Origin: a virus | IMG/VR virus record: IMGVR_UViG_3300006071_000736 | Span: 1-36,363 of that record | Length of the DNA: 36,363 nucleotides | Strand: one strand, 5' to 3' | Shown here: piece after piece, positions 1-36,363 of the stretch | Layout of the letters: every line of letters starts with the position of its first letter | How positions within the stretch are numbered: the stretch's first letter is position 1 | Position numbers and translations under genes: made by a program | The notes under the pieces: model-generated | Told to the model about the DNA's origin: nothing | Database searches by the model: none | Seen by the model: the letters and a program-made list of their open reading frames with translations, nothing else

Positions 1-320
1 GCAGATTCTAAGATAGCTCGTTCAAGTCCTTTATGCCTTGTGAATGTTTCAAAATCGTTTAACAACCAATCAAAATGTTCTTCTCTTAGATCGTATGTTA
101 CTTTGAAATCACTATTAGTAGCAGCATTGACAATTTGTTCAGTTGGCATGATATTATGTTCTTTAACATAGTTGTCGATAAATTCTGCAGACGTATGTAA
201 TCTTCTATCAAATAGTGTATGATCGAAAATACTCTGACATCTTGCAAATGTTGCTGCATCTGCTAGCATCATTTCAAGATAAAGTTTTTGAATGTCGTAT
301 CCGTAATCTGTGTTTTGCAT
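1..320 (-). CDS. 41: Replicative DNA helicase gp41 (DnaB type), N-terminal part, cut by window edge
   Basis: The first 106 residues of a protein running off the left edge can be read from an ATG at 320. They are a helical N-terminal domain (MQNTDYGYDIQKLYLEMML at the start; a DHTLFD segment near residue 33; a segment near residue 55 reading NIMPTEQ) resembling the N-terminal domain of T4 gp41, the hexameric helicase that unwinds the phage fork and contacts primase. The Walker motifs lie outside the window, so the family call rests on this domain and on context: the gene follows primase and a carbamoyltransferase on the same strand. A good ribosome site, AGGAG at 334-338, overlaps the TAG stop of the preceding gene, suggesting coupled translation. 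Start is confident; identity is fairly confident. Confidence 0.75.
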   Translation of the reverse strand, partial: MQNTDYGYDIQKLYLEMMLADAATFARCQSIFDHTLFDRRLHTSAEFIDNYVKEHNIMPTEQIVNAATNSDFKVTYDLREEHFDWLLNDFETFTRHKGLERAILES

Positions 321-336
321 CTATATATGTTAACTC

Positions 337-1818
337 CTAATTAAATACTTTAACACCGTAATGATTCTCAAAGTCATTAGCATCTTTGAGATTATTTACA
401 ATGGGTTGTCCTTTAATGTTTAAACTAGTATTAAGTAACATTGGACATCCTGTTCTTTCATACCATATTTCTAATAATTTTCTGAATTGCGATCCATCGC
501 TATGCACAGTCTGAACGCGGCTAGTACCGTCCCTATGCACAATAGCAGGAAAGCGATCAGGATACTTACAAGTGGCGACAACTTGCATATACTTGCTATC
601 ATTCCACCCAGTAGGCATATCAAAATAGTCATGAAGATGTTCCGATAATATTGCCGGCGCAAACGGTCTAAATTCTTGTCGTTGCTTAATTGCATTTACT
701 TTGTCCTTAATATCTAGTCCTCTGGGGTCAGCGATTAAACTTCTGTTCCCCAACGCTCTTGGACCAAACTCTGCTTTATCTCTAGCCAATCCACAAATTT
801 GATGTGCAAGTAGATAATCAACAATTGTTTCATTTGATACAGCATGTCCCATATCATATCCCAAGAACGGAGTAAAATATTTAGGTTCTATCCTCCAAGA
901 TGGATTATGTGCCAATACTGCGCCAATACTTGATCCTGCATCACCTGGATTTGGCATTATCCAGCAATTGTTGTAGTAATGACCGATTATCTTATTAGCA
1001 GAACAATTCAATGCGCAGCCTCCCATAAACACTAGATTTTTACTATTAGATAATCCCATTGCGTGTAAGAGAATGGATCTTAAGATATCCTCATATACAC
1101 GTTGTACTGCTGAAGCAATTTCAAAACTATCAGTAATAGTTAATTCAGGAGCCCAATCTAAACATCCCCTGTGTAAGTTAGGTTTGATTAAACGACAATC
1201 CGGATTAGTACTATCAATAAAATCTTTATAAATTTTACTTTTTAATGTATCTGGATCTCCGTATGCAGCCATGCCCATTAAAATGTATTCATCTTCTAAT
1301 GGTTTTAGTCCCACACGTTGAGTCATTGCCGAATACCAAAGTCCCACAGAATCCGGGAACCATTTGCTGTATAATCTTTTGAGTTTATTTCCTTTTCCTT
1401 GCCATACAGTATAGGTATCAAATTCACCGATCGAATCCAATACAATAACCACTGCATCATCAAACGGGCTAGTATAATAACCTGCGGCAGCATGACTATA
1501 ATGATGATTGGTATATGTAATGGGAGCATTTATACCCCATTGATTCAAGTATTTCTTGATATTATTATCGTTCCATTTCCATCCTTGTCCTGCAACCAAT
1601 TGTCTTGCAGTTTTAAGATAAGGATTTTCATACCAATAGACTTGATCAGGTAATCCCCAATGGTTATCTATAGCGTAGTTAACTAATTCTTGACATAAAT
1701 CACGATCATTCTTTTTGCCGCTGAATCTCTCGCTATGACTAGCAAATACAAGTTTTTCATCGGCAAATACTGCTAATGCGGCGTCATGGCTATTTGCCGA
1801 TATTCCCCAAGTAATCAT
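337..1818 (-). CDS. Carbamoyltransferase, NodU/CmcH/TobZ family
   Basis: This 493-residue protein is a member of the carbamoyltransferase family that makes carbamoyl-adenylate from carbamoyl phosphate and ATP and passes the carbamoyl group to a hydroxyl or amine. The Kae1-like N-terminal half is clear: SHDAA at residues 10-14, ERFSGKKND at 30-38, the metal-binding HHYSHA at 105-110, an LDS near 126, and GGCALNCSANK around residue 270. The C-terminal half has FGPRALGNRSL and a final LNTSLN segment typical of the family. Length is slightly below the usual 530-600. The ATG overlaps the stop of the 37-residue gene upstream (ATGA) and the stop overlaps the helicase ribosome site, so it is co-translated with primase and helicase. 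The acceptor is unknown; a nucleotide, modified base or glycan are all possible. Confidence 0.9.
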   Translation of the reverse strand: MITWGISANSHDAALAVFADEKLVFASHSERFSGKKNDRDLCQELVNYAIDNHWGLPDQVYWYENPYLKTARQLVAGQGWKWNDNNIKKYLNQWGINAPITYTNHHYSHAAAGYYTSPFDDAVVIVLDSIGEFDTYTVWQGKGNKLKRLYSKWFPDSVGLWYSAMTQRVGLKPLEDEYILMGMAAYGDPDTLKSKIYKDFIDSTNPDCRLIKPNLHRGCLDWAPELTITDSFEIASAVQRVYEDILRSILLHAMGLSNSKNLVFMGGCALNCSANKIIGHYYNNCWIMPNPGDAGSSIGAVLAHNPSWRIEPKYFTPFLGYDMGHAVSNETIVDYLLAHQICGLARDKAEFGPRALGNRSLIADPRGLDIKDKVNAIKQRQEFRPFAPAILSEHLHDYFDMPTGWNDSKYMQVVATCKYPDRFPAIVHRDGTSRVQTVHSDGSQFRKLLEIWYERTGCPMLLNTSLNIKGQPIVNNLKDANDFENHYGVKVFN

Positions 1819-1928
1819 TTGTAGATAAATGGATCACGTTTACGTAGTTCTTCAAGACGCTTTTTAAATGCTTTATGTTCCTGCCATTTACGCCAGGGTG
1901 TTGTTAAAAATCTAATAATTGCTTTCAT
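1815..1928 (-). CDS. Small conserved-type phage protein, 37 residues
   Basis: A short reading frame of 37 codons lies between primase and the carbamoyltransferase. The product starts MKAIIRFLTTPWRKWQEH and ends RDPFIYK; it is strongly basic and helical with two tryptophans (W12, W15). Both ends support a real gene: its ATG overlaps the primase stop (ATGA) and its TGA overlaps the ATG of the next gene (ATGA). A GAGG ribosome site lies about 8 bases upstream of the ATG. Very similar short proteins occur near replication genes of marine T4-like phages, from memory. Function is unknown; a small replisome-associated peptide or a coupling peptide are possibilities. Confidence 0.75.
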   Translation of the reverse strand: MKAIIRFLTTPWRKWQEHKAFKKRLEELRKRDPFIYK

Positions 1929-2902
1929 TTTTTTACCTCATTAAACCATGATTTTGCACGAAGTCTAACCTTCAGTGCGTTTGATTCTTTTGTTTGTACA
2001 ATTAGCCAAAGTGTTGCTACCCGTCCGAGTTTACATACAGCATCATTAACGTCTTTAACTCCGTCGGGCCAATTTGGCATGCTAACAGACCATCCTAAGT
2101 CAAGTGCATGTTCAACTGTCTTAGGTCCTTCATGATCCCTATCTGGAATCCAAACGATCTCACGATTAAGTTGGCGTAGTAACCAATCTTGACTTTTTTT
2201 GATTTCTGCTCCAAGAACTGCACAAGCATCGATACTTATCGCATCGATCGGTCCTTCACAAACAAGTACGAATTCTCGATCATGCGTTTGTCTATCTAAA
2301 TTAAACACATATCCGGGCTGTTGTTCGGAAATATATCTAGGATTTTGATTACCGCTAATTGTACGGGCAGTATATCCAACAATTCTTTCTTGATAAAAGA
2401 ATGGGATAATTAATCGATTTCTAAATCCCTGTTTATCACACCAATAGAAAGGATAATCGTCGAGATATAAACTTCTACTGGTCATATATTCTAACACCGG
2501 AACTAATAAATCAGGAATGTTATCTTTAAAGTCGGTGATTAGTTGAGCATCCATAGGTAATGCTCTAGTATGAAATTCGGGGATAATACTCTTTACTTTT
2601 TCTTGCTGATCCGAATTAAGTCGAAGAGCTTCTAAACTTAGTTGATTAATAAGATCGTCGCTCATGTTGAATAAACGCATGAGTTTACGCATCTTTTGAC
2701 TAATAGTACGACCTGGTTGCCAACTTGCTTTAAATTGACAGTTAAAACAATGATACGAAATAGCATCGCCTGCATTAACTATTAACCCGCCGCGATGACG
2801 TTTATCTCCGCAACAAGGAGCATTAAAGCTAATCCAGCCAGAAGGAGTGTGTTTCCTCTTTGCAGGCAGATGTGATAAAATTGTTTCGATAATAAGGCTC
2901 AT
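1925..2902 (-). CDS. 61: DNA primase gp61
   Basis: This 325-residue protein is the T4-type primase that lays down RNA primers for the lagging strand together with helicase gp41. The N-terminal zinc-binding domain is visible (APCCGDKRHRGG near residues 28-39, then SYHCFNC near 49-55). A Toprim domain follows, with the acidic VCEGPIDAISID motif near residue 215 and an IPDRDHEG motif about 40 residues later. T4 gp61 is 342 residues, so the length fits. The gene follows a perfect consensus promoter (2911-2939), and the predicted transcription start is only about two bases before the ATG. A weak AAGG lies five bases before the ATG but would probably fall outside the mRNA. The protein ends EVKK at a TGA overlapping the next ATG. 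Confidence 0.9.
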   Translation of the reverse strand: MSLIIETILSHLPAKRKHTPSGWISFNAPCCGDKRHRGGLIVNAGDAISYHCFNCQFKASWQPGRTISQKMRKLMRLFNMSDDLINQLSLEALRLNSDQQEKVKSIIPEFHTRALPMDAQLITDFKDNIPDLLVPVLEYMTSRSLYLDDYPFYWCDKQGFRNRLIIPFFYQERIVGYTARTISGNQNPRYISEQQPGYVFNLDRQTHDREFVLVCEGPIDAISIDACAVLGAEIKKSQDWLLRQLNREIVWIPDRDHEGPKTVEHALDLGWSVSMPNWPDGVKDVNDAVCKLGRVATLWLIVQTKESNALKVRLRAKSWFNEVKK

Positions 2903-2910
2903 ATAGCCTT

Positions 2911-2939
2911 ATTATACTAACTTACCGTAATGCTGTCAA
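2911..2939 (-). promoter_or_regulatory. Perfect sigma70-type early promoter for primase
   Basis: On the minus strand TTGACA (2939-2934), a 17-base spacer and TATAAT (2916-2911) match the bacterial housekeeping consensus exactly. The -35 box and spacer lie inside the last codons and stop of the upstream structural gene. Predicted start of transcription is about 2904, two bases before the primase ATG. This separates the early primase/helicase unit from the late gene in front of it. Confidence 0.9.
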
Positions 2940-4023
2940 CAACTCCGGCGTAATTTGTGCCCGAAACAATGTAAGGGCCTCCATTGCCTGCTGTCGCTGT
3001 TCCTGTCCAAGTAACCGTAACGACTTCGCTAATTGTATAACTGGAACTAATTGCAGTTGAGGTTTCACCGAGTACACCGTTTACATTAATGATTAGATCG
3101 TTAACACCGTCTACTCCCCCGATTTGATGTCCGGGAATTTTAATCATTGAACCTTTAGTATATCCCGTACCGCCATACTTAATTGTTACATCATATGTGC
3201 CATTAGATTTAGAAACATAAAAAGTTGCACCTAGACCGTTAATATTAGGTGTTTGAAATGCAACTCTAAAGTAATTGTATCCACTTGTTGGAATCACTGC
3301 ACCATATGGAATAACTCCAGTGAACGACCCGTCATTGTAATTTTGATTCCAAGACCCGAACGGTTTTCCTGCTGCCATGAACGCTTCTTTGTTTATAGTA
3401 GAACTAGTAGTTGCTTCGATCCAAATAGAACCAACAAATCCTGTTGTTGCGATCTGGAAACTTAATATCTCTGTAGGAATTGCTTCGTAAAACTTACATG
3501 GTATTGCAGAACTATACCAAATAGGAATACCTTGTAAATCGACTTCGGCAGTAAAGTCCGAAAACACCCTCGGAGCTCTAGTAGCAGGCATTGCATCGCC
3601 GTCAAGTTCAATTGTACCGACTGCACCAAATTTGCTGTCACAATATAATGGAACTTGCGCTTGTGATGTTGCTTTTGTTGCTACTAGACTATATTTTAAG
3701 AATTGATTATTTAGACTTGATAAATCTTCTAATGGTATAGTAACAGTAGCAATTCCTTTTAAATTCGTAGCTATTACTGTATACGGACTATTTGGAAGAG
3801 CATTACCTGCGGCGTCCATTAAGTTCATTGTGATTGAGCTAAGTGTTGTTAGATCAATTCGTTTCTGGTCCGCGTTCTTAATATCGAACTCTATGGTATT
3901 GTTAATACCTCTATAAATCTTTACATTTCGTTGATACACGTTGGTATACTCCACATTGAAGCCCGCCAGATCGGCTAAGATTTGGACACGGTTTGGATAT
4001 AAATAACTTAGGATTTTTTGCAT
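2917..4023 (-). CDS. Virion structural protein with baseplate (BppU-like) N-terminal domain
   Basis: The 368-residue product is beta-rich and Gly/Thr/Ser-rich, as in tail or baseplate proteins. Residues about 25-125 (from RNVKIYRGINNTIEFDI, through ITMNLMDAAGN, to KGIATVTIPLEDL) resemble the N-terminal beta-sandwich of the BppU baseplate protein family. The C-terminal 100 residues contain YDVTIKYGGTGYTKG and a pattern of short beta strands, like receptor-binding or decoration modules. It is preceded by a late promoter motif (4042-4049), although its neighbours on both sides are replication genes. AAAGG about 9 bases before the ATG could serve as ribosome site. Exact place in the virion is not known; tail fibre or baseplate periphery is the best guess. 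Confidence 0.6.
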   Translation of the reverse strand: MQKILSYLYPNRVQILADLAGFNVEYTNVYQRNVKIYRGINNTIEFDIKNADQKRIDLTTLSSITMNLMDAAGNALPNSPYTVIATNLKGIATVTIPLEDLSSLNNQFLKYSLVATKATSQAQVPLYCDSKFGAVGTIELDGDAMPATRAPRVFSDFTAEVDLQGIPIWYSSAIPCKFYEAIPTEILSFQIATTGFVGSIWIEATTSSTINKEAFMAAGKPFGSWNQNYNDGSFTGVIPYGAVIPTSGYNYFRVAFQTPNINGLGATFYVSKSNGTYDVTIKYGGTGYTKGSMIKIPGHQIGGVDGVNDLIINVNGVLGETSTAISSSYTISEVVTVTWTGTATAGNGGPYIVSGTNYAGVVDSITVS

Positions 4024-4041
4024 TTTGGCAAACCTTTTATG

Positions 4042-4049
4042 TATTTATG
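4042..4049 (-). promoter_or_regulatory. Late promoter motif CATAAATA
   Basis: The minus strand reads CATAAATA, close to the T4 late consensus TATAAATA recognised by the phage sigma factor gp55. It lies 18 bases before the ATG of the structural gene ending at 2917 and would give a leader of about 13 bases. The motif overlaps the start codon of the plus-strand gene at 4047. Confidence 0.6.
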
Positions 4050-4421
4050 GCAAATTTAAGAGATAACATAACAAGCACATTACCATTTATATCGGTACTA
4101 ACTTACGGCAACGAAGAGTATGTAGGAATTATAGTCAATCAAGATCAGTTTGTGACTAGTTTTTATGACCTTAATGCAATTAAAAGTTCAGAAGAGCGAA
4201 CTGTATTTTTAGAAATCGGCGAAACCTGGTGGTGGGAATCAAATCGTCAATTTCCAATTTCAATTTTCTGTAAGGACCAAATACAACCTTTTCATTATGC
4301 TATTAAGACGTTTAATAGCAAGGATGTAAAAGTTGTATTAGGACCTGTAGTTAACTTAATGAATTTAACTTTGAAACGAGTTAAACGAAAATCAGTACAA
4401 CTTGTGCGTAAGACTCGCTAA
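4047..4421 (+). CDS. Conserved-type phage protein of unknown function, 124 residues
   Basis: I chose the ATG at 4047 (MANLRDNITSTLPF) rather than an upstream in-frame start at 3993, because the extra 18 residues overlap the start region of the opposite gene and look like non-coding translation. The protein has a compact beta-rich first half (YGNEEYVGIIVNQDQF near residues 24-39), a WWWESNR stretch near 64-70, and a very basic tail (LKRVKRKSVQLVRKTR). The first half recalls the Sm/Hfq-like pattern of a bent beta-sheet with a G.V..D core, but this is only a resemblance. Similar proteins occur in marine T4-like phages, from memory. It is the only plus-strand gene in this part and ends tail to tail with the polymerase-III-like gene, overlapping by four bases. 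Confidence 0.7.
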   Translation: MANLRDNITSTLPFISVLTYGNEEYVGIIVNQDQFVTSFYDLNAIKSSEERTVFLEIGETWWWESNRQFPISIFCKDQIQPFHYAIKTFNSKDVKVVLGPVVNLMNLTLKRVKRKSVQLVRKTR

Positions 4422-4993
4422 CTATATTCATAACTAATCTGTTCACAGATTAGATTCATTTGTACTACTATAGCGTGTGCGTATGCTATAGCATGTGCCT
4501 TCTTAAAATAATACTCATCATTCTCAGGTTTTGTCCAAACTTCGGTCGTCACCGTAGTCCAATCTTTCCCGATCAGATAACGTTTCGCCGGGCGGATTAT
4601 CGCTAATATGGCGGCGAGCTGTTCGATAGAGGATGGCTTCATCTGCCGCAGGACGGTACCATGACCGTTTATGTGAAACAGAAGATTTGTAAAGTCGTCT
4701 TGTTCTAGAAGATCCCATAGTGGCTCCGTATTTAATAATTGGGTCAAATGTTCATTGTCTCGAACATTTTGATATACATTAACATTAAGAAAATCAATCT
4801 TAAAGTAGCCTCGTTGTTCTGCCTCTTTATATTCTATTGTACTTAAATTTGTAATAGGATCATAAGGGATTGCCTGTACATAAATGCCTGTATTATGTGC
4901 AACCATGCCGTCGTTAGTTTTTCGTGATGCAACGACATGTTTGAGTTTTTCCAATGCTTGCTTTCGATCAGCAAAATCAATGTCAATATCCAT
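4418..4993 (-). CDS. Miniature DNA polymerase III alpha (DnaE) palm-like protein
   Basis: This 191-residue protein lines up with the palm of bacterial C-family polymerases. MDIDIDF at residues 1-7 matches the DnaE PDFDVDF motif (E. coli D401, D403). HNTGIYVQAIP at 33-43 matches its NAGKHAGGVVIAP segment. FKIDFLN at 64-70 matches VKFDFLG, with D67 at the place of catalytic D555. MKPSSIEQLAAILAIIRPA at 118-136 matches the LQPDCFEDMIALVALFRPG segment. FKKAHAIAYA at 163-172 matches FNKSHSAAYA. The whole catalytic triad is kept, but the PHP, most of the fingers, the beta-clamp-binding and C-terminal domains of the roughly 1,160-residue DnaE are missing, and spacings are much shorter. It is the last gene of the early block. 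It may be a reduced polymerase, an accessory factor, or a mimic acting on host Pol III; activity is not shown. Confidence 0.7.
   Translation of the reverse strand: MDIDIDFADRKQALEKLKHVVASRKTNDGMVAHNTGIYVQAIPYDPITNLSTIEYKEAEQRGYFKIDFLNVNVYQNVRDNEHLTQLLNTEPLWDLLEQDDFTNLLFHINGHGTVLRQMKPSSIEQLAAILAIIRPAKRYLIGKDWTTVTTEVWTKPENDEYYFKKAHAIAYAHAIVVQMNLICEQISYEYS
4434..4453. terminator. Short perfect hairpin just past the plus-strand gene
   Basis: CTAATCTG (4434-4441) and CAGATTAG (4446-4453) form a perfect 8-base-pair stem with a TTCA loop, 12 bases after the stop of the plus-strand gene. No clear T-run follows, so termination is a guess. The hairpin lies inside the last codons of the opposite gene. 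Confidence 0.3.
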
Positions 4994-5184
4994 TAATGTT
5001 TTACATCAGATTCAAATAAAATTAACGGTAATGATTCACTTAAAAAGTGTGCATATTCAGCTGCATCTTCTTGATTATCAAATCCCACTAATCGTATATA
5101 AACTGAATTATCTTCTTCATCTACAGCAACTTGTAAATCTAAAGGAATACCGTCTCTAACCGGCGGAGGAGTAATGTAGCTCAT
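4993..5184 (-). CDS. Small acidic phage protein, 63 residues
   Basis: Function is not recognised. The product is acidic and begins MSYITPPPVRDGIPL; residues 17-60 alternate beta strand and helix (NSVYIRLVGF, then DAAEYAHFLSESLPLILF), like a small ferredoxin-like or single alpha/beta domain. The ATG overlaps the stop of the preceding zinc-finger gene (ATGA) and its TAA overlaps the ATG of the polymerase-III-like gene (TAATG). This tight coupling and the location in the early block suggest an accessory role in replication, possibly as a partner of one of its neighbours; that is inference only. Confidence 0.7.
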   Translation of the reverse strand: MSYITPPPVRDGIPLDLQVAVDEEDNSVYIRLVGFDNQEDAAEYAHFLSESLPLILFESDVKH

Positions 5185-5876
5185 ATATTTGATTCTCTTA
5201 CTACTTGTTTTACCAATTCAACATCATCTGGATTTTTCTTAAATTTAGATAACCAGAATGGTACATCTATAACATTACTTACTGCTGCTAGTTGTTCGTC
5301 ATTAAATTTTTGAAGCATTGCTTTACCATTAGCGCAGTTTAGAATTAACCAAGGACTTATCTTCCCGTCCTTAATATCAAACATAGCACGATTAAGACTC
5401 ACGTACAAGAAGTAGTGATTCCATTTAGCTTGATTATATTCGCCCCACTCTATCATGTGATTTATACTGCGTTGGAGGGCCGTTTCCACAGTTTCTGTTT
5501 TAATTAAGTCCAAAACATATTTCTCGTATAATTCGTCGCGACACCAATGATCTAATTTGACGCCAGAAGTAACCACATAGTTAATGAATTGGTCTGGGTA
5601 TAAGGGACGTACATTACTAACAAAACTACCAAACTTAATAAAAGCATTATAATAAGGACTTCGACAAAAGTCTTCATATGTCTTATCACCGGAGTTATGC
5701 TGTGTTTTCTTATAAAATCTTACATAAGTATCGTACCCTAAAACTACATGTTTCTCGTGTTGAACCAAAGCTCTGCGTTTCTGTTCGCAAACATGAACAG
5801 ATAGGGTTTTTTCTTTAGTAAATCCGTGACTACAGTATTTACACACATAAGGTTTATTTGATGTTAAATTCATCAT
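5181..5876 (-). CDS. Zinc-finger protein of the early replication block, 231 residues
   Basis: An N-terminal CCHC-type zinc finger is visible: C12-x2-C15, then H28 and C30 (YVCKYCSHGF...LSVHVC). The rest is helical and aromatic-rich (for example VRFYKKTQH, YNAFIKFGSFVSN, HWCRDELYEKYVLD), with no motif I can name. Such a finger at the end of a phage early protein suggests DNA or RNA binding. Start and stop overlap both neighbours (TAATG upstream, ATGA downstream). Similar proteins occur near uvsW in marine T4-like phages, from memory, and have no assigned function. Helicase loading (a gp59-like role, T4 gp59 being 217 residues) is possible, but I see no sequence similarity to support it. Confidence 0.75.
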   Translation of the reverse strand: MMNLTSNKPYVCKYCSHGFTKEKTLSVHVCEQKRRALVQHEKHVVLGYDTYVRFYKKTQHNSGDKTYEDFCRSPYYNAFIKFGSFVSNVRPLYPDQFINYVVTSGVKLDHWCRDELYEKYVLDLIKTETVETALQRSINHMIEWGEYNQAKWNHYFLYVSLNRAMFDIKDGKISPWLILNCANGKAMLQKFNDEQLAAVSNVIDVPFWLSKFKKNPDDVELVKQVVRESNI

Positions 5877-6349
5877 TATTTGCCAAACCGTTTTTTAATA
5901 TCGGCATCGCTCATTCCATATTGTTTAGCAAGATCTTTAATTTCTTTATCAGATGTTATTGCTGCTAACAATTTAATTTCATCTGTTTTCCTGCTTGGAT
6001 AGATTTCGTGAAAGAATTTTTCTTTTTTATTTGTAATTGTCTTTTTACCTATCCATTCATGAAAGAATGTTTCATTACCATCATAACTGCACATACATAA
6101 CAACAACCATAGTAATTTCGGATGTTGTTGTATATCATTCCAATTTTTATTAAAGTATTCGTTTACTGTTAATACAAAATGTTCTTGGACAGCCCGCGGA
6201 CGATTCTTAACGTTGCTAATGTATCGATTAAGAATATAGAACTCACTTCGTAATGACTTTTGATTCTGTTCATCCATTGCATCCCAAAGTTCTCGGATGT
6301 TCTGATCAACTGCTTGTAGCTTTTCTTTTAGCTCTACTTTTTCAAACAT
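5876..6349 (-). CDS. Helical early protein of unknown function, 157 residues
   Basis: The product is almost entirely helical and contains the segments FYILNRYISNVKNRP (about 57-71), VLTVNEYFNKNW (about 79-90), HPKLLWLLLCM (about 96-106) and FHEWIGKKT (about 115-123). It ends with a helix-turn-helix-like piece, SDKEIKDLAKQYGMSDADIKKRF. The order ILNR-S, NE, LLW, final K-L-G-K-F helix faintly recalls the short clamp-loader subunit gp62 of marine T4-like phages, but I cannot show homology. Its ATG overlaps the stop of the gene before it (TAATG) and its stop overlaps the zinc-finger gene, so all are made together. Confidence 0.7.
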   Translation of the reverse strand: MFEKVELKEKLQAVDQNIRELWDAMDEQNQKSLRSEFYILNRYISNVKNRPRAVQEHFVLTVNEYFNKNWNDIQQHPKLLWLLLCMCSYDGNETFFHEWIGKKTITNKKEKFFHEIYPSRKTDEIKLLAAITSDKEIKDLAKQYGMSDADIKKRFGK

Positions 6350-6855
6350 TAGAATAACCTATCTAAGTAAATAATTTCACTTTGTCGTGATATTTCCTTT
6401 ACAAAGTATGCACACAGCGGACTCGAACCATATGTTAACGGAGTAGCAAGAAGTTGTCCATTTTTCATCTTTGGAAAATACCACTTCACATCATTGTAAA
6501 AGTTTACTATCTCTATACGCCTAAATTCAAGTCTAAATGAGCTTAGAGGATTATAAAGTAGTGCTTCAAAACCTCTATCATTTAAACTAGTTAATGGGAG
6601 GATTTCAATATCATTACCCGTGGCGCTGTCACCTACTGCGATACACCAATCGATAGGCATAGTTACTTCATCGTCACCGATCTTAAGTACCATTGCAGGA
6701 CTGTTAAACGATTCTAGAAAAATTAATGGTACAAAATAGAAATCTGGATCTTTAGGATCACTGTTATCTAGTATTGCAAATCTAGTGTTATCATCTACCT
6801 CGTCGGGCAGATTATTTAATGAAAATGTTTCGTTGTCTAATGTTAAAATGTGCAT
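6349..6855 (-). CDS. Conserved-type early protein of unknown function, 168 residues
   Basis: I start this gene at the ATG at 6855 (MHILTLDNETF) because it forms a TAATG overlap with the uvsW stop, the same junction used throughout this block; a TTG at 6867 would add four residues. The protein is acidic in its first half and beta-rich: YFVPLIFLESFNSPAMVLKI, MPIDWCIAVGD, ILPLTSLNDRGF, NPLSSFRLEF and VKWYFPKMKNGQLLATPL follow each other. No enzyme motif is seen. Closely similar proteins sit next to uvsW in marine T4-like phages, from memory. A function cannot be given. Confidence 0.75.
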   Translation of the reverse strand: MHILTLDNETFSLNNLPDEVDDNTRFAILDNSDPKDPDFYFVPLIFLESFNSPAMVLKIGDDEVTMPIDWCIAVGDSATGNDIEILPLTSLNDRGFEALLYNPLSSFRLEFRRIEIVNFYNDVKWYFPKMKNGQLLATPLTYGSSPLCAYFVKEISRQSEIIYLDRLF

Positions 6856-8327
6856 TATTTTGTCCAATCAATTTTATCTAATGTAAATGGATACTTTGCT
6901 TCCTTATAGTATCGCTTTCGTTCTGTTAAATGTTTCTTTGCAAATTTACAAGTGCTAGTTATGTCCCACACGTTTGCAAAGTCTTTGTCGTCAGCTTTTC
7001 TGATACCTCTGCCGATGCTTTGGATAACTCTAACAAAGCTCTTTCCAGGTTCAATAAGCACCAAGTTGAAGATACGAGGAATGTTGATACCAACAGCAGC
7101 AACCCCATATGTTGCAATAGAGATTTTGCTATTACTTGTTTTAAAGTCATCGTAATCCTCCTTTCTATTCTTTCCTTTTATTTTACCGGAAATAAATGCT
7201 ACGTCTAAGTCCTTTAAAAGTTCTTGTAACTGTTCTCCGGTGTCAATACGATTTACTAGTACAAGAGTATTGCCAGATTCGGAAATAGTGCGTACTAAAT
7301 TTGAGATATATTCTATTCTAGCCTTATCTGTAACAAGATATTTGTTTTCTTCTGCATACGATTTAAATTCGGGCAAGTCAATCAACTGCATGATGTTTAC
7401 ATGCAATTTACTAAGAATACCCATGTCTTGTAGTTCATGTGCTTTAATACCTCCTACAACAGGTCCGATACTAGCAAAGATTGGTTCTGCTTCAAATTCA
7501 TTCTTAGGAACAGTTCCAGTTAATCCCCATCTTATACAAGCATTAGCAACATTTTGTGTTAGTAAATTTTTTAATACCTCTGCTTTTGCTTGATGTACTT
7601 CGTCAACAATAACGGTGTTTACTCCATCTAAAAACTCTGCAAGTGTAACTGCAAGATTTGCATCCCAATTTTTAGATTTTTTATCTAATACATTTAAACT
7701 TTGCCATGTACAAATAATATGTGTTCGTCCAATATCTTTACGGTCGCCGTAATACACACCGACATCAAGTCCTACATTTTTAAAGTCGTCTTCTGTTTGA
7801 GTAACAAGATCTTTATTAGGTACAATAGTAATAGTTCTACCATATTTTTCGGCATTGTGTGCAAGTGTTGCAGTCATAATGGTCTTACCTGCACCGGTTG
7901 CTACTTCTTGTAATGCGTGAGTATTAACAAAGAACCTATTTACGATCTCAACTTGATCTTCTCGTAACATAATAGGTTGGCCTGCAAATCGATGTCCTTG
8001 TGGCCAAACTTTACCTTTATCTGCCCAATAAGAAGCAGTAATTGGATTAAATTCTAATTTGCCTGTTTTTCTTAAATCGATAACTTCGTCAATATCGATG
8101 TAGTCATTATATAGGATTTCGAGCACACGTTCTAACTGACTTAGATATCCGTTACCTCCTAAGCCAAACAAACTAACTTTACCGTCCCATCTCCCTAATT
8201 GAAAAGCAGGGCGATACCTAGCAGTTGGATCTTCGTACTTAAAAGTCGCTGCTAGTTTTTTTCTTGTTTCTAGCGAAAGTCCTTCTAATTTAATATTAAC
8301 TTCGTCTTTAATTATTAATTTTACCAT
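6855..8327 (-). CDS. uvsW: UvsW-type recombination DNA/RNA helicase
   Basis: This 490-residue superfamily 2 helicase matches T4 UvsW (503 residues), which unwinds R-loops and branched DNA and moves replication from origins to recombination. Walker A is ATGAGKT at residues 143-149, the DEVH box is at 242-245, motif III is WGLTGT at about 267-272, and the C-terminal RecA fold ends with QSIGRGIRK. The N-terminal region (KYEDPTARYRPAF, GRWDGKVSLF) is the substrate-binding domain known in UvsW. Its first 20 bases overlap the end of the preceding gene, and its TAA overlaps the next ATG. Expression is early, from the promoter at 9491-9519. Confidence 0.95.
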   Translation of the reverse strand: MVKLIIKDEVNIKLEGLSLETRKKLAATFKYEDPTARYRPAFQLGRWDGKVSLFGLGGNGYLSQLERVLEILYNDYIDIDEVIDLRKTGKLEFNPITASYWADKGKVWPQGHRFAGQPIMLREDQVEIVNRFFVNTHALQEVATGAGKTIMTATLAHNAEKYGRTITIVPNKDLVTQTEDDFKNVGLDVGVYYGDRKDIGRTHIICTWQSLNVLDKKSKNWDANLAVTLAEFLDGVNTVIVDEVHQAKAEVLKNLLTQNVANACIRWGLTGTVPKNEFEAEPIFASIGPVVGGIKAHELQDMGILSKLHVNIMQLIDLPEFKSYAEENKYLVTDKARIEYISNLVRTISESGNTLVLVNRIDTGEQLQELLKDLDVAFISGKIKGKNRKEDYDDFKTSNSKISIATYGVAAVGINIPRIFNLVLIEPGKSFVRVIQSIGRGIRKADDKDFANVWDITSTCKFAKKHLTERKRYYKEAKYPFTLDKIDWTK

Positions 8328-9483
8328 GTTGTTTTATGTATGAAATAAGAGGTGTCTCCTTATCGTATGTTATTATAAGGTCGCAACAATTAGTATATAC
8401 TGCTGTCTTACTATTTCGAAGCGATGTATTAACACAAACTACACTCATAGGTTTCCAATTAGTTTTAAGAATAAATTTCGGAATTTTATTTGTTTCGACA
8501 CCGACAACTCTTGTAGAATTGTCTAATACTGCGTTATATTTTTGATCTGCAATTATTGCATTAAAATCCTTGCCTACATCATTATTAGGTAATCTAAAGT
8601 ATATGCCCACATCGTTAATGTCAAAATATTCTAACGTATTAGAAATTTCGATTAGCTGAGAAGACAAGTCTTTTTGATTATAAGTATCGAACACAAGTAA
8701 TACTGGCAATCTCTTTAATTCGATAAGAGATTCGATTACGTTATGTAACGAATATACATTACTATCCACCCATAATTTTGCTTGTTCTCGATATGCAATT
8801 ATTTCAGTTAGTGTAGTCGGAGTTTTCTTATCTACAAAATACTGATATCGAATACTACGATCTGCAATGATATTTTGAGTTAATGGCGTATCGATACCTA
8901 AATCAGCAGTCAATTGTTTTTGAAAATTAGCATGTGATAGGGTATTAATACGATATTGGTCTTTTATATCAGTTATATTCCACGTTTTAATAATGTCACA
9001 ATATTCTAAAAGTGTTTCATCGATTGTAAAACCAAGTGGGTATAATGTATCGACGATCAGTACTATGTTTTTTTCAGTTAAGGCCGCTAAGTATTTTTTA
9101 CTATTAGCGTCGGCTATCAGCCCTTCGATTTCATTATTTCTAAACTTTTCTTGTATAGTTTTCCGAAGAGTGGCAGAATACGCAAATTCTATTGTAATTA
9201 AATACGTATCATCTCGAGGTGCAAGGTACACTTTTCGGGTATCGTCAATTGGCCTGAATGATTTAGACCATACTGGATTTTGTAAAACATCAGGATCGAT
9301 AGAAAACACTGAATTGTTTTCGCGTAATAATCGTAATAAAAGCCTTCCTTGATTTACAGTAATAAATGCTGTGCCAGATATTGACTTTGCAAGACTTTTA
9401 AAGATTTTAAGGTCCCTATGGGAAATTTGTTGTTCATCCACTGATTTCATCATATCAGTGAATATGTCGTCAATGTACTTCAT
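8308..9483 (-). CDS. Unknown 391-residue protein heading the uvsW block
   Basis: The protein is not recognised. It begins MKYIDDIFTDMMKS, has a helical N-terminal part (LKIFKSLAKSISGTAFIT, GRLLLRLLREN), a central helical region (LSHANFQKQLTADLG) and a C-terminal alpha/beta part with hydrophobic strands (LPVLLVFDTYN, VGIYFRLPNNDVG, MSVVCVNTSL, NCCDLIITYD) that resembles a RecA-like or Rossmann fold without Walker motifs. A similar gene precedes uvsW in marine T4-like phages, from memory. A perfect promoter ends eight bases before the ATG, so the mRNA should be nearly leaderless; there is no Shine-Dalgarno site. The next in-frame ATGs are codons 11 and 12, also without a ribosome site. Confidence 0.8.
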   Translation of the reverse strand: MKYIDDIFTDMMKSVDEQQISHRDLKIFKSLAKSISGTAFITVNQGRLLLRLLRENNSVFSIDPDVLQNPVWSKSFRPIDDTRKVYLAPRDDTYLITIEFAYSATLRKTIQEKFRNNEIEGLIADANSKKYLAALTEKNIVLIVDTLYPLGFTIDETLLEYCDIIKTWNITDIKDQYRINTLSHANFQKQLTADLGIDTPLTQNIIADRSIRYQYFVDKKTPTTLTEIIAYREQAKLWVDSNVYSLHNVIESLIELKRLPVLLVFDTYNQKDLSSQLIEISNTLEYFDINDVGIYFRLPNNDVGKDFNAIIADQKYNAVLDNSTRVVGVETNKIPKFILKTNWKPMSVVCVNTSLRNSKTAVYTNCCDLIITYDKETPLISYIKQHGKINN

Positions 9484-9490
9484 ATTTTTA

Positions 9491-9519
9491 ATTATAAAGA
9501 ATTATTCTTATCTTGTCAA
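9491..9519 (-). promoter_or_regulatory. Perfect sigma70-type early promoter for the uvsW block
   Basis: The minus strand reads TTGACA (9519-9514), a 17-base spacer and TATAAT (9496-9491), an exact consensus match. Transcription should begin at about 9484, one base before the ATG at 9483, predicting a leaderless message for the 391-residue protein and the coupled genes behind it. The T-run of the preceding terminator ends next to the -35 box. Confidence 0.92.
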
Positions 9520-9520
9520 G

Positions 9521-9554
9521 TATAAAAAAAGGTCTCAATAATATTTAAGACCTT
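9521..9554 (-). terminator. Intrinsic terminator after uvsY
   Basis: On the minus strand AAGGTCT (9554-9548) pairs with AGACCTT (9535-9529) over a 12-base AT-rich loop, followed by a run of seven T's (9530-9524). It ends the gp32-uvsX-uvsY unit 25 bases after the uvsY stop, directly before the promoter of the uvsW unit. Confidence 0.85.
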
Positions 9555-9578
9555 CTTTCAGTATTTTGGCAAAATTAA

Positions 9579-10034
9579 TCAAATGGTAGCATCTTCCATG
9601 CCAGCAACACGCAACTTAACAATATTAGTAATTTGCCATTGTTTCTGATCCAATGCTTTAGTAATACCCAACCATTGATTCCTAAGTAAAGCAAATTCAT
9701 TGATAATAATTTCAAAATCAACAACTTCTGCTTCACCATCTACAAATTTTTCGCAATCTCGAGAACTCAAAGCCCGTTGATAATTCTCGAGATATTTGCG
9801 AAAGTTTTTACTTCTTAATCGGCGAAGTTCAATGTTAAGGAATTCTAAGATAGCCTCTATTTCTTGGAGTTGGTTAAATCTATGCTCCACGATGCCTGGC
9901 ATACTCGCTGCGGCCTTTTCTATATTACCCGTTATACGGCATTCATCTTTTGCAGCATCATATTCGGCGTAAAAGTAGTCCAGAGCATCGGGGATATTTG
10001 ATATATCTCGAGTTACCTTAGTGTACCATCCCAT
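9579..10034 (-). CDS. uvsY: Recombination mediator UvsY-like protein
   Basis: UvsY loads the UvsX recombinase onto gp32-covered single strands in T4. This 151-residue acidic, helical protein resembles it in length (T4: 137), in pattern and in place, two genes after uvsX. The C-terminal part has a long polar helix (RKYLENYQRALSSRDCEKF) followed by EVVDFEIIINEFALLRNQW and ITKALDQKQWQITNIVKLR, the same order as ADKDVLKVD, LQYWGILLDFC and ALDAIKSRGFAIKHIQD in T4 UvsY. No enzymatic motif is expected. Its ATG overlaps the stop of the 73-residue gene (TAATG), and a terminator follows it. Confidence 0.75.
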   Translation of the reverse strand: MGWYTKVTRDISNIPDALDYFYAEYDAAKDECRITGNIEKAAASMPGIVEHRFNQLQEIEAILEFLNIELRRLRSKNFRKYLENYQRALSSRDCEKFVDGEAEVVDFEIIINEFALLRNQWLGITKALDQKQWQITNIVKLRVAGMEDATI

Positions 10035-10255
10035 TAAAAATCTAACTCCTCTTGATCATCTTCATCTTCTAAATAATATTCAATCGCTTGATCTAGATTG
10101 TGTTCGACTCCCATTGCATGTTGCAGAGTTCTGTCAGTAACACCGTTATCAAGTAACAATTCTATGTAACGTTCTGCAACAGAGTCAAGTTGCTTCTTAT
10201 CAATATAATCTGCAAATAAGAGCCATAGTTCGCCGATTTGAGTTTCATTCAACAT
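10034..10255 (-). CDS. Small acidic protein between uvsX and uvsY, 73 residues
   Basis: I start at the ATG at 10255 (MLNETQIGELW), which has a GAGAAGGAAG ribosome site, rather than at an upstream in-frame start at 10303 that lies well inside uvsX. The product is helical and ends in a strongly acidic tail (EYYLEDEDDQEELDF). It overlaps uvsX by 11 bases in another frame and its TAA overlaps the uvsY ATG. Comparable small proteins follow uvsX in marine T4-like phages, from memory. An acidic tail suggests a DNA mimic or a protein-binding partner of recombination factors; the function is unknown. Confidence 0.75.
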   Translation of the reverse strand: MLNETQIGELWLLFADYIDKKQLDSVAERYIELLLDNGVTDRTLQHAMGVEHNLDQAIEYYLEDEDDQEELDF

Positions 10256-11303
10256 TATCTTCCTTCTCCTCAAGAGTTTCTTCTGTTTTAATAGGTGTGA
10301 CATGGAAATTCTCCATTATCATATCTAATTTATCATCTTTCCACTCTTTTCGGTATAAAAGCGTCTCTTCTTGGGTAATAGGATTAACCCACTTCAATCT
10401 GTTTCCTTGTTGAGTAAGCAATCCTGCCTTTTCAAACATATCAACAAGACCGCTATATGGATTCATACCTGTAGTATAAGGAATCTTAATTTGCAGTGAT
10501 TCAAACGGCTTAGCATATCGTGTCTTCATAATCTTACATGCTGCACGTATACCATTAACTTCACTGGTCTTATTACCATCTTCGTCTTCCTTGAGCTTTA
10601 ACTTCTTCATAGCAACTACAATCGAGCTTGCATAGATAAAGCCTTGTCCTCCACTAATCTTGTCATCTGGATCAAACATATCTTGACTTGCATAACTATG
10701 ATTAGTTGCTACAAGTCCAACATTGTACGACCCGAACATATTAACACAATTTCGTACAAGAGCTGTTAGTGCTTTGGGCTTCCTGCCCATGTCGCCTTTT
10801 AAATCACCTGCTTCGAACTGGTTGATGTCAGTTGGTGTGAGTAACATTCCTAGCGAGTCAATTACAAACAAGACCTTTGGTTTTTCTTCCATTGTCTTAT
10901 ATTCCTTCATAAACTCGCTGATTGTTTTAGCAACGTCATCAATCATTGCCATATTGAGTTTGAGAAGTTTGTCCTCGCCGGTATCTACCCCAAGTGCATG
11001 TAACCAAGCTTCGTCAAGTGCATTTTCGCTGTCAATTAAGATTACATAAATGCCTTGTTCTTGTGCGTGTTTTACAATGTTTCCCGAACAAATGTAACTC
11101 TTACCTGCACCTGATTCACCTGCAAATACAGTTACCTTACCAAGTGGAATTCCTTTGTTAAAGTTGCCGCTAATAAGATAATTTAATGCGTAATTGCCGG
11201 TGCTAACCCAATCTGTTGGATCATTAAATCCTACACCAAGTCCGTCGATAGACTTAGTTAATGTTTTCCTAAATTTACTTAGGTCAAACGGTTTTGTTGC
11301 CAT
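10245..11303 (-). CDS. uvsX: UvsX RecA-like recombinase
   Basis: This 352-residue protein is the phage strand-exchange protein, which forms filaments on single-stranded DNA and drives recombination-dependent replication. Walker A is GESGAGKS at residues 62-69; LFVIDSLGML is the Walker B segment; a RecA-type DNA-binding loop region follows (GDMGRKPKALTALVRNC, then ATNHSYAS and ISGGQGF). It ends with an acidic tail (EETLEEKEDNVE), as in RecA proteins that bind single-strand-binding protein partners. A strong AGGAG ribosome site stands 8 bases before the ATG. No own promoter was seen; it is probably read through from gp32 past a hairpin at 11326-11358. Confidence 0.95.
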   Translation of the reverse strand: MATKPFDLSKFRKTLTKSIDGLGVGFNDPTDWVSTGNYALNYLISGNFNKGIPLGKVTVFAGESGAGKSYICSGNIVKHAQEQGIYVILIDSENALDEAWLHALGVDTGEDKLLKLNMAMIDDVAKTISEFMKEYKTMEEKPKVLFVIDSLGMLLTPTDINQFEAGDLKGDMGRKPKALTALVRNCVNMFGSYNVGLVATNHSYASQDMFDPDDKISGGQGFIYASSIVVAMKKLKLKEDEDGNKTSEVNGIRAACKIMKTRYAKPFESLQIKIPYTTGMNPYSGLVDMFEKAGLLTQQGNRLKWVNPITQEETLLYRKEWKDDKLDMIMENFHVTPIKTEETLEEKEDNVE

Positions 11304-11325
11304 TATTATTCTCCTAAATAGATAA

Positions 11326-11358
11326 CTCGGGCGTACAAATTGATTGCAGAGGCCCGAG
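11326..11358 (-). terminator. Hairpin between gp32 and uvsX
   Basis: CTCGGGC (11326-11332) and GCCCGAG (11352-11358) can pair with a 19-base loop. On the minus strand it is followed by TTATCTATTT rather than a pure T-run. It could act as a weak terminator that reduces uvsX relative to gp32, or as an mRNA-stabilising 3' end. Confidence 0.45.
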
Positions 11359-11362
11359 CAGA

Positions 11363-12331
11363 TTAAGCCTGATTACGATTACGAATCTTTGCAAGAATGT
11401 CTTGAGCTCGAATATCGCCTGTTGCGGCATCGGCTACGTTTACATTCTTAACTGGTGCAATTGGTGCAGGCTCGTCATAATCTTCTTCTACTGCGACTGC
11501 TGCCTTAGGAGTTGCTGCCTTTACAGGATCGCCAGTTGATTGGCTCATTCCTGCTGGCTTAAAGTATTGACCCCAACGATCCATATCAAATGGTTCGCCG
11601 TCAACAGATGCTTCAAACATTTCCTTCATTACCTTGATTTCAACTTCAGTTGGCTTCTTAGGCAGGAAGTCATTAAGATTATAAAGACCATATTGCTTAA
11701 TAGCCGCGTCTTCTACACTAGAAAGTGGACGTTCACGACGTGACCATGTTGATGTTGAATAGTCTGCATAACCACCCTTGCTGCCCTTCTTCATACGGAA
11801 ATCGATACCGTGAATATAGTCAGTAGGAAGATCTTCTAACTCAGGATCTAATAATGCTGATTGGATCAACTTAAAGATTTGAGGACCAATAATAAATCTA
11901 CGAATTGGATTTTCCGGGGTTTCCTTTTCCCCTAAACCGTCTTCAGTTACAAAACCTTGGAAGATATATGAACGCTTCTTCCAATACTTACGACCCATTT
12001 CTTCGAGTGCAGGATCCTTGAACCAACCGCGAACTTCACTAAGAATCGGACAAGTTTCACCATACATTTCCATGCAAGGTACTTGTACAATAGTTGATTT
12101 AGTTTCAGATTCGCCCTTAATTCCAGCAAACGGCAATTTGATCATTGCACGTTCAACCCAGAAAAAAGTATTGTTTTCGTTGCCGTCGGGTAAGAATCGA
12201 AGTACGGATTCACCGCCTTCCTTGATGTTCCAAAATGGATAAATTGAATTGTCGCCGCCTGTTCTGTTGTTATCTGTATTGCGGTTTTCTGCCTCTTTTA
12301 ATTTTGCTCTGATTTCAGCTAAAGTTGCCAT
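11363..12331 (-). CDS. 32: Single-stranded DNA-binding protein gp32
   Basis: The 322-residue product (T4 gp32: 301) coats single-stranded DNA in replication and recombination. The N-terminal basic segment MATLAEIRAKLKEAENR is the cooperativity (self-contact) region. The OB-fold core runs from about residue 28, with FWNIKEGGESVLRFLPDG and a cysteine pair C86 and C94 in PCMEMYGETCPIL, where T4 gp32 binds zinc. A low-complexity linker (AATPKAAVAVEEDYDEPAPIAP) and a final segment ending KIRNRNQA form the tail that in T4 binds UvsY, gp59 and polymerase. It has a strong AGGAG site 6 bases before the ATG and its own upstream control region with inverted repeats. Confidence 0.93.
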   Translation of the reverse strand: MATLAEIRAKLKEAENRNTDNNRTGGDNSIYPFWNIKEGGESVLRFLPDGNENNTFFWVERAMIKLPFAGIKGESETKSTIVQVPCMEMYGETCPILSEVRGWFKDPALEEMGRKYWKKRSYIFQGFVTEDGLGEKETPENPIRRFIIGPQIFKLIQSALLDPELEDLPTDYIHGIDFRMKKGSKGGYADYSTSTWSRRERPLSSVEDAAIKQYGLYNLNDFLPKKPTEVEIKVMKEMFEASVDGEPFDMDRWGQYFKPAGMSQSTGDPVKAATPKAAVAVEEDYDEPAPIAPVKNVNVADAATGDIRAQDILAKIRNRNQA

Positions 12332-12355
12332 ATTATTCTCCTATATATGCCTTAT

Positions 12356-12384
12356 ATTATATGTGCCTTAGTCTTATTTAAGAA
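12356..12384 (-). promoter_or_regulatory. Possible promoter for gp32
   Basis: TATAAT is present on the minus strand at 12361-12356. Seventeen bases upstream is TTCTTA (12384-12379), a poor -35 box that falls inside a perfect inverted repeat. A weak -35 overlapped by a palindrome is what one expects of an activated or repressed promoter. The leader would be about 18 bases and would carry the AGGAG site. Confidence 0.5.
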
Positions 12385-12399
12385 CCATTCTTAAATAAG
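12373..12399. promoter_or_regulatory. Perfect 12-bp inverted repeat before gp32, possible operator
   Basis: CTTATTTAAGAA (12373-12384) and TTCTTAAATAAG (12388-12399) are exact reverse complements around a 3-base centre. The repeat covers the -35 position of the candidate gp32 promoter. As DNA it could be a protein-binding operator; as RNA, in read-through messages, it would be a tight hairpin upstream of gp32, where T4 has its autoregulatory mRNA structure. Confidence 0.6.
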
Positions 12400-12400
12400 A

Positions 12401-12441
12401 AACGCATACAACATTCTGTAATTGTATGCGTTTTTATTTAT
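12401..12441 (-). terminator. Bidirectional-type hairpin terminator after the internal-protein unit
   Basis: AACGCATACAA (12401-12411) and TTGTATGCGTT (12422-12432) make a perfect 11-bp stem with a 10-base loop. On the minus strand it is followed by TCTTATTT and lies about 40 bases after the stop of the gene ending at 12473. The T-rich tail is better on the plus strand (TTTTTATTTA), where no gene uses it. Confidence 0.7.
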
Positions 12442-12472
12442 CTTTTCAAGTATTATGAGTATCTAAATGCGA

Positions 12473-13618
12473 TTAATTCTTATTTAGATCTGCCAAAGTA
12501 AGAATACGATATAATTCAGAACTCTCACGAACTGTTCCTAAATTAGCCATTTGCTGATGTAGGCTTTGATTTGCCGGGGATTGTTGCCCCTTTGCCGCTT
12601 GCTGAGCCTTATACTTTTCTACCGCTGGATTCGCTGGAATATAAAACGGTGAATTAGGATCAGTTGTTTTTGGTTGTACTGGAGCAGTTGATGCTACTGG
12701 AGGATATGCCGCAGTTTGCCCTAATGGTGGTTCACCTTGCGGTGCTGCTTGTGCCGGCTGTCCACCTTGCGGTGCTGCTTTTTTTGGTGTGCGGTCGTTG
12801 ACTACTTGAAATCCTTTAGGCGGTGTAATACCTTTCTGTGCTAATGCTTGTTCAGTTCTCCAACCAATAAGTCCATCTGGTTTTAATCCGTTTGCCTTTT
12901 GGAAAGCAATAATTTCTTGCTTAGATGTAGGCCATTTAACAGCAGGTGTTGCAGATGCTCCTTGCGGTTGTGCTTGTGGTTGTGGAGTAGTTGCAGGCAA
13001 TGCTCCAGCAATTGGATTCTGCGGAGGTTGTGTTAGTTGAGATGCCGATGGCTGTTCTCTCCATTTATCAAAGTCAGCTGGATTAGTTTTTGCAGGTGCT
13101 GTTTGGGCAGGCGGAAGACCTGAAGGTTTTTGCTGTTGCATTGTTTGTTTTTGAGCAGTTTGTGCAGCAGTATCACCCCATCCTCCGATACGCGGGTCTG
13201 TACCTTTTGTTGCGGCTCTAGCAGCACCCCAGCCAGCTAGCCCTGCTGCTGCACCCGGAACTCCGCCCTGAAGTCCACCTTGGATTGCGGCAGTAACTGG
13301 AGATCCGCTAATTGTTCCTGGATCTTGAGCACCTCCTAACGCACCCCCTGCTCCTGCAGATGCTACTCCTAATTTTGATGTTGCTGGTTGTTTAGATGCA
13401 GATGTAGTTGAACCTGGTAATTTTGAACGGAGATCAGATGAACTACCACTTCCTGCAACTTTTTCTACATTAGGGGGATTAACTGTCGCAACACCTGTTG
13501 TGTTTGGTCTAGCAACCGCAGTTGATTGTGGTCCTGGCAATTGTTGATAATTCGGATACAGCGGCGGTTCTCCACTTAATTCATTGACTATTTCAATGTA
13601 TTCTCTCAATGTTTTCAT
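12473..13618 (-). CDS. Pro/Gln/Ala-rich probable virion protein with peptidoglycan-binding domain
   Basis: The 381-residue product begins MKTLREYIEIVNE, similar to capsid-targeting N-termini of T4 internal proteins, and then is mostly disordered (Pro, Gln, Ala, Gly). One folded module stands out at about residues 228-262: WPTSKQEIIAFQKANG, LKPDGLIGWRTEQAL, the pattern of a PG_binding_1 domain (repeat of helix, DG-x-x-G, T-x-x-A-L). A glycine/alanine-rich stretch near residues 90-135 (GAGGALGG, GLQGGVPGAAAGLAG) resembles hydrophobic segments of channel-forming or glycine-zipper proteins. It ends SSELYRILTLADLNKN. Its ATG overlaps the stop of the 639-residue gene (TAATG). A head-internal or ejected protein that touches the cell wall is plausible but not shown. 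Confidence 0.7.
   Translation of the reverse strand: MKTLREYIEIVNELSGEPPLYPNYQQLPGPQSTAVARPNTTGVATVNPPNVEKVAGSGSSSDLRSKLPGSTTSASKQPATSKLGVASAGAGGALGGAQDPGTISGSPVTAAIQGGLQGGVPGAAAGLAGWGAARAATKGTDPRIGGWGDTAAQTAQKQTMQQQKPSGLPPAQTAPAKTNPADFDKWREQPSASQLTQPPQNPIAGALPATTPQPQAQPQGASATPAVKWPTSKQEIIAFQKANGLKPDGLIGWRTEQALAQKGITPPKGFQVVNDRTPKKAAPQGGQPAQAAPQGEPPLGQTAAYPPVASTAPVQPKTTDPNSPFYIPANPAVEKYKAQQAAKGQQSPANQSLHQQMANLGTVRESSELYRILTLADLNKN
12733..12780. repeat. 18-bp direct repeat in coding DNA
   Basis: CACCTTGCGGTGCTGCTT occurs at 12733-12750 and again at 12763-12780, 30 bases apart. It encodes the repeated AAPQG unit of the disordered region and probably arose by slippage or local duplication. Confidence 0.85.
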
Positions 13619-15537
13619 TATTTTAATCCTGCTAATTTAATGATAGATTCCATTTCTTCATTAAAATGCAATCCATTTAATTCGTCCATAATTTCACCTA
13701 AGTGCAAATCTCTAGTATCACTAACAGTATCAACTTTTATTTCAGGTTGAATAGGTGCCGAAGTAGCAATCTGTGTACTCGGATCTTTCTTTTCGATAAA
13801 CTTTAATACCTTAATTAAATCTTCAGGAGTTGCATTTGGAAATTGGCCATCTTCGAATTCTTTTTTAATTTTAATCTTAATTCGTTCGCCGCCCAAAGGG
13901 AAATTTTTGTGTTCTCGATTGTAAAATCCAGAAACATATTTTAACATTTCGTTTAATCCGTCTTCACCGAAACTCTCTGCCATCGGAGGCATTGCAGCAG
14001 GTGCAGCTGGCGGTGCCATTCCTTGCGGAGCAACTGGTGGTGCTTCTACAGGTGCAGGAGCCGGTTCCGGAACCGGCTCCGGTTCTGTTGTCGGCGGTTC
14101 TTCGGGCTCTTCGGGCTCTTCCTCTGGTTCTTCAATTCCACTAAAATCTAAACTATCAGCAATATCCGGGTCAATAGACATAACATATTGTTGAATCAAC
14201 GGACGAACATCTAAGTCCGGATCAATATGTTTTAAATCTTCTATAAATGCAGGATCTTCGATAATGCCTTGCAAACTTTCGATTGCGTTAATCCCTTCTG
14301 GACCACCTTTAAGTTCAGTTTGCATTATATCATTTAAATTTTCAATTGCTTCTTTTTGTTCTGATCTATTTGCGCTAAACAACGGACCTTTATCAGTGTT
14401 ATCATCTACGTCAATTGCTTCCATAAATGATTCGAACTCAGAAATAGGATCAAATCCTTCATTTTTCGATTCGTGACACTTACAATTGGGCTTACCAGTT
14501 TTTGGACAAAGGTCTTCTTCACCTACTTCACTTAATAAGTCATCGGCTCCGAGTTCTTTAATTGGAATGTCTGACTCGTCAATGAATTTGTAAATGTATG
14601 GAAATGCTGCTTTTAATTCTTCATTAAAAGTGCGAATAGTTAAACGGTCCACAAGATCGTTTATAACGTCTTCAGGTAGGACCTGTTCATCTGATTCTTC
14701 ATATGATTCTACAAATGATTCGTAAAATGTTGGCTTTTGTAAATTATGAATTTGTTTCTTAATTTCTTCAATTCTTTCTGCAAGTTTACTAACAATACCT
14801 CCCATGTTTTCTGCAATCATCGGAGTACGGTTAACAAACCCTTTAAATTTTCTAATCTGTGCAAGTTCTTCACTTAATCCAGTGATATACTTGCCAACTG
14901 AATCATATGGATTACCACCGTGTTTTAAATGTTCTGCTAGCGCACGAGCACCATTTAAATGCTTGTATGGATATCTAAATCTCTCGCCTACTGCATTTTC
15001 AACATAAATGTGTTCAATATGCATTGTGCGTCCAGCGGGCAGTTCTGGATTAATGTGTTGGCTGTGCTTAATGACTAATCTTGCTTCGCCTAAATCTTGG
15101 TAACTAATTTTGCTAGTACCGAATAATTTGCTTTCCATAACGGGATATTCCTTACGTTTTGCTTGAAATTGATAATCTCTTTTATCTAGATTGCTCTTGC
15201 CGATGTTTTGAATATCAAAGTTTAATAATCGATCCTTGGCAAATTGTCTAAATGATCGAATGAATTTAAATGCACCATGACGAGTAGAATCATCTTCGTC
15301 ATTGGTAATATCACCGCTAACTTGAATGATTAAACCATCTTCCGAGTCTAGCGTAACAGTGATAGTACCTAACGGTTCACCACCTTCTTCATATTCGAAT
15401 TCAAAGAATCTAGCCTTGGGGATATCTTCTTTTTTGCTCAATACATTAGCGTTTTCATCGCCGATTTTAATGGCAGGAAAGCGTGTTTGTATTTTACCGT
15501 ACAGTTCTTTGGCAATTGTGTCTAAATTAGAGTCCAT
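13618..15537 (-). CDS. Large probable virion protein of unknown function, 639 residues
   Basis: Not recognised by function. Residues about 130-240 form the most conserved-looking part (FGTSKISYQDLGEARLVIKH, RTMHIEHIYVENAVGERFRY, GARALAEHLKHGG, LSEELAQIRKFKGF), a pattern found in many uncultured marine phages, from memory. A small cysteine cluster C344-x7-C352-x-C354-H355 (LCPKTGKPNCKC) could bind zinc. Residues about 465-520 are Pro/Glu-rich repeats. The segments ESFVESYEES and EFESFMEAID recall prohead-type peptides. The C-terminus ends EEMESIIKLAGLK. It directly follows gp17: the late promoter TATAAATA starts one base after the gp17 stop and lies four bases from this ATG, with no Shine-Dalgarno site, so the mRNA may be leaderless. 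Confidence 0.7.
   Translation of the reverse strand: MDSNLDTIAKELYGKIQTRFPAIKIGDENANVLSKKEDIPKARFFEFEYEEGGEPLGTITVTLDSEDGLIIQVSGDITNDEDDSTRHGAFKFIRSFRQFAKDRLLNFDIQNIGKSNLDKRDYQFQAKRKEYPVMESKLFGTSKISYQDLGEARLVIKHSQHINPELPAGRTMHIEHIYVENAVGERFRYPYKHLNGARALAEHLKHGGNPYDSVGKYITGLSEELAQIRKFKGFVNRTPMIAENMGGIVSKLAERIEEIKKQIHNLQKPTFYESFVESYEESDEQVLPEDVINDLVDRLTIRTFNEELKAAFPYIYKFIDESDIPIKELGADDLLSEVGEEDLCPKTGKPNCKCHESKNEGFDPISEFESFMEAIDVDDNTDKGPLFSANRSEQKEAIENLNDIMQTELKGGPEGINAIESLQGIIEDPAFIEDLKHIDPDLDVRPLIQQYVMSIDPDIADSLDFSGIEEPEEEPEEPEEPPTTEPEPVPEPAPAPVEAPPVAPQGMAPPAAPAAMPPMAESFGEDGLNEMLKYVSGFYNREHKNFPLGGERIKIKIKKEFEDGQFPNATPEDLIKVLKFIEKKDPSTQIATSAPIQPEIKVDTVSDTRDLHLGEIMDELNGLHFNEEMESIIKLAGLK
14057..14080. 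repeat. Perfect 24-bp GC-rich palindrome in coding DNA
   Basis: The 24 bases are an exact palindrome centred at 14068/14069 (core GCCGGTTCCGGAACCGGC). It encodes part of a Pro-Glu-Pro-Val-Pro-Glu-Pro stretch of the 639-residue protein. It is unusually GC-rich for this AT-rich genome and would form a strong cruciform or mRNA hairpin. Confidence 0.9.
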
Positions 15538-15541
15538 GTTA

Positions 15542-15549
15542 TATTTATA
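15542..15549 (-). promoter_or_regulatory. Exact T4-type late promoter TATAAATA
   Basis: The minus strand reads TATAAATA immediately after the TGA stop of gp17 (15552-15550). By T4 spacing transcription would begin at the ATG of the 639-residue gene (15537) within a base or two. Confidence 0.75.
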
Positions 15550-17145
15550 TCAAAATCCTGTTGAAACGAAAAGTGGTAATGGTGCTTCCCAATCATCGTC
15601 AAAATGGTGTCCTACGCTTAATTTTTCAAACACTAACGGATCCCATTCTGCTAAGGTTACACTCATCCTAACCATTAGTAATGCAGCAGAAACTAGGTCG
15701 TCGTGTTCACCTAATTTTGCTTTAAATGTAATATTATGTGCAATAAAGTTCTTTAATTCGCTGATTAGTGCTTTACTGTTAATAATCATTTTGTCTTCTT
15801 CGATTAAGAACTTTAACCTAGAACATGCGGAAATTTTACTTCCATGTGTTGTGTTGAATCCTTTTCTAAACTTTCTTACATGTCCTTTTTTCATCGGTTC
15901 GCATAAGAATAATCCCGGAAATGTTTCTTCACCCAAGTCTGCAACAACAACTAATCCCGCCTCGCCGACAGTATTATTTTCCATAGACCAATAAATGCTA
16001 TTTGCAGTATCTGGGCCAAGTTCTTCTTGTATATACAGCAAAATATCTCGAAGCATCTTAATTTGCCCTTGTATCGGTGTAATGTTATGTTGCCATTCAC
16101 CTACTTGTGTCATACTAGGTAATTCGAAAATCTGAATCCCTGCAAAATCGCCGCCTGTTCCTAAACTTGGATCTAATGCAACTAGATAGATGTTGCCCGG
16201 TTCGATTTTCTTATACCAACGAACTTGTCCAACTTTATACAGAGGATCTTTACCTGTAAGTTCTGAAAGTTTAATACTGTTAATTAATGTTTCATCATAT
16301 ACTAAGAATTCGCAACCGTATTCACGTCTAAACTTTTCTTCACCAATACGTCCTAGTTCTGCTTGCCGCCATGCTTCGTCTCTGTCAGGATGATCGCTCC
16401 ATGCTGATCGAAAACCATAGAATCCATTAATACCCTTACCGTCTGCTCTTTCGTTACCAAACTCATCAAATTTATTTTGACTTTCTTTCCAAATGGTAGC
16501 AAATGTATCTTCGTCCGAGTTTGGTGTAGATGTAATAATTGCGCGTCCACCTGTTGCTAGTGTAGGTGAAATGGATGTCCAAAACTCTTCCGCAATGTTA
16601 GGTTGTACGAACGCAAACTCGTCACAGTATAATAACGAGATAGACATACCACGTCCTGTATTTCCTGTAGTAGTTGCACTTACAATACGAGACCCGTTGT
16701 CAAATTCGATTGATCCTTTATTGTAACTTACAACACCTGCACGTACATAGTCTGGACATAATTCGTATCCATATCGAATACGCTGCATGATTTCTTGAGC
16801 ACCCGTATATTTGTGAGCTGCTACAAGAATGGTTTGATCCGGATGAAACATTGCAAACCAAAGTAAGTATGCACTAGCACAAGTTGTTTTACCACTCTGT
16901 CGAGGTAACATATTGACGTTAAATCGATGATTATGATAACTGCCCATTAAATTTATTTGATAGTCAAACGGTTCAAATAAAAGTTTACCTTTTACTGCGT
17001 GTTGAATATAAAAGAAATGTTTTGCAAAATGTAGATAACCTGTATTATTATCAATACATGCTGCAAGATGGAGCATTTGCTCTTCTGTAAATTGTTCTCT
17101 TGAATGAGCCTTTTTAGTCAAGACTCCGTCTAATGATTTAGCCAT
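15550..17145 (-). CDS. 17: Terminase large subunit gp17
   Basis: This is the ATP-driven motor and nuclease that packages DNA into the prohead. I start at the ATG at 17145 (MAKSLDGVLTKK, 531 residues); the frame continues upstream only through a TTG inside a terminator hairpin. Walker A is PRQSGKTT at residues 81-88, Walker B with the catalytic glutamate is LLYCDE at 171-176, and the coupling motif is TSTPNS at 205-210. The RNase-H-like nuclease has D325 in LVALDPSLGTGGD and a late acidic pair in HDDLVSAALL near 497. T4 gp17 is 610 residues, so this one is compact. A late motif lies five bases before the ATG, and there is no Shine-Dalgarno site. Confidence 0.95.
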   Translation of the reverse strand: MAKSLDGVLTKKAHSREQFTEEQMLHLAACIDNNTGYLHFAKHFFYIQHAVKGKLLFEPFDYQINLMGSYHNHRFNVNMLPRQSGKTTCASAYLLWFAMFHPDQTILVAAHKYTGAQEIMQRIRYGYELCPDYVRAGVVSYNKGSIEFDNGSRIVSATTTGNTGRGMSISLLYCDEFAFVQPNIAEEFWTSISPTLATGGRAIITSTPNSDEDTFATIWKESQNKFDEFGNERADGKGINGFYGFRSAWSDHPDRDEAWRQAELGRIGEEKFRREYGCEFLVYDETLINSIKLSELTGKDPLYKVGQVRWYKKIEPGNIYLVALDPSLGTGGDFAGIQIFELPSMTQVGEWQHNITPIQGQIKMLRDILLYIQEELGPDTANSIYWSMENNTVGEAGLVVVADLGEETFPGLFLCEPMKKGHVRKFRKGFNTTHGSKISACSRLKFLIEEDKMIINSKALISELKNFIAHNITFKAKLGEHDDLVSAALLMVRMSVTLAEWDPLVFEKLSVGHHFDDDWEAPLPLFVSTGF

Positions 17146-17150
17146 AATAT

Positions 17151-17158
17151 TATTTACA
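17151..17158 (-). promoter_or_regulatory. Late promoter-like motif before gp17
   Basis: The minus strand reads TGTAAATA, then ATATT and the gp17 ATG. The 16 bases TAAATAATATTATGGC are identical to those at the start of the tube-like gene (21248), where the motif is CATAAATA. The first two bases differ from the consensus. Confidence 0.5.
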
Positions 17159-17160
17159 AG

Positions 17161-17186
17161 AAAAACGGGCAAAAATGCCCGTTTTT
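17161..17186. terminator. Strong bidirectional hairpin terminator before gp17
   Basis: AAAAACGGGC (17161-17170) and GCCCGTTTTT (17177-17186) pair perfectly with a six-base loop; T's follow the stem on both strands. It terminates the minus-strand unit that ends with the gene at 17215-18336. Confidence 0.88.
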
Positions 17187-17214
17187 GAACTAAGATACGC
17201 CAACGACTGCGTTC

Positions 17215-18336
17215 TTATTTACTAAAGGAAATTGGCTTCTTTGGAACAGAATCCTTAAATGGTTTCCAATGACCGTACTTGTGATTATCGACAATATAAA
17301 GAATAATCAAATATCTACCATGTTCGTCTTTCTTCTTTACTTCGTCAACTACATCCTTTGCACCCCAGTTGTGTCTTTTAAAGATATCTTCTTCTCTGAA
17401 AGCTCCGACGTAGTTTGGCGCATCAATGACAAATAATTTATTGTATTTTTCTCCATTCGGTGCAGCACCTTCTTGATCAACATACTCGGATTTAACAGTT
17501 TTTTGATGATGCGCAAATCCTTTTTGCCATTTATCTAAAATGTCACCTTCGATATCTTTTTGTGATCCAGTACCTGGAATTCTATAATCATCCGGTTCTT
17601 CATCACCGCCACGATTTTTACCACGGCTCGGACCGTCACCGTCTGGATATCTTCCGCCCCATGTTTCAGGATCGCCATAACCAGGCATATTTCGATCATT
17701 ATAACTTGCTTCGTTCATTGATCTGTTTTTTATATCTTCGTAATGTTTTAACAACTTAGCAGCGATAGATGATTCGCTAACATTCCAAGGGTTTCCACCC
17801 CCTGCTTGCTTAGGTGCTTCTTTACCTTTACTCGATAAATCATCGCCTAAATCCGTAATTGCAGCAACAGATTTAATTCGAACATCTGGTCTATTTGCGT
17901 AATCCTCTTCTGCTGGTTCTTCGTCGAGTGATTCTTCTTCTGGTGCAAATCCCATGAATTCTTCTTCCTCTTCAGATCCCAACATTGCTGGTTCAACTTC
18001 TGCAGGTTCCCCAATAATAACATCGTCATCACCGTGTGGTTCGTGATGCGGTTCTGGTTCTTTATCATGTACTACATCTTCGATATTGCGTAAAATATTC
18101 ATTAAATCACGAATACCTCCTGCACCTTGTCCGTTCATAGTAACATTCATACTAACTGAATCTTGCTGTTTGGGTGCGTCATGGTGCATTGGCATATCGC
18201 CACCACATTCTCCCATTCCACCACATTCACCGATCGGAGCAGATGGTGGTGCCGAAATTGCTTGCGGCATCATGTTACCTTGAGAAAGACCTTCATCTAA
18301 TTGTCTAATTTTTTTATATAAATCTAAAAAGTTCAT
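17215..18336 (-). CDS. Acidic probable internal or core protein, 373 residues
   Basis: The protein is not recognised by function. It starts MNFLDLYKKIRQLDEG, an amphipathic N-terminus ending in LDE, which matches the L/I-x-E rule for cleavage by T4 prohead protease gp21. After a His/Met/Gly/Cys-rich part (GECGGMGECGGDMPMHH) comes VSMNVTMNGQGAGGIRDLMN, a short beta-helix unit. A very acidic region (SEEEEEFMGFAPEEESLDEE) follows, then a polar region with many Gly, Pro and Asp (NMPGYGDPETWGGRYPDG). The last 80 residues look folded (YNKLFVIDAPNYVGAF, YLIILYIVDNHKYGHW). It is coupled to the 205-residue gene by TAATG and ends at a terminator. Its position between small and large terminase genes suits a head protein. 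Confidence 0.65.
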   Translation of the reverse strand: MNFLDLYKKIRQLDEGLSQGNMMPQAISAPPSAPIGECGGMGECGGDMPMHHDAPKQQDSVSMNVTMNGQGAGGIRDLMNILRNIEDVVHDKEPEPHHEPHGDDDVIIGEPAEVEPAMLGSEEEEEFMGFAPEEESLDEEPAEEDYANRPDVRIKSVAAITDLGDDLSSKGKEAPKQAGGGNPWNVSESSIAAKLLKHYEDIKNRSMNEASYNDRNMPGYGDPETWGGRYPDGDGPSRGKNRGGDEEPDDYRIPGTGSQKDIEGDILDKWQKGFAHHQKTVKSEYVDQEGAAPNGEKYNKLFVIDAPNYVGAFREEDIFKRHNWGAKDVVDEVKKKDEHGRYLIILYIVDNHKYGHWKPFKDSVPKKPISFSK

Positions 18337-18953
18337 TATCTTATCCTTGTTGCTGGGTCAGGATTGCTAACCTTTGAAAGAACCGTTGTATCGTTCTGCT
18401 TTACTGATCCTGCTGCTGGACCTTTAGGTGAACTAGGAACACTTTTTGCTAAGATTTCATCGTTGACCCCCTTATACTGTTCAAGGTCATGTTTAGTCTT
18501 ATTAAGTTCTTTTAGCAAATTCATTTTTTGTGTTTCACCGACTTGATCTTGTGCTCCACCTTTTTCATAATCTTTTAACAATAAAGATTCATTTGACTTA
18601 ACGTCATGTTGGTGATTAAGTGTGGTTTCTTCTTCTTCTTTTAAGTTTCGAACTTTAACACAACATGGTGTTAATTTTAATTGATTTGCTACTAACTCGC
18701 GTAGTTGTGGCGAATTTGCAGGATAAGCAAGAGACACGTCATAAAGTGTTACACCGATATTTTTCTTCTCAGGAAAATCGATTTGGGTTTCTTGAATAGG
18801 AATGCTTTTTCCTTCTGAACAAGATTCTACTTTAAATTGTGTCAATGCTGCTTTAATGCCATCGCAATGACCTTTACCGTGTTCGCCTGCAATCTTAATC
18901 TTAAATTCGTAAGACTTTTTGCTTTCTGTTAAATATTCTTTGTATGTTTTCAT
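18336..18953 (-). CDS. Probable internal head protein with capsid-targeting-like N-terminus, 205 residues
   Basis: The first ten residues MKTYKEYLTE line up one to one with MKTYQEFIAE, the capsid-targeting start of T4 internal protein IPIII, including the L/I-x-E cleavage position for prohead protease (cut would fall after residue 10). The remainder has a small alpha/beta domain (YEFKIKIAGEHGKGHCDGIK, QIDFPEKKNIGVTLYDVSL, ANQLKLTPCCVKVRN), a ferredoxin-like pattern, and a polar helical tail (MNLLKELNKTKHDLEQYKG). It has a late promoter with a 13-base leader and a TGGAA site. A protein packed into the head and cleaved during maturation is the inference; proof needs virion proteomics. Confidence 0.6.
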   Translation of the reverse strand: MKTYKEYLTESKKSYEFKIKIAGEHGKGHCDGIKAALTQFKVESCSEGKSIPIQETQIDFPEKKNIGVTLYDVSLAYPANSPQLRELVANQLKLTPCCVKVRNLKEEEETTLNHQHDVKSNESLLLKDYEKGGAQDQVGETQKMNLLKELNKTKHDLEQYKGVNDEILAKSVPSSPKGPAAGSVKQNDTTVLSKVSNPDPATRIR

Positions 18954-18971
18954 GGCATAGTTCCAATACTA

Positions 18972-18979
18972 TATTTATT
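18972..18979 (-). promoter_or_regulatory. Late promoter motif AATAAATA
   Basis: AATAAATA on the minus strand contains the TAA stop of gp16 (18977-18975). It lies 18 bases before the ATG of the 205-residue gene and gives a leader of about 13 bases, the same geometry as the motif at 4042-4049. Confidence 0.6.
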
Positions 18980-19463
18980 TCATATTCTTTAATTTTTCTA
19001 GTAGGCTATTGCGATCGGTGACAATATATCCATCGCCGGTCATATCGATACCTTTATCTGCACCAACTGCATCTTGATCTAATTTAGCTTTCTTTAATTG
19101 AAGTTCGATCATCTTTAATTTTTTATCAATCTTTGCAGCCTTGGCATCGATAGCGTTCTTAAGCATCGAACCAGCAACTTCAAATATCCTGCCGCTGTAT
19201 CGTGCTTCAACATTCATACCTAGATCCATTAAATCATCGTATGCATCGGTTGCTCGTTGTGCTAATTCGTCAAATTCTTTATCACTAACATCACCTAAAC
19301 CTTTGACTTGAGGTAATGAAGCAGCGATTTTGTCAAATTCTGCTATGTCTCTAAAGAATGGATCGGGTTCGGGTTTCGAAATCGATGAAATCTTTTTTTC
19401 TTCTTGCTCGATAATTTCTTTATTTTCAGGCAAGTTTAAAAGTTGTTCTAATTTTTTAGTCAT
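18975..19463 (-). CDS. 16: Terminase small subunit gp16
   Basis: The 162-residue helical protein fits T4 gp16 (164 residues), which recognises DNA and regulates gp17. It has a polar N-terminal part, a central helical core (FDELAQRATDAYDDLMDLGM, EARYSGRIFEVAGSML) and a long basic coiled-coil helix (NAIDAKAAKIDKKLKMIELQ, LKKAKLDQDA) like the oligomerising hairpin of small terminases. It ends YIVTDRNSLLEKLKNMK. Unlike T4, where genes 16 and 17 are adjacent, two other genes separate it from gp17 here. Identification rests on length, pattern and location. Confidence 0.75.
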   Translation of the reverse strand: MTKKLEQLLNLPENKEIIEQEEKKISSISKPEPDPFFRDIAEFDKIAASLPQVKGLGDVSDKEFDELAQRATDAYDDLMDLGMNVEARYSGRIFEVAGSMLKNAIDAKAAKIDKKLKMIELQLKKAKLDQDAVGADKGIDMTGDGYIVTDRNSLLEKLKNMK

Positions 19464-19471
19464 AATGTTAC

Positions 19472-19906
19472 TTATCTTCCGCCTTGATGGAACAAATCAT
19501 TTTCATTAACGATTCTAAATTTAATACCGTTTTGTCTACACCATATTTGTGCAGCAGCCCATTTTGCTTGATTTTTAATAAATTGTGCTTGATTAGATTT
19601 GTTTTTTCCTACCCGTTCTAGGATAGATTGACTAGCAGGTTTTATTTCAATTAATTCAACAAGAATTTTTCCAAGTTTATCTACGTATTGAATAAAAAAA
19701 TCTGGTACATAAATTGTGTTACGGCCAGTTAATGGATCTCTATATGGGATCGATATTGCTTCACTAGCCCATTTTTGTATACTTTCATTTGTATCGCAGA
19801 AGTTCATAAAATGCCATTCCCAAGAACTTCTATATATAGGTACTTTGGTACCTACATATTTTTCCGGGTGCTTCATGTTGAATTTACCGCGGGCAAATTT
19901 ACTCAT
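19472..19906 (-). CDS. 4: Head completion protein gp4
   Basis: The 144-residue protein matches the T4 gp4 (also gp50/65) head-completion protein, which closes the filled head so that the tail can attach. The family pattern is clear: GKFNMKHPEKYVG, YRSSWEWHFMNFCD, WASEAISIPYRDPLTGR, YVPDFFIQY, LVELIEIKP and KWAAAQIWCRQNGIKFRIV. The acidic residues in VPDF and the E-x-K in LIEIKP are arranged as in nuclease folds of the PD-(D/E)xK class. Its ATG overlaps the stop of the preceding gene (ATGA), and gp16 begins nine bases after its stop. Confidence 0.9.
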   Translation of the reverse strand: MSKFARGKFNMKHPEKYVGTKVPIYRSSWEWHFMNFCDTNESIQKWASEAISIPYRDPLTGRNTIYVPDFFIQYVDKLGKILVELIEIKPASQSILERVGKNKSNQAQFIKNQAKWAAAQIWCRQNGIKFRIVNENDLFHQGGR

Positions 19907-20268
19907 ACAACAATATTTCTAATATCGAAATCACTAACTAATGGTTTAACTCTATATCCAAGTAAACTGGTTTTTTCTCGATATGCGTTAAGAACTTGAG
20001 CAACTACTTGACTTAATTCTACGTCAGATAACTGTTTTAATGTATCAATTAACGTGAAAACATCGACGTTATCGGCCCTAGCTTGATTTAATAATACTAT
20101 AGAAACGCTTCTAGCACTTTGTATATCAAATCCATTCTTTAGAAAGAATCCTATAGTTGCATCAATTTGTGCTGCGGGAAAGCTAACTGAATGTAAGAAA
20201 AACTTATCAAAGAATTGTCTTACGTCAGTATTTGGTAATTGGGTATCCGGCGGTAAATTATTAATCAT
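19903..20268 (-). CDS. Virion-associated type protein of unknown function, 121 residues
   Basis: A helical protein starting MINNLPPDTQLPNTDVRQFF, with VSFPAAQIDATIGFFLKNGF, a helix SARSVSIVLLNQARAD and VFTLIDTLKQLSDVELSQVV. I recall near-identical proteins beside gp4 in cyanophages, where they are called structural or hypothetical. The gene is tied to both neighbours by ATGA overlaps and belongs to the late unit that starts at 21261. Role is unknown; a neck, connector or head-tail joining accessory factor is possible. Confidence 0.7.
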   Translation of the reverse strand: MINNLPPDTQLPNTDVRQFFDKFFLHSVSFPAAQIDATIGFFLKNGFDIQSARSVSIVLLNQARADNVDVFTLIDTLKQLSDVELSQVVAQVLNAYREKTSLLGYRVKPLVSDFDIRNIVV

Positions 20269-21248
20269 ATATTAAGGTTAACTGGATTTGCAACAGTTAA
20301 AGTATCCGATGGCTGATTATTTGGAAATACAATTCCCTGAAGCCCGCTCACACTTTGAGCAGATGCGCTAGTAGCGGATTGTATAATTCCAGAAATAGTG
20401 CCTGTAGGCAATGGTGTTTGTGTATTCTGATATGTGTTAACGGTAGTATTAGCATTATCAAACGATGACAATGAAACATTAGATACAAAACTAGGACTAG
20501 CATTAGGACTAATAGTTCCACTTAATGGCGATGGTGTAAGATCGTAATGTGTCTCGGCAAATCCAATCGGTTCGCCGTCTCCTACATTTCCTGCATCATA
20601 AGAGACTGCTTCGTATTGCACTTCCATAGTGTTTTCATGTGTTGTAGTCTCAAAATATGATACGTTTTGATGATTCCATTTTGTAATTACAGGATTATGC
20701 AATGTATATGAAACGTATTCATGTCTCGCCATTTGATATATTTTAATGTAATTAAAAAATGGAACTGTGCTACCGTTATTTAAACCGTAAGTATCAAACA
20801 TATAACTAAAATTTTTCATGGCTGTTCTAGCATATGCTCCTGGATCTTTAGCTGACGAGGGGTCTGCATAATAATAGTTATAATAGTTTTGCCATAATTG
20901 ATTGATAACACCCATATTATCATCGTGAAATTTAATATTAATAGCATTGTAATTATGTGTTGTTTGAATTACTTTTTTTCTATTATATTGATTTAGTGTC
21001 TCGGTTTTTAGTTCAAAACTAGGCAAATCACAAGTTTTAACTAACATGTTAATTTCATTACTGTGTCGCTGTAACAAACTAGCATCCATTAACGTTGACG
21101 GATTAATACCAAATGCAACATGAAATAAAAACTTAAATTTCGGTGCTAATCTAAATTGGTCGTCAACAAATAATCTAGCCGCAGTTTGAGAATCGCGAAT
21201 ATTTATATTGCTGCTATGATTTAATGATGATGCGGGTGTGAATGCCAT
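20265..21248 (-). CDS. Tail-tube-fold structural protein (gp19/gp54-like)
   Basis: The 327-residue protein shares the tail-tube pattern: FKFLFHVAFGI, a NEINMLVKTCDLPSFELKTE segment, the TLNQYNRKKVIQTTHNYNAI segment and NIKFHDDNMGVINQLWQNYY. These occupy residues 37-140 and match the order of strands in gp19 and in the T4 tube-initiator gp54 (320 residues). The last 100 residues are Ser/Thr/Pro-rich and probably extended. It stands alone behind a late promoter after the gp19 terminator. It may be the tube initiator or a second tube protein. The ATG has no Shine-Dalgarno site; the late motif puts the transcription start on the ATG itself. Confidence 0.7.
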   Translation of the reverse strand: MAFTPASSLNHSSNINIRDSQTAARLFVDDQFRLAPKFKFLFHVAFGINPSTLMDASLLQRHSNEINMLVKTCDLPSFELKTETLNQYNRKKVIQTTHNYNAINIKFHDDNMGVINQLWQNYYNYYYADPSSAKDPGAYARTAMKNFSYMFDTYGLNNGSTVPFFNYIKIYQMARHEYVSYTLHNPVITKWNHQNVSYFETTTHENTMEVQYEAVSYDAGNVGDGEPIGFAETHYDLTPSPLSGTISPNASPSFVSNVSLSSFDNANTTVNTYQNTQTPLPTGTISGIIQSATSASAQSVSGLQGIVFPNNQPSDTLTVANPVNLNI

Positions 21249-21253
21249 AATAT

Positions 21254-21261
21254 TATTTATG
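21254..21261 (-). promoter_or_regulatory. Late promoter motif CATAAATA
   Basis: CATAAATA followed by ATATT and ATG. By T4 spacing (motif at -13 to -6) the transcript begins on the A of the start codon at 21248. It follows the gp19 terminator by 39 bases. Confidence 0.65.
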
Positions 21262-21299
21262 CATAAGAATTAACCGGGTATAAAACAGGTAGTCAAGAG

Positions 21300-21321
21300 A
21301 ATGCCCACCGAAGTGGGCATT
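21300..21321 (-). terminator. Hairpin with TTCG loop after the tail tube gene
   Basis: AATGCCCAC and GTGGGCATT form a perfect 9-bp stem (21300-21308 with 21313-21321). On the minus strand the loop reads TTCG closed by a C-G pair, the extra-stable UUCG tetraloop in RNA. The tail is ATTCTCTTG, so T-content is moderate. It ends the sheath-tube unit six bases after the stop. Confidence 0.8.
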
Positions 21322-21326
21322 ATCAA

Positions 21327-21947
21327 TTAAGCGCCGCTTGCCGATGCAGCAGTACCGACTGCTCTAGTAGTCGGAGGATTTTCTCCACCTGTAACTTCTA
21401 AGCAGTTATCTGGTTGAATTGTTAATGTGATCATTAATGGATCTTGTTTAGTATAATCCATTTCGCCATATTCGTACTTAGTAACATAGCAACCATAACA
21501 TTCCCATGTTTCTAAGACACTAGGTGTAAATGCGCCGTTACCGCCATCTAAGACTTCGATTCTTAATAAGAACTTATAATCACCGCCGGACGCAGCACTA
21601 CTTTGTTCAAAGAAATCAAATTGCTTTTGCATCTGTTCGCCAACTAATTTGCTGACTGCACCAGTTACATCGTCACGAAGTTTAACAGTAATTGCGTTCC
21701 ATTTAGGACGACCCATATAATTAACACGCGAATTATAAACCCATAATTCTTGGTTTTCTGATTCCATTTGTGGTCTTCCTGCCGACAATACTTGCTTTGT
21801 AAGTTCAGTAGTCGGTGTAGAAACTCCAAAATTTTCAAATGAGATTCTAAAACGATATGCTAACTTCGGCATCAATAAGCCTTGTGTGGCTGCACTCTGA
21901 TCCGATGCTAGCGGTACCGTAAATTTTGATAAAGATGAAATAGCCAT
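21327..21947 (-). CDS. 19: Tail tube protein gp19
   Basis: The 206-residue protein is the major inner tail tube subunit (T4 gp19: 163). Diagnostic parts are KLAYRFRISFENFGVSTPT, ELTKQVLSAGRPQ, WNAITVKLRDDVTGAVSKLV, FKFLLRIEVLDGGNG as FLLRIEVLDG, and the C-terminal WECYGCYVTKYEYGEMDY followed by MITLTIQPDNC. It follows the sheath gene by 11 bases and has a good AAGGGAG ribosome site, so sheath and tube are produced together; a TTCG-loop terminator comes next. Confidence 0.92.
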   Translation of the reverse strand: MAISSLSKFTVPLASDQSAATQGLLMPKLAYRFRISFENFGVSTPTTELTKQVLSAGRPQMESENQELWVYNSRVNYMGRPKWNAITVKLRDDVTGAVSKLVGEQMQKQFDFFEQSSAASGGDYKFLLRIEVLDGGNGAFTPSVLETWECYGCYVTKYEYGEMDYTKQDPLMITLTIQPDNCLEVTGGENPPTTRAVGTAASASGA

Positions 21948-21958
21948 TTTTTACTCCC

Positions 21959-24900
21959 TTATTGAGATCCTAGTTGCTTAATTGAACCGGTATTCTTAAT
22001 TCTTAATGGAATATAAATGAATTCCACAGCTTTAACTGGTTCAATCGCAATATCTACATATAATTCACTAGCATCTATTCTTGAAGGTGTGTTATTTGTT
22101 GTATCACACACTACAATATAATCATACAATGCACGTTGTCCTACAAGTTCTAGTAAGAAACTTTCGATTTGTCCTTTGATTTCATTACGTGTAATTGTAT
22201 CATTTGGTTCAAAAAGGTAAGACTTAGCAATTTGGTTAAGTTGTCTACGTAGATAGCACACTAATCTTGCTACATTAATGCGATCCATTGCAGTAGCAGT
22301 TAGTTGTCGTGTGTACTGTCCAAAGTTAACTAATCCAGTACCGGTAATATACGTAATCGGATTGATGTGGCTAACAGCAAGAGTATCACGTTGTCCAGTG
22401 TTTAATGCTACTGAAACAAACTCACCTTGCGAATTAACGTATCCTACAGATTTAGCATTAGTAATACCACCCCGGCGTGTACCTGCCGGAGCGAACCATG
22501 GATAACTAACATTATCACTTAATGCAATAGTTCTTAACATCATGTGACTTGGAGGAACAACAGCGTTGTTACCTAAGCTATCTGTAGATAATCCCCATGG
22601 ATAGAAGACCGCTAAGTATGGATCTGTTGCAATTAATCCAGCATCGCCGTCTACAATAGCATTGTTAACGTTATTACTCCAGTTACCAATAGTAGTTGCA
22701 TCAGACGATAAACGAGCAGGAGTATCACCAACAACAAATGCAGTAACCCCTCTATCGTAGTTTAATCCAATCATGCTGTCCATTAGCTCTGGATAACCTG
22801 GTGCAGCAATTAAGTTAAACACTCTACTATCTTCGTCACGGATCTGTTGGTTGTCAGTAATTAATGCTTGAATAGCCTGAACAACAACTGCTCTTTGTGC
22901 TTTTCTGCCAAATGTTCCTGCGTGAGTAGAGATATCATTTGCTGCATCACTAACCCAACGATCTAAGAAGTAACCAAGCATTGATTCATTACTATAGTGT
23001 GTGTTTAATGCAAATTTATTAATATAATTCTTAACATACTTCTTAACATTGAACCCTGAACGGCGTAAGTTCCATAGTAACATGCCTCTTGGATATAACG
23101 CAGCATCTGGTGCGTCAGGATCAACATAATTAGAATTTAATAAATCTATAATGCTACTCGGTTCTGATAAAGTACCGCCTGTTGCCCAACGAGCATCGGC
23201 AAAGATAATACCATTTTCTGTAGTATGATCGGAATTATCAATTAATGTCAAAGTTTCAGTTACTGAGGAATATCTGTAAATCTTTGGATAATTTTCTAAA
23301 TCACTAGCATCAATCCAAAGATCGTTGTTTGATAATCCAGAAATTGGAGCACTTGCACTTACTACTGGTCCATTAGGATTAGTATTTTCAGTTTGTGCAT
23401 AGTTTAAATATCCTACCCAATGTCCGTTACCGTCATTGATCATAATATCAACTTCATCAACGATGCTATTGTACCATAATGTTTGATCTGCAGGTGTAGT
23501 AGTTGGTGCAAATGAACTTGCTGGTGCAAATCCTGTACCATTTACAGTTGATACCCACAAACTTGCAACAAAGTTGCTTGGGCTGTTGCTTGTATCACTA
23601 GGGTCGATATAGAAGTTTGCATTACCCGCCATTGAGAATAATGTATCAATCGGTGCTCCTTCGAGATCTGCAAATTTAATATCGCCGCCTTGTGTATGCG
23701 TAATAACAATTTGATTACGACTGTTACTAGTTGCAGTAAGATTTGTCGACACTAACTGTGATTGCAATTGCGATAACAAGATTGTTGCGTCTGCAGACGA
23801 GCCAGTTGCAGTAAATGTAACTATTGCATTATTAGGATTAGTGAAGGTTGTAGTTCCTGGAATTGTCTCGGAGATACTAAATGAATAAGTACCCGCTGCA
23901 AATGTTCCAGTAACAATTGGTATTGAGGTGATTGTTGTTTCACCTGCTGCAAGTCTTTTATAGATCTTAAAATCAGCATATTGTGGGCTAGTTTCAGCAT
24001 CATTGAACTTAACAAATACAGTTTCTGCCGGGATGCTTATACCACCACCGACTGGATCGAACGCAACAGTTGCCGCTGCATTTGAACTATATAACGGTGC
24101 TGATTGTGTAACCCAATTTCCAACTGCGGTACTATAACGGTTAATAATCCAACTTGCTCCTAAATTTGGTGATGTTGTCTTAACCCAAATAGAACGACTT
24201 GGCATACCATTTGCTGTTCCAGTCCAATCTACTCTTCTAAACGACGGAACTTGAGTATGTGGTGACATTGTTAACGCTGGAGCTTTATAAGTTGTTTCTA
24301 ATAAACCTGCACCAGTTACGTTAGCACCACTTAATGTAAAATCAACACCGCTGGAATAAATTTCTAACGCATTGTTAACTACCGCAGCCGTAATTCCTGG
24401 AGCAACATGTGTATTATTAATAGAATCCCTTAATGCTTGAATTGTTGAACAACTCGGATGAGTATACGCCACACTATTTACAGTAATAGTAAACGCATTG
24501 CTCGAACTTAATGTTTGTGTAGTAGTGCCTCTTGCACTCGGAATGCTCGATGCCCATGCCGGTGAACCAACTTCTACCCAAACATTTGAAGAATTTTTAT
24601 ACCACAGCTTGATAAGTGAAGTTACTGCTACAATTGCATAACTGCCAAGTGAACCGATACTTGTAAGCGGAGCATAATTTTGGGTAACTGCTGTCGGATC
24701 AGTAATAACTGTCGGTACAACATTACTAAATGTTTGTCCGCCTGATGAAGTTAGCGGATCCGAATTCCATGAAAAAATGCCATACTGTGTATCTGCCGAG
24801 TCAAACCAATATGTGCCATCTGCAGGAGTACCGGAAGGAGCAGTTGCACTCGGTACTAATGATCCTAAGTCAACATCTGCACGAACAACATATGCGCGAT

Positions 24901-25216
24901 TGCTTACACCTAAATAACTATAAGCAGCGTTTAGTCCATACTCGTTAAGTTCGCCTGCGTTAACTGGATTGTTTTGCGCATCAGTTTGGAATACAGGTAA
25001 TCCGAACGTGTCGGATAATTCTTTTTGACTAGTTAATAAATAAACTTGGCCAGCGGTAGCCTTTAAAGTTCCTGGTGCAGTACTAGTACCTGCTCCATTC
25101 ATTTTTCCTTCGCTAGTAGTAACGAAGATTAACGGAACGGTTCCCGGTGCGTTCGAAGTATAAAAACTTTCGTCGATAACCGTTACGCTTACGCCTGGTG
25201 ATTGAAGTTGAGCCAT
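21959..25216 (-). CDS. 18: Contractile tail sheath protein gp18, enlarged
   Basis: The 1085-residue product is the tail sheath subunit that contracts on infection. The start QSPGVSVTVIDESFYTSN and the C-terminal domain (TGLVNFGQYTRQLTATAMDR, INVARLVCYLRRQLNQIAKS, SRIDASELYVDIAIEPVKAV) are typical of T4-like sheaths. T4 gp18 has 659 residues; the extra length lies roughly between residues 130 and 700 as Ser/Thr/Asn-rich beta domains (for example TTTFTNPNNAIVTFTATGSS, WYNSIVDEVDIMINDGNGHW), likely exposed on the tail surface. A late promoter TATAAATA with a 27-base leader and a GGAG site precede it. It is probably the most abundant product of its unit, with gp19. Confidence 0.93.
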   Translation of the reverse strand: MAQLQSPGVSVTVIDESFYTSNAPGTVPLIFVTTSEGKMNGAGTSTAPGTLKATAGQVYLLTSQKELSDTFGLPVFQTDAQNNPVNAGELNEYGLNAAYSYLGVSNRAYVVRADVDLGSLVPSATAPSGTPADGTYWFDSADTQYGIFSWNSDPLTSSGGQTFSNVVPTVITDPTAVTQNYAPLTSIGSLGSYAIVAVTSLIKLWYKNSSNVWVEVGSPAWASSIPSARGTTTQTLSSSNAFTITVNSVAYTHPSCSTIQALRDSINNTHVAPGITAAVVNNALEIYSSGVDFTLSGANVTGAGLLETTYKAPALTMSPHTQVPSFRRVDWTGTANGMPSRSIWVKTTSPNLGASWIINRYSTAVGNWVTQSAPLYSSNAAATVAFDPVGGGISIPAETVFVKFNDAETSPQYADFKIYKRLAAGETTITSIPIVTGTFAAGTYSFSISETIPGTTTFTNPNNAIVTFTATGSSADATILLSQLQSQLVSTNLTATSNSRNQIVITHTQGGDIKFADLEGAPIDTLFSMAGNANFYIDPSDTSNSPSNFVASLWVSTVNGTGFAPASSFAPTTTPADQTLWYNSIVDEVDIMINDGNGHWVGYLNYAQTENTNPNGPVVSASAPISGLSNNDLWIDASDLENYPKIYRYSSVTETLTLIDNSDHTTENGIIFADARWATGGTLSEPSSIIDLLNSNYVDPDAPDAALYPRGMLLWNLRRSGFNVKKYVKNYINKFALNTHYSNESMLGYFLDRWVSDAANDISTHAGTFGRKAQRAVVVQAIQALITDNQQIRDEDSRVFNLIAAPGYPELMDSMIGLNYDRGVTAFVVGDTPARLSSDATTIGNWSNNVNNAIVDGDAGLIATDPYLAVFYPWGLSTDSLGNNAVVPPSHMMLRTIALSDNVSYPWFAPAGTRRGGITNAKSVGYVNSQGEFVSVALNTGQRDTLAVSHINPITYITGTGLVNFGQYTRQLTATAMDRINVARLVCYLRRQLNQIAKSYLFEPNDTITRNEIKGQIESFLLELVGQRALYDYIVVCDTTNNTPSRIDASELYVDIAIEPVKAVEFIYIPLRIKNTGSIKQLGSQ

Positions 25217-25248
25217 TGTATGATCTCCATGAATACGATTTCTAATTG

Positions 25249-25256
25249 TATTTATA
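25249..25256 (-). promoter_or_regulatory. Exact T4-type late promoter TATAAATA for sheath
   Basis: TATAAATA on the minus strand, 33 bases before the sheath ATG; predicted leader about 27 bases with a GGAG ribosome site. Exact match to the T4 late consensus. Confidence 0.8.
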
Positions 25257-25304
25257 GGAAATCTCTGTTTTGGACCCGCTATAACCCCATAAAAAAGGTC
25301 AATA

Positions 25305-25341
25305 AAAGGCCTAATGAAATTAAATACAGTATGAGGCCTTT
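25305..25341 (-). terminator. Inverted repeat ending the gp1 transcript
   Basis: AAAGGCCT (25305-25312) and AGGCCTTT (25334-25341) can pair with a 21-base loop; on the minus strand TTATTGACC and then six T's follow. It would stop early gp1 transcription before the late sheath promoter. The same repeat spans the start codon (25331) of the plus-strand zinc/HNH gene. Confidence 0.5.
25319..25326 (+). promoter_or_regulatory. Possible late motif before the zinc/HNH gene
   Basis: ATTAAATA on the plus strand, four bases before the ATG at 25331. It is weaker than the other late motifs, but its spacing to the ATG is the same as at 15542-15549. Confidence 0.35.
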
Positions 25342-25666
25342 ATGCAAGTGCGGATTACGCCCTAAAGCCGTGAATTATATCAAAGACGGGCGCACACACT
25401 ATCGTAAACTATGTAATGTGTGTCTAAATCACGGGGTATATCACGGTATTCCCCGATGGTATCGTAGTGGTTATAGACAGAAGAACACTTGTGATAAATG
25501 CGGATTTAAATCACCGCACAAAGAAGTATTTGCAGTCTTCCATATCGACGGTGATTTAAACAACTGTAAAGCCAATAATCTTAAAACAGTATGTGCTAAC
25601 TGTCAGAGAATATTGCACAAAGAAGGAGTTATATGGCGACAGGGAGACCTAACACCTGATCTCTAA
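25331..25666 (+). CDS. Zinc-ribbon/HNH-like protein, 111 residues
   Basis: I start at the ATG at 25331 (MRPLCKCGLRPKA) because the open frame upstream overlaps the sheath start and looks non-coding. Two zinc sites can be read: C5, C7, C28, C31 and C54, C57, C88, C91. Between them is an HNH-type core, VFHIDGDLNNCKANNLKTVC (H71, D73, N77, N83), the pattern of small HNH endonucleases and their non-cutting relatives. The same protein, ending in QGDLTPD, recurs in marine T4-like phages as a conserved unknown, from memory. That conservation argues for a role in phage growth (for example DNA packaging or processing) rather than a homing enzyme. It has no Shine-Dalgarno site and its last 38 bases overlap gp1 on the other strand. 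Confidence 0.8.
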   Translation: MRPLCKCGLRPKAVNYIKDGRTHYRKLCNVCLNHGVYHGIPRWYRSGYRQKNTCDKCGFKSPHKEVFAVFHIDGDLNNCKANNLKTVCANCQRILHKEGVIWRQGDLTPDL

Positions 25667-26258
25667 TATTCAGATAAAGTTCATCGATACTTGCAGAGTT
25701 TTCGAGGACGGCATCAAATGTTGTTCCTACCCATGCAGATTCGCTATAATGAACGTTAAAATCTTTCATTAAACTTCTCGAATTATAATCACCGGCATTT
25801 GCACTAATTGCAGTTTCATACCAAAACGGTTCGTCACCTCTTTTAATTCTGATAACTTTGCCACCAGTTGCTTTTAATGCTTTAATTTCATTAGGGAATC
25901 TGCAATCTGTAATTACAATATTATCTTTAGTATTGCGTATCTTATTTTCAACACTAGCGATCCAAATATCATCATGAAATCCTACTCTTAGAACTTCTGT
26001 ACCCCAATTTTGTAGTACGAATCTTGGAGTAATTTGTATTCCCAGTCGATTAGACCACCATTCGTCTACTTGTTCTCGCCATTCTCGAGATTCTGCAGTT
26101 CGTCCTTCGAGTAAAGTTCTATCCCATCCAAATACTGCTGATACTGCATCTTTTAATGAACTAGCAAAACTCTCTCTTCGAAAACCGTGAAAGTTGACTA
26201 GATAATCTGCAACGGTATCTTTACCTGATCCGATAAAACCACATATACCTATTATCAT
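25629..26258 (-). CDS. 1: Deoxynucleoside monophosphate kinase gp1
   Basis: The 209-residue protein is a P-loop kinase of the T4 gp1 family (241 residues), which phosphorylates dNMPs to supply DNA precursors. The P-loop is GFIGSGKDT at residues 7-15; FGWDRTLLEGRTAESREWRE and TPRFVLQNWGTEVLRVGFHD are family signatures, and VITDCRFPNE holds the Walker B-like aspartate. It has its own near-perfect early promoter and a GGAG site, in line with early need for nucleotides, although its neighbours are late genes. Its 3' end runs into the opposite zinc/HNH gene. Confidence 0.92.
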   Translation of the reverse strand: MIIGICGFIGSGKDTVADYLVNFHGFRRESFASSLKDAVSAVFGWDRTLLEGRTAESREWREQVDEWWSNRLGIQITPRFVLQNWGTEVLRVGFHDDIWIASVENKIRNTKDNIVITDCRFPNEIKALKATGGKVIRIKRGDEPFWYETAISANAGDYNSRSLMKDFNVHYSESAWVGTTFDAVLENSASIDELYLNIRDQVLGLPVAI

Positions 26259-26278
26259 ACAAACTCCAAATAATTTAC

Positions 26279-26306
26279 ATTATATAAGATTTTGTAAATT
26301 TGTCAA
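26279..26306 (-). promoter_or_regulatory. Consensus sigma70-type early promoter for gp1
   Basis: TTGACA (26306-26301), 16-base spacer, TATAAT (26284-26279). Both hexamers are perfect and only the spacer is one base short of optimum. Transcription would start near 26272, giving a 14-base leader with a GGAG site. Confidence 0.9.
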
Positions 26307-26314
26307 TATGTTTA

Positions 26315-27103
26315 TTAACCAAGTACAAATGTATATGGAACTTCTCGTGTGCTAAAGTTATCGATTTCTTTTTCTAATTTTTCGATTTCTTCTTTAGACT
26401 CTTGAAGTAATGCGGTGCCATTTAATGTAATGCCACCGCCGGTTGGCCCTGCAATATTGCCAAATAGACTACGTGCTTGTCCTAACATACCTTTGCAAGT
26501 GGCTAGAGTATAATCTCTGAGCCACTGTTTGCAATATGTATCCTGCAATAATACCCAATCAGGACGGTAATTATAGGTTCTCATTAAGATTTGTTCGCCT
26601 TGCGCAAATGGTCTTTGTAAGATTGTTAAAATATGCGTAGTAGGTTTCCAACTATATTCAATGTAACTACCAAACATACGACCTACTAATTTCTGATATC
26701 CCGCAAACAATTCATAGGTAGCTAAACCACCCATCATAGTCCCACTTAATAGGTATGTATTAGTGTAGGCTAAGTTAAATGGTTCAAAAAGTGTGCCGCC
26801 TGCCCCAAGCCCGCTACGCGAGCCAATTGATCTACGGAACAATTCTCTAACTTCGATAATTTCATCAGGGAGACGATATTCGTTAACATCTTGGATTAGT
26901 TCTAAATTCATCCAACTTTCTTCCACAGCATTTGAACTACGTTGTCTGTATCGTGTAATCGCTCTATCTAATGCTGTTTCATAATGCTTCGGATCAAGTT
27001 CGATGTCGATCATACCATCGCCGAGCATGGTCTTAACATAATCGAAGACTTTATTACGTTCTTCGGTTGGATTAGAATCTGTTGTTGGTGGTAAACTATC
27101 CAT
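26315..27103 (-). CDS. 13: Neck protein gp13
   Basis: The 262-residue product matches T4 gp13 (309 residues), which with gp14 forms the neck between head and tail. Shared features are the N-terminal VKTMLGDGMIDIELDPKHYE and LDRAITRYRQRSSNAVEESW, the DVNEYRLPDEIIEVRELFRR segment, the middle SYIEYSWKPTTHILTI segment with YNYRPDWVLLQD, and the end IAGPTGGGITLNG before a helix of ESKEEIEKLEKEI. It is transcribed away from gp14, from a late motif at 27121-27128, with an AGGAG site. It ends 12 bases before gp1's promoter. Confidence 0.85.
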   Translation of the reverse strand: MDSLPPTTDSNPTEERNKVFDYVKTMLGDGMIDIELDPKHYETALDRAITRYRQRSSNAVEESWMNLELIQDVNEYRLPDEIIEVRELFRRSIGSRSGLGAGGTLFEPFNLAYTNTYLLSGTMMGGLATYELFAGYQKLVGRMFGSYIEYSWKPTTHILTILQRPFAQGEQILMRTYNYRPDWVLLQDTYCKQWLRDYTLATCKGMLGQARSLFGNIAGPTGGGITLNGTALLQESKEEIEKLEKEIDNFSTREVPYTFVLG

Positions 27104-27120
27104 AAAATACTCTCCTAGTA

Positions 27121-27128
27121 TATTTATG
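27121..27128 (-). promoter_or_regulatory. Late promoter motif CATAAATA for gp13
   Basis: Minus strand CATAAATA, 17 bases before the gp13 ATG, with an AGGAG site between. It is back to back with the plus-strand late motif at 27134. Confidence 0.65.
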
Positions 27129-27133
27129 CTTCG

Positions 27134-27141
27134 CTAAATAT
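27134..27141 (+). promoter_or_regulatory. Late promoter motif CTAAATAT for gp14
   Basis: CTAAATAT on the plus strand, 17 bases before the gp14 start, with AGGAGAC as ribosome site. CTAAATA is a late-type variant I recall from cyanophages. With the motif at 27121 it forms a divergent late promoter pair only five bases apart. Confidence 0.55.
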
Positions 27142-27158
27142 ATAATAGGAGACTAATA

Positions 27159-28592
27159 ATGCCACGGCTCTCACTTTATAAACCCGAGAAAGGTAATAAC
27201 TATAAATTTATCGATCGTCAGATTTCCCAGATGTTTCAAGTAGGGGGCACTGATTGCTTCGTCCATAAGTATATAGGTTCAAATACTAATCCGGAAAATG
27301 CAACTGCTGACCAACCTAATTATACAACAACTGCGGTAACAAATATTCAAGATTTGTTATTTTTAGAAAATAGGGATAGGAAATACGACGAAGAAATTTA
27401 TCGTATTCGTGGGATTTATAATGTACAAAATATCGATTTTAATTTAAGTCAATTTGGCTTGTTTATTGACAACGATACACTTTTCATGACCATACATATT
27501 AATGACTTTATTAACTATGTTGGTAGAAAACCTATTAGCGGCGATGTACTCGAAATGCCGCATTTACGAGATGATTTTGCACTTAACAACTTTGATATGG
27601 CATTACCTCGTTATTATGTAATCGAAGATGTGGGTCGTGCTAGCGAAGGTTTTAGTGCAACATGGTATCCGCACTTATACCGTTTAAAATTGAAAAGAGT
27701 TACGAATTCGCAACAATTTGCTGACATTTTTAATAAACCAGCACTTGATGCAAACGGCGATCCTGTACCAGATACTACATTGCAGGATTTAATTAGTAAT
27801 TACAATACTCGTTCACAGATTAATGATAGTCTTATTCAACAAGCAGAAGCCGATGCACCACAAAGCGGATATGAAACTAGACAATTCTACACCATGGCTG
27901 TTGATCCTACGACTGGTCGACCATTATTAGAAACTGCTGATGAAACAATACTCGATGCTAGCCAATATGGTAGCAATATTAATGCGAGTAGTATCGATGC
28001 TGTTCCACTAAGAACGGGATATACCGGCTACTTAGTAGGCGATGGCTATCCTCAAAATGGTTACGTTTTTGGTCACGGTATTCAATTTCCAGCAAATCCA
28101 GCATTAGATGATTTCTTTTTACGAACAGATTTCATGCCAAATAGACTGTTTAGGTTCAATGGTTCCGGTTGGACTAAAGTAGAAGATGCGGTTAGAATGA
28201 CGATGACTAACAATGATACTCGTCAAACACTTAAAACTAGCTTCATCAATAACACCAATTATATCTACAATGAGTCAGTTGGTGTAGATTATATCAATTT
28301 AGAAGCAGGGGATAATACTATCGATACTGAAATCGATTATATAGTAGCTAATTATGTGGTATTTAAGTTCGAAAGTACCGAAGTATCATTTGCACTAGCT
28401 GATTTTTCAGGATTAATTAGTTCATATAACAACGCATTTAATGTTGCAAAAGTTAGAGTAACATTACCGATAATTGATACTGTACAACAAGTAGTATCAG
28501 AATCCGGATTATGGAAAATAACGTTGTGTAACAATCGGGTAGAACAGCGTCAAAGTCTTAGCAAGGCACTTAAACCGAGGGCAGATTTCTAA
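27159..28592 (+). CDS. 14: Neck protein gp14
   Basis: The protein (477 residues) is longer than T4 gp14 (256) but keeps its pattern. It starts MPRLSLYKPEKGNNYKFIDR; then VGGTDCFVHKYIG, IQDLLFLENRDRKYDEEIYR, FGLFIDNDTLFMTIHINDF, SGDVLEMPHLRDDF and LPRYYVIEDVGRASEGFSAT correspond to the T4 segments FGMQVQDEVTLSINP, GDLIYFP and FEINWVEPYDPFYQ. The C-terminal half is beta-rich and specific to this group. It joins gp13 to close the head and bind the tail. gp15 starts at its stop by TAATG overlap, so both are made from one message. Confidence 0.82.
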   Translation: MPRLSLYKPEKGNNYKFIDRQISQMFQVGGTDCFVHKYIGSNTNPENATADQPNYTTTAVTNIQDLLFLENRDRKYDEEIYRIRGIYNVQNIDFNLSQFGLFIDNDTLFMTIHINDFINYVGRKPISGDVLEMPHLRDDFALNNFDMALPRYYVIEDVGRASEGFSATWYPHLYRLKLKRVTNSQQFADIFNKPALDANGDPVPDTTLQDLISNYNTRSQINDSLIQQAEADAPQSGYETRQFYTMAVDPTTGRPLLETADETILDASQYGSNINASSIDAVPLRTGYTGYLVGDGYPQNGYVFGHGIQFPANPALDDFFLRTDFMPNRLFRFNGSGWTKVEDAVRMTMTNNDTRQTLKTSFINNTNYIYNESVGVDYINLEAGDNTIDTEIDYIVANYVVFKFESTEVSFALADFSGLISSYNNAFNVAKVRVTLPIIDTVQQVVSESGLWKITLCNNRVEQRQSLSKALKPRADF

Positions 28593-30073
28593 TGCAATAT
28601 TTTTATGACGGTCAAATAAGACGATACTTGCTACAAACAATGCGAGTATTCAGTAATTTTGTAGTAAAATATGGTGACGGGTCTTTGCATCGAATTCCTG
28701 TAATGTACGGCGATGGTGATCGACAGGTCGCAAGTATTATTAATCAGAATAGCGAAAACTTAATTTCAGCTGTTCCTAAAATTTCAATTTATATTTCGGC
28801 GTTAGACATCGATCACAATCGATTGGCGGATCAAACGTTTGTTTCTAAAATGAATATTAGAGAACGAGAAGTTGATCAAACATCTAATACTTACACGCAA
28901 GGACAAGGTCGAAACTATACTGTAGAAAGAGTTATGCCCACTCCTTTTAAATTAAGTTTGAAATGTGATATTTGGTCATCTAGTACTGATCAAAAATTAC
29001 AAATATTGGAACAAATTTTAGTATTATTCAATCCAAGTTTAGAACTTCAAACTAACAGTAACTATATCGACTGGACTAGTTTAAGTGTTTTAAATCTCAA
29101 CTCAATATCATGGTCTTCGAGACAAGTACCAGTAGGTGTAGAATCTACCATTGATGTTGCTACGTTAAGTTTAGATACACCGATATGGATTAGCCCGCCT
29201 GTTAAAGTTAAGCATCTCGGCGTTATTACAAAAATCATTACAAATCTTTATGATTCCGCAGCAGTTGACGACGATCAATATTTAGAAGGATTAGGACAAC
29301 CATTAGCTGGTCCGAGTACTACATTATCTGATTTATTGTCAACTGAGATAGTTACTATAACAAATTATAACATTTTAGTGCATGATAATCAAGTTGTATT
29401 AATGAGTCAATCTGATACAATTAGTCCCCCAAGCCCTACACTTGATATACAAACAAAACACGGCACTGGAATTAACTGGCAAGAGGTATTTGACCAATAT
29501 CCAGGAAAGTATATTGCAGGATCTAGTACAATTTACTTAACACAATCGAATGGCACACAAATAATTGGAACTTTTGCTATCGATCCATTTGACAACACTA
29601 CTTTAAATGTATCATGGAATGCTAGTAGTTTAAACACAAATACCGGAATTGATTCTTATGGTCGATTAGATTCGGATCTAGAATATAACACTGGTACTAA
29701 CTATAGAACTAGAAGTCCCGGAACTTTTGATGCTATTATAGATCCATTAAAAATTGGCCCTAATCACGGTATTACTGATTTACAAGCAGGTGATCGTTTC
29801 TTAATCATAGAAGACATAGGTAATACTAGTAATCAAGATAGCGCAATTGCTTGGAAAAATACTGATAATTCTGATTTAATTGCACATACTAATGACATCA
29901 TTGAATGGACCGGAACCCACTGGAACGTTATTTTTAATGCTGCTCAAGAGGCCGACACGTTAATTTACCAAACAAATATATACACAGAAGTTCAATATAT
30001 GTGGAATGGGATTTCATGGGTTAAATCGTTTGAAGGTGAATACAGGTCAGGCATGTGGAAAATAGAATTATAA
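28592..30073 (+). CDS. 15: Tail sheath stabilising and tail completion protein gp15
   Basis: The 493-residue product resembles T4 gp15 (272 residues), the ring that caps the tail and joins it to the neck. The start MQYFYDGQIRRYLLQTMRVF matches MFGYFYNSSFRRYATLMGDLF in spirit, followed by GSLHRIPVMYGDGDR, KISIYISALDIDHNRLADQT, VMPTPFKLSLKCDIWSSSTD and ILEQILVLFNPSLEL, all in T4 order. An extra C-terminal domain of about 200 residues is Gly/Asp/Thr-rich and includes AAQEADTLIYQTNIYTEVQY and a WNGISW motif. It overlaps the Nudix gene by 19 bases at its end. Confidence 0.85.
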   Translation: MQYFYDGQIRRYLLQTMRVFSNFVVKYGDGSLHRIPVMYGDGDRQVASIINQNSENLISAVPKISIYISALDIDHNRLADQTFVSKMNIREREVDQTSNTYTQGQGRNYTVERVMPTPFKLSLKCDIWSSSTDQKLQILEQILVLFNPSLELQTNSNYIDWTSLSVLNLNSISWSSRQVPVGVESTIDVATLSLDTPIWISPPVKVKHLGVITKIITNLYDSAAVDDDQYLEGLGQPLAGPSTTLSDLLSTEIVTITNYNILVHDNQVVLMSQSDTISPPSPTLDIQTKHGTGINWQEVFDQYPGKYIAGSSTIYLTQSNGTQIIGTFAIDPFDNTTLNVSWNASSLNTNTGIDSYGRLDSDLEYNTGTNYRTRSPGTFDAIIDPLKIGPNHGITDLQAGDRFLIIEDIGNTSNQDSAIAWKNTDNSDLIAHTNDIIEWTGTHWNVIFNAAQEADTLIYQTNIYTEVQYMWNGISWVKSFEGEYRSGMWKIEL

Positions 30074-30504
30074 AAGAAAAAATCGTTTGTAGCGGTGCAT
30101 TAATTTATTCTAAAACAACTCGTAGGTTTCTCCTATTACAAAAAGCCAACGGTAGGAATCAAAGTACTTGGGGGTTAGTAGGCGGAACTAATATTCAGGG
30201 CGAAAGTCCGTGGCAAGGATTACAGCGAGAAATTCAAGAAGAAATTGGATTCATTCCAGATATAATTAAAACTATTCCTATCGAAACATTTGTATCAAAC
30301 GATACTGTATTTAACTTTCATACGTATCTTTGTGTAATCGAAGATGAATTTATTCCTATTTTAAGCGACGAACATTGCGCATGGGCATGGTGTGTTATCG
30401 ATTATGCACCTAAACCATTGCATCAAGGTCTAAGAAATAGTTTTTCAAATAAAATTATCAGAACAAAACTACAGACAATATTCGATTTACTCGATTTATT
30501 ATAA
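30055..30504 (+). CDS. Nudix hydrolase
   Basis: The Nudix box is complete: G44-x5-E50-x7-R58-E59-I-Q-E62-E63-I-G65-F. This 149-residue enzyme would cleave a nucleoside diphosphate linked to another moiety (dNTP, ADP-ribose, NAD-type or capped RNA; the substrate is not readable). It starts at a GTG (30055) with AGG upstream and overlaps the end of gp15 in another frame, so it is translated with late neck genes. A large bidirectional hairpin follows. T4 carries its own Nudix enzyme, NudE, in a different place. Confidence 0.9.
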   Translation: MENRIIKEKIVCSGALIYSKTTRRFLLLQKANGRNQSTWGLVGGTNIQGESPWQGLQREIQEEIGFIPDIIKTIPIETFVSNDTVFNFHTYLCVIEDEFIPILSDEHCAWAWCVIDYAPKPLHQGLRNSFSNKIIRTKLQTIFDLLDLL

Positions 30505-30515
30505 TATCAAGAAAA

Positions 30516-30561
30516 CGGCATCGTAAATTGACACGACTATATCGCGTTAATTTAGATGCCG
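30516..30561. terminator. Long imperfect hairpin between convergent genes
   Basis: CGGCATC-G-TAAATT-G-AC (from 30516) pairs with GT-T-AATTTA-GATGCCG (ending 30561), a stem of about 17 pairs with one bulge and two mismatches around a short loop. It separates the Nudix gene from the convergent gene on the minus strand and can serve both. Confidence 0.65.
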
Positions 30562-30573
30562 AATTGCTTATCA

Positions 30574-33500
30574 TTATGCCTGCGCTTCGCCCCAACGAAT
30601 AACTAAGTTAGCAGTAGCAGTTGACGATGTAATATAAACATTAACAACAAGAATATCTGGGCCATTAGGGAACGCACCTCTACCACCAATCGGTGTATTA
30701 GTTAGTTCCTTTAACTGTGACAAATCTAACGAGTCTTTGTTGCTCGGTGACGAGATGAATGAGAAAATGGTTTCACCCGGTACAGCAAAGTTATTAGCCT
30801 GGAATACTAAACTATTTGTACTAGTAACTGCACTTACAATTGGCTGATTTAATGTTATTACTCCAGTACTAGTATTAATATTAGTAATGTAGGTATTTGA
30901 TGCAATCGACGCCGGAGTCGTTGAGTTATACAAATAAATGTATGTTGTTGGATTATTCGATTGATACGTTTGTAAAGTAGTAGCATTACCAGTAGTTACC
31001 GTAACAGTATTACCACTCGATGTTGTTGCCGATGCTGCAAAGGTTGAGTTAAGAGAATTATTCCATGTTATAGAGTTACCAGTAGCAACTTGTGCAAAAC
31101 TTGGTTGTCCGCCCGGTGTACTAAGTGTGTTAACTGACGAATATAACGATATCCATGTTGCAGAATTGTAATTCTGTGGATTAAGAACTCCTTCGACGAC
31201 AAACGCAGAGTTAGTACCCGCAGTACCCGCAGTAATTTCAATAGTTTGCAGAAGTAACTGAGCTCTATTGATCAATTCTCTATCGCCTAAATCACCAACC
31301 TGGCCATTTGAAACGCTAGGTGCTAAACGAATTGCAAATGCCGCAGAACGATTTGGTGTTGCAGAAACGTTTGTTTGTTGAAAGTTGAAAATATATCCGC
31401 GATCTGCATCAAAGTTACCGTCTGTCATAAACGCAGATCCCCAGTGACTGATTTGCGGAGTTGCAGTGATGCTTGCTAAAATAACGCCAACGCCTGCATT
31501 GTGCGAAGCAGCAGGCATTGCAGTATATGATCGAGTAGCACCGCCGGAGAAGTTTGTCAAAGTTGATGCTCTAGTTAATCCACTAATAACACCTGTTGAG
31601 GAATTAACTGAGGTATAGGAAATCAATTCGTTATCGATATATACTGTACCAGATGGTGGGAATCTATATGCATCGGTAATCGGAACTGTAAATGATGAAT
31701 CAGTTGGCCCAATTGGGTTCACTAATGACGTCCTTACACCTTCGTTAATAACTTCATAACGTACCGGTTGGTTTCCTGATCTCATATACGCTTCGTTATT
31801 AACGTTGCTTTGTTTCATTCTATGAACTAAAATAAACTTCGATTCTGGGCCTCTAATAAAGAATTCGATAAATCCCGCACCGTACCACGACCACTGCATA
31901 CCGATCATTTGCATTTTATATGGAATTAGGTTATATCCGCTCGGGTTAAATGAGCTACCGCTACCGTCGCAACGATCAACATTCCATTGGAACTGAGGCA
32001 CGATAATATCTTTAACAGCAGCACCGATTATTCCAGTATATGCAGTTGCACCGCGATAATCAGGTGTTACATATAGCTGTGTTTGCGATTGAATATATGA
32101 AACAATATGTGTCATTCCTTTAATTACAAGTCGATCGCCTGCTTTTAATTGGTCTTGGAATCTTGTACCAGTTCCTACAATACTGTTTGAATCCGGAGTT
32201 ACTGCCATTGTTCCTGCAACTTGGAAAGTTGCTGTTCTTCGTCCGACGTACATGTATAGGCCATCGAACATCCAATACATACCATTTTGATCGTCAAAAG
32301 TTCCTGCACGAACAGTTGAACCACTCCAACTTACACTATTAACAACACACGGAGTTCCAAGTGTTCCTGTAGTAAGTGCTAATGTTTGATAAGCAGTAAC
32401 AGTAAACGTTCTTTCGTCAACAATACTTGTCACTACATATTGACCATTATATCCACTAGTAAGTATTCCGGTAATATTTACAGTACATCCTGCTTGTAAA
32501 CCGTGATCTAAATTATCAGTAACAACAGTGATAGTGCTTCCTATAGCAGTACCCGATGCTGAAATAGATCTAATATCGTAGTTAGGAGCAAATAATGCAC
32601 CTGTATTATACATGATGCCTTTACCTGATTGATATCTAATGTATTTTTTACTTTGACGAATTGCATGTGCCCCGTGAGCCGGGCCGCCGGTACCAAGTGC
32701 AACCCCGCCGTCAAGTGGTCTATGGACATAATATGAGTCAGGTCTTGCATAAACATTTGATGCTATAATAGTACCTGTAATTGTTCCTGTATCACGAGCA
32801 GTATATGATATACTGTTGTTACTATTGATCTGTTCTACCCAGAATGAACCATTTGCTAATATATGATTATTTGTCCCGTTGTCTGACGAAATAGTAACAA
32901 GAATAGTATCCCCTGGTACAAATCCGTGAGGATATGACAATGTTAGCGTTATTAATGCATATCCGTTAAGCCCTGCGCCATTTTGATATGTAACGGTTGG
33001 TCCAGCTGAGCCGATTGATGCTCCGGTATAATATGCTTCTTTTCTTAATTGTACAACACCGGTCATCAAGCTATCACCGTTATTAATACCTACTTTGTTT
33101 TTAGCGTAGTAAGTAAAAGAGGTAGGTGTCGGAACACTATAAATTATAAATGATCCTTCAGCTCTGCTAAAAAACGGAACTGTGTTTAAAAGTCCTTTAA
33201 TATTAACTGGAGTAAGAACTGAGAATCCGTGTGCAGATGCTGTTGTTACTGTAATTAATGATGCTCCAGCATATCCATATGGTGCAGAAGCGTCTGTTGT
33301 GATTGATGTTACTGGAGTATCAGACCCGGGAATTTCGTAAGTCGAAGGATATCCTCGTAGCTGACTAATTGTTAACCATTTTGTCGGCTGTAGTCCATAT
33401 TCAAAGTCTGCATCAAGCATCGACTGTGGACTAGCGACACGCATACGTTCAATAGCGTCTGTACCAAAAGGCCATGGACGAATAGTTTGCTCGGCAACAT

Positions 33501-33798
33501 CTACGAAAATTTGAATAATATCTGTGCTTAAATAGGTAGCAGTATTAACACCGGTAAATGTAAATGTAGTATAGCCATCACTGTCCTGTGTTTGGAACGG
33601 GAAGTAAGTGTTGTTACCTGCTGTAAAAACTGCTGTTCCGCTTGAACTAGGGTCAGCAAAATTATAAAGAATTTGATTTCTCGTTACATTTGTTATAACT
33701 AGAAATCTACTTAGATCCCATCTCCCTGGGACTTGAATATTTCCTATGCCTGCTACCCCGGGTGTAAAAACATAAGTTTTTATAAGTTGTTTTGCCAT
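30574..33798 (-). CDS. Large virion structural protein, 1074 residues
   Basis: The protein has the composition of a tail or baseplate component (Thr, Ser, Gly, Asn, almost no Cys). The N-terminal 170 residues (KTYVFTPGVAGIGNIQVPGR and MLDADFEYGLQPTKWLTISQ) correspond to a family I know from cyanophages and pelagiphages as virion structural protein. At least three internal repeats follow, each with an HGF/HGL motif, a G-x-x-V-x-I strand, an NG and a final FTVTA/FTYYA/SYTA strand: near residues 195, 290 and 435. The C-terminal half includes a QFQWNVDRCDGSG segment and ends in a fibre-like Ser/Thr-rich region. GGAAT eight bases before the ATG is the ribosome site. It is co-directional with the fibre-like gene upstream. 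Confidence 0.75.
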   Translation of the reverse strand: MAKQLIKTYVFTPGVAGIGNIQVPGRWDLSRFLVITNVTRNQILYNFADPSSSGTAVFTAGNNTYFPFQTQDSDGYTTFTFTGVNTATYLSTDIIQIFVDVAEQTIRPWPFGTDAIERMRVASPQSMLDADFEYGLQPTKWLTISQLRGYPSTYEIPGSDTPVTSITTDASAPYGYAGASLITVTTASAHGFSVLTPVNIKGLLNTVPFFSRAEGSFIIYSVPTPTSFTYYAKNKVGINNGDSLMTGVVQLRKEAYYTGASIGSAGPTVTYQNGAGLNGYALITLTLSYPHGFVPGDTILVTISSDNGTNNHILANGSFWVEQINSNNSISYTARDTGTITGTIIASNVYARPDSYYVHRPLDGGVALGTGGPAHGAHAIRQSKKYIRYQSGKGIMYNTGALFAPNYDIRSISASGTAIGSTITVVTDNLDHGLQAGCTVNITGILTSGYNGQYVVTSIVDERTFTVTAYQTLALTTGTLGTPCVVNSVSWSGSTVRAGTFDDQNGMYWMFDGLYMYVGRRTATFQVAGTMAVTPDSNSIVGTGTRFQDQLKAGDRLVIKGMTHIVSYIQSQTQLYVTPDYRGATAYTGIIGAAVKDIIVPQFQWNVDRCDGSGSSFNPSGYNLIPYKMQMIGMQWSWYGAGFIEFFIRGPESKFILVHRMKQSNVNNEAYMRSGNQPVRYEVINEGVRTSLVNPIGPTDSSFTVPITDAYRFPPSGTVYIDNELISYTSVNSSTGVISGLTRASTLTNFSGGATRSYTAMPAASHNAGVGVILASITATPQISHWGSAFMTDGNFDADRGYIFNFQQTNVSATPNRSAAFAIRLAPSVSNGQVGDLGDRELINRAQLLLQTIEITAGTAGTNSAFVVEGVLNPQNYNSATWISLYSSVNTLSTPGGQPSFAQVATGNSITWNNSLNSTFAASATTSSGNTVTVTTGNATTLQTYQSNNPTTYIYLYNSTTPASIASNTYITNINTSTGVITLNQPIVSAVTSTNSLVFQANNFAVPGETIFSFISSPSNKDSLDLSQLKELTNTPIGGRGAFPNGPDILVVNVYITSSTATANLVIRWGEAQA

Positions 33799-33809
33799 TA
33801 TTAATTCCT

Positions 33810-34724
33810 TTATGACATTGCTATTGCAATTGCTATTGATTTTGTGTCAACATACCGTTTGTTTGTAAGATGACTAGAAGATGTTGGTAATGTCGATTGT
33901 GTTGCTATTCCACCGATCGTTAGATTTCCTGTTATATTTACTGAATCGCTTACTCCAATTCCACCCGTCACGACTAATGCGCCTGTTAATGCTGAAGTCG
34001 ATGCTGTGGTTGAACTAATTGTGTGGGTTGCTGATGTAGCTGTTAATGAAAATACGCCTGTGCTAGCTAATGTGCTAAATCTACCAGTACCTGCTGTTGT
34101 AGCACCAATATTTATGTTATTAATTGCTCCAGTAGTCGACGGCGAAAGAGCAACATTAGTAGTTGCAGTTAATGCAGTAAATGTTCCGGCTTTTGGAGAT
34201 ACAGTTCCGATATTTGTATTATCTAACGTACCTGTGCTGCTTGGATTATTTTTTACATAGGGAATACTCGAACTGTCCGTTAATGTTCCTGAAATAGTAA
34301 CATTCGTAAACTTAGCAGATTGGGCGGTAGTTAAACCAATTGCAACATTGTCCATATATCCAGTTGCGTTTGATGCAATTGTTATCGAACCGTTTGTACC
34401 TGTTCCAATACTTACAGTCCCGTTTGCCCCCGAAGTTATTGTAAGCGAGCCGGTTGATGTTAATCCAAGTGTATTAGTTGCATTTAACTGAATAGTACCG
34501 GTACTTGCTGATATATTTCCTTGTACAGTTAATGATAAAAGTGTACCTAACTGGGTTAACCCGCTACTAACAATATTACTCGGTAACGAAGTAGTAGATG
34601 CGCTAATAGGAACGCCGTTAACTTGGAACTGACCTGCGATGTTAACGTTTCCGTTAGCATCGACCGTGAATCCCGGCGAAATAAATCCATATTCAGATCT
34701 GAGTGCTAATTGGTTTACTGACAT
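33810..34724 (-). CDS. Short fibre-like protein with repeated beta units, 304 residues
   Basis: Starts MSVNQLALRSEYGFISPGFT and consists of short repeated beta units, including the phage fibre signature of the type G-x-I/L-D/N-N-x-x-I-G, as in TGTLDNTNIGTVSPKAGTF, TGAINNINIGATTAGTGRF, and TGYMDNVAIGLTTAQSAKF, each followed by TLTAT/TLAST or TVTIS. The C-terminal part GIGVSDSVNITGNLTI and SHLTNKRYVDTK is the usual end-of-shaft or chaperone-adjacent motif of tail fibres. It is behind a late motif and is most likely a tail-fibre or baseplate-fibre component; the host receptor is unknown. Confidence 0.75.
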   Translation of the reverse strand: MSVNQLALRSEYGFISPGFTVDANGNVNIAGQFQVNGVPISASTTSLPSNIVSSGLTQLGTLLSLTVQGNISASTGTIQLNATNTLGLTSTGSLTITSGANGTVSIGTGTNGSITIASNATGYMDNVAIGLTTAQSAKFTNVTISGTLTDSSSIPYVKNNPSSTGTLDNTNIGTVSPKAGTFTALTATTNVALSPSTTGAINNINIGATTAGTGRFSTLASTGVFSLTATSATHTISSTTASTSALTGALVVTGGIGVSDSVNITGNLTIGGIATQSTLPTSSSHLTNKRYVDTKSIAIAIAMS

Positions 34725-34745
34725 TGTTTTCTCTAGATGATACTA

Positions 34746-34753
34746 TATTTATG
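34746..34753 (-). promoter_or_regulatory. Late promoter motif CATAAATA
   Basis: Minus strand CATAAATA, 21 bases before the fibre-like gene; leader about 16 bases with AGAGAAA as a weak ribosome site. Confidence 0.6.
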
Positions 34754-34779
34754 TTTTATCTAGACTAGCAATATATTGA

Positions 34780-35553
34780 TTATTTCCAAACTTCCATGCC
34801 CTTAACCATATTCCAAATATCAGGAGGAATAATAGTTTCCCGTTCTATAAATTGAACCTTTTTCCTAGTAGTATGTAAACCTGGTAATTGTACGTCCTCA
34901 TCAAATTCATCATAACTTGCTTCGACGTTATTAAAATCATGGTCAAAATATGGTTCATCGATAAAGTTGTATAGAGTTTTTATCATAAATTCTGGATTTT
35001 TAGCAAGTTTATCATATTCTACAATCATAATAGAACTTTTGTATTCTGATGTAATCGCTTGTTTAACCGCATTATAAGCAAATCCTATAGTTCTCCCTGG
35101 ATTCATTAGTGTTTCGCATCGGGTGTATACATTAACATTTTCTTCTGGGGAAAAGATAGAAGAAAAACCATAAGGATTTTTTCGTTGTAGTGTTTCAAAT
35201 GAGTCTAAAACCCACCCGATATCCCTAACACACAGAATTAATTTAGAATCGGGGTAAAGATCTTTAACAGTCGGAAGTAATAATCCCCATCCTCGATTAG
35301 TATTAAATGCTACATCTTTTGTAGGATCATCATAATAATTTTCAAATAATCCGTTAATTAATTTCTTACGTTTTTCCGGAGGACATTCAAACCGATATCC
35401 ACCTTGACTCGATGATTCTTGAATAACTGCTCTTGTAAATCTTGCTAATGGGCCAGAGATACTTGCTTCGAATCTTGGATTTTGTTTAAGTATAGTTGAT
35501 AATAGTGTAGTACCAGAACGAGGAAGTCCTGAGATGAAATGAAACTTTTTCAA
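34780..35553 (-). CDS. Sulfotransferase family protein
   Basis: The 257-residue protein has the PAPS-binding signatures of sulfotransferases: the 5'-phosphosulfate loop SGLPRSGTT at residues 8-16 and the 3'-phosphate segment LILCVRDIGWVLDSF near 106-119 with R110 and S118. VEYDKLAKNPEFMIKTLYNF is also typical. Such enzymes transfer sulfate from PAPS to a hydroxyl or amine of a glycan, lipid or small molecule; the acceptor cannot be read. The start is a TTG with a strong AGGAG site six bases before it, and no better ATG lies near. Found beside fibre genes, it may modify phage fibre sugars or host surface glycans. Confidence 0.88.
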   Translation of the reverse strand: MKKFHFISGLPRSGTTLLSTILKQNPRFEASISGPLARFTRAVIQESSSQGGYRFECPPEKRKKLINGLFENYYDDPTKDVAFNTNRGWGLLLPTVKDLYPDSKLILCVRDIGWVLDSFETLQRKNPYGFSSIFSPEENVNVYTRCETLMNPGRTIGFAYNAVKQAITSEYKSSIMIVEYDKLAKNPEFMIKTLYNFIDEPYFDHDFNNVEASYDEFDEDVQLPGLHTTRKKVQFIERETIIPPDIWNMVKGMEVWK

Positions 35554-35652
35554 GGTAAACTCCTAATAATACTTATATATTGCAGGAGTTAGTTTATTAT
35601 AGTAAGTCTGGTGTTGAATTAGGATAGTATTAGTTTATGCTATGCAAGTGTG

Positions 35653-36363
35653 TTATTGATCTGTCTGAATCGCTAATACATAATAATTACCACAAGCGAC
35701 CTGTTTCCAATTAGTTAGTGATCCAATTTGAATCGGCGAGGAATAAAGTATACCTATTGTTCCATTACCTAAATTACCAAGACTGTTCCAACCCCAAGTC
35801 CATACCGTACCATTAGATTGTATTACTGCTGTATATTGATATCCACAAGCGACCTGTTTCCAGTTAGTTAGTGATCCAATTTGAATCGGTGATGAATAAT
35901 TAATTCCAGATGTGCTATTACCTAATGCTCCATTACTACCAAATCCCCACGTCCATAAAGAACTATCGGTTTTGATTACTGCTATATGCTGTTGTCCGCA
36001 AGCAACTTGTTTCCAATTAGTTAATGTGCCTACTTGAACTGGCGAATTTTGATTGACTAATGCAGGATCATTATTACCTAATTGGCCGAACCCATTAACA
36101 CCCCAAGTCCATAATGTTCCATTAGTTTTAATTGCAGCAGTCATATAATTACCACATGATACTTGTTTCCAGTTAGTATCCGTACCTACTTGAATCGGTG
36201 AGGAATAAAATATACCAGTCGTTCCATTACCTAATTGACCATAGGCATTATATCCCCAAGCCCATAAAGTACCATCAGTTTTAATAGCTTCTATGTGATA
36301 ATAACCGCAAGCAACTTGTTTCCAATTAGTTAATGTGCCTACTTGAACTGGCGAATTTTGATT
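35653..36363 (-). CDS. RCC1-repeat beta-propeller protein, C-terminal part, cut by window edge
   Basis: The frame is open to the right edge, so 236 residues of a longer protein are seen; an internal ATG at 36144 is not the start. It consists of repeated 51-52-residue units of the RCC1 type, each with TNWKQVACG, AIKTDG/VIKTDS, LWTWG, N-GQLGN and SSPIQVG. RCC1 propellers have about seven blades; four to five are visible. In phages such propellers occur in fibre-associated or adhesion proteins, but the role here is not shown. It ends VLAIQTDQ. No ribosome site or start is visible. Confidence 0.85.
   Translation of the reverse strand, partial: NQNSPVQVGTLTNWKQVACGYYHIEAIKTDGTLWAWGYNAYGQLGNGTTGIFYSSPIQVGTDTNWKQVSCGNYMTAAIKTNGTLWTWGVNGFGQLGNNDPALVNQNSPVQVGTLTNWKQVACGQQHIAVIKTDSSLWTWGFGSNGALGNSTSGINYSSPIQIGSLTNWKQVACGYQYTAVIQSNGTVWTWGWNSLGNLGNGTIGILYSSPIQIGSLTNWKQVACGNYYVLAIQTDQ
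35691..36363. repeat. Tandem RCC1 blade repeats at DNA level
   Basis: Units begin at about 35691, 35844, 35997, 36153 and 36306, spacing 153, 153, 156 and 153 bases. The 59 bases at 35996-36054 are identical to those at 36305-36363, two units (309 bases) away, and continue to the window edge, which indicates recent duplication or exchange. Confidence 0.9.

Follow-up and report, generated by a model that had tools for sequence, protein, structure and literature searches.

Several late genes in this stretch of phage DNA have a T4-type late promoter box almost touching the start codon and no Shine-Dalgarno (SD) site, raising the question of whether their messages begin at the AUG itself. The window (the whole 36,363-base stretch analysed) is a fragment of a jumbo T4-like myovirus, with genes for large terminase, sheath, tube and neck proteins and for UvsX-, UvsY-, gp32- and helicase-like proteins. 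Its clade, a group of giant T4-like phages, looks large and for the most part uncultured: among named phages, gp17 is closest to that of Pseudomonas phage PA5oct (53% identity), and the tube-like and 639-aa proteins match only weakly; gp17 matches in environmental contigs reach 80% identity. A search of bacterial contigs with gp17 for host identity gave no match.

Close-box and leader genes in the window

The initial annotation described TAAATA 4-5 nt before ATG, without an SD site, at four genes (639-aa, gp17, tube-like and HNH), set against genes with a more distant box and an SD site (starts at 25216, 27103 and 27159). All of these positions were verified, and the four close-box genes have no SD match of at least 4 nt. 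A fifth close case, the small-terminase-like gene, was absent from that annotation and has a variant box.

Close-box genes and their boxes:
13618..15537, minus strand: 639-aa virion structural protein (phrog_13484); leaderless candidate, no SD
15542..15549, minus strand: late promoter box TATAAATA of the 639-aa gene; TATAAATA-TAAC-ATG, 4 nt to ATG 15537
15550..17145, minus strand: gp17, large terminase (phrog_36964, phrog_2); leaderless candidate, no SD
17151..17156, minus strand: gp17 late promoter core TAAATA; TGTAAATA-ATATT-ATG, 5 nt to ATG 17145
18975..19463, minus strand: small-terminase-like gene (phrog_445, phrog_16202); leaderless candidate
19469..19474, minus strand: variant late box TAAGTA (GATAAGTA), 5 nt to ATG 19463
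20265..21248, minus strand: divergent tail-tube-like protein (phrog_4542); leaderless candidate, no SD
21254..21259, minus strand: late promoter core TAAATA of the tube-like gene; CATAAATA-ATATT-ATG, 5 nt to ATG 21248
25321..25326, plus strand: late promoter core TAAATA of the HNH gene; TTAAATA-CAGT-ATG, 4 nt to ATG 25331
25331..25666, plus strand: HNH endonuclease gene, 111 aa (phrog_1571); leaderless candidate

Late promoter cores of leader-class genes:
4042..4047, minus strand: gene 2917-4023; 18 nt to ATG, AAGG
18972..18977, minus strand: gene 18336-18953; 18 nt to ATG
25249..25254, minus strand: sheath gene; 32 nt to ATG 25216, GGAG
27121..27126, minus strand: neck gene (gp13-like); 17 nt to ATG 27103, AGGAG
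27135..27140, plus strand: gene 27159-28592; 18 nt to ATG, AGGAG
34746..34751, minus strand: fibre-like gene 33810-34724; 21 nt to ATG

The box of the 639-aa gene starts straight after the gp17 stop codon (TGA, 15552-15550). The tube-like gene is separate from the main tube gene (21327-21947), which has an SD site. Orthologues of the HNH gene in three relatives (G004, G012 and G014) also have the box at 4-5 nt. Most orthologues of the small-terminase-like gene carry ATAAGTA at the same spacing, and those in G009, G010 and G012 have TAAATA at 5 or 7 nt; this exchange of TAAATA and TAAGTA at fixed spacing fits a promoter. The 16 bases said to be common to gp17 and the tube-like gene, TAAATAATATTATGGC, are found in the window at these two places and nowhere else, although a copied 16-bp cassette is ruled out by spacers that differ among orthologues of both. 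Three close cases in the window were scored, where the clade-wide rate at 8-15 nt predicts ~0.15, and given the clade-wide count and the conservation among orthologues the pattern is far beyond chance.

Two further features of the window were recorded. The N-termini of the products of 18336-18953 (phrog_2667 match), 17215-18336 and 12473-13618, all on the minus strand (MKTYKEYLTES, MKTLREYIEIVNE etc.), resemble the capsid-targeting sequence of T4 internal head proteins, as do N-termini in relatives (MRVIDILNES, MKVKEILTEG). An RCC1-like repeat protein (regulator of chromosome condensation families; 35653-36144, minus strand) adjoins the tail-fibre-like genes at the window end.

Box-to-start distances across the clade

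Distances from TAAATA to ATG were counted in the window and ten relatives (91 to 356 kb each), together 11 records, several of them fragments, with 1,923 genes. Genes were open frames of at least 80 codons, called mechanically with the first ATG as start, and an SD match was at least 4 nt. The distribution is sharply bimodal: 135 genes have the box at 4-7 nt, 17 at 8-15 nt and 230 at 16-31 nt, so that the close class makes up about a third (135/382) of genes having a box at 4-31 nt. Hexamers made by permuting the letters of TAAATA, excluding those that overlap it, gave 4-14 genes at 4-7 nt, and a box resembling TATAAATA precedes late and structural genes beyond chance.

Absence of an SD site tracks the short distance. 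SD matches were found in 8% of genes at 4-7 nt (11/135, each an SD-like match in a close-class gene), 41% at 8-15 nt and 70% at 16-31 nt (161/230), and in 50% of genes without a box (close versus far, Fisher p=2e-33); with one gene per family the difference persists (5/82 close versus 102/152 far, p=2e-21). The far class starts at the distance where an SD site and its spacing first fit. Start codons also differ, with ATG to GTG/TTG ratios of 148 to 5 at 4-7 nt and 259 to 43 at 16-31 nt (p=2e-4). The boxes themselves have the same flanks in both classes (A before the box; behind it C/T, then A/T at positions five and six), and in neither do the 22 nt upstream contain much information that could represent a -35 element. 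Less structured or A-rich 5′ coding ends were also considered, and these do not clearly set the two classes apart.

In A/T-rich, compact genomes promoters might simply drift up to start codons without forming a functional class, and the 639-aa promoter, confined to the 12 nt that separate its gene from gp17, illustrates such compaction. Other A/T-rich or T4-like genomes make this very improbable: the box never falls at 4-7 nt in T4 (35% GC), KVP40 or S-PM2, and does so at a single gene in PA5oct (33% GC). Chance drift would also have to account for exact spacing held across deep divergence and for the nearly empty zone at 8-15 nt. Pattern counts in Phosso, 121Q, Atu_ph07 and Vibrio phage 2.275.O gave no clear excess.

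Conservation, the gp17 terminator and switching among orthologues

The box lies at 4 or 5 nt from the start of gp17 in 50 of 52 non-redundant loci and of the 639-aa gene at all 78 covered starts (two other loci are partial and do not include the start), and at 4-5 nt from the tube-like gene in nearly all of 80 loci. Many more distant relatives of gp17 have it at 5 nt, one group using TAAGTA. Across the counted records, 53% of reciprocal best orthologues of close-class genes are themselves close-class (base rate 7%); about a third have the box at neither distance, some of them from turnover or start-call errors.

Where a family contains both states, SD sites are absent from 32/34 close members and present in 13/16 far members. 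For gp17, G004 has the box at 24 nt with AAAGGA, while L055 keeps the terminator and box and has a leader with AAAGGA added behind them. The reverse arrangement is seen at 27159-28592, leader-class in the window, whose orthologues in G002, G003, G014, G015 and G016 are of leaderless type without an SD site. Leader and SD site are gained together when orthologues switch state.

Upstream of gp17 the box is preceded by a terminator:
17161..17186, minus strand: terminator hairpin AAAAACGGGCA-TTTT-TGCCCGTTTTT, fold -16 kcal/mol; ends 4 nt before the gp17 TAAATA

A hairpin plus T run ending 1-5 nt before TAAATA is found in 49 of 50 non-redundant gp17 loci. Because the terminator adjoins the promoter, read-through RNA should be removed, and a leaderless mRNA should be the main message; hardly any other transcript would supply the gene.

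The terminator also bears on a reading in which the box is not a promoter at these genes but acts in RNA, as an SD-free binding element for ribosomes or S1 on longer transcripts from upstream promoters. A/T-rich sequence ahead of an AUG can help SD-free initiation, and many close-class genes lie within same-strand gene runs. At gp17, however, the terminator would cut the upstream RNA right before the box, and L055 and G004 keep terminator and box even with a leader and AAAGGA added behind. The flanks shared with far-class boxes likewise suit a promoter, a general A/T enhancer would not leave 8-15 nt empty, and the permuted A/T hexamers have no such peak. Overall, an RNA element seems unlikely, and the promoter reading is preferred.

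In many relatives (L083-L154) a palindrome, ATTAACTACGTAGTTAAT, precedes the tube-like gene by ~25-45 nt, a local exception to the absence of conserved sequence upstream of the box; in the window it is degenerate, near 21280. As a general late element it was rejected, being rare elsewhere in the genomes and found mainly before this gene; it may be a regulator site or a weak terminator.

The class extends to the cultured pelagiphage HTVC008M, in which twelve close-class genes were identified, eleven with the box at exactly 5 nt and two of the twelve with an SD site, together with six further genes with leaders. Its close class includes the DNA end protector, head completion, tail completion, tape measure and baseplate parts, and it encodes a late sigma factor. 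HTVC008M resembles the window clade in having boxes at 4-5 nt, but differs in being one of the Kyanoviridae, in its 147-kb genome and in a spacing that is almost always exactly 5 nt. No description of its late genes as leaderless was found in the literature searched.

Misassigned starts would give the same picture if translation began inside the called frame, at an ATG served by a normal SD site, and the RNA had an ordinary leader; starts were indeed called mechanically, and that of the HNH gene was shifted by hand. There is very little room for this explanation, as homology of gp17 and the 639-aa protein begins at residue 1 in nearly all relatives and the called starts in HTVC008M equal those of the depositors in 11/11 checked.

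Late promoters and the two classes

The initial annotation proposed a designed leaderless late class. The class is supported by the near-empty middle zone, the link to SD absence and its recurrence in ten relatives and HTVC008M; 'designed' is better replaced by 'conserved by selection', and leaderless mRNA is what we infer from the geometry. Late transcription would use a T4-type promoter with a -10 box only, read by a gp55-like sigma factor; binding of the box by gp55-RNA polymerase is suggested by homology and motif. A gp55 homologue was found in six relatives (phmmer, E 3e-8 to 9e-7) and none in the window, which is a fragment; no clear match to the sliding clamp gp45 was found (best E 0.06). 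Promoters of T4 late genes (TATAAATA, served by gp55/gp33/gp45; PMC2988020, PMC7892883) share the -10 box and the kind of gene it precedes, and likewise have no conserved -35, although T4 has no boxes at 4-7 nt whereas the clade has 135/382, lacking SD sites. ATAAATA precedes structural genes in the related jumbo phage CBB (PMC5259590).

In T4 the first base of the 8-bp box is -13 (PMC2988020), and +1 was placed by this analogy. A start 6 nt past the box, the T4 distance, would coincide with the A of ATG wherever the gap is 5 nt. Very probably, then, gp55-type late promoters are set with +1 on the AUG and give leaderless mRNAs, RNA starting at the first base of the start codon or no more than ~2 nt from it; for the close-class genes at 6-7 nt the predicted leaders are 1-2 nt. 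Ribosomes would engage the 5′ AUG directly without a Shine-Dalgarno helix, as in known leaderless translation. In the far class the same box would be far enough upstream for an SD-bearing leader, and intermediate distances would be avoided as giving leaders too short for an SD site.

Leaderless mRNAs are known from lambda cI transcribed from PRM (PMC4965119), mycobacteria (PMC4633059) and Caulobacter (PMC4117421). These have a 5′-terminal AUG, no SD site and a strong preference for AUG, and the clade is alike in predicted 5′ AUG, SD absence and ATG preference. Unlike them, the clade's would form a systematic class tied to the late promoter of one sigma factor, with orthologues that switch to leader plus SD in phages otherwise using SD sites. 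Searches of the openly licensed literature returned no report of T4-like phages having a leaderless late class.

Among phage translation factors, no IF3 or S1-domain protein was found. A bS21 homologue is encoded in five related records (G001, G002, G009, G010 and G017), that of G002 being nearest to Methylophilaceae and other betaproteobacteria (59-61%), a host lead only. Phage-encoded bS21 was rejected as the cause of the class, to which it is not specific because PA5oct and Phosso also encode it. In G001, 27 tRNA genes and one tmRNA candidate lie within a 20-kb stretch (260-280 kb; L172).

The two classes differ in content. More than 42% G, A, T, S and N residues are found in 37% of far-class proteins, which are often fibre- or coat-like, versus 2% of the close class, where terminase parts, completion proteins, enzymes (epimerase, AlgH-like, phosphoesterase, CHASE2-cyclase) and possible internal head proteins occur. 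Gene types and composition fit a stoichiometry device, and for its purpose we infer that the close class probably provides weaker initiation for low-copy late proteins beside high-copy structural proteins with leader and SD site. As separate observations, a rough capsid-targeting-like pattern is enriched in the leaderless class (14/135 versus 23/1443 without a box), and the CHASE2-domain adenylate/guanylate cyclase of G002 (contig of L062; 167615-169657, plus strand) is leaderless-class, as is a cyclase gene of HTVC008M (11972), an unusual late phage gene.

A broader proposal, offered tentatively, is that late genes served by one promoter type are sorted at the level of translation, leader length setting either SD-dependent initiation (high-copy proteins) or 5′-AUG initiation (low-copy proteins and enzymes). 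Ribosomes altered by the phage, or the conditions for initiation late in infection, might favour the 5′-AUG route, and such sorting would have emerged or spread within at least two lineages of T4-like phages.

In the textbook case of T4, late messages should carry SD leaders, yet a large environmental group and one cultured pelagiphage appear to use the same promoter for leaderless messages of essential virion genes, terminase among them. Annotation is affected too: close-class starts may be misplaced by gene callers whose scoring gives weight to SD sites. Natural sets of orthologues with and without a leader would offer a route to studying leaderless translation in SD-using bacteria and the role of leader length.
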